From NCBI RefSeq assembly GCF_000014565.1, contig NC_008268.1, forward strand, positions 124,001 through 188,000: a stretch of 64,000 nt of DNA, given 5' to 3'. Of this stretch, positions 1-64,000 are shown in pieces; the first letter of the stretch is position 1, and every line of letters starts with the position of its first letter. The stretch is from Rhodococcus jostii RHA1. Its GTDB lineage: Bacteria > Actinomycetota > Actinomycetes > Mycobacteriales > Mycobacteriaceae. The notes under the pieces are model-generated. The model saw nothing but the letters and a program-made list of their open reading frames with translations. It was not told the DNA's origin and ran no database searches. The position numbers and the translations under genes were made by a program.

Positions 1-27
1 GACACCATCCGCGAGAACCGCGGATAG

Positions 28-504
28 GCGGTGCGATCGATCGACGCCACCCACACACCCCAGAGATACGATCACCAACATGACGTGAGCGACACTAACC
101 GGCCCCCGCTCGACAGGCACTTGATCACCCCGATACCAGCATCGAGAAATCCCGAGTGGCCCGTTTCTGCCGTACTCCGGCCGACCCCGCCCTACCCCGG
201 CATCGGCCTGAAGGCCTCAGCGTCTAAGCAGTCCGAACAGGTTTTGAACGAGTCGAGAGGTGCAGACAGGGTCCCACTACCCCGACGCCGTGCGGCGACC
301 ACCTGAATTCGGGTAATATCGGCGTTCCGTCCGAGCCAGAGTCTTACCCATCGAATTATTGGGAAACTGATGCGGCGATTTCCGACGAGCCTGCAGGAGT
401 CGCAGATGGTGGGAATGCCACGAGCTGCTTACGTGTCCTCCCCCACACCAGGCACGCCCATGCCGCCGAGTCCACCACTCCCCCGCAGAACGCAACTACA
501 GGCT
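28..504. other. Non-coding stretch at left edge
   Basis: No open frame here has a recognisable protein, a convincing ribosome binding site or actinobacterial third-position GC bias. A frame entering from the left edge closes with TAG at 25-27, so a plus-strand gene may end there, but eight codons cannot identify it. A perfect 7-bp inverted repeat (7-13 with 19-25) overlaps those codons. The rest looks like the spacer downstream of the corA 3' end. Confidence 0.5.
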
Positions 505-1488
505 TCAGAACCAGCCTTTACGCTTCGCCCAGACGAGTAGTGCCCCGGACATCGCGAGCATCACGAGCACGATCGCGGCAACCGAGAGCCATTGCGTCCG
601 TTCGTTCACGATCACATTCATGCCGATGATCGAAGACAACGCCGTGATCGGCAACGTGACGGCCGCGATGACGGCGAGTCGCTCGGCGGCAATGGTCATT
701 TTGGTGTTCGTGCGTGCCTGGTAGAACTCGATCGTGCCCTGGAGGTAGTCCTTCTGGCCCTTGGCCATCACGGTCAGATGCTGGAACTGGTCGACCGCGT
801 CTAGGAGGAGGTCCTGCCCCTTGCCGGCGCCGAACGCCTCGATGGTGACCATGCGGCCGTAGACCTCTCGGCTCAGCGCGGCCATGGTGCCGACCGTGAG
901 CAGACCGTGTCGGACCCGGAACATCTCGTCGAGAAAGGTTTCCGGATTACCGAGGTGCCCGCCGGTGACCTGTTGCTCGAGCTTCCACACGTCCTTGGTC
1001 AACTCGGCGGTGTACGCCCGCATCCGAGCCGTCAATGCGGCGAGCACTGCGAAGGACAACTCGAATGCGTTGCTCGGCTGCAACTTTCCCGACTTCAACC
1101 GGCCCAGCACCGCATTCACCTCGACCATTGCGGTCGCGGGATCGATCGCTGGATTCACCGGGCCGTGCACGGTGACCAGGTACCGGCCGCCGATGAACTG
1201 GTCCAGTTCGACGTAGTGCACGTGCCCGTGCGCTCCCGACTGCGGCGCGTGCAGAACCACGAAGAAGTGGTCCTCATACCTGTGCACCTTCGGCACCTGA
1301 TTGCGGTTCATCGAATCCCGCACGGCGAGAGGATGGAAGCCGAAAATCGTGGTCAATGCGTCGTTCGCCTGCTCGTCCCAGGTCGGGACATCCACCCAGA
1401 CCAATCCGTCGGGCCGGTCGAGCAACGCCCTCAGTTCTGTCACCGCACACGAACGCACATCGTCACGGGAGATGAAGCGGACGTCCAT
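505..1488 (-). CDS. corA: CorA-family Mg2+/Co2+ transporter
   Basis: This is a 327-residue CorA-type divalent cation channel of the inner membrane, expected to import Mg2+. The large N-terminal part is the cytoplasmic funnel domain. The family signature GMN sits in IIGMNVIV at about residue 290, at the end of the first membrane helix. A second hydrophobic helix (about residues 301-320) follows, and the protein ends in the basic tail KRKGWF, the usual CorA topology and length. The ATG start is preceded by GAGGAGG at a good distance. The gene is divergent from the NYN-type gene at 1574, with 85 bp between the starts. It could instead be a Zn2+-exporting ZntB-like member; the GMN motif alone cannot separate them. 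Confidence 0.9.
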   Translation of the reverse strand: MDVRFISRDDVRSCAVTELRALLDRPDGLVWVDVPTWDEQANDALTTIFGFHPLAVRDSMNRNQVPKVHRYEDHFFVVLHAPQSGAHGHVHYVELDQFIGGRYLVTVHGPVNPAIDPATAMVEVNAVLGRLKSGKLQPSNAFELSFAVLAALTARMRAYTAELTKDVWKLEQQVTGGHLGNPETFLDEMFRVRHGLLTVGTMAALSREVYGRMVTIEAFGAGKGQDLLLDAVDQFQHLTVMAKGQKDYLQGTIEFYQARTNTKMTIAAERLAVIAAVTLPITALSSIIGMNVIVNERTQWLSVAAIVLVMLAMSGALLVWAKRKGWF

Positions 1489-1573
1489 ATCGGCCTCCTC
1501 TCCACGACGGACAGACCGTCTCCTCTGTCATAGCACCCACACGGGGTGTGCGAGGAGAGAGGAGACTGAGGGC

Positions 1574-1984
1574 GTGGTTGACGACAAAATTGCGCTGGTT
1601 GTGGTGGATGCTGCGAACGTCGTCGGCTCGCGACCCGACGGTTGGTGGCGTGATCGTGCCGGTGCGGCCCGACAATTGCTCGCCAAGCTCGGCACCCTCG
1701 AACAGCGCCTGGACCGGCCGGCCGAGGTGGTGGTCGTCCTCGAGGGCGCGGCGAAGGCCGCGGTCACCGGTGAGACCAACCCGGAATTCGAGGGTCTGCA
1801 CGTGGTGTCGGCGCCCGGTTCGGGCGACGACGCGATCGTCGATGTGGTGGCCGCAGCCGCCGAGGAGGACGGCGACCGGCCGATCACCGTCGTCACCGCA
1901 GACCGAGAACTCCGCGACCGAGTCGAGGCGCTCGGGGCCACCACGATCGGTCCGCGCTGGCTCCTGGACCGCATCAACACCTAG
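1574..1984 (+). CDS. NYN/PIN-like domain protein (putative small RNase)
   Basis: This 136-residue protein starts at GTG 1574, about 9 nt after GGAG in a purine-rich run. It opens with a hydrophobic strand and an acidic residue (ALVVVDAANVVGS), has a second strand with VVVVLEGAAK, then the acidic stretches GSGDDAIVD and TVVTADRELRDRV. It ends with LGATTIGPRWLLDRI. This order of aspartates (D-AN, GDD, TADRE) fits the NYN/PIN-like fold of small metal-dependent nucleases (family knowledge). RNA cleavage is inferred only. The stop codon lies in a CTAG palindrome shared with the stop of the convergent oxidoreductase gene. Confidence 0.7.
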   Translation: MVDDKIALVVVDAANVVGSRPDGWWRDRAGAARQLLAKLGTLEQRLDRPAEVVVVLEGAAKAAVTGETNPEFEGLHVVSAPGSGDDAIVDVVAAAAEEDGDRPITVVTADRELRDRVEALGATTIGPRWLLDRINT

Positions 1985-3603
1985 CGGTGGTGCGGCGACC
2001 GCTTACCGTCGGGGGTGACCACGAGGTCGAGGATGCGGCCGCGGACCTTCCGCCGCACCAACCCCCACCGCCCGTGGTCGGCCAGGGCGGCACGGGCCGC
2101 GTTGTACCCACACATACCGTGGACGCCGCCGCCCGGATGGGCGGCCGAGCTGGCCAGGTACAGCCGGTCGATGGACGTGTAGGGCCCGGACGAACCTGGG
2201 GTCGGGCGGAAGACGAGCTGCTGGTACAGCTGGGCGGTGCCGCCGTTGACGGCGCCGCCGTGCAGGTTCGCGTTGCTCGCCTCGAGGTCACCCGGACGCT
2301 GCACATTGCGCCCCACCACCCGCTCGGCGAACCCCGGCGCATGCGATTCGAGCATCGCGTCCACTCGGTGCGCCAGCAACTCGGCCGATTCGTCGTCCGT
2401 GATTCCCCGCGGAAGATGCGTGTAAGCCCAGGCGCTTTCGGTTCCCTCGGGCGAACGGCTGGGGTCCGACGTCGTCATCTGACCGAACAGCAGGAACGGG
2501 TCTGTCGGGATCACGCCTGTGGTCAGGTCGGCCATCCACCGGACCAGTCCGTTGTCGTCGGCGCCCAGATGCACCGTTCCGGCGGATTCGAGGCTCCGCG
2601 ACCGCCACGGAATCTTGCGGTCGAGAGCGTAGTTCACCTTGACGACGGGGGTATCCCACTCGAACTTCTCGAGGTCTGCACGGACACCGGCGGGGACCAC
2701 GGAGGAATCCAGCAGCCGTCCGTAGAGTGCGGGCGCGGAGACATCGGCGAGCACCGCGCGCTTGACCAGATAACGGTCGCCGCCCGCCGTCCGAACCTCT
2801 GTCGCCACTCCCCCGGTTGCCTCGATCGACGTCACCTCCTCGCCGCACCGAATTTCCGCGCCGTTTCGTCTCGCTCGTTCCGCCATTGCGGCGGAGAGGG
2901 CGCCGGCCCCACCGACCGGGACGACGTACCCGTCGTCCTGCGCGAGCATGGTCAGGAGATATCCCATGACTCCGCTCCCCGGTGCGTCGACCGGTGTGTC
3001 GGCGTGCATTGCGTTGCCCAGCAACAGCACCCGGGCGGATTCGCCGTCGAACAACTCGTGCGTCATCCGGCGTGCGGGCAGCATGAGGAAGCGGACGAGC
3101 CGGAGGGCTTCCGCGGTGCCGAGCTGCGACAACAGTCGCCGCGGTCCACGGACGGGAGGAAACGGGCTGAACAGGGTGTCGAGGAACGGTTCCTTCACGT
3201 CCTTCCACTGCTCGAAGAGCCGGAGCCACGCCTGTCCGTCCCCCGGTTGCCTGCGCTCGAGGTCGGCGGCGGTGTCGGTCGGATCCCGGTGGATCAGTGG
3301 GGCATCGTCGTCGTGCGGGTGCCTGGGGTGCCCGACCGCGGCGGGCGCCTGACTCCATCGCAGACCGACACCTTCGAGGTCGAGGTGCCGGATCGCCGGC
3401 GACACCGCAGCCAGGGGATAGAACGCACTGAACAGGTCGGTGCGGAAACCAGGGAAGAGCTCGGCCGACCTGACGGCGCCACCCGGTTCGGGTTGTTGTT
3501 CGAGAAGTACGACGTCCCAGCCGGCCTCCGCCAGGGTGGCCGTTGCGGCGAGACCATTGGGCCCGGCCCCGATGACGACGGCGTCGACAGTCCGCACTGT
3601 CAC
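1981..3603 (-). CDS. FAD-dependent oxidoreductase, phytoene-desaturase-like
   Basis: This 540-residue flavoprotein begins with the dinucleotide-binding motif VVIGAGPNGLAATATLAEAG (residues about 10-29), followed by an acidic residue (LLEQQPEPGGAVRS) as in the CrtI/PYROXD2 group of amine-oxidase-like desaturases. The C-terminal region has LYLASSAAHPGGGVHGMCG, the typical second FAD-contact segment of this group. Carotenoid desaturation is not implied: PYROXD2-type members are common in actinobacteria without carotenoid genes, and none are seen here. The start is GTG at 3603, 4 nt after the stop of the SRPBCC gene, so the two are likely co-transcribed. The stop overlaps the convergent NYN gene by 4 bp. 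Confidence 0.85.
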   Translation of the reverse strand: MTVRTVDAVVIGAGPNGLAATATLAEAGWDVVLLEQQPEPGGAVRSAELFPGFRTDLFSAFYPLAAVSPAIRHLDLEGVGLRWSQAPAAVGHPRHPHDDDAPLIHRDPTDTAADLERRQPGDGQAWLRLFEQWKDVKEPFLDTLFSPFPPVRGPRRLLSQLGTAEALRLVRFLMLPARRMTHELFDGESARVLLLGNAMHADTPVDAPGSGVMGYLLTMLAQDDGYVVPVGGAGALSAAMAERARRNGAEIRCGEEVTSIEATGGVATEVRTAGGDRYLVKRAVLADVSAPALYGRLLDSSVVPAGVRADLEKFEWDTPVVKVNYALDRKIPWRSRSLESAGTVHLGADDNGLVRWMADLTTGVIPTDPFLLFGQMTTSDPSRSPEGTESAWAYTHLPRGITDDESAELLAHRVDAMLESHAPGFAERVVGRNVQRPGDLEASNANLHGGAVNGGTAQLYQQLVFRPTPGSSGPYTSIDRLYLASSAAHPGGGVHGMCGYNAARAALADHGRWGLVRRKVRGRILDLVVTPDGKRSPHHR

Positions 3604-3607
3604 GGCG

Positions 3608-4051
3608 TCAGGGTTTCGTGTTTCGCTCGGCCAGGAACGAGAGCCGGCGTAGACATTCCAGGTTGCGCGGGAGGACCGCGAGGTCTTGCGCCGTCTGCGG
3701 AACCCACTTCAACGGTACGGAGGCTGCTGCCTCCGACATGCGGAGGTGGCAGCCGGATTCACGCGGCTCGAGTCGCAGTCGCACGACAGCCTTCGTGGGC
3801 GTCACCTGGGCGAGCAGCCGAAGTTCACGATTCTCTTCGGCGAAGAGGACCTCGGTGGAGTCGTCGATCAACGCGGGCCAGGCGCCGACGGAATGGTGCA
3901 GACGGCTCCCGACGGCGGGCCATTCGGCGGAGACGGCACGCATGCGTGACGCCCCGACCACCCAGGACGGGTACAGCCACCCGTTGGCGAGAACGGACCA
4001 CACGTCCGACACCGACGCCGACGTGTCGTGTTGTGCCTCGATGACGACCAC
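3608..4051 (-). CDS. SRPBCC-family (START-like) small protein
   Basis: This 147-residue protein has the polyketide-cyclase/START-like pattern: an N-terminal strand, then a helix with SVSDVWSVLANGWLYPSWVVG, several strands, and a long C-terminal helix (NLECLRRLSFLAE). Such folds bind hydrophobic ligands in a deep cavity; the ligand here is unknown. The chosen start is GTG at 4051, because the fold begins directly after it. A purine-rich GAAGGA abuts the codon, which is closer than usual, so a slightly upstream GTG is possible. It is 4 nt from the downstream FAD oxidoreductase, suggesting that the cavity protein may carry or protect that enzyme's lipophilic substrate (inference). Confidence 0.8.
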   Translation of the reverse strand: MVVIEAQHDTSASVSDVWSVLANGWLYPSWVVGASRMRAVSAEWPAVGSRLHHSVGAWPALIDDSTEVLFAEENRELRLLAQVTPTKAVVRLRLEPRESGCHLRMSEAAASVPLKWVPQTAQDLAVLPRNLECLRRLSFLAERNTKP

Positions 4052-4129
4052 TCCTTCGAATGAGTACCTGACGGACTCTCCGCGCTTACCCACGTTCACC
4101 ACATCGAAAACTGTGGTTTGCTCGAGCCT

Positions 4130-4819
4130 ATGTCTGCGAAATCCCCGTCCACCGCCCGAGCAGTGCTGTTCGACGTCGACGGCACCCTGGTCGACTCCAA
4201 CTACCTGCACGTGCGAGCGTGGCAGCGGGCCTTCCGGGAGGTCGGGCACGACGTGGACGCGTGGCGGGTGCACCGTGCGATCGGACTGGATTCGTCGCTT
4301 CTCCTGCAATCGCTTCTCGGTGACGACGCGGACGAGCTCGGGGACCGCGCGAAGGATCTCCACACGACGTACTACCTCGGCGCGCGGGACAGCATGCGGC
4401 CGCTGTCCGGGGCACGGGAACTGATCCGGGAACTGCACGGGCGCGGTGTGCAGGTCGTCCTCGCCACCTCCGCCCCCGAGGAGGAACTCGACGTGCTGCG
4501 GGAGATCTTGTCGGTCGACTCGTACATCGCTCACACGACGTCGTCCGAGGACGTCGATCAGGCCAAGCCGGATCCTGGGGTGGTTCGCGCCGCGATGGAC
4601 CGCGCGTCCACGTCGCCCGACACTGCCGTGATGGTGGGCGACGCCGTGTGGGACGGCAAGGCGGCCTCGCGGGCCGGCGTCACCTTCGTCGGACTCCTCA
4701 GTGGGGGCATTTCCCGCGCCGACTTGACGGAGGCCGGCGCGGCGGCGGTGTTCGAGGACGCACAGGACCTGCTGGACAACCTCGAGTCCAGTCCGCTGGC
4801 GAAGCTGCTGGTGTCCTAG
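4130..4819 (+). CDS. HAD-superfamily phosphatase
   Basis: This 229-residue HAD hydrolase of the phosphoglycolate-phosphatase/beta-phosphoglucomutase class contains all four motifs. Motif I is VLFDVDGTLVDSN near residue 10, with nucleophile and acid/base aspartates. Motif II is the Ser in LATSAPEEEL. Motif III is the Lys in AKPDPGVV, and motif IV is VMVGDAVWDGKAA. An alpha-helical cap lies between motifs I and II. The substrate cannot be told from sequence. ATG 4130 was chosen over an in-frame TTG at 4118. No Shine-Dalgarno is visible, so the message may be leaderless. The stop shares a CTAG palindrome with the stop of the convergent small gene. Confidence 0.88.
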   Translation: MSAKSPSTARAVLFDVDGTLVDSNYLHVRAWQRAFREVGHDVDAWRVHRAIGLDSSLLLQSLLGDDADELGDRAKDLHTTYYLGARDSMRPLSGARELIRELHGRGVQVVLATSAPEEELDVLREILSVDSYIAHTTSSEDVDQAKPDPGVVRAAMDRASTSPDTAVMVGDAVWDGKAASRAGVTFVGLLSGGISRADLTEAGAAAVFEDAQDLLDNLESSPLAKLLVS

Positions 4820-5046
4820 ACGCCGCGCGACGACCACGCCTGCGCAATCTCGGGATACGCCTCGGCGATCTCGTCGACACGCTCGTCGGTCGCGGTGTCC
4901 ATCTCGGCCCGGTGGCGCTGCGCTGTGACCAACGGACTCTCCGATCCCGCGGATCCCGAACCACCGGCAGGCGCGTCCGCCTCCCATTCGTGGATCACTT
5001 CGTCGAGGCGTAGTGCGACGAATTCCTTCTTGCTCTCAGCCATCAT
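4816..5046 (-). CDS. Small hydrophilic conserved-type protein
   Basis: This 76-residue acidic protein opens MMAESKKEFVALRLDEVI, has a Gly/Ser-rich middle and ends with a helical segment (DERVDEIAEAYPEIAQAW). It has no membrane segment and no known catalytic motif. AAGGAA lies a few bases before the first ATG, supporting a real start. It follows the ndh gene on the same strand with a 34-bp gap and may be co-transcribed with it. The function is not recognised. Confidence 0.6.
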   Translation of the reverse strand: MMAESKKEFVALRLDEVIHEWEADAPAGGSGSAGSESPLVTAQRHRAEMDTATDERVDEIAEAYPEIAQAWSSRGV

Positions 5047-5080
5047 CGGTTCCTTAGTTGCGTTCGCAGGCGGCGTGCTC

Positions 5081-6403
5081 TCAGTGCTGCGCTCCTACGC
5101 CCTCGCCCGCCGCGAACCGCGATTCCGAATCGGTGACCAGTCCGATCGACACGAGTGGGCGGGGGAAGAGCAGATCGGTGAGATAGGCGAGGGCGACCGC
5201 CCAGCGATTGGCCGTGTTCGGCATGGCGTACAGGTGGTAGGCGCGCGTGACCACCTTCGCGAGGAACCCCGACAGCTGGATGCCGAGAGGGTTCGCGACG
5301 GCGAACCCCGGGCCGAGATCCACGACGAGACCCATGTCGCGGTGGCCGTACGGTTTCGGGTCGCCGACGCCCAGGCTGGCCGCGACGTTACGGGCCAGGG
5401 TCTGCCCTTGCCGGACGGCGTGCTGGGCGGTGGGTGGGGTGATCGACCCGCTGTTCCTCGGATCGGGAACAGCCGCGGCGTCGCCGCCCGCGAAGACGTC
5501 GGGATGCCCGTCCACCGAGAGGTCGGGGCGGACCGTCAACCTTCCCTTCTCGGTGGGTAATCCGAGCGTGTCGATGAGCGGGCTTGCGGTCACGCCCGTC
5601 ACCCAGGCGACGGTGCGGGTGGGGATCACGGTGCCGTCGTCGAGCGTGACGTGTTCGGGTCCGAGTTCGGTCAGCGTGGTTTCCAGTCGCACGTCGATGC
5701 CGCGGGAGCGCAGCACGTCCAACACCTTGCCGCCCAGCTTCTCGCCCACCTCCGGCATCACCGTGTCGGCGGCGTCGAGCAGCAGGAACCGGATCTTCGC
5801 GGGGTCGAGGTTTCGCCGCGCGGCCGCCTCGTCGGCGAGGGCGCGCAGTTGGGCGGTGAGTTCCGTGCCCGCGTAGGACGCCCCCACCACGACGACCGTC
5901 CGGCGGGCGTCGGCGACCGAAGGGTCGGTGTCCCGCTCTGCGAGTTCGATCTGGGTGAGCAGCTGGTCGCGGAAGTACAGCGCCTCGGCCGGCGTCTTGA
6001 GTCCCCTGGCGTGCTCGGCGAGACCGGGAATGTCGAACAGGCGGGTCACCGACCCCGGGGTGAGCACCACCCGGTCCCAGGCCACGTCCTCGACACCGTG
6101 CTCGCAGTCGGTCACGTGCACGGTGCGGGCCTCGAAGTCGACGGAATCGACGTTGCCCTTCACCAGTTCGACGTTCGGCAGCGCCTCGGCCAGCGGAACC
6201 GTGACGAACCGTGCGTCCAGGATTCCGCCCGCCACCTCGGGCAGGAGCGGTGTGTAGAGCATGTAGTCGTGCGCCGAGATCAGGGTGATGCGGGTATCGG
6301 TCCCCCGGAGGCGACGCGTGAGAGCGCGTGCGCATTCGAATCCGGCGAAGCCGCTTCCCACCACGACGATGCGAGTTGGCTCTCCAGCTGATTCGTTGGT
6401 CAT
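5081..6403 (-). CDS. ndh: Type II NADH dehydrogenase (NDH-2)
   Basis: This 440-residue FAD enzyme transfers electrons from NADH to menaquinone at the inner face of the membrane without pumping protons. Two Rossmann motifs are visible: VVVGSGFAGFECA near residue 15 for FAD and VVVGASYAGTELTA near residue 170 for NADH. GGDAA near residue 330 closes the FAD site. The quinone-site region contains PPTAQHAVRQG, as in NDH-2 enzymes. The C-terminal part carries hydrophobic and aromatic segments (LAKVVTRAYHLYAMP) expected to act as the membrane anchor. The ATG at 6403 directly precedes MTNESAGEPTRIVVVG. It is divergent from the DUF4235 gene, with a 131-bp shared upstream region. Confidence 0.88.
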   Translation of the reverse strand: MTNESAGEPTRIVVVGSGFAGFECARALTRRLRGTDTRITLISAHDYMLYTPLLPEVAGGILDARFVTVPLAEALPNVELVKGNVDSVDFEARTVHVTDCEHGVEDVAWDRVVLTPGSVTRLFDIPGLAEHARGLKTPAEALYFRDQLLTQIELAERDTDPSVADARRTVVVVGASYAGTELTAQLRALADEAAARRNLDPAKIRFLLLDAADTVMPEVGEKLGGKVLDVLRSRGIDVRLETTLTELGPEHVTLDDGTVIPTRTVAWVTGVTASPLIDTLGLPTEKGRLTVRPDLSVDGHPDVFAGGDAAAVPDPRNSGSITPPTAQHAVRQGQTLARNVAASLGVGDPKPYGHRDMGLVVDLGPGFAVANPLGIQLSGFLAKVVTRAYHLYAMPNTANRWAVALAYLTDLLFPRPLVSIGLVTDSESRFAAGEGVGAQH

Positions 6404-6534
6404 ACAGAACACTGTCCCCAACCCGGCGTCGAACCAAACAACACCGGCGGCGCGGCATCGCGGTGTGAGGACGGCGAATACGGGTACTCGCCGTACGAGA
6501 GCGATCGACGGGATCGAATGCGAAGGGCGGGAAC

Positions 6535-6804
6535 ATGAGTGCCGTGTCGAAGGCAATGTACAAACCGTTGGCGCTGGCCGCGAGTGTCGCCGGCGGAATC
6601 GCGGCAAGCGCGCTCTTCGGTCAGGTGTGGAAGCGCGTCGCCGGCGAAGCCGAGGCTCCCGACCCCAAGGATCTCTCACGCAGCACCCGCGAGGTGCTGA
6701 TCGCGGCGGCCGTGCAGGGCACCGTATTCGGCCTGGTCAAGGCAGCGGTAGACCGTGCAGGCGCGCAGGGATACCGGAAGCTGGCCCACGACGACCCCCG
6801 GTAG
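6535..6804 (+). CDS. DUF4235 small membrane protein
   Basis: This 89-residue protein has two hydrophobic helices, about residues 10-30 (LALAASVAGGIAASALFG) and 53-72 (LIAAAVQGTVFGLVKAAVD), joined by a loop with the family-typical VWKR and a Pro/Asp-rich connector. This matches DUF4235, a small actinobacterial membrane family of unknown function. GGGCGGGAAC just before the ATG supplies a ribosome binding site. The phoU-type gene follows after 39 bp on the same strand. Confidence 0.8.
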   Translation: MSAVSKAMYKPLALAASVAGGIAASALFGQVWKRVAGEAEAPDPKDLSRSTREVLIAAAVQGTVFGLVKAAVDRAGAQGYRKLAHDDPR

Positions 6805-6843
6805 ATCGAGGCAGTTGTCACAGAACACCCCTAGGCTGAGCCG

Positions 6844-7491
6844 ATGCGTACTCGTTTCGCGGAGAATCTCGACAGCCTGTCCGGCGATCTGGCCTCCATG
6901 TGCCGGCTGTCCGTTACCGCGATGTCGGAGGCGAGCGACGCACTGCTGCAGGCAGACCTCGAGCTCGCCGAGCACGTCATCGATGTGAGCGGCGAGCTCG
7001 ACGATGCCGCGGCGCACTGGGAGAAGCGTGCCTTCGCCCTGCTGGCGCTGCAGGCGCCGGTCGCGCACGACCTCCGGTTCATGGTCGGCGGCCTCCACAT
7101 CTCCGCGGATCTGCACCGCATGGGCGGTCTCGCGGTGCACATCGCGAAGATCGCGCGCCGACGGCATCCCGACCACGTCGTTCCCGACGAAGTCTTGGGC
7201 GTGTTCACCGAGATGGGCGCCGTCGCCGTCGCGCAGGCGAAGGAAACCGAGCAGGTTCTGCAGCACCGTGATCCCGAGCGCGCACGCGGTTTGCTGACGG
7301 CGGACGAGGCGATGGACGATCTCCATCGGAGCCTGTTCACGATCACCCAGGCCGAGGACTGGCCGCACGGTGTCCAGTCGGCCGTCGACATCACCCTGCT
7401 CGGCCGTTTCTACGAGCGGTTCTGCGACCACACGGTGGAGATCGGCAGGCGCGTCATCTTCCTCGAGACGGGCAGCCTGCCCGAACAGTGA
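6844..7491 (+). CDS. phoU: PhoU-type phosphate signalling protein
   Basis: This 215-residue all-helical protein is made of two PhoU repeats. The metal-binding signature of the second repeat is clear near the C-terminus (GRFYERFCDHTVEIGRR), and the first repeat has DLHRMGGLAVHIAK. PhoU proteins link the Pst phosphate ABC transporter to the PhoR/SenX3 sensor kinase and repress phosphate uptake when phosphate is plentiful (family knowledge). Mycobacteria carry two such paralogues (PhoY1/PhoY2). No pst or two-component gene lies in this window, so this is a detached copy. The ATG at 6844 aligns with the typical N-terminus MRTRFAENLDSL. Confidence 0.92.
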   Translation: MRTRFAENLDSLSGDLASMCRLSVTAMSEASDALLQADLELAEHVIDVSGELDDAAAHWEKRAFALLALQAPVAHDLRFMVGGLHISADLHRMGGLAVHIAKIARRRHPDHVVPDEVLGVFTEMGAVAVAQAKETEQVLQHRDPERARGLLTADEAMDDLHRSLFTITQAEDWPHGVQSAVDITLLGRFYERFCDHTVEIGRRVIFLETGSLPEQ

Positions 7492-7504
7492 GTGCGACGC
7501 CCGG

Positions 7505-8110
7505 TCAGCTCAACCCTTCCGCCGCGGCCACCGAGGGCACCGGACCCCGGGTGTAGACGTCGAGGTGGAAGTCCGCGTCCTGGTACGACCCGGCACGGTG
7601 GAGGCCGTCCGTCGCGGCGACCGTCTCGTGCACCGCGCGGCCGGTCTGCGGGTACTCGGGTACCGGATGCTGCCAGTGGACCGCCACGAGGGTGCCACCG
7701 ACTTCCAGGGCGTCGACAGCACGTCCGAGCGTGGTGGCGAGGTCGGCGGGTGTCAGGTAATACAGCACCTCACTGAGCACGACGAGGTCGAAGGCGCCGG
7801 GTGGCCACGGGTCGAGCAGCGATGCCCGGCCGAGTTCCACCCGGTCGGCCACTCCTTCGCGCCGCAGACGGTCCCGTGCGCTCTCCAGGGCGCGCGGAAC
7901 CACATCCGTTGCGACGACTCGGTCGCAACGCCGCGCCAGGTGCACCGTGAGGACGCCGATCGAACACCCCGGTTCGAACGCCCGCCGATAGTGCGGACGG
8001 GGCAGGGCCGCGAGAGTGAGCGCGTACTTGCGGCGCTCGTACCACCGCTCGTCGAAGCCCCACGGGTCCGCCGATTCCGCGTACATCGTCTCGAAGTAGC
8101 CGGGATCCAT
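7505..8110 (-). CDS. NodS-like SAM-dependent methyltransferase
   Basis: This 201-residue class I methyltransferase carries the NodS-type N-terminus (YFETMYAESADPWGFDERWYE), which precedes the SAM motif FEPGCSIGVLTVHLA and the acidic residue in VVATDVVPRAL. FDLVVLSEVLYYL is motif IV and VGGTLVAVHWQ is the post-motif strand. NodS enzymes N-methylate the free amine of a deacetylated amino sugar (family knowledge), which fits the preceding deacetylase gene. ATG 8110 has GGTGAG 5 nt upstream. GTG 8119 (overlapping the previous stop) and ATG 8131 are in-frame alternatives. It is the last gene of the GT2-ACAD-PIG-L-MT operon. Confidence 0.85.
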   Translation of the reverse strand: MDPGYFETMYAESADPWGFDERWYERRKYALTLAALPRPHYRRAFEPGCSIGVLTVHLARRCDRVVATDVVPRALESARDRLRREGVADRVELGRASLLDPWPPGAFDLVVLSEVLYYLTPADLATTLGRAVDALEVGGTLVAVHWQHPVPEYPQTGRAVHETVAATDGLHRAGSYQDADFHLDVYTRGPVPSVAAAEGLS

Positions 8111-8115
8111 TGCGC

Positions 8116-8889
8116 TCACCACAGCACCCATTCCGTTGTCCGCATCAGTCTCGCGAGCACCCACGGCGGGAGGATCGCGGCGTCCCGCGGGTCCTCGGAC
8201 AGCGGGAGGATCTGGGTCCGGAATTCGTCGACGGCACCGCGTTTGCGTGCCAGGATCTCGGCGGCCGGGGTCAGCACGCGTATCCGGTTCCAGGGCACCG
8301 CCGGATCGGCGGGCCGGGCCCAGTGCCACATCCAGACCGGATATTCGATCAGTCGGTGACCGGTGATCGAACATGCTGCTGCTGCAGCTCGTCCGGTGGC
8401 TTCGTGATCGGGATGGCCGTCGTCTCGCCAGGTCGCGAGCACCCACACTCTCTCCCCCGCCCCGGAGGTCGCGGTGAGCACGTCGACGAGGCGGGTGGTG
8501 AGTTCGTGCTCGTGCGCGCTCACTCCGCCGTCCGGTATTCCGAGTCGCAGTGGTTCGCCGGCACCCAGCAGTGCTGTCGCCTGGGTCGATTCCGCGATCC
8601 GTGCGACGGCCAGCGCGTCGGGCGACAGGGTCGGCGAGTCCGGGTGGGACGCCGCACCGTCCGTCACCGCCACCACCACGACGGGTATGCCGGCGGCCGC
8701 GGCGGTGGCCATCAGCGCGCCCACGCCGAGTACCTCGTCGTCGGGATGTGGTGCGACGACGACCAACCGGTCGCATTCCGCGAGTGGTACCGGCAGGAAA
8801 CGGGTGGACTCGAGCCACGACTGCCATTCGTCCTCCGGTGTGCCGCGCGCGGCCACGGAGATCTCCCGGAATCTGGTGCCGTTGTCCAC
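8116..8889 (-). CDS. PIG-L family zinc-dependent N-deacetylase
   Basis: This 257-residue LmbE/PIG-L protein has the hallmark metal-binding motif VVVAPHPDDEVLGVGALM at about residues 46-63 and the second zinc ligand segment DDGHPDHEATG near residue 150. The family removes acetyl groups from N-acetylglucosamine conjugates, for example in mycothiol and GPI biosynthesis. The actual conjugate here is unknown. GTG 8889 is preceded by GGGGGAGGA at 6 nt, a strong start, and lies only 2 nt after the acyl-CoA dehydrogenase stop. The downstream methyltransferase begins within 5 nt of this stop, so translation is probably coupled across the operon. Confidence 0.88.
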   Translation of the reverse strand: MDNGTRFREISVAARGTPEDEWQSWLESTRFLPVPLAECDRLVVVAPHPDDEVLGVGALMATAAAAGIPVVVVAVTDGAASHPDSPTLSPDALAVARIAESTQATALLGAGEPLRLGIPDGGVSAHEHELTTRLVDVLTATSGAGERVWVLATWRDDGHPDHEATGRAAAAACSITGHRLIEYPVWMWHWARPADPAVPWNRIRVLTPAAEILARKRGAVDEFRTQILPLSEDPRDAAILPPWVLARLMRTTEWVLW

Positions 8890-8891
8890 TG

Positions 8892-9857
8892 TCAGTCCTC
8901 CCCCGCGACGAGTGCGCCGAGTGCCGCGAGATCGCGCTCGGCGTGGGATTGCCGGATGTAGACGAGCAGGTCCGCGACGTTGCGGGCATGGTCGGCATCC
9001 GTCGCGAGCGGCGCGGCGCCCAGCGCCCGGCCGACGCGGTCGATCACCTCGCTCGCGGTCCGTTCGATCAGCGCCCGCACCCGGAACGCGCGCACCTGGG
9101 CGGATCTCCGGTCGAGGGGATTCGCGTCCACCTCCCCGGCCGCCGATTCGAGTGCCCATCGTGCCGCGCTGACGGCGACGTCGATCGCGCCGAGGTGCGC
9201 GAGCTGGTGACCGTCCGTGCGGCCACTCCGGGCCCGCACCCGCAGCGGTTCCGCGACGGCGAGTGCGCCCCCGAACCAGCAGGCCGCCACCCCGATGCCG
9301 CCGTGCCAGAACCCGGGACGGTCGAGGTACTCGTCGGGCGCGCCGACCGGTCGTGCGGGAACGCCGTCGAACGTCACCGACTCGGTGTCGGTGGCCGCCA
9401 TGCCCGGATTTCGCCAGCCGCCGCGGCCCGCCGTGACCCCCGGTTCCCGCAGATCGACGGCGAACAGGCGGGGTTGCTCGTCGACTCGCGCCGTGACCAG
9501 GGCGTGCGTGCACATCGACGCCCCGGAGCACCATGCCTTCGTCCCCCGCAGGCGCCACCCGGCAGCGTCGTGGGACGCGTGCAGGACGGGGTGCGGTGGC
9601 TCGCTGGCCCACACGCCCCAGAATTCGTTCCGGCCGGCGCGGGTGCCGTCGACTTCGGCGAGGATTGCGTCCGCGTCGGCGTGTGCCTCGAGGAGCCGGC
9701 CGACCGAGAGGTCGTGGCGGCACCATTGCGTCAGCCGGGCCCACCGGGCTGCGGTCGAGCCGCCGCCGGGCAGCGGCAGTTCCGCGTCCCCCGAACCGAT
9801 GATCGCCCGCACTGCGGCGTCGGTGGGGCTGCTGTCGTGGGTGACGTCGGTGCTCAT
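8892..9857 (-). CDS. Acyl-CoA dehydrogenase-like flavoprotein
   Basis: This 321-residue protein has the acyl-CoA dehydrogenase order: an N-terminal helical part, a middle beta domain with the substrate/FAD segment (LRGTKAWCSGASMCTHALVTA), and a C-terminal four-helix part (residues about 190-321). It is shorter than the usual 380 or so residues, mainly at the N-terminus. The usual catalytic Glu cannot be placed with confidence, so dehydrogenation of a CoA or carrier-bound acyl group is only inferred. Its ATG overlaps the TGA of the glycosyltransferase gene (ATGA), and its own stop is 2 nt before the deacetylase start. Confidence 0.8.
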   Translation of the reverse strand: MSTDVTHDSSPTDAAVRAIIGSGDAELPLPGGGSTAARWARLTQWCRHDLSVGRLLEAHADADAILAEVDGTRAGRNEFWGVWASEPPHPVLHASHDAAGWRLRGTKAWCSGASMCTHALVTARVDEQPRLFAVDLREPGVTAGRGGWRNPGMAATDTESVTFDGVPARPVGAPDEYLDRPGFWHGGIGVAACWFGGALAVAEPLRVRARSGRTDGHQLAHLGAIDVAVSAARWALESAAGEVDANPLDRRSAQVRAFRVRALIERTASEVIDRVGRALGAAPLATDADHARNVADLLVYIRQSHAERDLAALGALVAGED

Positions 9858-10519
9858 CGGTCCTGCAGTCCTTCGAGGTACGTGGCGAAACCTTGCGGCG
9901 CTCGGGCGTCGGCTCGCGCCGATGTCTCCACCGGGGCATCGATACTCCACACCACGTTCGCTCCCCGCTCGACCATCCGCTGCACCAGATCCACGTCTTC
10001 GTGCGCGGGCAGTGCGGCGAACCCTCCCGCCGCCCGATACAGGTCCGCCGAGAATCCGAGGGACGCGCCGTGCACGTGCCCGTGGGCGGAGCCGGACCGG
10101 TAGGCGCTGCCGTACCGCGACCGGACATGGTCGGGCCACCCCGACCAGTCGGTCACCGCCACCGTGCCCGCCACCAACTGCGCCCCTCGACGCGCGTGCT
10201 GCAGGTGGGACGACAGCCAGTGCGCGGGGACGCGCGAGTCGGCGTCCGTCGTGGCGAACCACTCGTGGGGGCGCGGGGCGACCGACTCGAAACCCGCACG
10301 CCGGGCCGCTCCGACGTTCCGCGCACCCAGGATCACGACGTCGACACCCGCCCTGCGGACGACGGCTTCGCTGCCGTCGGTGCACCCGTCGAGCACCACT
10401 ACCGTCGTGACCGGCACGGACACGGCCCGGGCGGCGGTATGGAGGCCCTCCAGGCAGCGCGGCAGCAGCGCTTCCTCGTCGTGGGCGGGCACGACCACCG
10501 TGATGTGCTCGACGCGCAT
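9854..10519 (-). CDS. GT2-family glycosyltransferase
   Basis: This 221-residue family 2 glycosyltransferase has the nucleotide-sugar motif VVVPAHDEEALLPRCL at the N-terminus, VVLDGCTDGS, the metal-binding DxD in ATTDADSRVP at about residue 92, and the acceptor-side motif LPAHEDVDLVQRM near residue 180. No membrane helix is seen, so it should act in the cytosol on a soluble or membrane-surface acceptor. It is the first gene of the four-gene operon. The ATG at 10519 stands right at the start of the fold (MRVEHITVVVPA). The donor sugar cannot be read from sequence; a UDP-amino sugar would fit the deacetylase and methyltransferase downstream (inference). Confidence 0.87.
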   Translation of the reverse strand: MRVEHITVVVPAHDEEALLPRCLEGLHTAARAVSVPVTTVVVLDGCTDGSEAVVRRAGVDVVILGARNVGAARRAGFESVAPRPHEWFATTDADSRVPAHWLSSHLQHARRGAQLVAGTVAVTDWSGWPDHVRSRYGSAYRSGSAHGHVHGASLGFSADLYRAAGGFAALPAHEDVDLVQRMVERGANVVWSIDAPVETSARADARAPQGFATYLEGLQDR

Positions 10520-10574
10520 GACGTCCCTTCCTGATCACTCACTGTTTCGGGTTCAACAAGTACCCAGTCCGTCG

Positions 10575-11256
10575 TCAGGGGAACCACGATCGTTCGGCGT
10601 TGCCGACGGCGACATCGGGGCCGTCGACGATCCGGTCCAACAGCACCCACGACAGTTCGACGGTCAAGTTCGGGTGCCGCAGCAAAAGTTCGCGGACCAG
10701 GTCCAACTGTCCGTTGGGGCCCACCCGGCGGGACACCCCTGCGTGACACCACACGACGGAGGTCGACCGATGCCGTTCGAGAGCTCGCTCGAGCGCGCCG
10801 ATGTATTCGTGCCGCCCTGGCAGCCCCATCGACGCGGAATCGTGGTGGATCGAGATCGGCACCTCCTTCTCGGAGCAGAAGTCGAGGACGTCGTCCATCG
10901 CTGCGTGATCGGGAGAGGGTACTTCGCCGACGGTGAGACTCGTGAGGTCGTCGTGGCGGAACATCACCTCACCGACACCGGCCCAGCGACCGGTGCGGTT
11001 CCACACGAATTCGATCCGACCGCGAGGGCGATCGGTGGGATCGAACCCGCAGACGAGCGGCGCCACCGTCAACCGGCCGTCCGATTCGAGTTCGGGTAGC
11101 AGATCGAGGACGATGGCGTCGGTCAGCGAGTGGTAATGGCACGGCCCGCTGCACGCCGGCCCCGACCAAGCTGTCTCGCAAATCGGTCACAGCCGCGGGA
11201 TGCTGAAGAAAGTCCACCAGATGTACGTGCGTGTCGATCCACTGAGCAGACGCCAT
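10575..11256 (-). pseudogene. Broken metal-dependent amidohydrolase
   Basis: The ATG at 11256 opens a frame with the metal-binding strand WIDTHVHLVDFLQHP of the amidohydrolase/TIM-barrel superfamily and continues to about position 11130. From about 11150 down to the stop at 10575 the family sequence continues in another frame: CHYHSLTDAIVLDLLPELE, then VAPLVCGFDPTDR, ISIHHDSASMG and VVWCHAGVSRR. The two parts overlap between about 11110 and 11160, and the family segment expected there appears to be missing, so a deletion changed the frame. The 3' end also stops early, soon after LSWVLLDRIV, before the distal metal-binding Asp region. The product is probably non-functional. A sequencing error could explain a frameshift but not the missing segments. 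Confidence 0.7.
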
Positions 11257-11331
11257 ATCGTCCGATATACCAGCAATTCCCGAGTCGGCCGACTGTGATT
11301 CGGGATCAGTGCCCGCGGGTAACCTCCCGCC

Positions 11332-11859
11332 ATGAATGTCGCGGACAGCCCCCGCTACCGGAAGATCACCCTCACCGTGGACGGTGAGGAACGAAACCTC
11401 GAAGTCGACACCCGCACGACGCTGCTCGACGCGCTCCGCGACCACCTCGGGGTGACCGCGCCGAAGAAGGGCTGCGACCACGGCCAGTGCGGCTCGTGCA
11501 CCGTCCTCCTCGACGGCAGACGATCCACGTCCTGCCTCACATTCGCCGTCGCTCACCACGGGGAACGCGTCGTCACCGCACACGGACTGGCCGACGGCGA
11601 GGTGCTGCATGCCGTTCAGCAGGCGTTCGTCGAGCAGGACGGACTGCAGTGCGGTTACTGCACGCCCGGTCAGATCTGTTCGGTGATCGGGATGCTCGAC
11701 GAGTTCCTGGCCCTGCACCCGAGCGCCGTCACCGAGAACCTGACCGCTCCGCCCGAACTCACCGACGACGAGATACGCGAGCGGATGAACGGAAACCTCT
11801 GCCGGTGCGGCGCGTATCCGAACATCCTCGCGGCGATCAGGCAGGCGGCGGAGGCGTGA
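11332..11859 (+). CDS. Molybdenum hydroxylase 2Fe-2S subunit (PaoA-like)
   Basis: This 175-residue small subunit of the xanthine-oxidase family carries both [2Fe-2S] clusters. The plant-ferredoxin-type site is KGCDHGQCGSCTVLLDG, with a fourth Cys in STSC. The helical-bundle site is LQCGYCTPGQ plus NLCRCGAYPN. It passes electrons from the Mo-cofactor subunit to the FAD subunit. Unlike E. coli PaoA there is no twin-arginine leader, so the complex should be cytoplasmic. ATG 11332 follows a G-rich stretch. Its TGA overlaps the GTG start of the next gene (GTGA), the first of two coupled junctions in the operon. Confidence 0.92.
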   Translation: MNVADSPRYRKITLTVDGEERNLEVDTRTTLLDALRDHLGVTAPKKGCDHGQCGSCTVLLDGRRSTSCLTFAVAHHGERVVTAHGLADGEVLHAVQQAFVEQDGLQCGYCTPGQICSVIGMLDEFLALHPSAVTENLTAPPELTDDEIRERMNGNLCRCGAYPNILAAIRQAAEA

Positions 11860-12848
11860 TTCCCTTCGACTACGAGCGGGCCACCGACGTCGACAGTGCC
11901 GTCGCCACGGTCACGGGTGACCCGCGGGCGTCGTTCCTCGCCGGCGGCACCAACCTCGTCGACCACATGAAGCTCGGGGTCGCGCGCCCGCATCTCCTCG
12001 TCGATGTGAGCCGGCTTCCCCTGGGCGACGTCGTCGAACTCCCGGACGGCGGGCTCCGAATCGGGGCGGCCGTCCGCAACAGCGACCTCGCCGCTCACGA
12101 CGTCGTCCGCGCCCGGTACCCGATGCTGTCGCGCGCCCTCCTCTCCGGTGCGTCGGGCCAGCTGCGCAACCTCGCGACCACGGCGGGAAATCTGCTTCAG
12201 CGGACTCGCTGCGTGTACTTCCAGGACGTCACGACGCCCTGCAACAAGCGGGAGCCCGGCACCGGGTGTTCCGCGATCGGCGGTTACGTCCGCTACCACG
12301 CCATTCTCGGTGCCTCGGAGCACTGCGTCGCGGTGCACCCGTCCGACATGGCCGTCGCGATGACGGCGCTCGACGGTGTCGTGGTGGTGCGCGGCGCCGA
12401 CGGTGAACGGCGAATCCCGCTGAGCGAGTTCTACCGGCTTCCCGGGGACCGGCCCGACCGCGACACCGTCCTCGCGCACGGTGATCTCGTGACGGCCGTG
12501 GAGCTGCCCCCGCCGCCTTCCGGGAACCGGTCCGCGTACCGGAAGGTGCGTGACCGTGCCTCCTTCGCGTTCGCAGTGGTGTCGGTGGCCGCCGAGCTGA
12601 CGATCGGGGATACGTCGATCACGTCGGCGCGGGTCGCGCTCGGTGGGGTCGCGCACCGACCCTGGCGTGCCACGCTCGCCGAGGAGGTCCTCGTCGGGTC
12701 GCCGCCCACGGAGGCCACGTACACCGAGGCCGCTGCAGCGGAACTCGCTGCGGCACAACCGCTTCCTGGAAACGAATTCAAGGTTGCACTGACCCGGCGG
12801 GTGCTGGCGTCGGTACTTCGTTCCCTCGCCGAGGAGGCGCGCCGATGA
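11856..12848 (+). CDS. Molybdenum hydroxylase FAD subunit with 4Cys insert (PaoB-like)
   Basis: This 330-residue middle subunit binds FAD through FLAGGTNLVDHMKLG and the later ATTAGNLLQRTR segment of the CO-dehydrogenase flavoprotein family. An insert of roughly 40 residues has four cysteines in the order RCVYFQD, PCNKREPG, GCSAIGG and EHCVAVHPSDM. This matches the segment that holds the unusual [4Fe-4S] cluster in E. coli PaoB and sets the protein apart from ordinary xanthine dehydrogenase FAD subunits. GTG 11856 overlaps the previous stop, and the next ATG overlaps this gene's TGA (ATGA). The partner subunits are the flanking genes. Confidence 0.92.
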   Translation: MIPFDYERATDVDSAVATVTGDPRASFLAGGTNLVDHMKLGVARPHLLVDVSRLPLGDVVELPDGGLRIGAAVRNSDLAAHDVVRARYPMLSRALLSGASGQLRNLATTAGNLLQRTRCVYFQDVTTPCNKREPGTGCSAIGGYVRYHAILGASEHCVAVHPSDMAVAMTALDGVVVVRGADGERRIPLSEFYRLPGDRPDRDTVLAHGDLVTAVELPPPPSGNRSAYRKVRDRASFAFAVVSVAAELTIGDTSITSARVALGGVAHRPWRATLAEEVLVGSPPTEATYTEAAAAELAAAQPLPGNEFKVALTRRVLASVLRSLAEEARR

Positions 12849-14941
12849 CCCTCGTCGATCCGAAGGTGATCGGAACCTCCGCCGAACGGCTGGACGCCCA
12901 CGACAAGGTGACCGGCACGGCGCTGTACGCGTTCGAGTACCCGGTGGACGAGCCGACCTATCTGCACCCGATCCTGTCGACGATCGGACGCGGCCGGGTC
13001 ACGGCGATGCACACGGCCGACGCGGAAGCCCTGGACGGGGTGCTCGCGGTCCTGACGGTGTTCGATGCGCCCCGCCTCGCGGACACCTCGGACGGTGAAC
13101 TCGCGATCCTGCAGGACGCCGAGGTTCATTTCCGCGGCCAATTCGTGGGTGCGGTGGTGGCGGAGTCACCGGAAGTCGCCCGCCACGGCGCGAGCCTCGT
13201 GCGCGTCGACTACGACGTGGAATCCCACGACACCGACTTCCGTTCCGGTAGGGGCGATCTGTACACCCCCGAGGATGTCAACGCGGGATTCCCGACCGAC
13301 ACCGAGGACGGCGACGTCGACGCGGCACTTTCCGCCGCCGCGGTCACGGTCGATCAGGTGTACTCCACCGCGATGGAACACAACAACCCGATGGAACCGC
13401 ACGCCGCCATCGCCCGGTGGACCCCAGGCGGCAGCGGACCGGTTCTGACGCTGCACGATTCGACCCAGGGCGTCCACTCCGTGCGGCAGACGCTCGCACC
13501 GCTGTTCGGACTCGAAGTCGAGCAGATGCGGGTGATCGCCCCGTACGTCGGCGGCGGCTTCGGCTCCAAAGGACTGCCGCACGCGCACGACGTGCTCGTG
13601 GTGATGGCGGCGCAGCGGGTGGAAGGCCGGCCGGTGAAGTTCGCGCTCACCCGGCAGCAGATGTTCGCCCTCTCCGCGTATCGCACGCCGACGGTGCAGC
13701 ACATCCGGCTCGGGGCGGACGCCGACGGACGGCTGACCGCGCTCTCCCACGAGGCGGTCGTGCAGTCCGCGAAGATCAAGGAGTTCGCCGAACAGGCGGC
13801 GGTCCCGTCGCGGCTGATGTACTCCACGCCCACCCGGTACACCACCCACCGTCTCGCGTCCCTCGACGTGCCCGCCCCCTCCTGGATGCGTGCCCCCGGC
13901 GAGACCCCGGGCATGTTCGCGGCCGAGGTGGCGATGGACGAACTGGCCGAAGCTTGCGGGCTCGACCCGATCGAATTGCGGATCCGCAACGAACCCGAGG
14001 TCGACCCGAGTACCGGCCGCCCGTGGTCGGGGCGGCGCCTCACCGACTGTCTGCGGGAAGGCGCCCGGCGTTTCGGGTGGGCGGACCGCGACGCGACGGC
14101 GCGGGCCCGGTCGGACTCGCAGTGGCAGGTGGGGATGGGCGTCGCGTCCGCGACGTATCCAGCCAACACGTCACCCGGATCGGTTGCCCGGATCGTGTAC
14201 GACTCCGACGGCACGTACACCGTGCAGATCGGGTCGGTCGACATCGGTACCGGCGCGTGGACCGCGCTCACCCAGATCGCCGCCGACGCGCTGGGCTGCC
14301 CGCTGGACGCGATCGTCCTGCAGATCGGTGACACGAATCTTCCGTCGGCGACCGTCGCAGGCGGCTCCACGGGAACCAGTTCCTGGGGCAGTGCGATCGT
14401 CGCGGCGGCCCGCGCGTTCCGGGACGCGCACGGCACGTCCCCCGACCCGGGGGCGGAGGCGCGTGCGGGGACGCCCGACAACCCCGACGCGGAAAAGTTC
14501 GCACTCCATTCGTTCGGTGCCCACTTCGTGGAGGCGCACGTCCACCGCGATTCCTGCGAGATCCGTGTCGAACGCATGCTCGGGGTGTTCGCGATCGGCC
14601 GGGTGATCAACGCCCGCACCGTTCGATCGCAACTCCTCGGCGGGATGACGATGGGGATCTCGATGGCGCTGCACGAGAGCAGCGTGAACGACCCCCGGTT
14701 CGGTCACGTCGTGACCCAGGACCTTGCCTCCTATCACGTCAGCACCCACGCCGACATCAGGTACCTCGACGCGGTGTGCCTCGACGACGTCGACGAGCAC
14801 GCCAATCCGATGGGATCGAAGGGCGCCGGTGAGATCGGCATCGTCGGGGCCGCGGCCGCGGTGGCGAACGCTGTCCGTCACGCCACCGGGGTGCGGGTCC
14901 GGAAGGCGCCGATCCACCTGGACGACCTACTGCCCGGGTGA
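12845..14941 (+). CDS. Molybdenum hydroxylase Mo-cofactor subunit (PaoC-like)
   Basis: This 698-residue catalytic subunit binds molybdopterin (probably the cytosine dinucleotide form) and hydroxylates an aldehyde or N-heterocycle using water. Visible landmarks are PYVGGGFGSKG, a Mo-cofactor loop at about residue 235; APSWMRAPGETPGMFA, where related enzymes read RAPG; the Q-rich GSVDIGTGAWTAL segment; AGGSTGTSSWGS; and the catalytic Glu in GSKGAGEIGIVGAA near residue 670. The substrate is unknown; PaoABC homology suggests aldehydes. No XdhC/PaoD-type sulfuration chaperone gene lies next to it, so that function must come from elsewhere. It converges with the small gene at 14952 after 10 bp. Confidence 0.92.
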   Translation: MTLVDPKVIGTSAERLDAHDKVTGTALYAFEYPVDEPTYLHPILSTIGRGRVTAMHTADAEALDGVLAVLTVFDAPRLADTSDGELAILQDAEVHFRGQFVGAVVAESPEVARHGASLVRVDYDVESHDTDFRSGRGDLYTPEDVNAGFPTDTEDGDVDAALSAAAVTVDQVYSTAMEHNNPMEPHAAIARWTPGGSGPVLTLHDSTQGVHSVRQTLAPLFGLEVEQMRVIAPYVGGGFGSKGLPHAHDVLVVMAAQRVEGRPVKFALTRQQMFALSAYRTPTVQHIRLGADADGRLTALSHEAVVQSAKIKEFAEQAAVPSRLMYSTPTRYTTHRLASLDVPAPSWMRAPGETPGMFAAEVAMDELAEACGLDPIELRIRNEPEVDPSTGRPWSGRRLTDCLREGARRFGWADRDATARARSDSQWQVGMGVASATYPANTSPGSVARIVYDSDGTYTVQIGSVDIGTGAWTALTQIAADALGCPLDAIVLQIGDTNLPSATVAGGSTGTSSWGSAIVAAARAFRDAHGTSPDPGAEARAGTPDNPDAEKFALHSFGAHFVEAHVHRDSCEIRVERMLGVFAIGRVINARTVRSQLLGGMTMGISMALHESSVNDPRFGHVVTQDLASYHVSTHADIRYLDAVCLDDVDEHANPMGSKGAGEIGIVGAAAAVANAVRHATGVRVRKAPIHLDDLLPG

Positions 14942-14951
14942 TCGACCGGGG

Positions 14952-15272
14952 CTACTGCACGCCCCACGCCTGCGCGAGGGACGTGCGCAGGTGACTTTTC
15001 ATCGCACGGATCTTCTGGACATCGGTGGACTTCGGTGCGAGTCCCTCGAATACGAGTTCCATGAAGCGTCGGCGGCTGACACCGAATCGCTCCAGCAGTT
15101 CCGCCGCGCTGGCACCACCGAACGGTGCCCACTGGATCGCGAAGCTGATCATCCACCGGGCATCCGAGCTCACCGAGTGCATCTGCGCGAGCAGATCGCA
15201 TCGGCGAAGCGCCAGGCGCAGCCAATCGGTGCCGAACGCTTCCTCCGGTTCCTCTGTGGTCTGGGTCGTCAT
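14952..15272 (-). CDS. Small helical protein next to DUF35 gene
   Basis: This 106-residue protein is predicted to be mostly helical, with WLRLALRRCDLLAQMH, ISFAIQWAPFGGASAAELLERFG, which looks like a helix-turn-helix-type pair, and VSRRRFMELVFEG. It resembles small actinobacterial DNA-binding-like proteins such as the DUF3263 type only loosely. It begins 5 nt after the stop of the DUF35 gene, so the two are one transcript. The start ATG 15272 was chosen for that spacing. Function is not recognised. Confidence 0.6.
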   Translation of the reverse strand: MTTQTTEEPEEAFGTDWLRLALRRCDLLAQMHSVSSDARWMISFAIQWAPFGGASAAELLERFGVSRRRFMELVFEGLAPKSTDVQKIRAMKSHLRTSLAQAWGVQ

Positions 15273-15277
15273 GCCGC

Positions 15278-15667
15278 TCACCGCTGACCGGCGGAGCGGA
15301 CCGCGAACACCGGCAACTGTTCCGCCGTCGACGCGGGACGGAACTCGACGCGAACCGGACAGTCGGACGGTGCCGGGACGTCGCCGTCGATCCAGGTGTA
15401 CACCCACGGCCCCTCGTCGAGTTCGACGATCGCGATCGTGCAGGGGACGAGACCACGGTCGGTCTCGTTCACTTCACGGTGGACCACCTTCGAGGACACG
15501 ATCGATCCGACGCCGCACGACGGGACCCGCTCGAGGTTCGAACCCTGACACGCGGAGCAGGTGGCCATCAACGGCGCGAGCAGGGTCGTGCAGTTGAGGC
15601 AGCGCTGGATCATCAGTTCGCACTTCTGGGCAAGTCCCTGCCAGCGGGTCATGCCGTCCGTGGTCAT
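15278..15667 (-). CDS. DUF35 zinc-ribbon/OB-fold protein
   Basis: This 129-residue protein has an N-terminal rubredoxin-like zinc ribbon with two CxxC pairs (QRCLNCTTLL and ATCSACQGSN), then an OB-fold with VGSIVSSKVVHR and VPCTIAIVELDEGPWVYTWI. DUF35 proteins usually form a complex with a thiolase-like partner and act on acyl-CoA substrates, for example in sterol side-chain degradation. No thiolase gene is adjacent here, so the partner would be elsewhere. ATG 15667 is preceded by GGGGGTGA at a suitable distance; an in-frame upstream start at 15739 is less likely because the fold begins later. Convergent and regulatory signals were not seen. Confidence 0.82.
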   Translation of the reverse strand: MTTDGMTRWQGLAQKCELMIQRCLNCTTLLAPLMATCSACQGSNLERVPSCGVGSIVSSKVVHREVNETDRGLVPCTIAIVELDEGPWVYTWIDGDVPAPSDCPVRVEFRPASTAEQLPVFAVRSAGQR

Positions 15668-15943
15668 GCCGTCACCCCCGTGAATTCCTGCCCCACCACG
15701 TCGTCTGCCATTCGGTTTCCCCCGATCCACACAAGACACCGGTCGGTGTGCGCCCGACGGAGAATCGGGGGCCGTGGAAGTTGGGGGTCGGGCTTTCGGT
15801 GTGTTCGGGGATCAGTGGGCATCGGGGGGCCTCGGTCTGGAGCCGGATTGGGGGGACGCGTATGAGCATCCCGTCCGCGGCGGGGAAGTACAGCGGCTGA
15901 ACGACCCGGGGACATACCTATTTCGTCCCGTGCGGGTGGCGGG

Positions 15944-18265
15944 TCAGGGGTGCGGGTCCTGTGCGTGTTCGACGATCCACGCCGCGATCTGGGTGCGCGA
16001 GTTGAACCCCAGTTTGGCGAGAATGTGCTCGACATGCCCCTGCGCAGTGCGCTGCGAGATCACCAACCGGGCGGCGATCGCCTTGTTGGTGAGCCCGTCG
16101 GCGACCAGTTCCGCGACCTGCCATTCGCGTCGGGTCAGGTGCGTCGCCCCGTTCGACGCCGACACCGTCTCCGGTGGCTGCTCGTCGAGCGCGTGGGCGA
16201 CCGCATCGTCGAACGACGTGCGCATACCGTGGTCGAAGGCGTCGTCGAATGCGCGGTCCCCGATCACGGCGCGTGCCTGCTGCTCGCATTCCGCGTGGTG
16301 GACGAGCAGGTTCGGGTAGACGGTGCTCGGGTTGCCGACGGTCTGCGCGACGGCCTCCGCGGCGCCCATCAGTTCGGCGGCTTGCTGGGCCCGGCCGGAG
16401 CCGACGGCGACCCAGGCGAGCACCTCGAGTGCCCCGCAGGCGCTGATCCGGTCGTCGACCAGGTGGGACAGCCGCAGCCCCTGCTTCACGTAGTCGTCGG
16501 CGAGGGCGAGGTGTCCGCGCTGCCACGCCGCCATTCCCGCCGCCCACAGTGACCAGCCCCGGTAGACGGACTCGCCGTGGGCCTCGGTGAGCGCGAAGAT
16601 CTCGGATCCGCACATCTTCGCCACCGCCCCGTCGCCCTGCATGCCGCTGACCAGTGCCACCCCGAGCAGTCCCCACGTCAGTTGGAGCAGGTTGCCCTTG
16701 TCGCGGAACTCGGCGAGTGCCTCCTCGAAGCAGACCCGTGCGCGGGGTAGGTCCCCGGCGAACATGGCGCAGCACCCGGCGGCGTGGACCACCAGGGCAC
16801 GCATCAGTGTGTCCCCGTGCCGCTCGGCCAGGAGGACCCCCTCGTCGACCAGCGCTTTCGCGGCCTCGCGGTCGCCGTGCATGCCTGCGAGCACGCTGTC
16901 GACGTACAGCGCCTCGATCCGTTCCCTGCTTGCGCCGCCCGGGTGCCGTCCCAGCAGCTGGCCGAGCCAGCGGCGACCCTCGCGGAGCAGTCCCCTGGCA
17001 CGCCAGTACGGGTACAGTGCGGCGGCGATCCGCAGCCCCGTCTCGGCCTCCCCCGGCTCGGTCAGGCAGAAATGGAGGGCCGCCCGCACGTTCAGCGTCT
17101 CCGCGTCGAGCCGGCTGATCCACATCGCCTGCCGGGGTCCGATCCATTCGGCCTCGCACTGCACCACCAATTGCTCGTACCAGTCGCGGTGCCGCCGGCG
17201 CAGCGACTGGTACTCCCCGGTCTCCTGCAATTTCTCGCGGCCGTAGTCGCGCACCGTCTCGAGCAGGTGGTATCGCACCGCCGGCCCGGACTCCTCGCGG
17301 ATCAGGATCGACTTGTCGATCAACGACGCCACCACGTCGAGGACGTTCTCCACCGGCAGGTCGCCGGCGCAGATTCCCTCCACCGCGTCCAGTTCGAAGC
17401 CGCCGGCGAACACCGACAGTCTCGCCCACAGCTCCCGTTCCTCCTCGGTGCACAGTTCGTGGCTCCAGTCGACGCACAGCCGCAGGGTCTGCTGCCGGCT
17501 CGGCGCGCCCCGCGATCCGACCGTCAGCAACCGATAGCGGTCGGTCAGTCGCTGCAGGATCTGTTCCGCCGACATCACCCGCAGCCGCACCGCCGCCAGC
17601 TCGATCGCCAACGGCAACCCGTCCAGCTGGCGGCAGATCCGGGCCACCGCGACATGGTTGTCCTCGGTGAGTTCGAACTCCGGCACTGCCGTGGCCGCCC
17701 GCTCGACGAACAACGTCACCGCCTCGTACTGCGGCAGGCCCTGCAGTGACGAGCGTTCGGGTTCGGGCACGGTCAACGGCGGCACCCGCAGTACCGCCTC
17801 ACCGCCGATGGCCAGCGGTTCGCGGCTCGTCGCGAGGATCCGTAACTCCGGGCAGCCCCGCAACAACGTCTCCGACAACGCGGCGGCCGCGGCGACCACG
17901 TGCTCGCAGTTGTCGAGCACCAGCAGCAGTTGCCGGGTGGCGAGGTACTCGGTCAGCAGCACCTCCGGGTTCCCGGAGCGCTGCTCGCGCAGTCGCAGTG
18001 CCGCCGAGACGGCGTCGACGAGTGTCGTGTCGTCGTCGAGCTCCCCCAGTTCGACCAACCACACGCCGTCCTCGAATGCGCGACTCGCATCGGCGGCCAC
18101 CCGCAACGCCAGCCGGGTCTTCCCGACCCCGCCGATCCCGGCGAGCGTCACCAGACGGGACACGGACAGCAGGCGTCGCGCCTCGGTCACCTCACGGCGA
18201 CGGCCGACGAAACTCGTCAGTTCGTGGGGCAGATTTCCCACTGTGCCCTTCACTGCCGCCGGCAT
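15944..18265 (-). CDS. NB-ARC/TPR-like LuxR-family transcriptional regulator
   Basis: This large 773-residue signal-transduction ATPase regulator has an N-terminal NTPase with Walker A AGIGGVGKTRLAL near residue 40 and Walker B LLLVLDNCEHV near 115, followed by SREPLAIGGE, typical of NB-ARC/AfsR-like ATPases. A long helical-repeat middle (about residues 320-690) resembles TPR-type sensor regions. The C-terminus is a LuxR helix-turn-helix (LTRREWQVAELVADGLTNKA), which binds DNA. ATG 18265 starts at MPAAVKGTVGNLPHELTSF, the conserved beginning of the family; an in-frame start further upstream is possible. The target genes cannot be told from sequence. It lies downstream of the SDR relic on the same strand. 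Confidence 0.87.
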   Translation of the reverse strand: MPAAVKGTVGNLPHELTSFVGRRREVTEARRLLSVSRLVTLAGIGGVGKTRLALRVAADASRAFEDGVWLVELGELDDDTTLVDAVSAALRLREQRSGNPEVLLTEYLATRQLLLVLDNCEHVVAAAAALSETLLRGCPELRILATSREPLAIGGEAVLRVPPLTVPEPERSSLQGLPQYEAVTLFVERAATAVPEFELTEDNHVAVARICRQLDGLPLAIELAAVRLRVMSAEQILQRLTDRYRLLTVGSRGAPSRQQTLRLCVDWSHELCTEEERELWARLSVFAGGFELDAVEGICAGDLPVENVLDVVASLIDKSILIREESGPAVRYHLLETVRDYGREKLQETGEYQSLRRRHRDWYEQLVVQCEAEWIGPRQAMWISRLDAETLNVRAALHFCLTEPGEAETGLRIAAALYPYWRARGLLREGRRWLGQLLGRHPGGASRERIEALYVDSVLAGMHGDREAAKALVDEGVLLAERHGDTLMRALVVHAAGCCAMFAGDLPRARVCFEEALAEFRDKGNLLQLTWGLLGVALVSGMQGDGAVAKMCGSEIFALTEAHGESVYRGWSLWAAGMAAWQRGHLALADDYVKQGLRLSHLVDDRISACGALEVLAWVAVGSGRAQQAAELMGAAEAVAQTVGNPSTVYPNLLVHHAECEQQARAVIGDRAFDDAFDHGMRTSFDDAVAHALDEQPPETVSASNGATHLTRREWQVAELVADGLTNKAIAARLVISQRTAQGHVEHILAKLGFNSRTQIAAWIVEHAQDPHP

Positions 18266-18353
18266 CGCACCGTCACTCTCGACTCGCAGCCCCCTGCGCA
18301 CACGGTACTCCCGGTGCGCGGCGGCAACGACGCTTTCGGCTGCGGGTCCGCGA

Positions 18354-18372
18354 GTTTCGGGGCCCCGCAAAC
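18354..18372 (-). terminator. Possible hairpin after the SDR relic
   Basis: GTTT and AAAC flank a GGGGCCCC palindrome, making a short, imperfect hairpin just downstream of the SDR stop on the minus strand. There is no U-run, as is common in actinobacteria. The evidence is weak. Confidence 0.3.
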
Positions 18373-18376
18373 GGGG

Positions 18377-19063
18377 TCACCGCGTCCAGCGGGTCGGCGC
18401 CCAGCGGCCGGTGTAGGACCGGATGCGGTTGGCGCGGCGAGCAGGCCGCCGCATGCCGGCCTCGGTCAGGCTGTGCGGGATCATGGCGATCCGGGTGCCG
18501 TCGACCACGTAGGCGGCCCCGGTGACGAACATTGCGGCCGGCGCGGTCAGGTACGACGCGACGGCGGCGACTTCCCTGTCGTCGGGGCCGGGGGATGCGA
18601 AGTCCGGTTCGACCGCGGGCACCACGACCGAATTGACCGTGATCGAGTATCGCGCCAATTCGGCGGCGAGCAGACCGGTGAGTCCGCCGAGCCCGGACGA
18701 CGACGGGATGACGTTGACGATCCGGCCGCCCCCGCCGCTTGCGATCATGTACCGCACGGCGCGCTGGATGCACTCGACGGCCGTACTGCCCGGACAGCTG
18801 ACGAGAACGCCGATTCCGCCCAGCTCACTGGCGAACTCGTCGACGGCGGCCGCGGAGTCGGGCAGGTCGGCCAGGTCCATGCGCTGCACGGCCGCGTTCA
18901 CCGATCTGGACCGGACGTCGGCGGCAGTGGCTTCGGCGCTGTCCCGGTCCGCGGCGTAGGCGAGGCCGATGTGGAACCCGTCGTCCGCGAGTGCCAATGC
19001 GACCGCCCGGCCCATCGGCGAGTCCGATCCCGTCACGACAGCGGTGCGTGTGCTGGGGTGCAT
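18377..19063 (-). CDS. Short-chain dehydrogenase relic without active site
   Basis: This 228-residue protein has the SDR nucleotide-binding start (AVVTGSDSPMGRAVALALA) and the usual end (LTAPAAMFVTGAAYVVDG). Two conserved blocks are missing. After VLVSCPG, where NNAG is expected, the text jumps straight to the helix CIQRAVRYMIASG. After GRIVNV it runs PSSSGLGGLTGLLAAELARY, so the Tyr-x-x-x-Lys catalytic pair is absent. The frame stays open, so both are in-frame losses. The protein may still bind NAD(P)H but should not catalyse a standard SDR reaction. ATG 19063 has the N-terminal strand right after it. It lies between the regulator and the lipase on the same strand. Confidence 0.75.
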   Translation of the reverse strand: MHPSTRTAVVTGSDSPMGRAVALALADDGFHIGLAYAADRDSAEATAADVRSRSVNAAVQRMDLADLPDSAAAVDEFASELGGIGVLVSCPGSTAVECIQRAVRYMIASGGGGRIVNVIPSSSGLGGLTGLLAAELARYSITVNSVVVPAVEPDFASPGPDDREVAAVASYLTAPAAMFVTGAAYVVDGTRIAMIPHSLTEAGMRRPARRANRIRSYTGRWAPTRWTR

Positions 19064-19182
19064 GGATTCGGAATACCCCCTGGTAGATCTGCTCAAACGC
19101 TCAACTTTCGGACTGTGCACGGGCAGAACACAATCCGGCGACGTGCCGCACAGGCGACCCGTCGCGGATCGGCGCCCACCGA

Positions 19183-20403
19183 TCAGCAGTTGGACGGTGC
19201 GGGGTCGCCGCGGAACCGGGCGTCGAGGTAGTCCAGGGCGGTCGGCAGGCCCAGCACGGCGGTGGTCAGATGGTCGGGACTCGGGAACAGATCGGACTGC
19301 ACCTTGGCGCCGGCGGCGCAGTATCGCGCGACGGTCGCCTCGATCGAGTCGATCGGAATGAGTACGTCTGTCGGGCTGTGCCATTCGAAGATCGGCGCGG
19401 TCGGTACCCCCGGATACAGCTCGACACTGTTCTCGTTCAGCACCTCCCAGGCCTGCGGGCTGCTCATGAGGTCGGTGGTCCTGGCGACCTCCGTCGCGCT
19501 GCGCCCTGCGCCTGCCGCGAGAATGCCGTTGGTGCACGCGTTGACCATCTCGTCGCGCATCGCCAGGCCGCGATCATTGAGTTGCTCGCTGATCGGCAGG
19601 CGGTCCGGGTACTCACGCTCGAGTCCGAGTGCCGCCGCCATCGCGAGACCGAACGCCGGATGCGGCTGCATGCCGAGACCGTTGGCCATCTTGCCGATGT
19701 TCATGGGCACACCGCCCTCGGCGACACCGACGATGTTCAGTTCCGGCGCGTACGTGGGTGCGAGCGCCGCGGCCCACGCCGACGCCATGCCGCCGCCGGA
19801 GTACCCGGCCAGCGCGACCGGGCTCTCCGCCACGGCGAGTTCGGGCACCCGCTGAACCGCGCGGATGCCGTCCAGGGTGATGGTTCCGCCGAGTCGCGCG
19901 GCACCGTACGCACTGTTCGGGCCGAGGTGATCGGGAAGCGCGACCGTCCAGCCGCGTTGCAGTGCGAGGTTCAGTGCCGGCGCCTCCTTGATCTGGAGGT
20001 CGGGGTCGTTCGAGTACAGGGTCCGAGACGGCGCGCACCTCGGTCCGAGCGCGTTGATGATGTGCTGATACGACAGCAGCGGCCCGTTCACCGGCCGGGT
20101 GCGGGGTACCAGCACGGTGGTGACCGACGAGATCGGGTGGTCCTCCGAGTTGGTGGTGCGGTACTTCACCTGCCAGACGTCGGTGTCGGGGAAGGCGAGC
20201 AACGGCGGCATCGGCCGGACCGCGAGCGGCTCGCCGACCGCCGTATCCGCCAGACCCTGCGGCTGCAGGTAGAAGGGATCAGGGTCGGAGGCGGGATAGA
20301 TCGGCACGGCGGCCGCGACTCCGACGTTCGCGACGGTGGCGCAGGCGACGAATGCGGCACACAGTGCACCCGCGGTGAGGCTCGAGATACGTGAGCGCTT
20401 CAT
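19183..20403 (-). CDS. Secreted LIP-family lipase
   Basis: This 406-residue secretory lipase is of the type found in mycobacteria, nocardiae and Candida. A Sec signal peptide covers about residues 1-32 (basic MKRSRISS, a hydrophobic run, then AAAVP). The nucleophile elbow is VALAGYSGGGMASAWA near residue 200. The likely acid and base are the Asp in WHSPTDVLIP and the His in SPDHLTTAVLG near the C-terminus. It should hydrolyse triacylglycerols or other lipid esters outside the cell. It lies 117 bp downstream of NRPS1 on the same strand, beyond a strong hairpin, so co-expression with the NRPS is doubtful. Confidence 0.9.
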   Translation of the reverse strand: MKRSRISSLTAGALCAAFVACATVANVGVAAAVPIYPASDPDPFYLQPQGLADTAVGEPLAVRPMPPLLAFPDTDVWQVKYRTTNSEDHPISSVTTVLVPRTRPVNGPLLSYQHIINALGPRCAPSRTLYSNDPDLQIKEAPALNLALQRGWTVALPDHLGPNSAYGAARLGGTITLDGIRAVQRVPELAVAESPVALAGYSGGGMASAWAAALAPTYAPELNIVGVAEGGVPMNIGKMANGLGMQPHPAFGLAMAAALGLEREYPDRLPISEQLNDRGLAMRDEMVNACTNGILAAGAGRSATEVARTTDLMSSPQAWEVLNENSVELYPGVPTAPIFEWHSPTDVLIPIDSIEATVARYCAAGAKVQSDLFPSPDHLTTAVLGLPTALDYLDARFRGDPAPSNC

Positions 20404-20463
20404 GCCGCCTCCTAGTTTGCGTAGAGATCGATTGTTACCGAGTTCGCAGGAGATATCGGTATT

Positions 20464-20504
20464 CGGGCCCGCCCGTTACGCCACTGCAATGCATGGCGGG
20501 CCCG
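20464..20504 (-). terminator. Likely NRPS1 terminator hairpin
   Basis: A perfect 10-bp inverted repeat (20464-20473 with 20495-20504, CGGGCCCGCC and its complement) with a 21-nt loop lies directly downstream of the NRPS1 stop on the minus strand, before the lipase start. The second arm is itself part of a GGCGGGCCCGCC palindrome. It has no U-tract. Confidence 0.5.
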
Positions 20505-20520
20505 CCGCAACGAAAACGGG

Positions 20521-21290
20521 TCAATGCGCGCTCAGATAGTCCTCGAGGACGGGCCCCACCACGGCCAGGACCTCGGGTTCGATCATCTGATTGTGCTCGC
20601 ACTCGATCTTCACTTCCCGGATGCCGCCGGTGACGGAACTCCGCCACTCCTCCGGTGAATGCTGGTCCGTCGACGCCGATCCGGCGGCGGTGAAGAACAG
20701 CAGATCCCCGTCGAACACCTGCGGGCGGAAGTTGTTCATGATCCGCGACGAGTTGGTGAATCCGGCGCTGATCCGCTCCAGGTGCTGCGGGGTCAGTCCC
20801 GTCTTCTGCCCGAACGCGTCGTCCAGCAACTCGACTGCCCGCTCGTAGGTGAGTTCCTCCCCGGAGACGGACTCGAGGTCCAGTCCGAGCCCGTGGAGCA
20901 ACTCGGGCACGGTGAGGCTCTCCGGGCCCTGGTCGGTCCCGCCGGTCACGTAGCTGTCCATGACGGCCAGCGTGTCGACCGCCTCCCCTTCCCGCCGCAG
21001 TTCGACGGCCATCGCGTGGGCGATGACGCCGCCGAGCGACCAGCCCAGCAGGTGGTAGGGCCCGTGCGCCTGGACCTTTCGCATCTCCAGCACGTACTGG
21101 TGCGCCAGCTGCTCGATCGACTCGAAGCTCGGGCCACCGCTGATGATCGGCAACTGCAGGCCGAACGCCGGCCGGTCCTGCGATAGGTGCTGCAGGAGAC
21201 CCGCGTAACCCCACGACAGGCCGATCCCGGGATGGATGCAGAACAGGGGCGGCTTGTCCCCCGTCGGCCGCAATGGGATGACCACGCCGA
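20521..21290 (-). other. NRPS1 terminal thioesterase domain
   Basis: This type I TE covers residues about 8673-8928, beginning [19 protein letters not shown]. The nucleophile motif is [12 protein letters not shown], the acid is the Asp in VMDSYV, and the His is likely the one in CEHNQM. It releases the finished peptide by hydrolysis or cyclisation; which of the two is not readable. The side chains of Ser2 or D-Thr5 could serve as lactone nucleophiles (inference). Confidence 0.88.
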
Positions 21291-24200
21291 GCGCCTCGTC
21301 CACCGGCGACCCGGCCGCGTTCTCCGTGTCGACCCGCAGCGCCAGGCCCGCGGGGGTCGGGTCCAGGAACATGGACTGCAACGGAATCTGCCGTCCGAGG
21401 CGTTCCTGCAGCACCGTGATCACCCGGGTGGCGACGATCGAGTTGCCGCCGAGGTCGAAGAAACTGTCGGCGGTGCCGACGCGGTCCACGCCCAGCACCT
21501 CTGCGAAGGCCTCGACGATGATCCGCTCGGTCGCCGTCGTCGGGGCCCGGAAGGCCGCGCCGGTGGTGCCGAACTCGGGCGCGGGCAGCGCCTTGCGGTC
21601 GAGTTTGCCGACCGGGGTCATCGGGATCTGATCGAGGACGACCACCGCGGACGGGACCATGTGCGCGGGCAGGCGGTCGGCCGCGTGGGTACGCAACTCC
21701 GCCGGCTCGAGATCGTGTCCCTCCGCCGCCCGCACGTACGACGCGAGGAGCGTGTCGCCGGACGGTCCGGTGTGGCCGATGGTGGCGGCGAACGCGACCG
21801 CGGGGTGGCGGGCGAGGACGGCGTCGATCTCACCGAGTTCGATCCGGAAGCCGCGGACCTTCACCTGGAAGTCGGTGCGGCCGATGTACTCGATGGTGTG
21901 GTCGCCGCGCCAGCGCACCACGTCGCCGGTGCGGTACATCCGGCGACCGGGCTCGCCGAACGGGCAGGCGACGAACCGTTCCGACGTCAGCGCCGACCGG
22001 TTGTGGTACCCACGTGCCAGTCCGGGTCCGGTGATGTACAGCTCGCCGGGCACACCGACCGGGACCGGCTGCAGGCGCTCGTCGAGGACCAGCGAACCGA
22101 ATCCCAGCGCGGGGGCGCCGATGTTCACGACCCCACCCGGACGCATCGGAGCACTGACGCTCGCCTGGATGGTCGTCTCCGTGGGCCCGTACCCGTTGTG
22201 CATGTTGCGGTGCTTACCCCAGATCTCCACCAGCTCCGGCGGGCAGGCCTCACCGGCCACCGCGAGGACGCGGAGCGATTCGAGTCCCACGTCCTCGATG
22301 GACGACAGCGCGGTGGGCGTGATGAACGCGTGCGTCACCGCGTTGCGCCGGAACAGGTCCGCCAGCTCCGTGCCACCGAAGACGGTGGGCGGCACGATCA
22401 CGACCCGGGCCGACGCACCGAACGCCATCATCAGCTCGAAGATCGACGCGTCGAAGCTCGGGGACGCCAGATGCGAGACCCGGGACTCGTGCGTGACCTG
22501 GAACCGTTCGTGTTCCTCCGCGGTGAGGTTGGCCATGCCGCGGTGAGTGACGATGACACCCTTCGGTTTACCGGTCGATCCCGACGTGTAGATCAGGTAC
22601 GCCGGGTGGGCCAGATGGAGCGGGCGCGTGCGGTCGGCGTCGGTGACCGGCGACGAGGAGACGGCCGCGACCTGCTCGGCGAAGGACTCGTCGTCGAGCA
22701 CCAGCCACGGCACGGTGTCCGGCAGGTTGTCGCGACGGCCGGCGACGGTCAGGCCGACGGACGCCCGGCAGTCGGTCAGCATGTAGTCGATGCGGTCCCG
22801 CGGGTAGGTCGGGTCGACGGGCACGAACGCCGCACCCGACTTCGCGACCGACCAGATCGACACGACTTCCTCGATCGATCGCGGCATTCCGATGGCCACG
22901 AACGTCTCCGGCCCGACTCCCTGGGCGCACAGCACCCGCGCCAGCCGGTTGGACCATTCGTCGAGTTCGCGGTAGGTGACCTGCCGGTCCTCGAAGGACA
23001 ACGCCACCGAATCGGGGTCGAGTGCCGCGGCGGCCGTCAGCAGGTCGGGCCACACCTCGGGGCGCACGTCGGGCTTGCCGCGCGCCGGGACCATCTCCTC
23101 GATCTCCGCCTCGTCGAGCAGCGGGAGGGTGCCGATCGGCCGGTCCGGATCGGCGGTGACAGCCGCGAGGATCCGGACGAACCGGTCCGCGATCGAGCGT
23201 GCGGTCCCGCGGTCGAACAGGGAGACGGCGAAGTCGAGACCGCCGGCGACACCCGCGGGCGCGCCGTCCTGGTCGAACTGCTCGGCCAGGATCACCTCGA
23301 GGTCTTCTTTCACCACCTTGGTTTCGAGGTCCACGTTCTCGACCCGCAGATCCGGCAGTTCCAGCGTCGGGTTCTCGTTGTTCTGGAACTCGAGGGCCAC
23401 CTGGAACAGGGGCGAGTACGACGTGGACCGGGTCGGGTTGAGCTCCTCGACGAGGCGCTCGAACGGCAGATCCGAGTGCTGGAACGCGGCCAGGTCCGTT
23501 TCCCGGATCCGCTGCACCAGTTCGGTGAACGTCGACGCCGGGTCGATCCGGTTCCGCAGGACCAGGGTGTTGACGAACATGCCGACCATGTCGTCGAGGG
23601 CGGCTTCACCGCGCCCGGCGACGGGGGTGCCGATGACGACGTCGTCGGTGCTGCCGAGCCTCGACAGCAGCACCGCCAGCGCGGCGTGGACGGCCATGAA
23701 CATGGTGGCGTTGTTGGCCCGGGCCAGTGCCGTGAGCCGCTGATGGAGGTCGGCGTCGATCGCGAATTCGACCCGATCACCCTCGAACGTCTGCTGGATC
23801 GGGCGCGGCCGGTCGGTCGGCAGCTGGATGACGTCCGGCACCCCGGCCAGGGTCTCGGACCAGAACCGCAACTGCTGGTTGATCATCGATTCGGGATCGT
23901 TCTCCGAGCCGAGTCCGGCATGCTGCCACAGCGTGTAGTCGGCGTACTGGACGTGCAGCGGATCCCACTGCGGGCCGTCGCCGCCGAGCCGTGACGTGTA
24001 CGCCACCATGACGTCGCGGGCGAGCGGCGCGAGGGAGAATCCGTCCGCGCTGATGTGGTGCACCACGATCGTCAGCACGTGATGGTCGGGCGCGATCCGG
24101 AACAGGGCCGCCCGGACCGGCACGTCGGTGCTGACGTCGAACCCGCGGGACACCAGGTCCATGATGTGCCGCGGCAGGTCCTCCGCCGCCACCGAGACGG

Positions 24201-27200
24201 TGTCGACGCCCGGTTGCGCATCGGCGGCGGGCAGGATCCGCTGGGTCGGTTCGTTGTCGACCGTCGGGAAGACGGTGCGCAGCGTCTCGTGCCGTTCGAG
24301 TACGTCGGCCATCGCCAGCCGCAGGGCGTCCTCGTCCAGGGTTCCGGTCAGCCTGACGGCCAACGGAATGTTGTAGGCCGGTGAGGACGTGTCGAACTGG
24401 TTGAGGAACCACATCCGCTTCTGCGCCAGCGACAGCGGAATCCGGTCGGGCCGTTCGACCGGCGCGAGGGCCGGGCGGGCACCGCCGCTCACACTGTCGG
24501 CGACGCGTGCGGCCAGCGACCGGACGTCGGGGGCCTCGAACAGGGCGCGCACACCGATGTCGGTGTCGAGGGCGTCCCGCAACCGCGCCGTGACCCGGGT
24601 GGCGACCAGCGAGTTTCCACCGAGATCGAAGAAGTTGTCGTCGATGCCGATCCGTTCGATACCGAGGACATCGGCGAAGATGTCCACGATCTTGCGTTCG
24701 AGATCGTTGGTCGGCGGCTGGAACTCGGTGGTGGTGACGTGGAACTCGGGTGCGGGCAGCGCCGACCGGTCCAGTTTGCCCACCGGGGTCAACGGGATCT
24801 CGTCCAGGAACATGACGCTCGTCGGCACCATGTGCGCGGGGAGCCGGGTCGACAGGTGCGCGGTCAGTTCGGCCGGATCGACGCCGCCGGCCGTGTTGGG
24901 CAGCAGGTAGGTCACCAGCACCGTGTCCCCGGACGGGCCGGGAACACCGAGGGTCGCGGCGAAGCTGACCCCGGGGAACGTGGCGATCTCGTTGTCGATC
25001 TCGCCGAGTTCGATGCGGAAACCGCGGATCTTCACCTGGAAGTCGCTGCGGCCCACGTACTCGACGGTGTGGTCGGCGCGCCACCGGACGATGTCGCCGG
25101 TGCGGTACATCCGCTCCCCCGCCTCCCCGAACGGGTTGGCGACGAACCGCTGGCTGCTCAGTTCCGGGCGCCGGTGGTAGCCGCGGGCGAGCCCGGCACC
25201 GGTGATGTACAGCTCGCCGGGAACTCCGACGGGCACCGGCTGGAGACGTGAATCCAGCACGAGCTCACCGACGCCGCGGATCGGGCCGCCGAGGGTGATG
25301 GGGTCGCCCACCGTCATCGGGTCGCTGATGTTGGCCATCACCGTGGTCTCGGTGGGGCCGTACGCGTTGGACAGTTGCCGGCCGGGCGCCCAGCGGGTCA
25401 CCAGTTCCGGCGGGCACGCCTCGCCGCCGAACACGACGTGCTGGAATTCGTCGAGCCCCGTCGGGTCGACCGTGGACAGCGCCGCGGTGGTGACGAACGC
25501 GTGGGTGACGTGTTCGGACCTGATCAGTTCGGCCAGTTCCGCTCCGCCGTACACCGTCGGCGGTGCGATCACCATCGTCGCACCGACCCCGAAGGCCTGC
25601 AGGTACTCGAACACCGACCCGTCGAAGCTGGGCGTCGAGAAGTGCAGGGTGCGGGACGTCTGTGCCGCGGCGAAACGCTGCCGCTGGTCCTCGGCGAAGT
25701 TGTCGAGGCCCTCGTGGGTGACCACGACGCCCTTCGGCTTCCCCGTCGAACCGGAGGTGTAGACGATGTAGGCGGCGTTGTCGAGGCTTATCGGCGACCG
25801 CCGATCCGAATCGGCTACCGGCAGAGCCGGTTTCGACTGGCAGGCCTTCTCGAACTTGGGCGAGTCGAGCTGCAGCCACGGCACCGAGTCGGGCAGCGCC
25901 TTCTCGTACGCGGCCATGGTCAGTCCGATGGTGGCACCCGAATCGGTGAGCATGTGCTCGATGCGGTCCATCGGGTAGTTCGGGTCGACGGGGACGAATG
26001 CGGCGCCCGTCTTGGCCACTGCCCACACGGCGAGGACCGACTCGATCGATCGGGGAATGCCGAGCGCCACGAACGTCTCCGGGCCGGCGCCGCGGGAGAT
26101 GAGCACCCGGGCGAGCTGGTTGGAGCGTTCGTTGAGTTCCCGGTAGGAGACGTTGCGGCCCTCGAACGTCAGCGCCGTGCGGTTCGGATCCAGGGCGGCG
26201 GCGTCCTCGAAGATCTGCGGCAGCGTCCGGACGGAGAACCCGGGGCGGCCGCGCACCGGCGCGAACTCGGCGAGTTCGGCCTCGGTGAGCAGTTGCATGT
26301 GGGCGAGCGGAATCTCGGGCCGGTCCGCGAGGGCGTCGAGCACCCGCTGCAGCCGGTCCGCGATCTCGTCGACCGCGCTTTCCTCGAATACCTCGGGGAG
26401 GTACTCGAACTTGAAGTTCAGCCGCGCGTCCCCGGAGGCGACGACGGCGAGCGGGTAGTGCGCGGAGTCCTTGCCGTCGATGCCGGTGACGAACATCCCG
26501 GCGATGTCGGTCTGTTCCGTCAGCCCCGCCTCGTCCACCGGGTACGACTCGAACACGGTCAGCGTGTCGAAGGCACCGCCGCCGCCGACCGCCGACTGGA
26601 TGTCGGTCAGACCCACGTAGTGGTGATCGAGCAGTGCGGCCTGTTCGCTCTGCACACGTTCGAGCAGCTCGCCCAGCGACTCCCACGGGTCGAGGGTCAC
26701 CCGCACCGGCAGGGTGTTGATGAACAGACCCACCATCGATTCGATGCCCGCGATCTGCGGCGGCCGGCCCGAAACCGTCCCACCGAACACCACGTCGGAG
26801 CGGCCGACCAAGCCGCCCAGCACGATTCCCCACGCCGTCTGGACGACGGTGTTGAGGGTGAGCCCGCGTTCCCGGCTCAGGTCCCGCAACCGGGTGGTCT
26901 GCTCCTCCGACAGCGTGAAGGCGGTTTCCTCCGCCACGGCGGAGTGCGCTTCACCCCGCTCCAGCGGCGCGAGGAGGGTCGGCTCCTCGACACCGTCGAG
27001 CGCGGTGCGCCAGGCGTCGAGGGAGTCCGTGGTGTCGTGCCGCTTCATCCACGACAGGTAGTCGCGGTAGGAGTGGACCCGGGGCAGCAGGCTGCCGTCG
27101 GCGTCCAACGCGTACAGCGTCAGCAGGTCGCGAATGACCAGCGGAGTCGACCAGCCGTCGAGCAGGATGTGGTGGTTGGTCAGGATCAGCCGGTAGTCCT

Positions 27201-30200
27201 CCTCGGTGAGCCGGACGAGGGCAAGCCGCAGCAGCGGCGCGTTCGCCATGTCGAACTTCACCGACCGGTCCCGTGCAACGATCCGGTCGTATTCGCGGGT
27301 GGTCTCGTCCGGGTCGAGTGCCGAGAGGTCGAACTCCGACCACGGCAGTTCCACGTGCTGCTGGATGATTTGCGCGGAGGCGCCCGCGCTGTCGTGGACG
27401 AACGCGGCCCGCAGGTTGGGGTGCCGGTCCAGCAGGGCCTGCCCGGCCCGGCGGATCCGGTCCGGGTCGATGTTGCCGCGCAGTTTCAGCGCCAGCTGCA
27501 CCAGGTACGGGTCGACCGAGGCGTCCGAGAACTGGGCGTGGAACAGCAGCCCGGACTGCAGCGGTGACAGCGACCAGATGTCCGACAGCGCCGGGAACCG
27601 GGCCTCGAGCCGGTCGATCGCGTCCTGGTCGAGGGTGACCAGGTCCAGATCGGACGGGGTCACACCGCCGGCGTCGGGCCGTGCGACGTGGGTGGTCAGC
27701 GCGGTCAGCGCCTGCACCCACAGGTCGGCGAGTGCGCGGACCTCGGACGGGGTGAGGACCCCGGTCGGGAACGCCCAGGTGGCCCGCAGCCGGTTGCCGT
27801 CGGCCCCGGTGCCGGTGACGGCATTGATGTCGAGCGCCGACGCCACCGGGATGTCGGAGGCGGGGATGTCGTCGAGCTTCGTGTCCGTCACCGGAACCCA
27901 GGCGTGACCGTGGATGTCGGTGGACGTCGCGCCGCCCAGCCGGCCCAGGTAGTTGAACGTGACCTGCGGCTTCGCCAGCGCCCGCAGCTGATCCGCGCTC
28001 TCCGGGTCCAGGTAGCGGAGCATGCCGTAGCCGATGCCGTGGTCCGGAATGGCCAGCAGCTGTTCCTTGATCGCCTTGACCGCGGACCCGGTGGCCTTGC
28101 CACCGGCGAACGCGTCGTCGAGGTCGATCCCCGACAGGTCCAGACGCACCGGGAACATCGCCGTGAACCAGCCGACGGTGCGGCCCAGATCGGCGCCCGG
28201 CAGCACCTGGTCCTCGCGGCCGTGGCCTTCGAGACTGACCAGCGATTCGCGCGTGAAGTCGCCGTGGGTGCGCCGCCACTGGGCCAGCGCCAGCGCCAGC
28301 GCGGTGAGCAGTCCGTCGTTGACGCCGCCGTGGAACGCCTCGGGGACACGGGTGAGCAGGGCGTCCGTGACGTCGGCGGGCACCTCCACGGTGACCTTCT
28401 CGACGGTCCCGGCCACGTCGATCGCCGCGTCGAGCGGACGCGATCCGATGAGCGGGTCGTCGGCCTCGAGCACCCGCCGCCACAGTTCGATCTCGCCGGC
28501 GCGTTCGCGCGTCGCCTCGACGAGGCCGTGCGACCAGCGCCGCATCGACGTGCCGACCGGTTCGAGGGTCGGTTCCTGACCCGCGGAGACTTGCGCCCAC
28601 GCGGTCGCCAGGTCGGGGACGAGGATCCGCCACGACACACCGTCGACCACCAGGTGGTGGGCCACGACCAGCAGCCGCCCGCCCTGATCGCCCGCGTCGA
28701 ACCACACCATCTGCAGCATGACCCCGGCCTCGGGGTCCAGTCGTCCTGCCGCGGCGTCGAGTTCACGGGTCGCGACCTCCGCGAACCCGGAACCGACCAC
28801 CGACGCGACCTCGACGCGGTGCAGCACGTCGTCGACGTCGACCACGCCCACGGCCTGCACCTCGATCCGCCACTGCGGCTCGGCGCCGAGGAGACGGGCC
28901 CGCAGCATGTCGTGGTGATCCACGACGGCCGCGATCGTGCGCTTCAGCAGCGTCTCGTCGGCCGCGGCGGGCAGGGAGAGCAGCGCGGTCTGGGTGTAGC
29001 GGCGGAAGTCGCCGCCGCGTTCGAGCAGCCACGCGGTGATCGGGGTGACCGGCATCTCGCCGATCCCGCCACCCGGCAGTTCGTCGAGGACGACGACGTC
29101 GGCGGCACCCGCCCAGGAGGCGGCCTCGGCCAGCGCGGCAACGGTTTTGGCCTCGAACACGTCCCGCGGGGTGAGCACCACACCGGCGGCCTTCGCCCGG
29201 GCCACCAACTGGATCGACATGATGCTGTCGCCGCCGAGCGCGAAGAACGAGTCGTCCACACCCACCGATTCCAGACCGAGCACCTCGGCGAACAGACCGG
29301 CGAGGACGGTTTCCATCTCCGTGGCCGGGGCGCGGCCCGCCGACACCCGGGCCCCGAAGTCGGGTTCCGGCAGCGCGCGGCGGTCGAGTTTGCCGTTGCT
29401 CGTCAACGGCAGCGCGTCCAGCACCACGAGGGTGGCGGGCACCATGTACGAGGTGAGCTGGGTGCCCACGAATTCGAGCGCCGACGACACCTCGACGGTG
29501 GCGCCGGATTCCGGAACCACGTAGCCGATCAGCCGGTGACCGCCGTGCCCGTCGTCGCGGGTGAGGACGACGGCCTGGGCGATGCCGCGGTACCGGAGCA
29601 GCGCGGATTCGATCTCGCCGAGTTCGATGCGGAAACCGCGGATCTTCACCTGGAAGTCGCTGCGGCCCAGGTACTCGAGCTGGCCGTCGGTGTTCCAGCG
29701 CGCCAGGTCGCCCGTGCGGTACATCCGGGCCCCGGGACGGAGCGGGTCGGCCACGAACCGGCTCGAACTGAGCCCGGCCCGGCCGAGGTAGCCGCGGGTC
29801 ACCTGGTCACCGGAGACGTACATTTCCCCGATGGTGCCCGGGGGAACCGGGTGCAGGCGCCGGTCGAGGACGTGGACGTGCAGCCCGGCGATTCCGCGGC
29901 CGATCACACTGGCCGACGCGGACTCGGCGAATTCGCGGTCGAGCGCGAGGTAGCTGACGTGGACCGTCGTCTCGGTGATGCCGTACATGTTCACCAGCGT
30001 CGGGGCGGAGTCGTCGTGCCGCGAGTACCAGCGGCCGAGCTGTCCGAGGTCGAGAGCCTCACCACCGAAGATCACGTACCGCAGCGCGAGCGCCGCCGCG
30101 TTCACGTCGATCTCCGAGACGATTCGGTCGGTCTCGGCGAGCTGATAGAACGCGGTCGGGGTCTGGTTGAGGACGGTGACCTGCTCGTTCCGCAGGAGTT

Positions 30201-33200
30201 CATGGAACATTTCCGGCGACCGCGCCGTGTAGTAGTCGACGACGACGAGTCGGCCGCCGTAGAGCAGCGGACCCCACAGCTCCCACACGGAGAAGTCGAA
30301 CGCGTACGAGTGGAACATCGTCCACACGTCGTTCTCGTCGAACCCGTAGAGCGGCTGCGTGTTCGCGAACAGTGTCAGCACGTTGCGGTGCGAGACGACC
30401 ACGCCCTTGGGACGGCCCGTCGACCCGGAGGTGTAGATGACGTACGCCACCGACGAGGAGTCGAGCGGCGTCACCCGGTCGGCGTCGGTGATCGTCGCCG
30501 GCGACTGCTGCGCGAGGTCGGCGGTGGTCTCGGGGTCGTCGAGCAGGATCGCCGGGGTCTCCGAATCCGGCAGGGCGGAGACGTCTCCCGTGGTGGTGAT
30601 GACACAGTTCGGTGCGGCGTCCTCGAACACGAACGCCAGCCGGTCCGCCGGGTAGGTGATGTCGACGGGCAGGTAGCCGCCGCCGGTTTTGATCACCGCC
30701 AGCAGGGCGATGATCAGATCGCAAGTGCGTGGAAGTGCCACGGCCACCAGCGTTTCCGGCCCCACTCCCTGGGAGATGAGCAGGCGGGCCAGCCGGTTCG
30801 ACCGGGCGTCGAGCTCCGCGTACGTCAGTGCCACGTCCTCCGACGTCACGGCCGTGGCGTCGGGGAACCGGGCCACGCTCTGCGCGAACCGGTCCGCGAG
30901 GGTGTCGGTGCCCGCGTCGAATCCGGCGGTGTTCCATTCGGTCGCCATCGCCGACCGCTCGGCGGCATCGGTGATCACGATGTCCCCGACCGGGGCCAGC
31001 GGGTCGGAGGTGACGGCGCCGAGGATGCGCAGGAACCGGTCGGCGAACGTCCGGACGGTGCCGGCGTCGAACAGATCGGTGGCAAAGATGAACGACGCGG
31101 CGATACCCGACGCCACCCCGTCCGCGTCGAATCCTTCCTCGACACTGAGCTGCAGGTCGAACTTGGCGACCTCGAGATCGAAATCGACGGCGGCCGCGGT
31201 CAGTTCCGGGAGCTCGAGCCGCGGTGTCTCGTTGTTCCGGAACTCGAGCAGCGCCTGGAACAGCGGCGAGTGCGCGGTGGAGCGCTCCGGCGCGAGAACG
31301 TCGACGAGCCGCTCGAACGGCAGGTCCGAATGGTGGAACGCGGCCAGGTCGGTGGACCGGACCTGATCCATCAGGGCGCCGAAACCTGCCGCCGGGTCGA
31401 CGGCGCTCCGCAGCACCAGGGTGTTGACGAACATGCCGACCATGTCGTCGAGCGCCGCGTCACCGCGGCCGGCGATGGGTGTGCCGACCGCGATGTCCTC
31501 GGTGGACGAGAGCGCGGACAGCAGCACCGACAGGGCCGCGTGGACGGCCATGAACATGGTGGAGTTGTGCTTGCGCGCCAACGCCGCCAGCGCCCGGTGC
31601 ACGTCCGCCGGAATCGTGAAGTCGACCTGCGCACCGCGGAACGACTGCTGGACCGGCCGCGCCCGGTCGGTGGGCAACTGCAGGAGTTCGGGCAGGTCGG
31701 CCAGCTGATCGGTCCAGTACCGGAGTTGCTGGGAGATCAGCGATTCGGCGTCGCTTTCGTCGCCCAGCAGTTGGAGCTGCCACAGGGTGTAGTCGGCGTA
31801 CTGCACCGACAGCGGGTTCCACTGTGGTGCGCTTCCCGCGATGCGGGCGGCGTACGCGGTCATGACGTCCCGGGCGAGCGGGGTGAGCGAGAACCCGTCG
31901 GCGCAGATGTGGTGCACCACGATGACGAGCACGTGGTCGTCGGGGGCGAGTGCGAACAGCGCCGACCGCATCGGCACGTCGGCCGTCACGTCGAAGCCTG
32001 CCGTCGCGAGACCGGCGATGTGCTCCCTCAGTTCGTCCTCGGACACCTCGACGATCTCGAGGTTCGGCGTCCACTGACCCGGTGAGAGGACCACCTGGGT
32101 CGGTTCGCCGTCGTGAGACGGGAACACGGTCCGCAACGATTCGTGGCGGACGAAGACGTCCGTCACCGCGGCGCGCAGCGACTCCACGTCCAGATGACCG
32201 GTCAGCCGCACGGCAAGGGGGATGTTGTAGGCCGCCGACGACGTGTCGAACTGGTTGAGGAACCACATCCTCTTCTGCGCCAGGGACACCGGCACGTGCG
32301 CGGGCCGCGGCATCGGGCCGAGCGGGATCCGGACGTGGGCGCCGTCCTGCGCGGGTGCGAATGCCGTCGACTCGATGAGGCGGGCCAGTTGATGGATCGT
32401 CGGCGCCTCGAACAGGGTGCGGACGCCGATGTCGGTGTCCAGTTCCGCGGTCAGGCGTGCGGCGACACGGGTCGCGATCAGCGAGTTTCCGCCGATGTCG
32501 AAGAAGTTGTCGTCGATGCCGACACGTTCGATGCCCAGGACCGTGGTGATGACGTCGGCGATCGTGTGTTCGAGGACCGTCGACGGCGGCCGGAAGTCGT
32601 CCGACGTGGGCAGGAACTGCGGTTCGGGCAGCGCCGCCCGATCGAGCTTGCCGACGGGGGTGAGCGGGATCTCGTCCAGGATCATGATGCTCGACGGCAC
32701 CATGTGTGCGGGCAGCAGGTTCGCCGTCCACTCCTTCAGTTCCGGCGGTTCGAGTGCCGACTCGGCCTCCGGCAGCACGTAGGACACGAGCACGGTGTCG
32801 CCGGCGGGACCGGGGCGCCCGAGGGTGACGGCGAACGCCACGGACGGGTGCGCGGCGAGTGCGCTGTCGATGTCGCCGAGCTCGATGCGGAAGCCGCGGA
32901 TCTTCACCTGGAAGTCGGTGCGGCCCAGGTATTCGACCGTGTGATCGGACCGCCACCGCGCGAGGTCGCCGGTGCGGTACATCCGGTCGCCCGGCTCGCC
33001 GTAGGGGTTGGCGACGAACCGCTCGCTGGTCAGCCCGGCGCGTGCATGATAGCCGCGGGCCAGGCCCTCACCGGAGATGTAGAGCTCGCCGGCGACGCCG
33101 ACGGAGACCGGTTGCAGCCGCGAGTCGAGAATCACCTCGGAGACGCCGCGGACGGGGGCACCGATGGTGACCGTCTCCCCCACCTGCAGGTGGTCGCTGA

Positions 33201-36200
33201 GGTTGCTCATGATGGTGGTCTCGGTGGGACCGTAGCCGTTGTACATGGTGCGGCCCGGCGCCCAGCGGGTCACCAGTTCCGGCGGGACGGCCTCGCCGCC
33301 GGCGACCACGTTCTGGAACACCTCGAGCCCCTCGGGGTCCACCGAGGCCAGGGCCGCGGGGGTGACGAACCCGTGGGTGACGCCCTCGGTGCGGATCAAC
33401 TCCGCGAGTTCCTCGCCGCCGTACACGGACGGCGGCACGATCACCATGGTCGCGCCGACGGCGAACGACAGCAGGTATTCGAGGACCGAGGCGTCGAAGC
33501 TCGGTGAGGAGAAGTGCAACGCCCGCGACGTGGAATCCGTCGCATAGCGGGTCCGCTGCTCCTCGGCGAAATTGTCGAGACCGCGGTGGCTGACCACCAC
33601 GCCCTTCGGCTTGCCGGTCGAGCCGGACGTGTAGATGACGTACGCCGGGTGTGCGAACCGCAGGGGCGCGACGCGGTCGTCGTCGGTGACGGTGTCGGTG
33701 GACATGGCCCGGATGGCCGTCGCGGTCTCGGTGTCGTCCAGGGTCAGCCACCTGACCGTGTCGGGGAGCCGGCCGTGGTCGGCCTCCAGGCGGAGACCGA
33801 ACGTGCACCCGGAATCCGTGACCATGTGCTCGACCCGCTCACGCGGGTAGGTCGGATCGACCGGAACGAACGCCGCGCCGGTCTTGGTGATCGACCAGAC
33901 CGCCAGGACCGATTCGATGGACCGTGAGATACCCAGGGCCACGATGTCTTCCGGGCCGACGCCGCGGTCGATGAGCAGACGCGCGAGCTGGTTGGACCGT
34001 TCGTCGAGTTCCCGGTAGGACATCCGGCGGTCCCCGAACACGAGTGCGGTCGCGTCACCCGCCGCGGCGGCCGTCTCGGCGAACATCTGCGGCAGTGTCC
34101 GCACGGAGCGGCCGGGCAGGCCGCGGGCCGGAACCAGTTCGGCCTCCTCGACGTCGGTGAGCAGCCGCAGCTGCGCCAGTTTCATCCCGGGGTGCTCGGC
34201 GAGCGCGATCAGCGCCCGGACGATCCGGTCGCCGATCCGCTCCACGTCGGCCCGGTCGAACAGCTCCTCGACGTACTCGAGCTTAAGCTGCAGGTTCTCG
34301 TGCGCCGAGGCGATCAGCGCCAGCGGATAGTGGGCGGCGTTCGCGCTGTCGTGCACGTCGAGGACGTGCATGCCGGCGATGTCGGTCTGGTCGGTCAGCC
34401 CCTCCCGATCGACGGGATACGACTCGAACACGGTCAGCGTGTCGAAACCGGCACCGGGACCGGCCACCGACTGGATGTCCGTCAATCCGACGTAGTGGTG
34501 GTCGAGCAGCGCAGCTTGCTCGCCCTGGATGCGTTCGAGCAACTCCCCCAGCGTTTCCCGCGGGTCGAGAACCACGCGCACCGGCAGGGTGTTGATGAAC
34601 AGGCCCACCATCGACTCGATCCCCGCGATCTGCGGAGGCCGACCGGACACCGTCCCACCGAAGACCACATCGGAGCGGCCGACCAAGCCGCCCAGCACGA
34701 TTCCCCACGCGGTGCGGATCAGGGTGCTGAGGGTCAGGCCGTGCTCGCGTGCGAGCACACTCAGCTGATCGGTGCGGTCGACGTCGAGTTCGACGAGCAG
34801 TTCGCTGGACTGTGTGTCGCTCTGCACCGACGCGTCGGCAGGCGCGAGCAGCGTCGGCTCCTCCACCCCGGCGAGGGCGCGCTGCCACACACCGAGGGAG
34901 TCCTCGGTGCTGCGGTGCGACATCCACGCGAGGTAGTCGCGGTACGGGTGCACCCGCGGCAGCGCCGTGGCGTCACCCTCCGTGGCGTACAGGGTCAGGA
35001 GGTCGCGGATCAGCAGCGGCATCGACCAGCCGTCGAGCAGGATGTGGTGGTTGGTGATGATCAGGCGCTGCTCGTCCCCACCGATCTGGATCAGCATGAA
35101 CCGCAACAGCGGCGGGGTGGCCATGTCGAACCCGCGGCGCCGGTCGGCGTCGAGGAGTCGCACGATCTCGGCCTCGCGGCTCTCCGCGTCCAGCCCGGAC
35201 AGGTCGATCTCCGTCCAGGGCAGCTCCGCGGACCCGTGGATCGCCTGGACCGGGGTGCCGCCCTCGTCGTAGACGAACGACGCGCGCAGGTTCGCGTGCC
35301 GGTCGAGCAGGGCCTGCCCGGCCACCCGCATGCGGGACGGCACGGCACCGCGCAGTTCGAGAGTCACCTGCACCGTGTACGAGTCGATCGTCTGATCGGC
35401 CAGCAGTGCGTGGAACAGCAGTCCGGACTGCAGCGGCGACAGCGACCAGATGTCGGACAGCGCCGGGAAGCGCGATTCGATGCGGTCGATGGCGTCCTGG
35501 TCGAGGCTGACCAGTTCGAGGTCGGACGGTGTCACGCCGCCGGCGTCGGGGCGGGCCGCGTACGTCGTGAGCGCGGTGAGCGCCCGGACCCACAGTTCGG
35601 CGAGTTCCCGGACCTCGGCGACGGTCAGGACACCGGCCGCGTACGCCCAGGTGGCGCGCAGCTGAGGCCGGTCCTCCACCTCGGTGGTGACCGCGTTGAC
35701 GTCGATGGCCGAGGTGACCGGGGTGTCGAGGTCCTGCGCACGGTCCATGTCGACTTCACCGGTCGGCGTCCAGCCGGCGCGGGTGGCCGCCTCGGACAGG
35801 TCGGCGGCGAAGCGTCCCAGGTAGTTGAAACTGATCTGCGGCAGCGAACGGGCCGCGAGCAGCGGGGCGGTGTCGGCGTTGAGGTACCGCAGCATGCCGT
35901 AACCCATGCCGTGGTCCGGGATCGCGAGGAGTTGTTCCTTGATCGCCTTGATCGCGGAGCCGGCGGCCTTGCCGCCGTCGAACGCATCGTCGAGGTCGAT
36001 GCCCGACAGGTCGAGACGCACCGGGAACATGGCCGTGAACCAGCCGACGGTGCGGCCCAGATCGGCGCCCGGCACGACCTGGTCTTCACGGCCGTGACCC
36101 TCGAGGCTCACCAGGGTCCCGTCGACGGACCTGCCGTGCAGGGTGTGGCCGCGGGTGCGCCGCCACTGGGTGACCGCCATCGCCAGCGCGGTGAGCAGTC

Positions 36201-39200
36201 CGTCGTTCACGCTGCCGTGGATGGCCTCCGGCAGGGCCGTGAGGACGGCCTCGCTGACCTCGGCGGGCAGCTGCACCGTGACGCGGCCGACGGTCGCGTT
36301 GACGTCGATGTCGGGGTCGAGCGGGCGGCTGCCGACGAGCGGGTCCTCGCAGTCGAGGATGCGCTGCCACAGGTCCAGTTCGCCTGCCCGGCTCGCGGCC
36401 TCGTCGACCAGTCCGTGCGCCCACCGGCGCATGGACGTGCCGACCTGTTCGAGAACCGGTTCCTGGCCTGCCGAGATCTGCGCCCAGGCGGTCGCGAGGT
36501 CGGGGACGAGGATGCGCCACGACACACCGTCGACGACGAGGTGATGCGCGACGACGAGCAGGCGGCCGCCGGATTCCCCGGCATCGAACCACACCACCTG
36601 CACCATGACACCGGCCGCGGGATCGAGCCGGTCCAGCGCGGCGTCGAGTTCCGCGATCACCGTCGCCGCGAATGCCCGGGTTCCCGGGGCGGTGGACACG
36701 GGGACCCGGCGGATCAGGTCCTGGGCGTCGACCTCGCCGACCGGGCGGACGGCGAGGTGCGAGTCCTCGGCGGAGACGATCAGCTGCGCGCGCAGCATGT
36801 CGTGCCGGTCGAGTACGGCCTGGAACGTGGCGCTCAGGGGTTCGAGTTCGCGCAGGTTCGGCGGTGCGGTCAGCAGCGCCGACTGCGACATGCGGTTGAA
36901 CTCGCCGCCCCGTTCGAGCAGCCACTTCGTGATCGGGGTGGTCGGCATGTCGCCGACTCCGCCACCGGGCAGTTCGTCGAGGACGACGACGTCGGCGGCA
37001 CCCACCCACGACGCCACCGCGGCGAGACCGGCAACGGTCTTGGCCTCGAACACGTCCCGCGGGGTCAGCACCACACCCGCCGCCTTCGCGCGGGCCACCA
37101 ACTGGATCGACATGATGCTGTCGCCGCCGAGGGCGAAGAACGAGTCCTCGACACCGGCCGATTCCAGACCGAGGACCTCGGCGAACAGTCCGGCGAGCAC
37201 CTCCTCCATCTCCGACACCGGCGCGCGGCCGGTCGACACCCGGGCGCCGAAGTCGGGTTCGGGCAGCGCACGGCGATCCAGCTTGCCTGCGGGGGTGAGT
37301 GGCAACTCGTCGAGGACGATCAGCGCGGACGGCACCATGTACGGGGCGAGGAATCCGCCGACGAATTCGAGGACGGCCTCCGGGTCGAGTTCCGCGCCCG
37401 CCGTGGGGACGAGGTACCCGACGAGCCGGTTCGCTCCGGTGCTGCCCCTGTGCGCGGACACCACCGAACGGGCGACCCCCGGGTAACGCGTGAGGGCGGT
37501 CTCGATCTCGCCGAGTTCGATGCGGAAACCGCGGATCTTCACCTGGAAGTCGCTGCGGCCCAGGTACTCGAGCTGGCCGGCACCGTTCCAGCGCGCCAGG
37601 TCGCCGGTCCGGTACATGCGGGCCCCGAGACCCCCGTACGGGTTGGCGACGAAACGCTCCGCCGTCGTTCCCGCCCGGTCCTTGTAGCCGCGGGCCAGAC
37701 CGGAACCGCTGACGTACAGTTCGCCGGTCACCCCGTTGGGCACCGGGTGCAGGCGTGAATCGAGCACCATCTCCCCGGTTCCCATCGGCGGACGGCCGAT
37801 GGTGACGCCCTCACCGGGAATCATCGGTCCCGTCACGCTCGACACGACCGTCGCCTCGGTGGGGCCGTAGGCGTTGAACATCCGCCTGCCCCCGGTCACC
37901 CACTGCGCCACCAGCTCCGGCGGGCACACGTCGCCGCCGGTGGCGACGCACTCGAGCTGGTCGAGGCCCGCGGGGTCCACGGACGCCATGGCCGCCGGGG
38001 TGATGAACGCGTGCGTGACCCGGCCTTCCCGGAGCACGTCGGCGAGTTCGGTGCCGCCGATGACGGACGCCGGAGCGATCACCATGGTCGCGCCGGAGCC
38101 GACCGCGAGCAGCAGTTCCAGGATCGACGCGTCGAAGCTCGGCGACGAGAAGTGCAGCGTGCGCGACCGCGGGGTGACCCCGAAGCGGACGCGTTCGTCG
38201 GTGGCGAAGTTCGCCAGGCCGCGGTGGGTGACGACGACACCCTTCGGGGTGCCGGTGGACCCGGACGTATAGATCAGGTAGGCCGGGTTCTCCAGCGCGA
38301 GCGGGTGTGTCCGGTCGGCGTCGGTGACGACCGCGGCGGAGTGCGCGCTCACCTCGTCGTCGAATCCGGGTGCGTCGACCACGACGTAGGACGTGCAGTC
38401 CGGCAGCGTGGGACGGAACTCGGCGACGGTGAGCGCGAGCGCCGCACCGGAGTCGCTGAGCATGTGGACGATCCGGTCGGTCGGGTAGTTCGGGTCGACC
38501 GGGACGAACGCGGCACCGGTCTTGGCGACCGCCCACAGCGACAGCACCGACTCCGGCGAGCGCGCCAACGCCAGCGCCACCACCGATTCCGGGCCGATGC
38601 CACGCCCGATCAGCAAGCGGGCGAGCCGGTTCGACCGCTCGTCGAGATCGCGGTACGTCACCTCACGGCCCTCGTAGGACAGCGCGGCCGCCTTGGGGTC
38701 CACGGAGGCCGCGGCCGCGAGCAGTTCGGGCAGGGTCCGAGGTTCGGCGTCGGGTCCGTCCATCACCGGGGTGAGCGCCGCACGTTCGGACGCCACCATC
38801 AGGTCGATGTCACCGACGGCCATCCCCGGCTCGGACGTCACCGCGTCGAAGATCCGCTGCAGGTAGTCGGCGAAGCCGGCGATCGTGGACGCGTCGAACA
38901 GGCTCGACGCGTACGTGAAGGCCGCGGAGATCCCCGCCGGCTCCCCCGACGCCCCGAATTCCTCGGTGAGGGTGAGTTGCAGGTCGAAGTTGGAGATGTC
39001 GGTGGCCAGGTCGAGGCCGGTGACGGTCAACCCGGGCAGCTCCAGCCGCGGGCGCTCGTTGTTGCGGAACTCGAGCACCACCTGGAACAGCGGCGAATGC
39101 GACGTCGCGCGTTCGGGTGAGATCGCGTCGACCAGCCGCTCGAACGGCAGATCCGCGTGGTGGAAGGCGTTCAGGTCGGTGTCGCGGACCGTGGACAGCA

Positions 39201-42200
39201 GGTCGGTGAACGTGCCGGCCGGCTCGACCGGGGTGCGCAGCACCAGGGTGTTGACGAACATGCCGACCATGTCGTCCAGGGCGGCGTCGCCACGACCGGC
39301 GATGGGCGTGCCCACTGACACGTCGTCCGTGTCGCCCAGCCGGGCCAGCAGCACGGCGAGCGCCGCGTGCACGGCCATGAACACACTCGAATTGTGTTCG
39401 CGGGCAGTCGTGATCAACCGGCTGTGCACCTGCGGGTCGATGCTGAACGAGTGGATCCCGCCGCGCATCGACTGCTGCGTCGGCCGGGGGTGGTCCGTCG
39501 GCAGCGCGAGGAGTTCCGGAAGCCCGGCGAGCGTGTGCGTCCAGTAGTCGAGCTGCGCGGCCAGCAGGCTGTCGGGGTCGTCGGCGTTGCCGAGCACCCG
39601 GTGCTGCCAGAGCGCGAAGTCGGCGTACTGCACCGGCAGCGGCGTCCAGTCCGGTGCCTGTCCCCCGGTGCGGGCCGCGTAGGCGGTCATCACGTCCCGG
39701 GCGAGCGGGGCCATGGAGAAGCCGTCGGCGCTGATGTGGTGGACGACGATCACGAGCACGTGCTCGCCGGGATCGGTACGGAACAGGGCGGCGCGCACCG
39801 GCACCGACACGGTGACGTCGAACCCGGCGCCCGCCAGTCGCGAGATGTGCTCGGGCAGTTCCGCTTCCGTCGTCGCTATCGGCGACAGGTCGGGCACCAC
39901 GTCCTCGGTCGGCAGGATCACCTGGACGGGTTCGCCCTCCACCATCGGGAACCGGGTGCGCAGCGACTCGTGCCGGTCCATCACGTCGGCGACGGCGTCC
40001 TGCATCGCGTCCTCGTCGAGGTCGCCCGTCAACCGCACCGCGAGGGCGATGTTGTAGGCCGGGGAGTCGAGGTCGAACTGGTTGATGAACCACATGCGCT
40101 TCTGCGCCAGCGAGACCGGCAGTCGATCGGGGCGCGCCCCGGCCACCAGCGGCGGCCGTTCGGCGCCCTGCACGGCCTCGGATTCGATCCGGGTGGCCAG
40201 CGTCGCGACGGTCGGGGCGTCGAAGATCTCCCTGACCCCGATCCGGCTGCCCAGCGCGGCGTTCACCCGCGCGACCAGCCGGGTGGCCACCAGTGAGTTG
40301 CCGCCGAGGTCGAAGAAGCTGTCGTACACACCGATCCGGGGCGCGTCGAGCAGATCCGCGAAGATCGACGCGAGGATTTCCTCGATCGGGTTCCGCGGAG
40401 TGACGAATTCGGCGGACGGGCTGAGGAACTCCGGCTCGGGCAGGGCACCCCGGTCCAGCTTGCCGGTGGCGCCGAGCGGGAACCGGTCGAGCACGATGAT
40501 CCGGGTCGGCACCATGTAGGCGGGCAGCGCCTCCGCCGCCGCGTCGCGCACGACGGCGGTGTCGATGTCGGCGCCGGCCACGGGAATCACGTAGCCGACG
40601 AGGCTTTCGCCGGTGGCCTCGCTGCGGTGCACGGTCACGACCGCCTGCGCCACCGACGGGTGCGCCAGCACCGCCGCCTCGACCTCGCCGAGTTCGATGC
40701 GCTGACCGCGGAGCTTGACCTGGAAGTCGCGGCGGCCGATGTACTCGATGTTGCCGTCGGCACGCCAGCGGACGACGTCGCCGGTGCGGTACATCCGCTG
40801 TCCCGGCGCGCCGAACGGGTTCGCCACGAACCGGTCGGACGTCAGATCGCTGCGGCCGACGTAGCCGCGGGCCAGCTGGATGCCGGCCAGGTACAGCTCG
40901 CCGTGCACCCCGACCGGCACGGGGTGCAGCCGGGAGTCGAGGACGTACACCTGCGTGTTCCACACGGGTGCCCCGATCGGGACCGAGGCCCGGTCGCCTT
41001 CCGTGCACTCCCAGTAGGTGACGTCGACCGCCGCTTCCGTCGGGCCGTACAGGTTGTGCAGCGCCGCGGACCCGAATTCCCGGAACGCATCGGCGGTGGC
41101 GGGCGGGAGCGCCTCACCACTGCAGAACACCTGGCGGAGCGAACCGCACAGTTCCGGTTCGGCGCCCGCCGTGAACACCGCGAGCATCGACGGCACGAAG
41201 TGCATGGTGGTGACCTGGTGGTCGGCGATGATGTGGGACAGGTAGGTCGGGTCGCGGTGACCGTCCGGCGCGGCGAGGACGAGTCGAGCACCGACCTCGA
41301 GGGGCCAGAACAGTTCCCACACGGACACGTCGAACGTGACGGGCGTCTTCTGCAGCACGACGTCTGTGTGGTCCATCCGGTACGTGTCCTGCATCCACAG
41401 CAACCGGTTCACGATCGCGCGGTGGCTGACGGCGACCCCCTTGGGCCTGCCGGTCGATCCGGAGGTGTAGATCACGTAGGCGGTCGAATCGGGGTGGATC
41501 GGACCGCCCCGCTCGGCGGCGGTGATCGGGGTGCTCGGCCGCCGGGACAGGTTCAGGGTGTCGATCTCGATCACCGCCGCACCCGCCGCGCTGTCGACGC
41601 CCTCGCACCGGTCGCGGGAGGAGGTGAGAACGCATGCGGGCTCGGCACTCTCGATCACGTAGGCGATTCGCGAGGCGGGGTGGTCGGGGTCGAGCGGAAC
41701 GTACGCTGCCCCGGTCTTCTCGACCGCGTAGATCGCGATCATCAGCTCGAGTGAACGGCGCAGGGCGACGGCGACCCGGGATTCGGGTCCGACGCCGCGG
41801 GCGAGGAGTTCGCGTGCCAGCCGGTTGGCGCGGGCATCGAATTCCGCGTACAGCAGTTCCTCTTCGGCGAACACGACGGCCACGGCGTCCGGGGTCCGGG
41901 CCACCTGCGCCTCGAACAGGCTGACCAGGGTCGCCGAGTCCGGCACGGCGACATCGGTGTCGATCCACTGCTCGAGCATCCGGTGGGTCTCGTCCGCGCC
42001 GATCAGGTCGATGTCGCCGACCTTCGCATCCGAACCGGCGGTGATGGTCTCGAGCAGGGTGACGAAGCGTTCGGCCAGCGCCGTCATCGTCGGCGGGTCG
42101 AACAATTCCGACGCGTACGAGAATTGGACGTCGATCGCACCCGGGGCGCCGGATTCCTCGGTGTGCTCGGTGAGGATGACCTGCAGGTCGAACTTCGCGG

Positions 42201-45200
42201 CGCCGGTCTCGAGCGCCTCGACCTCCACGTCGAGCCCGGGCAGCTCGAGCCGCGTGTTCGCGAATCCCTGCAGCACCAGCATCACCTGGAACAGCGGTGA
42301 ATGTGCCTCGGAGCGGGTCGGCTTCAGTTCGTCGACGAGCCGCTCGTACGGCAGATCGGTGTTGCTGAACGCCGCCAGATCCACGGAGCGGGTGTGCGAG
42401 AGAATCTCGGGGAAGCTGCGATCGGGGTCGACGGTGGTGCGCAGGACGACGGTGTTGACGAACATGCCGACGACGTCGTCGAGTTGGCGCTCCCCTCGAC
42501 CGGAGACCGGGGATCCGATCGACACGTCGGATGATCCGCTCGACCGGGACAGCAGGACCGCGAGGGCGGCGTGCACCACCATGAACAGGCTGGCGTCGTT
42601 GGCGCCCGCGATCTCGAGCAGGGCGGCGTGGATGCGCGCCGGGATCGAGAAGTCGGCGGTGGCGCCGATCATCGACTGCCGGGCCGGGCGCGGCCGGTCG
42701 GTCGGCAGATCCATGACCTCGGGGGCGCCGTCGAGGGTGCGGGCCCAGAACGCCAGCTGGCGTGCGAGGAGGCTCGTCGGATCGTCGGGGGAACCGAGCA
42801 GCTCGCGCTGCCACACCGCGAAATCGGCGTACTGCACCTCGAGCGGTGCCCACTGCGGCGTGTCGCCTGCGGCGCGGGCGTGGTAGGCCACCATCACGTC
42901 CCGGGTCAGCGGTGTCATCGACAGGCCGTCGGCGGCGATGTGGTGCACCACGAACACCAGCACGTGATCGTCGGTCGCGGTGCGGTAGAGCTCCGCCCGG
43001 ATCGGCGGTTCGACGGTGACGTCGAAACCGGTTGCGGCGTCGGCGATCAGGCGGGATTCGAGCTCGTTCTCGGCCACCTCGACCGCGTCGAGGTGCGGGC
43101 TCACCTCCGCGACCGGCAGAACCACCTGAATGGGACCGTTGGGGGTGTTCGGGAACACCGTCCGCAGCGACTCGTGCCGGGTGAGGACGTCACTCACCGC
43201 GGTCCGCAGCGCCTCCACGTCGAGCGTGCCGCGCAGCCGGATACCGACGGGAATGTTGTATGCGGGCGAGGCGGTGTCGAGCTGGTTGATGAACCACATC
43301 CGCTGCTGCGCCAGCGACACCTGCACCGGGCCGGACCCGGCCCGCGGCGCGAGCACGGGGCGGGCGGAGGTGCGGGGCCCGAGAGCGTCGACGCGGGCAC
43401 TGAGCAACGCGACGCTGGGCGCCTCGAACAGATCGAGCACCCCGATCTCCGTGCTGAGGGCCGCGTTGACCCGGGACACCACGCGGGTCGCGACGAGGGA
43501 GTCGCCGCCCAGGTCGAAGAAGCTGTCGTCGACGCCGATGCGTTCGACTCCCAGAAGCGCCGCGAACACCTCCGCGATCTGCATCTCGGTCGGGGTCACC
43601 GGCGCCCGGTAGACGGTGGAGGTGGCCTCGAACTGCGGTTCCGGCAACGCCTTCCGGTCGAGTTTGCCCGCCGGGGTCAGCGGGACCTCGCGGAGCACCA
43701 TCACCCGGGCGGGCACCATGTGCGCGGGCAGCGCGGCCGCGGCGTGCTCGAGGATGTCGCCGACGACGATGTCCGTCCCGTCCTCGGGGAGCACGTACGT
43801 CACCAGCACGGTGTCGCCGGACGGTGCGGTCCGTCCGACCGTGGTCGCGAACGCCACACTCGGGTGCGAGCGGACGACGGCGTCGATCTCACCGAGTTCG
43901 ATGCGGAACCCGCGGATCTTCACCTGGAAGTCGGTGCGGCCCAGGTATTCCAGCTGTCCGGCAGCGTTCCACCGCGCCAGGTCTCCGGTGCGGTACATCC
44001 GCTCGCCGGGCGCCCCGTGGGGGTCGGCGACGAACCGTTCGGCGGTCGGGATCGACCGATTGTGGTACCCGCGTGCCACACCGTCGCCGGTGATGTACAG
44101 CTCGCCGGGGACCCCTCTCGGAACGGGGTGCAACCGCGAATCGAGCACCAGCAGACCGCAACCGCGGGACGGACGGCCGATCGTCACCGGTTCGCCGACC
44201 GTCAACGGTCCGGCCACGCTCGCGACGACGGTGGCCTCGGTCGGGCCGTATGCGTTGAACATGACCCGCCCCGGCGCCCACTGCGCCACCAGCGCAGGAG
44301 GACAGCTCTCACCACCGGTGACGACGCACCGGATGTGGTCGAGGCCGGTGGGATCGACGGATGCCAGCGCGGCGGGGGTCACGAACGCGTGCGTCACCCG
44401 TTCCCGACTCAGCAGGTCCGCGAGTTCGGTACCGCCGTACACCGTCGACGGCGCCACCACCATCGTGGCGCCGGCACCCACCGCGAGAAGCAGTTCCAGG
44501 ATGGACGCGTCGAAACTCGGTGACGAGAAGTGCAGGGTGCGGGATCCCGCGGTGACGGCGAACCGCTGCCGCTCGTCCTCGGCGAAATTGGCCAGGCCGG
44601 CGTGGGTGACGACGACACCCTTGGGTGTGCCGGTGGAACCGGACGTGTAGATCAGGTAGGCCGGGTCCGCGGTCCGCAGCGGCCGGAGGCGGTCGGCATC
44701 GGCGACCGTGCCGGCCGCGTGCTGCGCCAGGTCCCGGCCGAACGACGCGTCGTCCATCACGAGCCACGGCGTGGTCTCCGGCAGCGACGACCGGTGCGCC
44801 GCCACGGTGAGACCGACGACCGCACCGGAATCGGTGAGCATGTGTTCGATGCGATCGGCCGGATAGTTCGGGTCGACCGGGACGAACGCGGCCCCGGACT
44901 TCGCGACCGCCCAGGTGGCCAGCACCGACTCGATCGACCGCGCGATCGCCAGCGCCACAACCGAACCCGGCCCCACCCCGTGCCCGATCAGCATGCGGGC
45001 GAGACGGTCCGACTGCGCGTCGAGTTCGGGGTAGGTCAGGGTGCGTCCCTGATAGACGAGAGCGTCCCCGTCGCCGCCCGCCTCCACGGCGCGCGCGAGC
45101 AACGTGGGAAGCGTGCGGGGCTCGACCGAGGGTTCGTCGCGGACCGGCGCGAGTTCCGCGTATTCGACCTGCTCGAGGAGGTCGACGTCCCCGATCGGTG

Positions 45201-47307
45201 CGGTGGGTTCCGCCGTCACCGTCTGCAGGATCCGGACGAAGCGCGCGGCCAGGGCCTCCGCGCTGGCGCGGTCCCAGACGTCCGTCGCGAACCGCAACCG
45301 GCCGTTGATGCCGCCCGACTCCGATTCGGTGAGGGAGAACACGAGATCCAGACCCAGGGCCCGGTGTTCGCGCTGGATCGGGCTGACTGTCACGTTGCCC
45401 GACGAGTCGTGCGGATGCCCACCGTCGGTGAACTCGAGCATCACCTGGAACAGCGGTGTGTGCGAGGGATCGGATTCGGCTCCCAGGGCGGCGACGAGGT
45501 CGTCGAAGGGCAGCGCCGCATGCGTGAAGGCGGCCCGGTCGGCGTCCCGGACCCGGCTCAGGTGGTCGACGAACGACGATGCGGTGTCCACCTGCGACCG
45601 CAGGACGGTCTTGTTGAAAAATGCTCCGGCTTCCGGGTCGTCGGAGTCGGCCGCCTCGCGCCCGACGATCGGCGTTCCGATCACGACGTCGTCGGTGTCG
45701 CCCAGCCGGCCCAGCAGAACGGCCAGCGCGGCGTGCAGCGCGGTGAAGATCCCGGTGCCCGCCTCCTCGGCAAGCAGTGCCGCGCGGCGCTGCACCTCGG
45801 CGTCGACGGCGAACCCGACGACCTCGCCGGCCCCCGCCCGCTCGGCCGGGCGCGGCCGGTCCAGCGGCAGTGCCGCCACCTCCGGCAGGCCCGCCAACTC
45901 CCGCTTCCAGAACGCGAGCTGGGCCTCCCGCTCGAGGAACCGCGCACCGAGGCGGGCACTCTCGGCGTGAATGTCGGCGGTCCGCGTCTGCGGCTCGGCA
46001 GTGACGAACTCCTCGACGAGCTCCACGAACCTGCGGTGGTGGGCACGCAACTCCTCCGAGCCGTACCGGTTGGGGTTGCCGCGGAAATCGAGGAGCGTCT
46101 GCCCGTCACCGCTCTGATAGATGTTGACCAGCAGGTCGTCCACCGGGCCCGACGTCACGATGTGGTATTCACCCGTGACCGTGCCCAGCGTGAACGCCTG
46201 GTGGAACAGCATGACGTTCACCATCGGGCCGGCGAGGCCCTCCGCGGTGCCGGCGAGCCCGGCATCGCGGCGGATGTCCTCGAGGCTGCACCGCTGATGG
46301 CGCAGCGCACCCATCAATTCGAGCTGCGTTCGCTGCACGAGCTCGGCCACCGTGTCCTCCGGGCGGACGGTGATCCGCAGCGGGGCGACGTTGACGAGCA
46401 TGCCACCGGACCGCTGCAACGGCGCCGTGGTGCGCGCCGACACCGGCAGGTTGATGAGCACGTCCCGCTTGCCCGTCATCCGGGACAGATAGCAGGCGAA
46501 CCCGGCGAGCAGCACGGCCGCCGACGTGGCGCCGACCCGCTGATCCGACTCACCGAGGAAGCCCAGTGCGGTGTCGGAGATCTTCGCGCTCTCTAGCCGG
46601 CTCTTCGCCGCCGCGGGGGCGTCGTGGGTGGCGAGCGTCGATCCGTGCTCGATGCCGACAATGCGTTCGGCCCAGTACAACCGATCGTTCTCGAATCGGC
46701 TCGACGCCCGGTACTTCTGGTCCAGCTCGTAGAGGTCGCGCAGATCCAGCGCACGGTTCGGTTCCGGTTCGGTGCCCTCGACCGCCGCGGTGTACAGCGC
46801 CGCGATCCGGTTCACCATGGTCATACCGCTGTACCCGTCGAGCGCGACGTGGTGAATTCTGGTGTACCACAAGTAGTGCTGCTCACCGACCTGGAGAACG
46901 GTCATCTCGACGAGCCGGTCCCGGGTGAGCCGGAGCGGTGTCGCATAATCCTCGTCGATCCACACCTGCGCGGCACCCATCGGGTCGGACTCGCCCCGGA
47001 AGTCGAGGAAGCCGATCGACGGGTCGATGCTGAAATCGACCGCCTGGTAAGGCTCCCCGTCGACGTCCAGCAGTCGCAGGAACGGCGACTGGAACTCCTG
47101 ACCCGCCCGGACCGCCGCATCGCTCAACAGGTCCAGGTCGATCTCGCCCCGCAACTCGATGTACTGGGCGATGAACTTGGGAACCGTGGGGCTCAGTTGT
47201 TGGGCAAACCACATGCTGCGTTGCACCGAGGAGAGCGGGAAGGCCCCTTCGGGAACGGTCACATCTTCGGCGCCGTTATTCGGCTGCGGCGAATTCACAC
47301 TCGTCAT
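20521..47307 (-). CDS. Giant non-ribosomal peptide synthetase, seven modules (NRPS1)
   Basis: This 8928-residue assembly line was read as: C(EntF-like)+orphan C-lobe-A1-T, C-A2-T, C-A3-T-E, C-A4-T, C-A5-T-E, C-A6-T, C-A7-T-TE. Signature residues (235/236/239/278/299/301/322/330/331) read from the core motifs are A1 DALFVGAVV, A2 DVWHFSLVD (the known Ser code), A3 DALFAGAVV, A4 DALFVGGIM, A5 DFWNIGMVH (the known Thr code), A6 DGFFVGAVM and A7 DAFFAAGIQ. The uncalled ones look aliphatic or hydrophobic. All full C domains keep HHxxxDG, and all T domains keep GG[DN]S. E domains follow A3 and A5, and the next C domains are of D-accepting type. ATG 47307 has GGGGGA 6 nt upstream. It is a stand-alone TE-ended line; the product is unknown. 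Confidence 0.93.
21291..24459 (-). other. NRPS1 module 7: C-A-T
   Basis: A C domain (HHISADG) is followed by A7 with code DAFFAAGIQ, not matched to a known amino acid by eye. The T domain is [13 protein letters not shown]. It feeds the terminal thioesterase directly. Confidence 0.85.
24460..27664 (-). other. NRPS1 module 6: D-accepting C-A-T
   Basis: A DCL-type C domain ([24 protein letters not shown]) is followed by A6 with code DGFFVGAVM, reminiscent of isoleucine-type pockets (DGFF start) but not an exact match. The T domain is FFDLGGNSL. Confidence 0.85.
27665..32309 (-). other. NRPS1 module 5: C-A(Thr)-T-E
   Basis: A C domain (HHICADG) is followed by A5 with [12 protein letters not shown] and [12 protein letters not shown]. 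The code DFWNIGMVH is the established threonine code. The T domain (GGDSIMS) and an E domain at about 29055-27690 ([19 protein letters not shown]) predict D-Thr or D-allo-Thr at position 5. Confidence 0.88.
32310..35539 (-). other. NRPS1 module 4: D-accepting C-A-T
   Basis: The C domain opens [15 protein letters not shown] and carries HHILLDGWS, the pattern of D-accepting (DCL) condensation domains that follow epimerases. A4 has code DALFVGGIM (hydrophobic-type, uncalled). The T domain is FFDIGGNSL. Confidence 0.86.
35540..40129 (-). other. NRPS1 module 3: C-A-T-E
   Basis: A C domain (HHISADG), A3 (code DALFAGAVV, hydrophobic-type, not assigned) and an E-type T domain ([11 protein letters not shown]) are followed by an epimerisation domain at about 36945-35560. 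The E domain shows [28 protein letters not shown] and FNYLGRF, so residue 3 should be D-configured. Confidence 0.86.
40130..43329 (-). other. NRPS1 module 2: C-A(Ser)-T
   Basis: An L-accepting-type C domain (HHIAADG) is followed by an A domain with core [10 protein letters not shown] and [12 protein letters not shown]. The pocket code DVWHFSLVD equals the published serine code of EntF, so L-Ser is predicted with good confidence. The T domain carries FFDLGGNSL. No E domain. Confidence 0.88.
43330..47307 (-). other. NRPS1 module 1: EntF-like C, C-lobe, A1, T
   Basis: Residues about 18-450 form a complete condensation domain with HHVALDG at residue 152. Its C-lobe segments [16 protein letters not shown] and [14 protein letters not shown] recall the EntF C domain, which accepts an aryl group from a free carrier protein. 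Because this C domain begins the polypeptide, the first residue is probably N-capped. An orphan C-lobe (about residues 455-710) precedes A1 (about 735-1245, code DALFVGAVV, hydrophobic-type, uncalled) and a T domain with GGDSL. Confidence 0.85.
45180..45945 (-). other. Orphan C-terminal lobe of a condensation domain
   Basis: Residues about 455-710 of NRPS1 read as the second half only of a canonical C domain: [61 protein letters not shown] and [11 protein letters not shown]. Only about 30 residues separate it from the preceding complete C domain, so its N-lobe and HHxxxDG are missing. It is not catalytic on its own. Confidence 0.8.
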
Positions 47308-47522
47308 CTCGTTCCCCCAGCGGGTAGAAGACCTTGGATGCGCAAGTCCTGCGCGTGAGACGGACCCACCGACGCCGGTCTCCCACGCTGTACTGATCGT
47401 GCTGTACGCGCGGGCCCGGTGTGCGTCGATTCGTGATGTTCGTTTCGGAATCGCCGTCGACGGGCGACGGTCGGACCGGTCGGGCAGAGTGCGTCCTACG
47501 CTCCCCCGCCTCTGTCCGAGGC

Positions 47523-47855
47523 TCAGCGGAAGCGTTCGGCCTCACGTGCGAGTTGCACGAGGTCGGCGCACAGGGACTCCACCTCATGGGCCGCCGCACC
47601 TTCGGCAACGGCTGTCGCCACGTCCTCGGCGGCACATCGAACCTGGAAAACCCGGTCGACCATGGCGGAGGCTTCCTCCGAGGTGAGCACCACCGCATCG
47701 GCGGGGATGCTCGTGCCCTTGACCTGGTTGCGCTGCTCGTATGCGCGCTGCCGGCAGGATTGGCGGCAATACCGGCGGCGCCGCCCCATCCCCGTCTCGG
47801 CCACTTCGCGGCCGCACCACACACAGGAATCGGGTCTGCGGGAGGCGCCGGTCAT
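47523..47855 (-). CDS. Small Cys-rich zinc-ribbon-like protein
   Basis: This 110-residue protein has an N-terminal cysteine cluster ([14 protein letters not shown], then [18 protein letters not shown]), forming a probable C4 zinc ribbon with a basic face. A helical C-terminal part follows ([21 protein letters not shown]). A small gene divergent from rbpA is also found in mycobacteria (M. tuberculosis Rv2049c beside Rv2050), supporting conserved neighbourhood rather than a chance frame. ATG 47855 was chosen because the cysteine cluster begins shortly after it. Nucleic-acid binding is inferred only. It lies upstream of NRPS1 on the same strand, with 215 bp between them. Confidence 0.75.
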
Positions 47856-47928
47856 GGTCAACCACCTTACTGCGCGGCGCCTCGACGCCCGCCCGGTAAG
47901 ATGTCGAGGTTGCATCTGCGCGGCGTGC

Positions 47929-47955
47929 GGGAACCAATCGGGAGGCCGTGGCGTT
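47929..47955 (+). promoter_or_regulatory. ECF-sigma-type promoter for rbpA
   Basis: GGGAAC at 47929-47934 and GTT at 47953-47955 are separated by exactly 18 nt. This is the -35/-10 pattern of thiol-oxidative and envelope-stress ECF sigma factors (SigR/SigH/SigE type). It lies about 73 nt before the rbpA ATG. In Streptomyces rbpA is known to be under SigR, which supports the call. Confidence 0.65.
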
Positions 47956-48027
47956 GTAGATGAGTGTGAACGCTTGGTTCTGGTCCAGGCGTACTCGCGC
48001 GGAGACGATCGAGGAGAGGACACAACC

Positions 48028-48366
48028 ATGGCAGATCGCGTACTTCGAGGAAGTCGACTCGGAGCGGTGAGCTACGAGACCGACCGTGACCACGACCTCG
48101 CGCCCCGTCGGATGGCCAAGTACCGGTGCGACAACGGTGAGGTCTTCGACATTCCCTTCGCGGACGATGCCGAGATTCCCGGCACGTGGCTGTGCCGCAA
48201 CGGCCTCGAGGGAACCCTGGTCGAGGGGACTGCGCCCGAAGCCAAGAAGGTCAAGCCGCCGCGTACCCACTGGGACATGCTGCTCGAACGCCGTTCCAAG
48301 GAGGAACTGGAGGAGCTGCTGAAGGAGCGCCTCGACCTGCTGAAGGCGAAGCGCCGCGGAGCCTGA
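48028..48366 (+). CDS. rbpA: RNA polymerase-binding protein RbpA
   Basis: This 112-residue essential actinobacterial transcription factor binds the sigma factor and RNA polymerase and stabilises open complexes with group 1/2 sigma factors. The N-terminus MADRVLRGSRLGAVSYETD, the core with YRCDNGE...WLCRNG (a CxxC-like pair spread over the fold), the basic linker and the C-terminal sigma-interacting helix (HWDMLLERRSKEELEELLKER) all match RbpA at full length. GAGGAGAGGA precedes ATG 48028. It is divergent from the zinc-ribbon gene and isolated between two giant NRPS genes. Confidence 0.96.
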   Translation: MADRVLRGSRLGAVSYETDRDHDLAPRRMAKYRCDNGEVFDIPFADDAEIPGTWLCRNGLEGTLVEGTAPEAKKVKPPRTHWDMLLERRSKEELEELLKERLDLLKAKRRGA

Positions 48367-48385
48367 CACAGGCAACCGAACCGTA

Positions 48386-48420
48386 CGAACGCCGTCTCGG
48401 CTCTGCCGGGGCGGCGTTCG
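48386..48420 (+). terminator. rbpA terminator hairpin
   Basis: A perfect 9-bp inverted repeat (48386-48394 CGAACGCCG with 48412-48420) encloses a second small stem (CGGC/GCCG). It begins 20 nt after the rbpA stop. There is no U-run. Confidence 0.6.
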
Positions 48421-48622
48421 CCGCGTTCGGGGAGGCTGCGACCCCGGCTTCGGCGCGGACGGGGTGTTCGACACGGACGAGCTTCTGTTGGTCACTGGGC
48501 TGGTCACCGTCTCGACAGGACTCATCCAAGTACTCCGATCTGCTGAACGCGGGCGCGTTACATTCCGAGCACACAAAGCACCGAGCGTCACGCCCCGAAC
48601 ACGCAGTCGAAGAAACCACGTA

Positions 48623-48665
48623 TGACCGACCTCTCGGGCTTCCGTACCGTTTGAGAGGTAGGTCA
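48623..48665. repeat. Inverted repeat, 13-bp arms
   Basis: TGACCGACCTCTC (48623-48635) and GAGAGGTAGGTCA (48653-48665) pair with one mismatch around a 17-nt loop. It sits between convergent 3' ends, so it could be a second (bidirectional) terminator, or an operator-like site left from a lost gene. Confidence 0.55.
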
Positions 48666-48900
48666 CATGACCGCTCTCAATCTACTATTCGGTACCGCGG
48701 AGTCAAGGGTTTGGTCTTCTCTTCGGGTAGATCTCACACCTGGGGTATGAAATCGGCACCCCGAAACCACGACCGGTCGGGCGTCCACGACATTCGGGGT
48801 GGTCAACCGCTCGTTTTCTGCACAACCACTCACATTTCGTGGTATTCCCCCACCACCGCCCAAACCAAACCTTCCGGTCTGTCGGGCGGCGGTGATGCGG

Positions 48901-49765
48901 TCAGCGCACCGAGTGCGGCCGGTTCGCGCTGTCGTCGGGATCGCTGTCCCTGCCGGTGTCGGGCGCGGCGTGCCGCGGCCGGCGATGCGAACGCTCGAGG
49001 TGCGGTGCGATCGCGGCGAGAGCATCCGGCGTCGTCATCGTCCAGTGCGTCGCGTCCACCGGGTGCTCGTCGATACTCCCGCGCACGAACTGCCCCCAGC
49101 AGGTCACCGGGTCCACGTGGAAACCGTCGTCCAGGGCGGCGGTGAAGAACACCAGCTCGCCGTCGAAGACCCTCGGCCGGTGCGCGTCGATCAGTGCGGG
49201 GGCTCGCAGCGCATTGCCGTAGATCCGTTCGAGTTCCGTCGCGGTCAGCGCCGCCAGCGGCCCTCCGACGACCCGCAGCAGTGCCGCCGCACGCTCGGCG
49301 TCGAACTGTCCGTCCGGCGCGAGTTCGTCGAGCACGCTGTCGTCCGGGAGGTCCAGGCCGACACCGCCGAGAAGATCCGCGGTGGTCGCGGAGTTCTCCA
49401 CGCTGCGGTCGATCCCGACGTAGCTGTCGAGGAGCCCCAGCAGACGCACCTCTTCACCGGCATCCTGCAACTGCACTCCCATCTCGTGGGCGATGACTCC
49501 ACCCAGCGACCACCCCACCAGGTGATACGGGCCGTGCGGCTGGATCGAACGGATCTCTCGGACGTAGCGGGCCGCGAAGTCGGTGATCGTCTCCAGGTGC
49601 GGTTCGTCCTCGGTCAGCGCGGGCGACTGCAGCCCGTAGATCGGCCGGTCCTGGGTCAGCTCGCGGCCGAGCCCCGCGTAGCTCCAGGCGAGCCCGATGA
49701 ACGGATGCACACAGAACAGCGGCTCCGCCGTTCCTCTCGTGCGGATCGGGAGAAGCACGTCGAGT
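48901..49765 (-). other. NRPS2 terminal thioesterase domain and tail
   Basis: This TE starts [20 protein letters not shown]; the nucleophile motif is [15 protein letters not shown], the acid is in LLDSYVG, and the base is in DATHWTM. After the fold, about 29 Arg/Pro/Asp-rich residues form an extra hydrophilic tail not present in NRPS1. Confidence 0.88.
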
Positions 49766-52700
49766 GACGCACCGGCACCGTCCACCCCGTCGTTCGTCCA
49801 CTTCTGGATGCGTTGTCCCAGCGACTGCGGTGTGGGGTCGCTGAACATCCATTGCAGCGGGAAGTCGATTCCCAGCTCGGACCCGAGCGCGGATGCGACC
49901 CGGGTGGCGATCAGCGAGTTGCCCCCGAGGTCGAAGAAGCTGTCCGTGACTCCCACGCGGTCGATGCCGAGCACGTCGGCGAACACCGTGGCGACGGCGC
50001 GCTCGGCCGCCGTTCGCGGCGCCTGGTACTCGTCGGCCGCCGACCGGGCGGCCGGTGCGGGCAGGGCCGTGCGGTCGAGTTTGCCGTTCGCCGACAGCGG
50101 CAGGGTATCCAGGTGCACGACCTGGGCCGGGATCATGTACGACGGGACGCGCGCGGACAGGTGTGCGCGCACGTCGGACCAGTCGGCCGCGCGCGGTCCC
50201 ACCAGGTACGCCACCAACGCTTCCTCGCCGCGGTCGTCGCGGTGCACCACCACCACCGCCTGCGACACGTCCGGATGCGCCTCCAGCGCCGCCTCGATCT
50301 CCCCCAACTCGATCCGCTGCCCCCGCAACTTCACCTGGAAATCGGTACGCCCCACATACTCCAGAACCCCATCCGCGCGGCGACGCACCAGATCCCCCGT
50401 CCGGTACATCCGCCCACCCGCCACGTGCGGGTTCGCCACGAACCGATCCGCCGACAGATCCGGACGATTCAGATACCCCCGCGCCAGCTGATCGCCCGCC
50501 AGATACAACTCCCCCGCCACCCCGTTCGGCACCGGATGCAACCTCGAATCGAGCACATGCACCTGCGTGTTCCACACCGGACGCCCGATCGGCACCGTCA
50601 CCGTGTCCGCCGCACCGGTCTCCCAATACGTGACATCGACCGCGGCCTCCGTCGGCCCGTACAAATTGTGCAGATCGGCACCACAGACCGCCCGGAACCG
50701 CGACACCTGCTCCGGCGTCAACGCCTCACCTGAACAGAACACCAACCGCAACGAATCACACACCGCCACAGCAGGTTCGGCAGTGAACACCGACAGCATC
50801 GACGGTACGAAGTGGGTGGTCGTCACGTGACGTTCCTGTATCAGCCCTGTCAGGTACCGCGGATCGCGGTGTCCGTCGGGTGCGGCGATCACCAGGGAGG
50901 CTCCCACCTGCAGCGGCCAGAACAGCTCCCACACCGACACGTCGAACGTCACCGGGGTCTTCTGCAGGACGACGTCCGCACTGGTCAGGGTGTATTCGTG
51001 CTGCATCCACAGCAGTCGGTTCACGATCGCGCCGTGGGTGACGGCGACGCCCTTGGGCCGGCCCGTCGACCCGGACGTGAAGATCACGTACGCCGTGTTC
51101 GCCGGGGACAGCGGCCACAGCCGGTCCGCGTCGGTGACGGGCGAGCTGTCGAAGCCGGAGACGTCCTCGGACGCGACGTCGATGACGGGGACCGATCCGC
51201 CGCCGGCGAGTCCGGCACCGCTGACCAGCACACATGCCGGCTGTGCGGTGTCGAGTACATGCGCGGTGCGCTCGGCGGGGTGGTCCGGATCCACCGGCAG
51301 GTAGGCGCCGCCGGCCTTCACGACGGCGTAGATCGCGACGAGCAGATCGATCGAACGGCGCATCGCGACCGCCACCACCGACTCGGGGCCGACGCCCTGC
51401 TCGATCAGTCGGCGCGCCAGCCTGTTCACGCGGGCGTCGAAGTCGGCGTACGTCAACTCGTCCCGGTCGAAGATCACCGCGACGCGGACGGGGTCCGCCG
51501 CGACCCTCGTGTCGAACAGCGACGCCAGGGTGCCGGCGGGCACCTCGTGCGATGTCGCGTTGGTGCCGGCGATCTGCTTCCGTTCGCCGCTGCCGAGGAC
51601 GTCGATGTCGCCGACCGCGGTGTCCGGACTGTCGGTGGCCGCCCGGAGAACCTGCTGGAACCGCTGTCCGAACACGTGCATGGACGGCTCGTCGAACAGG
51701 TCGGAGGCGTACGTGAGGCGGGCCGCGATCCCGTCCGGACTTCCCGCCGAGTCGAACTGCTCCATCAGGGTGAGCTGCAGGTCGAACTTGGCGATGTCGA
51801 CGTCGAAGTCGACGCCGCTCACCGACAGGTCACCCAGTCGAAGGGTCGCCTGGTCGAGGTTCTGGAACGTGAGCATCACCTGGAACAGGGGATGCCGCCC
51901 GGTGGACCGCGACGGATTGACGACCTCCACGAGGCGCTCGAACGGGACGTCCGCGTGGGAGAAGGCGGCGAGATCGGTCTCGCGCACGTCGGCGACCAGT
52001 TCGGCGAAGGTCCGGCCTCCGTCGACCTGCTGGCGCAGGACCAGCGTGTTGACGAACATGCCGATCAGGTCGTCGAGTTCGCGTTCGCCACGGCCCGCGA
52101 CGGGTGTGCCGATGGCGATGTCCCCGGTGCCGGAGAGTCGGCTCAGCAGCACCGCGAGCGCCGCGTGCACGAGCATGAACAGGGACGCGTTCGCGTCCCG
52201 CGCCGCACCCAGGAGCGTGCCGTGCAGGTCGGCCGGCACGGTGAAGTCGACGGTGCCGCCCCGGTACGACGCGACCGCGGGACGCGGGCGGTCGGTGGGC
52301 AGGTCCAACTGATCCGGTGCGCCCGCGAGGGTGTGCGTCCAGAACGCGAGTTGCCGTGCCGACACCGATTCGGGATCGGTCTCGTCGCCGAGAAGCGCCC
52401 GCTGCCACAGCGCGTAGTCGGCGTACTGCACCGGCAGCGGCGCCCAGTCGGGCGTGGTGTCCGCCGACCGCGCCGCGTACGCCGTCATCACGTCCCGCAC
52501 CATCGGGGCCATCGACCAGCCGTCGCCGGAGATGTGATGAACCACCAGGGCGAGAACGTGTTCCGTCGCGGACATGCGGAAGATCCGCACCCGCACCGGA
52601 ACCTCCGTGGTGACGTCGAATCCGGTGGTCACCAGGCCGGCGATCAGAGCGGGCAGCGCGGCCTCGTCCGTCGCGACGACGGACATTTCGCCCCCCACCC

Positions 52701-55700
52701 GGTCGATGGGCAGGATCACCTGGTGCGGGCCGTCCGCGGAGTCCGGGTACACCGTCCGCAGCGACTCGTGCCTGCGGACGACGTCGGCGACCGCATGCTG
52801 CAGTGCGTCGACGTCCAGCGCGCCCGACAGCCGGACCGCCGCGGGAATGTTGTGCACCGCGGAGTTCGGGTCGAACCTGTTGAGGAACCACATCCGGTGT
52901 TGCGCCGACGACAGCGGAATCCGTTCGGGGCGCACCGCCGGTGTCAGCGCCGGGCGGGCGGGTGCGGTGGCGTCGATCGAATCCAGTAGTGCCGCAAGGG
53001 CGGCGACGGTGGGCGCCTCGAACAGGGTTCGAATCTCCACACGGCACCCGAGCCGCTCGGACAGGCGGGCGACCACCCGGGTGGCGACGAGGGAGTTGCC
53101 ACCGAGGTCGAAGAAGTTCGCTGCGGTACCGACCTGGTCGACGCCGAGCACGTCGGCGAACACGGCGGCAACCGCTTCCTCCGTGGGCGTCGCGGGGGCA
53201 CGATATTCGTCTGTCGCCGAGGCGAAGTCGGGTGCGGGAAGGGCCCTGCGGTCGAGTTTGCCGTTCGAGGTCAGGGGCAGTTGCGCGAGCACGACGAGGG
53301 CGGCGGGCACCATGTAGCTCGGGACGGCGGCGCCGACCTCGGCGAGAACCGCGGCGAAGTCGACGGTGGCACCGTCCTCGGGGACGACGTAGCCGATCAG
53401 GGTCGTCCCGGTGTGCGGGTGCTGGTGGGCGACGACGACGGCCTGCCCCACTCCCGCGCTCGACACCAGGGCGGACTCGATCTCGCCGAGTTCGATGCGG
53501 AACCCGCGGACCTTCACCTGGAAGTCGGAGCGCTCGAGGTACTCGAGGACGCCCCTGCTGTCCCGGACGTGCCAGCGGACGACGTCGCCGGTGCGGTAGA
53601 GCCGCGAACCGGATGCGCCGAAGGGGTTGGCCACGAAGCGTTCGGCCGTCAGATCCGCGCGAGCGACGTAGCCGCGGGCCAGTTGCTCACCGGCGAGATA
53701 CAGCTCACCCGCTACCCCGACGGGGACCGGGTTCAAGCGGGCGTCCAGCACGAACACCTGCGTGTTCCACTCGGGTCCGCCGATGGGAACGGTGTCGACA
53801 TCGTCGGCGGTGTGTGTCCATGCGGTCACGGACACGGCGGCCTCGGTGGGCCCGTACAGGTTGTGTAGCGCGACGGTCCCGAACCGGCGGCGGAAGCGGG
53901 CGGCGGTGTCGACGGGCAGCGCTTCGCCGATGCACAGCACCCGCCGCAGGGCCGGCTGCTCCCCCGCATCCGGCGTCGCCAGGAAGGCCTCCAACAGGGA
54001 CGGCACGAAATGTGCTGTCGTGACGCGCTGCTGACGCATCAGGTCCGCCAGGTAGGCCGGGTCGCGGTGACCGTCCGGGCGGGCGATGACGAGTCGGGCG
54101 CCCGTGGTCAGCGGCCAGAACAGTTCCCACACCGACAGGTCGAACGTGACGGGTGTCTTCTGCACGACGGCGTCGGTGGTGTCGAGCGAGTATTCGTGCT
54201 GCTTCCAGCGGAGTTGGTTCGCGATGGCGGCGTGAGTCACGGCGACCCCCTTGGGCCGGCCGGTGGACCCGGACGTGAAGATCAGGTACGCCGTGTTCTC
54301 CGGCCGCAGCGGGGCGAGGCGACGCGCATCGGTCACCGGTTCGCGTGGTGAGCCGGTGTGGTCGAGGGTGTCGATCTCGATGACCGGGACGGACTCGGCG
54401 GCGAACCCGTCCGAGGACGTGGTGAGGATGCACACCGGTCGTGCGGTCGCGAGCACGTAGGCGAGGCGGTCGGCCGGATGGGTGAGATCGATCGGGAGGT
54501 ACGCGCCGCCGGCTCGCAGCACCGCGTACATCCCGACCAGCAGTTCGATCGACCGGTTCATCGCCAGTCCCACCACGGATTCCGGTCCCACCCCGCGATC
54601 GATCAGGCGGTGGGCGAGCACGTCGACACGGCGGTCGAACTCCGCATAGGTCAGTTCGGTGCCCTCGAAGAACACCGCGGCCTTCTCGGGGGTGCGCGCC
54701 GCCTGGGCGGAGAACAGTTCGGCGAGCGTCGTCGGCGGCAGATCGACGCCGGTGTCGTTGAAGTCGGCGACGATCGACTGTCGTTCGGGGCCGTCGAGGA
54801 GGTCGATGGCCCCGACGGCCACGTCCGGATCCTCCACGACCGACGCGAGCACGCGGGTGAAGCGTTCCGCGAACGCCCGCACGGTGGATTCGTCGAAGAG
54901 GTCGGTGGCGTAGGTGAACTGTGCCTCGATCACGTCCGGGGATCCGTCGGCGTCGTGCTTCTCCGACAATGTCAGGTGCAGATCGAAGTTGGAGATCGTG
55001 TTCGGCACGTCGAGTCCCTCGACGTGCAGTCCGGGAAGTTCGAGTGTGGTGGTGGCGAGGTTCTGGAACGAGAACGCGACCTGGAACAGCGGGTGGTGCG
55101 CGCGGGACCGGGCCGGGTTCAGCACGTCGACGAGGCGCTCGAACGGAATGTCGGAGTGCGCGAACGCATTCAGATCGGCAGAGCGTACGTCGGCGAGGCT
55201 GTCCGCGAACGAACTCGCGAGGGCCACCCGGGTGCGCAGTACCAGGGTGTTCACGAACATGCCGACGAGTTCGTCGAGGGATTCCTCACCGCGGCCGGCG
55301 ATGGGTGCGCCGACGGCGATGTCGGACTCGTTGCTCAGTCGCGCGAGCAGCACCGCGAGCGCGGTGTGCATCACCATGAACAGGGAGGTGTTCCGGCCGC
55401 GTGCGAGCGCCAGCAGGGCGCGGTGGGTGCCGGCGTCGATGGTGAACGGCACGTGCGCGCCCAGGTGCGACGCGACCGCGGGGCGGGGACGGTCGGTCGG
55501 CAGGGACGGCCGGTCCGGCAGACCCTCCAGCGTGCGAGTCCAGTAGGCGATCTGAGCAGCGGCGACCGATTCGGGATCGGTCTCGTCGCCGAGGAGTTCC
55601 CGCTGCCACAGGCTGTAGTCGGCGTACTGCACCGGCAGCGGCGTCCAGCGGGGAACGTGTCCCTCGGCGCGGGCGGTGTAGGCGAGCATGACGTCGCGGG

Positions 55701-58700
55701 CCAGCGGGGCGAGCGACCAGCCGTCACCCGAGATGTGGTGGGCGACCATCACGAGCACGTAGTCGTCGGCGCCGACGCGGTACATCCGCGCCCGCAGCGG
55801 CACGTCCGCGGTCACGTCGAAGCCCGTCGTGACGAGTGCGAGCACCCGGTCGAGGACGTCGTCGGGGTGCGCCGCCACCGGTGTCAGGTCGGGCACCGCG
55901 TCCCCGGCGGGCACGATCACCTGGTGCGGACCGTCGACGGAGTCGGGATAGACGGTGCGCAGCGCCTCGTGCCGCCCGACGAGATCGGCGATCGCGATCT
56001 GCATGGCACGCAGGTCCACCTCGCCCGACAGCCGGAGCGCGACCGGCAGGTTGTAGGCGGGCGATGCGGTGTCGAACTGGTTGATGAACCACATCCGCTG
56101 CTGGGCGAGCGACAGCGGAATGTGCTCGGGCCGGGGCTTCGCCGTCAGCGCGGGGCGTCGCACACCGTGGGTGGTGGTCTCGGTGATGCGTGCCGCGAGT
56201 GCGGCGACGGTCGGCGACTCGAACACTTCACGGACCCCGACGTGGACGTCGAGTGCGGCGTTGATCCGCGACACCACCTGGGTGGCGAGCAACGAGTTGC
56301 CGCCGAGGTCGAAGAAGCTGTCGTGGATGCCGATCTCGGGCAACGCGAGGATGTCCGCGAAGATGCCGGCGACGATCACTTCCATCGGGTTCCGCGGTGC
56401 CTCGAATGTCGTGGCCGCGGCGACGAAGATCGGCTCGGGCAGCGCGGCCCGGTCGAGCTTGCCCGCCGGGGTGAGCGGCAGGGCGTCGAGGAGCGTGACG
56501 GAGGCGGGAACCATGTAGGCGGGCAGGGTGCGCCCGACGAAGTTCGCGACCTCGACCCGGTCCACGTCCTCACCGGTGAACGGCAGCACGTACGCGACGA
56601 GGGAGGTCTCCCCGTTCGGGTGCTCGTACCCGATCGTGGTGGCGTACTCGATCTGCGGGTGTGCGGTGAGCGCGGCATCGATCTCGCCGAGTTCGATCCG
56701 GAATCCGCGGATCTTCACCTGGTGGTCGGTGCGGCCGACGAAATCGAGGACGCGGTTCTCCCGCCACCGGACGAGGTCGCCGGTGCGGTACATCAGGTCG
56801 CCGGGCTCGCCGTACGGGTCGGCGACGAAGCGTTCGGCGGTCAGTCCCGGCCGTCCCAGGTAGCCGCGGGCGAGGCTCGGTCCTCCGACGTACAGTTCGC
56901 CCGGCACACCCACCGGCACCGGGCGCAGCCGGCCGTCCAGCACGAGTGCCCGCACTCCGCGGCTCGGGCCACCGATGGTGACCGGTTCGCCGGCGCGGAG
57001 GGGTTCGGTGATGGACGACATGATCGTCGCCTCGCTGGGGCCGTACGCGTTCACCATGCGACGCCCGGGCGCCCAGCGGGCGACCAGTTCCGGTGGGCAC
57101 ACGTCACCGGCGACCACGACCACGGCGAGGTCGTCGAGCCCGTGATGGTCCACCGACGCCAGCGCCGCCGGAGTGGAGAACGCATGGGTGACGTGTTCCG
57201 CGGCGAGCAGTTCCGCGAGTTCCGATCCGCCGTAGATCGTGGGCGGGGCGATGACCATCGTGGCTCCCGCGCCGAGTGCCATCAGCATCTCGAACACCGA
57301 GGCGTCGAAGCTCGGGGACGCGAAATGCAGTGTCCGCGAGCCGGAGGTGACCCCGAGGAGCTCACGCTCGTCGGTCACCAGGTTCATCAGACCGCGATGC
57401 GTGACCGCGACTCCCTTGGGCCGGCCGGTGGACCCCGACGTGTAGATGACGTACGCCACCTGGTCGGACAGGATCGGCCGCATGCGGTCGCGGTTGGTCA
57501 GCGGCAACCGGGATTCGTGGGTGCAGCGCACCGCGAGTGCCGGGTCGTCGAGCAGCATCCACCGGATCGAGTCCGGGAGGACGTCCTGTTTCGCGGACAC
57601 GGTGATCCCGACCATCGCCCCGGAGTCCTGCACCATGTGCAGGACCCGGTCCGCGGGATAACCGGGGTCGACGGGCACGAAGGCTGCACCGGTCTTGGCC
57701 ACCGCCCACACGGCCACCACGGATTCGAGGGACCGCGGCAGCGCCAGCGCGACCCGGGTTTCGGGTCCCACTCCCCTGTCGACGAGCAACCGGGCCAGCT
57801 GGTTCGACCGTTCGTCGAGGTCCCGGTACGTGAGGCTCTCCCCCTCGAAGACGACGGCGGGTCCGTCGGGTGCCGCGGCGACGGCGTCGGCGAGGATCTC
57901 GGGCAGCATCTGCACAGGTCGCGCGTCGGCGCCGCGCACCGGGGTGAGCGCCGCGTATTCCTCGTCGCCGAGGACCGGAATGTCACCGATCGGCCGCTGC
58001 GGGTCGGCGACGACCGCCTCGAAGATCCGCCGCAGCCGGATCGCGTACTCGGCGGCGGTGCTCTCGTCGAAAATGTCTGTCGCGTAAACCAGTTCGGCGT
58101 CGATGCCGGCGGCCTCGGAGGCGTCGTCGAGCCGCTCGGTGAGCGTGAAGTGCAGGTCGAACTTCGCGGTGCTCGCGTCGAGGGTGAGCGGCTCCAGCGA
58201 CAGCCCGTCCAGTTCGAGTCGGTCGGCGGAGACCGCCTGCACGCCGAGCGCCACCTGGAACAGCGGGTGGTGCGAGGTGGAGCGGACCGGGCTGAGAACC
58301 TCCACCAGCCGCTCGAACGGCAGGTCCGCGTGGGCGAACGCCTCGAGGTCGACGTCCCGGGCCTGTTCGAGCAGCGACACGAACGACGCCCCCGGGTCCA
58401 GCGTCGTGCGCAACACGAGGGTGTTGACGAACATGCCGATGATGTCGTCGAGTTCCACCCGGCCGCGACCGGCGATCGCCGTGCCGACGGTGATGTCGGA
58501 GCTCGTGCTGAGCCGGCCCAGCAGGACGCTGAGCGCGGCGTGGGCGACCATGAAGATGCTGGCGCCGTGCGCGCGTGCCAGCTCGGCCAGGGCCCGGTGC
58601 GTGTCGGCGTCCAGGGTGAAACGCGTTGCCGCACCCCGATGCGACGGAACGGCCGGCCTGCCCCGGTCCCCCGGCAGGTACAGCTGGTCCGGGACACCGG

Positions 58701-61700
58701 CGAGTGTCCGGGTCCAATACTCGAGCTGGGCGGCGGCGAGGCTGCCCGGGTCGGATTCGACGCCGAGCACCTCCCGCTGCCACAGCGCGTAGTCGGCGTA
58801 CTGCACCGGCAGCGGCGCCCAGCTGGGCGCATGACCTGCCGCGCGGCTCGAGTACGCGATCATCACGTCCCGGATCAGCGGTTCCATGGACACGCCGTCG
58901 GCGGCGATGTGATGGACGACGAAAGCGAGCACGTGCTCGGTGTCGCCGAGCGAGTACACCTTCACCCGCAGGGGCACGGCCTGGGAGACGTCGAAGCCGG
59001 TCAGCAGGAACTGCTCGAGATCCGCGCGTAGACCGCTCTCGCTCACGCGGACCGGTGCGGTGTCGGGGGTGAACTGTCCGGGCTCGAGGATCACCTGGTG
59101 CGGTCCGCCCCGGGAATCGGGGAAGACGGTCCGCAGCGATTCGTGCCGGGTGATCAGATCATCGATCGCCGCGGCCAGCGCCGCCGTGTCCAGCGGTCCG
59201 GTGAGCCGGACCGCGGCAGGCAGGTTGTATGCGGGCGAGGACGTCTCGAACTGGTTGAGGAACCACATCCGCTGCTGCGCGAGTGACAGCGGGATCCGGT
59301 CGGGACGCGGCTGCGGCGCCAGGGCCGGTCCGGCGGAAGCGCCGTCGCCCGCCTCGGACATTCGCGGCGCCAGCGACTCGGCCAGCGCGAGGACGGTCGG
59401 GGCTTCGAAGAGATCACGCACGGTGACCCGGATGTCGAGCAGGGCGCCGACCCGGGCGGTCACCCGGGTCGCGGAGAGCGAGTTACCGCCTGCATCGAAG
59501 AAATCCGTGTCGAGACCGATGTCCGTACCGCCCAGCACTTCGGCAAACGCATCCGCGATCGACTGCTCCAGGGGGTTCCGCGGTTCCCGGTACACGATCT
59601 CCTTGGCTGCCGCACCGAAGTCGGGCGCGGGCAGGGCGTCCCGGTCGAGTTTGCCATTCGGGGTCAGCGGAATCGTGTCCAGGAACACGAGCGCCGACGG
59701 AACCATGTATCCCGGCAATGCCTGACGCAGAAACGCGAGCAGAGCTGCCGGATCACGGTCGGCGCCCGCACCGACCAGCACGTGCGATGCCAGTCGGGTT
59801 TCCGCGGGCGACTCGTAGCCCAGGGTGGCAGCGAATTCGACATCGGGATGTGCGTTGAGGGCGGCATCGATCTCGCCGAGTTCGATACGAAGTCCACGAA
59901 CCTTGACCTGATGGTCGGAGCGGCCGAGGTACTCGATCGCATGTCCGGGAAAAGTGCCGTCGGTCATGCTGCCGGTCACACCGGAATGTACTGCGCGCCA
60001 GCGCACAATGTCACCGGTGCGGTACATCCGGGCACCGGCGGCCTCGAACGGACTGGCCACGAAGCGGTGTGCCGTGAGCGCGGCACGCTCGTGGTATCCG
60101 CGTGCCAGAGCCGGTCCCAGCAGGTACAGCTCTCCCACGACACCGACCGGCACGGGCCGCAACCTCGAATCGAGAACCACGGCGGCGACCCCGGGCAGCG
60201 GCCCGCCGATGGTGATGTCTCGGCCCTGGCCGAGCACCGAGCTGAACGTGGCGCCCACCGTCACTTCGGTGGGACCGTACCCGTTGACGAGTTCGAGTCG
60301 GTCGGCCCATCGCGCCACCGTCTCCGGTGGGCAGGCGTCGCCGCCGACGACGATCGAGCGTAGATCGTCCAGTCCCTCCGGCTCGACCGACGCCAGAGCA
60401 GCATTCGTGATGGTCATGTGCGTGACGCGTTCGGACTGCAACACCTCGTGTAGCTCTACGCCGCCGTACACACCGGGCGGGCAGACCACCAGCGCGGCCC
60501 CGGAAGTGTGGGCCAGAAGCAGTTCGAGGACGGACAGGTCGAACGTCGGGGACGCGAGGTGCGCGACCCGGGATTCCTCGGTGGCCCGCACTGCGGTGGT
60601 ATACGAGCCGGCGAGATTCGCGAGACCGCGGTGGGACACCACCACGCCCTTGGGCAGTCCCGTCGAACCCGACGTGTAGATGAGATAGGCGGGATGATCG
60701 ACGTGCAGAGCGGAGGTACGATCCGCATCCCCGACCGGCGCAGTGCTCGCCGAGGACAATTCGCGGAGCACTGCCGGATCGTCGAGTACGAGCCAGTCCG
60801 TCACCCCCGGGAGGTGTTCGGCGAACTCGGCGCAGGTGACACCGACGACGACTCCCGAATCCCGCAGAATGTGCGCGATGCGGTCCGCCGGATGCGCGGG
60901 GTCGATCGGAACGTAGGCCGCACCGGTCTTGGCAGCGGCCCACACGCACAGCACCGATTCGACAGAGCGCGGCAAGGCTAGTGCGACGTAGGTTTCCGGG
61001 CCGACGCCCATCCCGATGAGTGCACGTGCCAGCTGTGTCGATCGTCGGTCCAGCTCACGGTAATCGATCGAGACACCGTCGAAGACGACGGCAGTCGAGT
61101 CCGGATACCGTTCCGCCGTCGCGACGAGCAGCTCGGGCAGGGTGGCGTTCGCGAGCAACGGCCCGCCCCACACCGGTGCGAGGGACCCTTGCTCGGCCGC
61201 ACCCAGGATGGCGATATCGCCGACGGCGATATCGTCGGCGGAAGCGACCGCCTCCAGGATCCGCAGGAATCGGTCCGCGAATCCCGCGACAGTGGCGCGT
61301 TCGAAGAGTTCCGATGCGAATGTGAAGGCACCGGAAATCCCGTGATGGTGTCCGGCGTCGTCCACGATCTCGGCGAGCGCCAGATCCAGATCGAACTTCG
61401 CGATGTGAGGATCGAAGTCGACGGCCTCTACCACCAACTGCGGCAGTTCCATCGTCACCGGCCGCAGATTCTGGAAGGCGAACATCACCTGAAACAGCGG
61501 GTGCCGATCGGACGACCGGGTGGGACGCAGGATCTCGACGAGCCGGTCGAAGGGAACCTCCGTGTCCTGGAACGCCGTGAGATCGACATCGCGCACCTGT
61601 TCCAGGAGAGCGTCGATACTCTCGCCGGGGTCAATCCGTGTGCGCAAGGCCAGGGTGTTCACGAACATTCCGACGAGCGGGTCGAGTCCCTCGTCCCCGC

Positions 61701-64000
61701 GGCCTGCGACGGGTGTGCCGATCACGATGTCCGTGCTGCCGCTGAGCCTGTGCAAGAGCGTCGCGAACGCTGCATGAACAACCATGAACAGCGTAGTGCC
61801 GCCCTTCTGGGCGCGCTCGACCAGCCCCCGGTGGGTGTCGGCATCGATCTCGAAGTCCACGCGTTCACCGCGGTGCGACGCTACCGCGGGACGGGGGTGG
61901 TCCGTAGGCAGATCGAGTGCCTCGGGCGCACCGTCCAGCGCCGCACGCCAACGCTCGATCTGCGTGGCGGACAGACTGTCCGGATCGTCCTCGGCGCCGA
62001 GCAGTTCCCGCTGCCACACACTGTAATCGGCGTACTGGACGGGCAGCGGCTCCCAGGACGGCGCCAGCCCTTCCACTCGGGATGCATATGCGGCCATCAC
62101 GTCGGCGGCGAGCGGACCGAACGACCATCCGTCTGCCGCGATGTGGTGCGCGACGAGCAGCAGCACGTGTTCGGAACGGTTCTCCCGGAACAGGTGGATT
62201 CGGAACGGGATCTCCCGGGTCACATCGAAACCGGCGACTGCGTACTCGGCGATCCGGAGCATCAGCTGGTCCGGCGCGGTTCGGATCGGTGTGAGATCGA
62301 ATTCTGCGGCGGCGGCCGGCAGGATCTCCTGATGCGCACCGTCCGCAGAACCTGGGTACACGGTCCGCAACGACTCGTGTCGTTCCAGAACGTCACCGAG
62401 CGCGGCACGCAAGGCCGGGACGTCGATACGCCCCGACATCCGCAGTGCGAGTGGAATGTTGTATGCGGACGACGAAGGATCGTATTGGTTGAGGAACCAG
62501 ATCCGCTGCTGCGCCAGCGACAACGGGATTCGTCCGGGATGCTCGCGTCGGGTCAGCGCGGGCCGACCCGAGGACGCGTCCGGCCCCGACGTGGCCACTG
62601 CGGAGACAAGTTGACGCACAGTGGGGTTGTCGAACAGCGTGCGAACGGAGACACGGGTGCCGAACGCTGAACCGACCCGGGAAACCACCTGGGTGGCGGA
62701 CAAGGAGTTGCCACCGAGAGCGAAGAAGTTGTCGTCCACACCGATGCGTGATTCACCCAGCACATCCGCGAACGCTGCGGCGACTGCGATCTCGTCCGCT
62801 GTGTCGGGTGCGGTGAATCGGGTATGGCTCACGAACACGGGCTCGGGGAGGGCGCGGCGGTCGAGCTTGCCCGCCGGTGTCAGCGGGATCGAGTCGAGAA
62901 CCATGATCGAACCGGGGACCATGTGCGCCGGCAACACACCGCCGACGAATGCGGTCAAGTCGTCGACGTCGACGTCGTTCCCCGACGCAGCGCAGACATA
63001 GGTGACCAGTGCTGTAACGCCGGATTCGGTGTCGTGCGCGATGGTTGCGGCGAATCCGACCGCAGAATGCGCTCGGAACACGGAGTCGATCTCACCGAGT
63101 TCCACACGGAATCCACGAATCTTCACCTGGAAGTCGCTGCGCCCGACGTATTCGATGACGTATGTCCCGGTGCGGGACTCGACCCACCGGACGAGGTCAC
63201 CGGTACGGTACATCCGCCGACCGGGTGCACCGTGGGGGTTCGCGACGAAACGCTCCGCGGTGAGACCGAGTCGCTGGTGGTAGCCGCGGGCAAGCGCCGG
63301 CCCCGATATGTACAGCTCCCCCGGCACACCGGGTGACACGGGATGCAGCCGCGCGTCGAGAACGAAAGCCTCGACACCGCGCACAGGAGCGCCGATGGTC
63401 ATCCGCTCGCCGAGCATCAGCGGTCCAGACTGCGTCACCATCATCGAGGACTCGGTCGGCCCGTATCCGTTGAACAGTGCCCGCCCCGGTACCCAACGCT
63501 CGGCGAGGTCGGCACCCCAGGCCTCTCCGCCGACGACGATGACGGCGAGTTCGTCGAGTCCCGTGTGGTCGACGGACGCCAACGCGGCCGGTGTGAAGAA
63601 GGCGTGCGTGACTCCTTGCGCGCCCAGGAGTTCGGCGAGCTCCGTACCGCCGTACACCGAGTGGGGAACGACCACCATCGTCGCGCCCCTGCAGAAGGCC
63701 ATCAGATACTCAAATACGGAGGCGTCGAAACTGGGTGATGCGAAGTGCAGGGTACGGGCGTCGGCGGTGAGCTCGTACTCGTCGGCCAGCTCGGTCAGGA
63801 GGTTCGCGAGCCCCGAGTGTGTGACGGCGACGCCCTTGGGCAGTCCGGTGGATCCGGATGTGTAGATGAGGTAGGCGAGTTGGTCCGCGTGCATCCGTCC
63901 GAGGCGATCGGCCGCTGTCACCGCGGCCGAGGAGTGGGACGTCACCAGCGCAGTGTGGTCGGGATCGTCCATCACGAGCCACTGTGTCGAGTCGGGCAAT
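48901..64000 (-). CDS. Giant non-ribosomal peptide synthetase, N-terminus outside window (NRPS2)
   Basis: The 5032 residues visible run off the right edge; the upstream modules and start are not in the window. Order in the window: [A]-T, C-A-T, C-A-T, C-A-T, C-A-T-TE. Pocket codes from the core motifs are DAFFVGGMM, DLLTVGGVG, DAFFVAAIM, DLWHLILVS and DVWHFSLVD; the last is the known Ser code, the others are unassigned. C domains keep HHIAADG or HHISGDG and T domains GGNSL. No epimerisation domain is present in the visible part. The protein ends with a Pro/Arg/Asp-rich hydrophilic tail after the TE. It is a separate line from NRPS1, since each has its own TE. Confidence 0.93.
49766..52929 (-). 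other. NRPS2 module e: C-A(Ser)-T
   Basis: C domain HHISGDG; A domain [12 protein letters not shown] with code DVWHFSLVD, the established serine code; T domain FFDLGGNSL. Part of the A domain shows foreign-looking wobble use (see 50240-50790). Confidence 0.87.
50240..50790 (-). other. Block with atypical wobble use in NRPS2 Ser A domain
   Basis: On the coding strand, third positions here favour G (TTG, CGG, GGG, GTG, ACG runs) where neighbouring NRPS DNA favours C (CTC, CGC, GGC, GTC). The block covers roughly A5 to A10, including pocket positions 301-331. Edges are approximate. Confidence 0.6.
52930..56129 (-). other. NRPS2 module d: C-A-T with Ser-like pocket
   Basis: C domain HHISGDG. 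The A domain [12 protein letters not shown] reads DLWHLILVS: the Ser-clade backbone (D-W-H, L322, V330), but Leu236, Ile301 and Ser331 differ from the serine code. Substrate is uncertain, perhaps a Ser analogue. T domain FFDLGGNSL. Confidence 0.83.
56130..59309 (-). other. NRPS2 module c: C-A-T
   Basis: C domain HHIAADG; A domain [12 protein letters not shown] with code DAFFVAAIM, hydrophobic-type and uncalled; T domain FFDLGGNSL. Confidence 0.85.
59310..62544 (-). other. NRPS2 module b: C-A-T
   Basis: C domain with HHIAADG. The A domain has [12 protein letters not shown] and an unusual TITNAAL at the 278 region; code DLLTVGGVG is not matched by eye. About 15 extra residues ([16 protein letters not shown]) lie before the A8 region [15 protein letters not shown] domain FFDAGGNSL. 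Confidence 0.85.
62545..64000 (-). other. NRPS2 first visible module (partial A, T)
   Basis: The N-terminal part of this A domain lies outside the window. Visible are [22 protein letters not shown] and NGYGPTESS; code DAFFVGGMM, hydrophobic-type and uncalled. The T domain is FFALGGNSL. Confidence 0.85.

Follow-up and report, generated by a model that had tools for sequence, protein, structure and literature searches.

Orphan condensation C-lobe between a complete starter domain and the first adenylation domain in NRPSs of Rhodococcus jostii RHA1 and its relatives

Why should a peptide synthetase that begins with a complete condensation domain carry half of another one in front of its first adenylation domain? 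The question is raised by NRPS1, a giant non-ribosomal peptide synthetase (NRPS) encoded in the window analysed here, a 64,000-nt stretch of Rhodococcus jostii RHA1 (NC_008268.1, 124,001 to 188,000). The features concerned are listed below in window coordinates, with amino acid (aa) numbers of NRPS1.

20521..47307, minus strand: NRPS1 gene, a single open frame of 8928 aa with an ATG start
45997..47250, minus strand: complete starter condensation (Cs) domain, aa 20-437 (Pfam PF00668, PDB relatives, model elements)
46834..46854, minus strand: HHVALDG, the catalytic motif of Cs, aa 152-158
45967..45996, minus strand: junction linker between Cs and orphan lobe, aa 438-447 (junction comparison by eye and model)
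45181..45966, minus strand: orphan C-lobe, aa 448-709, with neither N-lobe nor HHxxxDG (Pfam, motif scan, own HMM, model)
45613..45666, minus strand: floor loop as mapped onto the orphan lobe, aa 548-565, unshortened in NRPS1 (reference residue numbers from the accessible text of PMC8097023)
45358..45423, minus strand: latch as mapped onto the orphan lobe, about aa 629-650, likewise unshortened in NRPS1 (reference numbering from the same text, PMC8097023)
45121..45180, minus strand: C-A linker from orphan lobe to A1, aa 710-729 (Pfam and model)
43918..45120, minus strand: core of the first adenylation domain (A1), aa 730-1130 (Pfam PF00501 at aa 739-1082, and model)
43393..43578, minus strand: carrier domain T1, aa 1244-1305 (Pfam PF00550)

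Module 1 of NRPS1 has the order Cs, orphan C-lobe, A1 and T1. The Cs domain, which is the first of the assembly line, has a complete two-lobe condensation (C) fold and an intact HHxxxDG motif, and its Pfam Condensation match covers aa 21-441 (positions 3-439 of 456 of the profile). The second Condensation match, scored on the cut-out aa 440-742, corresponds to a C-lobe only (positions 191-455 of 456), and the match of the orphan lobe to our own C-domain HMM begins at position 200. The AMP-binding match of A1 begins at aa 739. No HHxxxDG-like motif was found between HHVALDG and A1 of NRPS1, the next one being at aa 1455, in module 2. The second-half motif regions of the orphan lobe are those named C5-C7. 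Pfam, the motif scan and an AlphaFold2 model (mean pLDDT 84.7, pTM 0.64) bear out the description given in the earlier note on this DNA, namely a complete C domain with HHVALDG followed by half a C domain, and the boundaries proposed there for the latter, 45180-45945, are close to those found, about 45181-45966. The linker between the two, put at ~30 residues in that note, is shorter: the last Cs helix spans residues 417-436 and the first helix of the orphan lobe residues 448-470 in the model, which leaves ~11 residues. A cryptic N-lobe hidden in the linker is thereby ruled out, and the model contains none.

The solved sequences closest to Cs are the 7c1k/7c1p group (RzmA-Cs), CDA-C1 (4jn3), ObiF1 (6n8e) and EntF (5ja1). 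By sequence, Cs groups with known Cs domains and not with LCL or DCL domains, in agreement with the EntF-like starter type proposed earlier. The best PDB sequence matches of the orphan lobe are DhbF (5u89), Txo2/Txo1 and the PCP-C didomain 7kvw. When junctions were compared by eye, the linker was found to resemble the start of the C-A linker of lobe-less starters, followed by the first helix of a canonical C-lobe; lobe-bearing starters continue past the junction as the canonical helix behind a YADYxxWQ motif.

A search of the own genome (G000, 9.70 Mb, 4 contigs) with aa 1-742 returned five NRPSs that match nearly the whole query, NRPS1 itself at 100% identity and four others at 48-53%. We then mapped 19 NRPS frames of this genome (ORFs ≥700 aa) using HMMs built from the window's own C and A domains. 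Three of them, whose initial C match is partial or divergent, are set apart from the 16 full-length starter-C NRPSs, five of which harbour Cs followed by an orphan lobe, with lobe matches starting at HMM positions 197-201. No internal C domain halved in the same manner was seen in the 19 frames. Across all loci mapped, the orphan lobe starts at C-domain HMM position 197-203 wherever there is a profile match and the frame is intact, and it follows a complete Cs in NRPS1 as well as in all mapped members with intact frames.

Matches at E≤1e-150 were found in 26 of 28 genomes of the genus (own included), each with one or more rows that extend to residue 726 or further. The region is not a mis-assembly or a single-strain oddity, since 96%-identical copies are present in both R. 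wratislaviensis and R. opacus ATCC 51881. In one group of NRPSs, with lengths near 8900 aa, the match to the single sequence ends near residue 545, but two members examined by profile do span the junction. The named relatives make up 47 loci (42 from Rhodococcus, Prescottella or Rhodococcoides, 4 from Nocardia and 1 from Allorhizobium). Those 4 Nocardia loci are devoid of the orphan lobe, and the full order is present in the Nocardia proteins P0021, P0022, P0024, P0029, P0051 and P0073. With a junction profile built from 10 sequences, 110 of 301 genomes of the family, belonging to 12 of 31 genera, gave matches at E≤1e-70 (103 at E≤1e-90), and the family matches listed, down to about 7e-144, span the profile from position 1-2 to 425 or beyond. 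At E≤1e-60, the order sample gave matches in 11 of 298 genomes, none of them from another family; five of these (own included) span the whole junction profile and six are C-lobe matches only. At E≤1e-66, the class sample yielded 2 of 394 genomes (the own one and one of the family) and the phylum sample 1 of 296 (the own one). Thus, the junction was not found outside the family in the order, class and phylum samples, a search to which independent fusions of Cs and half-C from other C types are invisible.

We also collected 304 matches from a protein database, 120 of which were listed and mapped for domain order. Where the organism is named among these matches listed, the half-C order occurs in Rhodococcus, Prescottella, Rhodococcoides, Nocardia, a Nocardiaceae MAG and an 'Actinobacteria bacterium' MAG. 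In a plasmid collection, relatives were found on Rhodococcus plasmids, and Streptomyces rows cover the query piecewise over longer stretches. Two proteins, P0043 of Rhodococcus gannanensis (703 aa) and P0045 of Rhodococcus sp. MTM3W5.2 (726 aa), stop right behind the orphan lobe with arginine-rich tails, which suggests a frame change in the gene or the assembly at that point. The strong recurrence of the C plus half-C order in other rhodococcal NRPSs, foreseen as a check in the earlier note, shows that this is no local oddity; it is an old architecture common to many NRPSs of the genus and family.

The distances between Cs and A1 fall into two groups, 50-83 aa and 258-331 aa, with none in between (102 starters, repeats included; a 45-aa value in the list comes from a wrongly picked ORF, L097, so that the true low group starts at 50). 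The frames of L104 are broken. At three loci, L055, L089 and L095, the orphan lobe is diverged and the C-domain profile detects its first part only, with the full Cs-to-A1 distance kept. At L093, the lobe gives no profile match at all, yet the distance corresponds to a full lobe.

Beside NRPS1 lies a second giant NRPS, with an open frame of 10391 aa (window 48901-63999, minus strand, and on to G000:C1:204076), whose starter C has no orphan lobe; both types of start thus adjoin in NRPS1 and its neighbour. Elsewhere in the genome (L120-L122, G000:C1:5394445-5440421), two giant NRPS frames of 9003 and 6278 aa, both starting with Cs and an orphan lobe, are arranged head to tail, some 130 bases apart, and may have arisen by duplication. 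Lastly, an open frame of 459 aa that lacks any Pfam match at E≤1e-5 (window 3608-4987, minus strand) is found between genes for a flavin amine oxidase-like and a disulphide oxidoreductase-like protein.

Where did the lobe come from? A tree of 114 C-lobes was built from 39 orphan lobes (80, repeats of the same locus included, reduced at 80% identity), 59 canonical lobes (48 from the own genome and 11 from relatives) and the own C-lobes of 16 starter domains. A long branch with an SH-aLRT of 100 separates the latter from the canonical and orphan lobes together, so that the orphan lobe derives from an elongation-type C domain and not from a starter. Duplication of the C-lobe of Cs itself is ruled out as its source by this tree. 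The profile and the tree thus support the proposal that the second half belongs to a canonical C domain, whose C-lobe is attached to Cs at the lobe hinge. Four orphan rows of this tree have an odd amino acid make-up. In the free search, 4 of the 39 orphan lobes fall among the canonical ones and the other 35 do not form one clade. When the 39 were held as one clade, the likelihood was 30.5 log units better than in the free search (p-AU 0.73), and a single origin is therefore not rejected by these sequences.

We also built a tree of starter domains. Among 54 of them (one a wrong row, H_L097), the lobe-bearing ones form a clade supported at 100/100, with a single lobe-less intruder, L113. H_L097 is a canonical C domain from a wrong ORF, with a branch of 9.36, and was replaced. 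The corrected tree requires two changes for lobe presence, and monophyly of the lobe-bearing Cs domains is not rejected (p-AU 0.189). L113 (P0028, G000:C1:511044-515108) is a single-module NRPS with the Pfam order C-A-T-TE, the layout of EntF, and has no orphan lobe. It might stem from the lineage that donated the fused Cs, or else have lost its lobe.

The fusion point is near constant and located at the lobe hinge, the region of the C domain in which XUC engineering cuts, as described in the accessible text of PMC7804268 and PMC11546977. Judging from the sequences and trees, a whole Cs domain is fused in frame to the C-lobe of a canonical elongation C domain, probably through a single event in a common ancestor of Rhodococcus and relatives. 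The earlier note envisaged replacement of an N-lobe by recombination at the hinge, which these data do not distinguish from the fusion of Cs onto an NRPS that started with a C-lobe remnant. The latter history differs in origin and not in function from the former, and is thus separate from the functional alternatives weighed below: a remnant would have stood at the N-terminus first and Cs would have been added later, without replacement of an N-lobe. N-terminal *C-A modules do exist elsewhere (PMC7253712, in its accessible text), and the junction retains, from the Cs partner, what appears to be the beginning of a C-A linker. Nevertheless, none of the 19 own-genome frames mapped begins with a bare canonical C-lobe, and among the 120 database matches listed, the proteins that do so look like fragments. 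We consider this history a serious contender, with the odds somewhat against it.

The orphan lobe evolves in a distinctive manner. It has the lowest identity of the seven regions compared in all 11 orthologue pairs; for L066, L067, L069, L070 and L071, its identity is 34-45% vs 59-79% for the other regions. The dN/dS analysis was restricted to the six closer pairs, because dS is near saturation beyond L065. The ratios of the lobe are 0.21, 0.16, 0.17, 0.20, 0.21 and 0.26, the highest of the seven regions in each pair, with 0.00-0.18 for the six neighbouring regions. These substitution patterns indicate that the lobe is relaxed and yet under purifying selection.

The gaps are not spread evenly. 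Comparison of the 39 orphan with the 59 canonical lobes revealed 49% gaps at columns 90-106 and 41% at columns 170-191 of the former, and 0% at both places in the latter. These 39 columns, 15% of the total, contain 680 of the 1061 gap cells (64%). A third, weaker cluster (24% gaps in orphan vs 8% in canonical lobes) coincides with a hairpin at columns 204-213, while columns 214-270 have 47% identity to the canonical consensus in orphan lobes vs 54% in canonical ones. Canonical lobes have an advantage in these gap counts, because 48 of the 59 went into the C-lobe HMM used; the 11 that did not are also gap-free there. In the accessible text of PMC8097023, the floor loop and the bridge/latch of fuscachelin C3 are given as A2843-L2858 and R2923-T2944. 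We transferred these elements via the 7kvw alignment to the second C domain of NRPS1, tying the numbering by E2702 of HHxxxDE, and they land on columns 90-105 and about 170-191. What has been lost is thus the pair of arms that extend across to the N-lobe; such arms are described likewise in what is accessible of PMC9547227 and PMC11186497.

With thresholds of 5 of 17 floor columns and 8 of 22 latch columns, set after the gap profile was known, the floor loop is shortened in 33 of the 39 representative orphan lobes and the latch shortened or deleted in 23, as opposed to none of the 59 canonical lobes in either case. Both are shortened in 22 representatives and neither in five, one of which is the orphan lobe of NRPS1. 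The 33 and 23 losses are not independent events, since parsimony on the Cs tree counts at least 5 changes of floor-loop state and at least 7 of latch state.

The earlier note also proposed that the lobe keeps a good C-A interface. Such an interface is a prediction of structural models, in which the lobe docks on A1 as in a normal C-A platform. The lobe and A1 of the NRPS1 model superpose on the C-lobe and A domain of EntF (5ja2) at 3.0 Å over 632 residues. Among the 50 structure matches listed for this model, only EntF 5ja2 is rigid over lobe and A domain; other C-A chains gave rmsd values near 20 Å, with the Cs domain within the aligned range, and the floor loop and latch of NRPS1 are modelled with low confidence in parts. 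The model of the eroded L089 lobe with its A1 gave values from 2.8 to 5.6 Å over about 600-646 residues, the lowest with LgrA 9be3 (2.8 Å/616), followed by Txo2 (3.1 Å/630), McyB (3.4 Å/621) and SrfA-C (3.6 Å/630), and up to 5.6 Å with other C-A entries. Because AlphaFold2 has seen C-A structures, this docking may be remembered rather than encoded, and the pTM of the NRPS1 model reaches only 0.64.

The anatomy, spread, ancestry, relaxed purifying regime and loss of N-lobe-facing parts are supported by sequence; the rest of what follows we infer. Our preferred reading, to which we give a probability of about 0.6, is that the orphan lobe is half of a catalytic domain, retired from catalysis and retained as a scaffold of A1, and perhaps as a specificity gate. 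Cs would acylate the first amino acid, the task of a Cs domain being the transfer of a fatty-acyl or aryl group to the first aminoacyl-T, and would be a separate head on a short linker ahead of the platform. The orphan lobe, with neither active site nor acceptor tunnel, would according to the models stay docked on A1 as the C-half of the C-A platform, where it would stabilize A1, keep T1 in register and possibly influence which substrate A1 selects. Freed of its N-lobe partner, it would have lost the two partner-reaching arms in most lineages and kept the rest. As Cs stands in front of the platform, T1 would have to extend beyond the orphan lobe before it could hand over its aminoacyl group. 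A precedent is the C-terminal subdomain of McyB, which when co-expressed alone restricts its A domain, as told in the accessible text of PMC11546977. More broadly, we would give even odds to the orphan lobe being a distinct, natural, non-catalytic type of NRPS domain, an A-domain scaffold or gate that arose a single time from the C-lobe of a condensation domain and has been preserved in many synthetases, probably of lipopeptides, in Rhodococcus and its relatives.

Some observations count against a scaffold. The lobe is the fastest-evolving region, which fits slow decay too; L113, whose starter C lies near or in the same clade, has no lobe; and the NRPS1 copy keeps both loops at full length. 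The lobe might thus be a functionless leftover of one fusion that is slowly decaying, and its lowest identity in 11 of 11 pairs, the loss of the loops in most representatives and the existence of a related Cs domain without a lobe would all suit neutrality. Nevertheless, dN/dS is well under 1 in close pairs, none of the 102 starters has a Cs-to-A1 distance between 83 and 258 aa, and the gaps gather in two N-lobe-facing segments while columns 214-270 stay at 47% vs 54%. We regard a neutral relic as unlikely.

A new docking function appears more improbable still. The lobe would recruit an acyl carrier protein, an acyl ligase or a tailoring enzyme, as X domains recruit P450s according to the accessible text of PMC8097023. 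Its long retention behind the starter domain and its divergence between paralogous NRPSs could be explained in this manner, but inspection of the lobe alignments by eye disclosed no new conserved motif. Hardly credible, finally, is a second condensation site formed by pairing of the lobe with an N-lobe, either in trans or by a swap in cis with Cs. The second-half motif regions are still recognizable in the NRPS1 copy, as such a composite would lead one to expect. However, Cs already has a conserved C-lobe of its own, most representatives have a shortened floor loop and latch, the elements by which an N-lobe and a C-lobe are closed into a pair, and there is no free N-lobe in the 19 own-genome NRPS frames mapped (ORFs ≥700 aa).

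The retired-half reading can be set beside several known systems. Like the Cs of NRPS1, RzmA-Cs, CDA-C1, the C domain of EntF and surfactin initiation are N-terminal with HHxxxDG. In EntF and other solved C-A modules, the C domain's own C-lobe forms the platform, whereas in NRPS1 another lobe stands there. There is a likeness, too, to the *C of ThdA, from thermoactinoamide biosynthesis, a truncated C domain that is likewise placed immediately ahead of the first A domain; according to the accessible text of PMC7253712, the authors consider it probably inactive and suggest an effect on A selectivity. Unlike the orphan lobe, which has a complete Cs before it, *C stands at the protein N-terminus with no catalytic C ahead. 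XUC engineering likewise uses a breakpoint between the lobes and leaves the acceptor lobe with the A domain, but in the descriptions accessible in PMC7804268 and PMC11546977 it rebuilds one complete hybrid C domain, whereas NRPS1 gains a whole extra C domain and its acceptor lobe remains single. The McyB C-terminal subdomain (CCTD) similarly acts on an A domain as a C-lobe alone, in an engineered construct and not as a natural free lobe (PMC11546977, accessible text). For fungi, an incomplete C domain between two A domains of an NRPS is reported in the accessible part of PMC4041764.

Most rhodococcal NRPSs begin with C-starter domains, and 69 of 79 rhodococcal NRPS cluster families have hallmarks of lipopeptides, according to the accessible text of PMC5550956, which makes no mention of a second half domain. 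The Cs plus half-C order is likewise absent from the accessible texts of PMC8739492, PMC10212144, PMC10587159, PMC8097286, PMC7486941 and PMC4035055. More generally, a C-lobe remnant behind a complete starter C was not found in the accessible parts of the open-access literature on truncated, partial or tandem C domains or on these genera. The earlier suggestion that no described module has this order thus stands as far as that literature goes, with the qualification that C-lobe remnants before A domains are already known. What did not turn up there is a remnant behind a complete starter C that is fixed across many NRPSs in several genera.

These lobes bear on a dispute of NRPS engineering, namely whether the C-lobe is part of the C domain or of the A domain. 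Here is a natural case in which, in many gene families, a C-lobe is kept beside an A domain without its catalytic partner, and in most of them its N-lobe-facing arms are trimmed. Orphan lobes are directly testable natural scaffolds for chimeric lipo-initiation modules, and they are a warning to annotators, as they may be counted as second C domains or missed. If our reading is true, the repeated loss of floor loop and latch in Rhodococcus and its relatives would be a natural experiment that parts the role of the C-lobe in the C-A platform from its role in catalysis.
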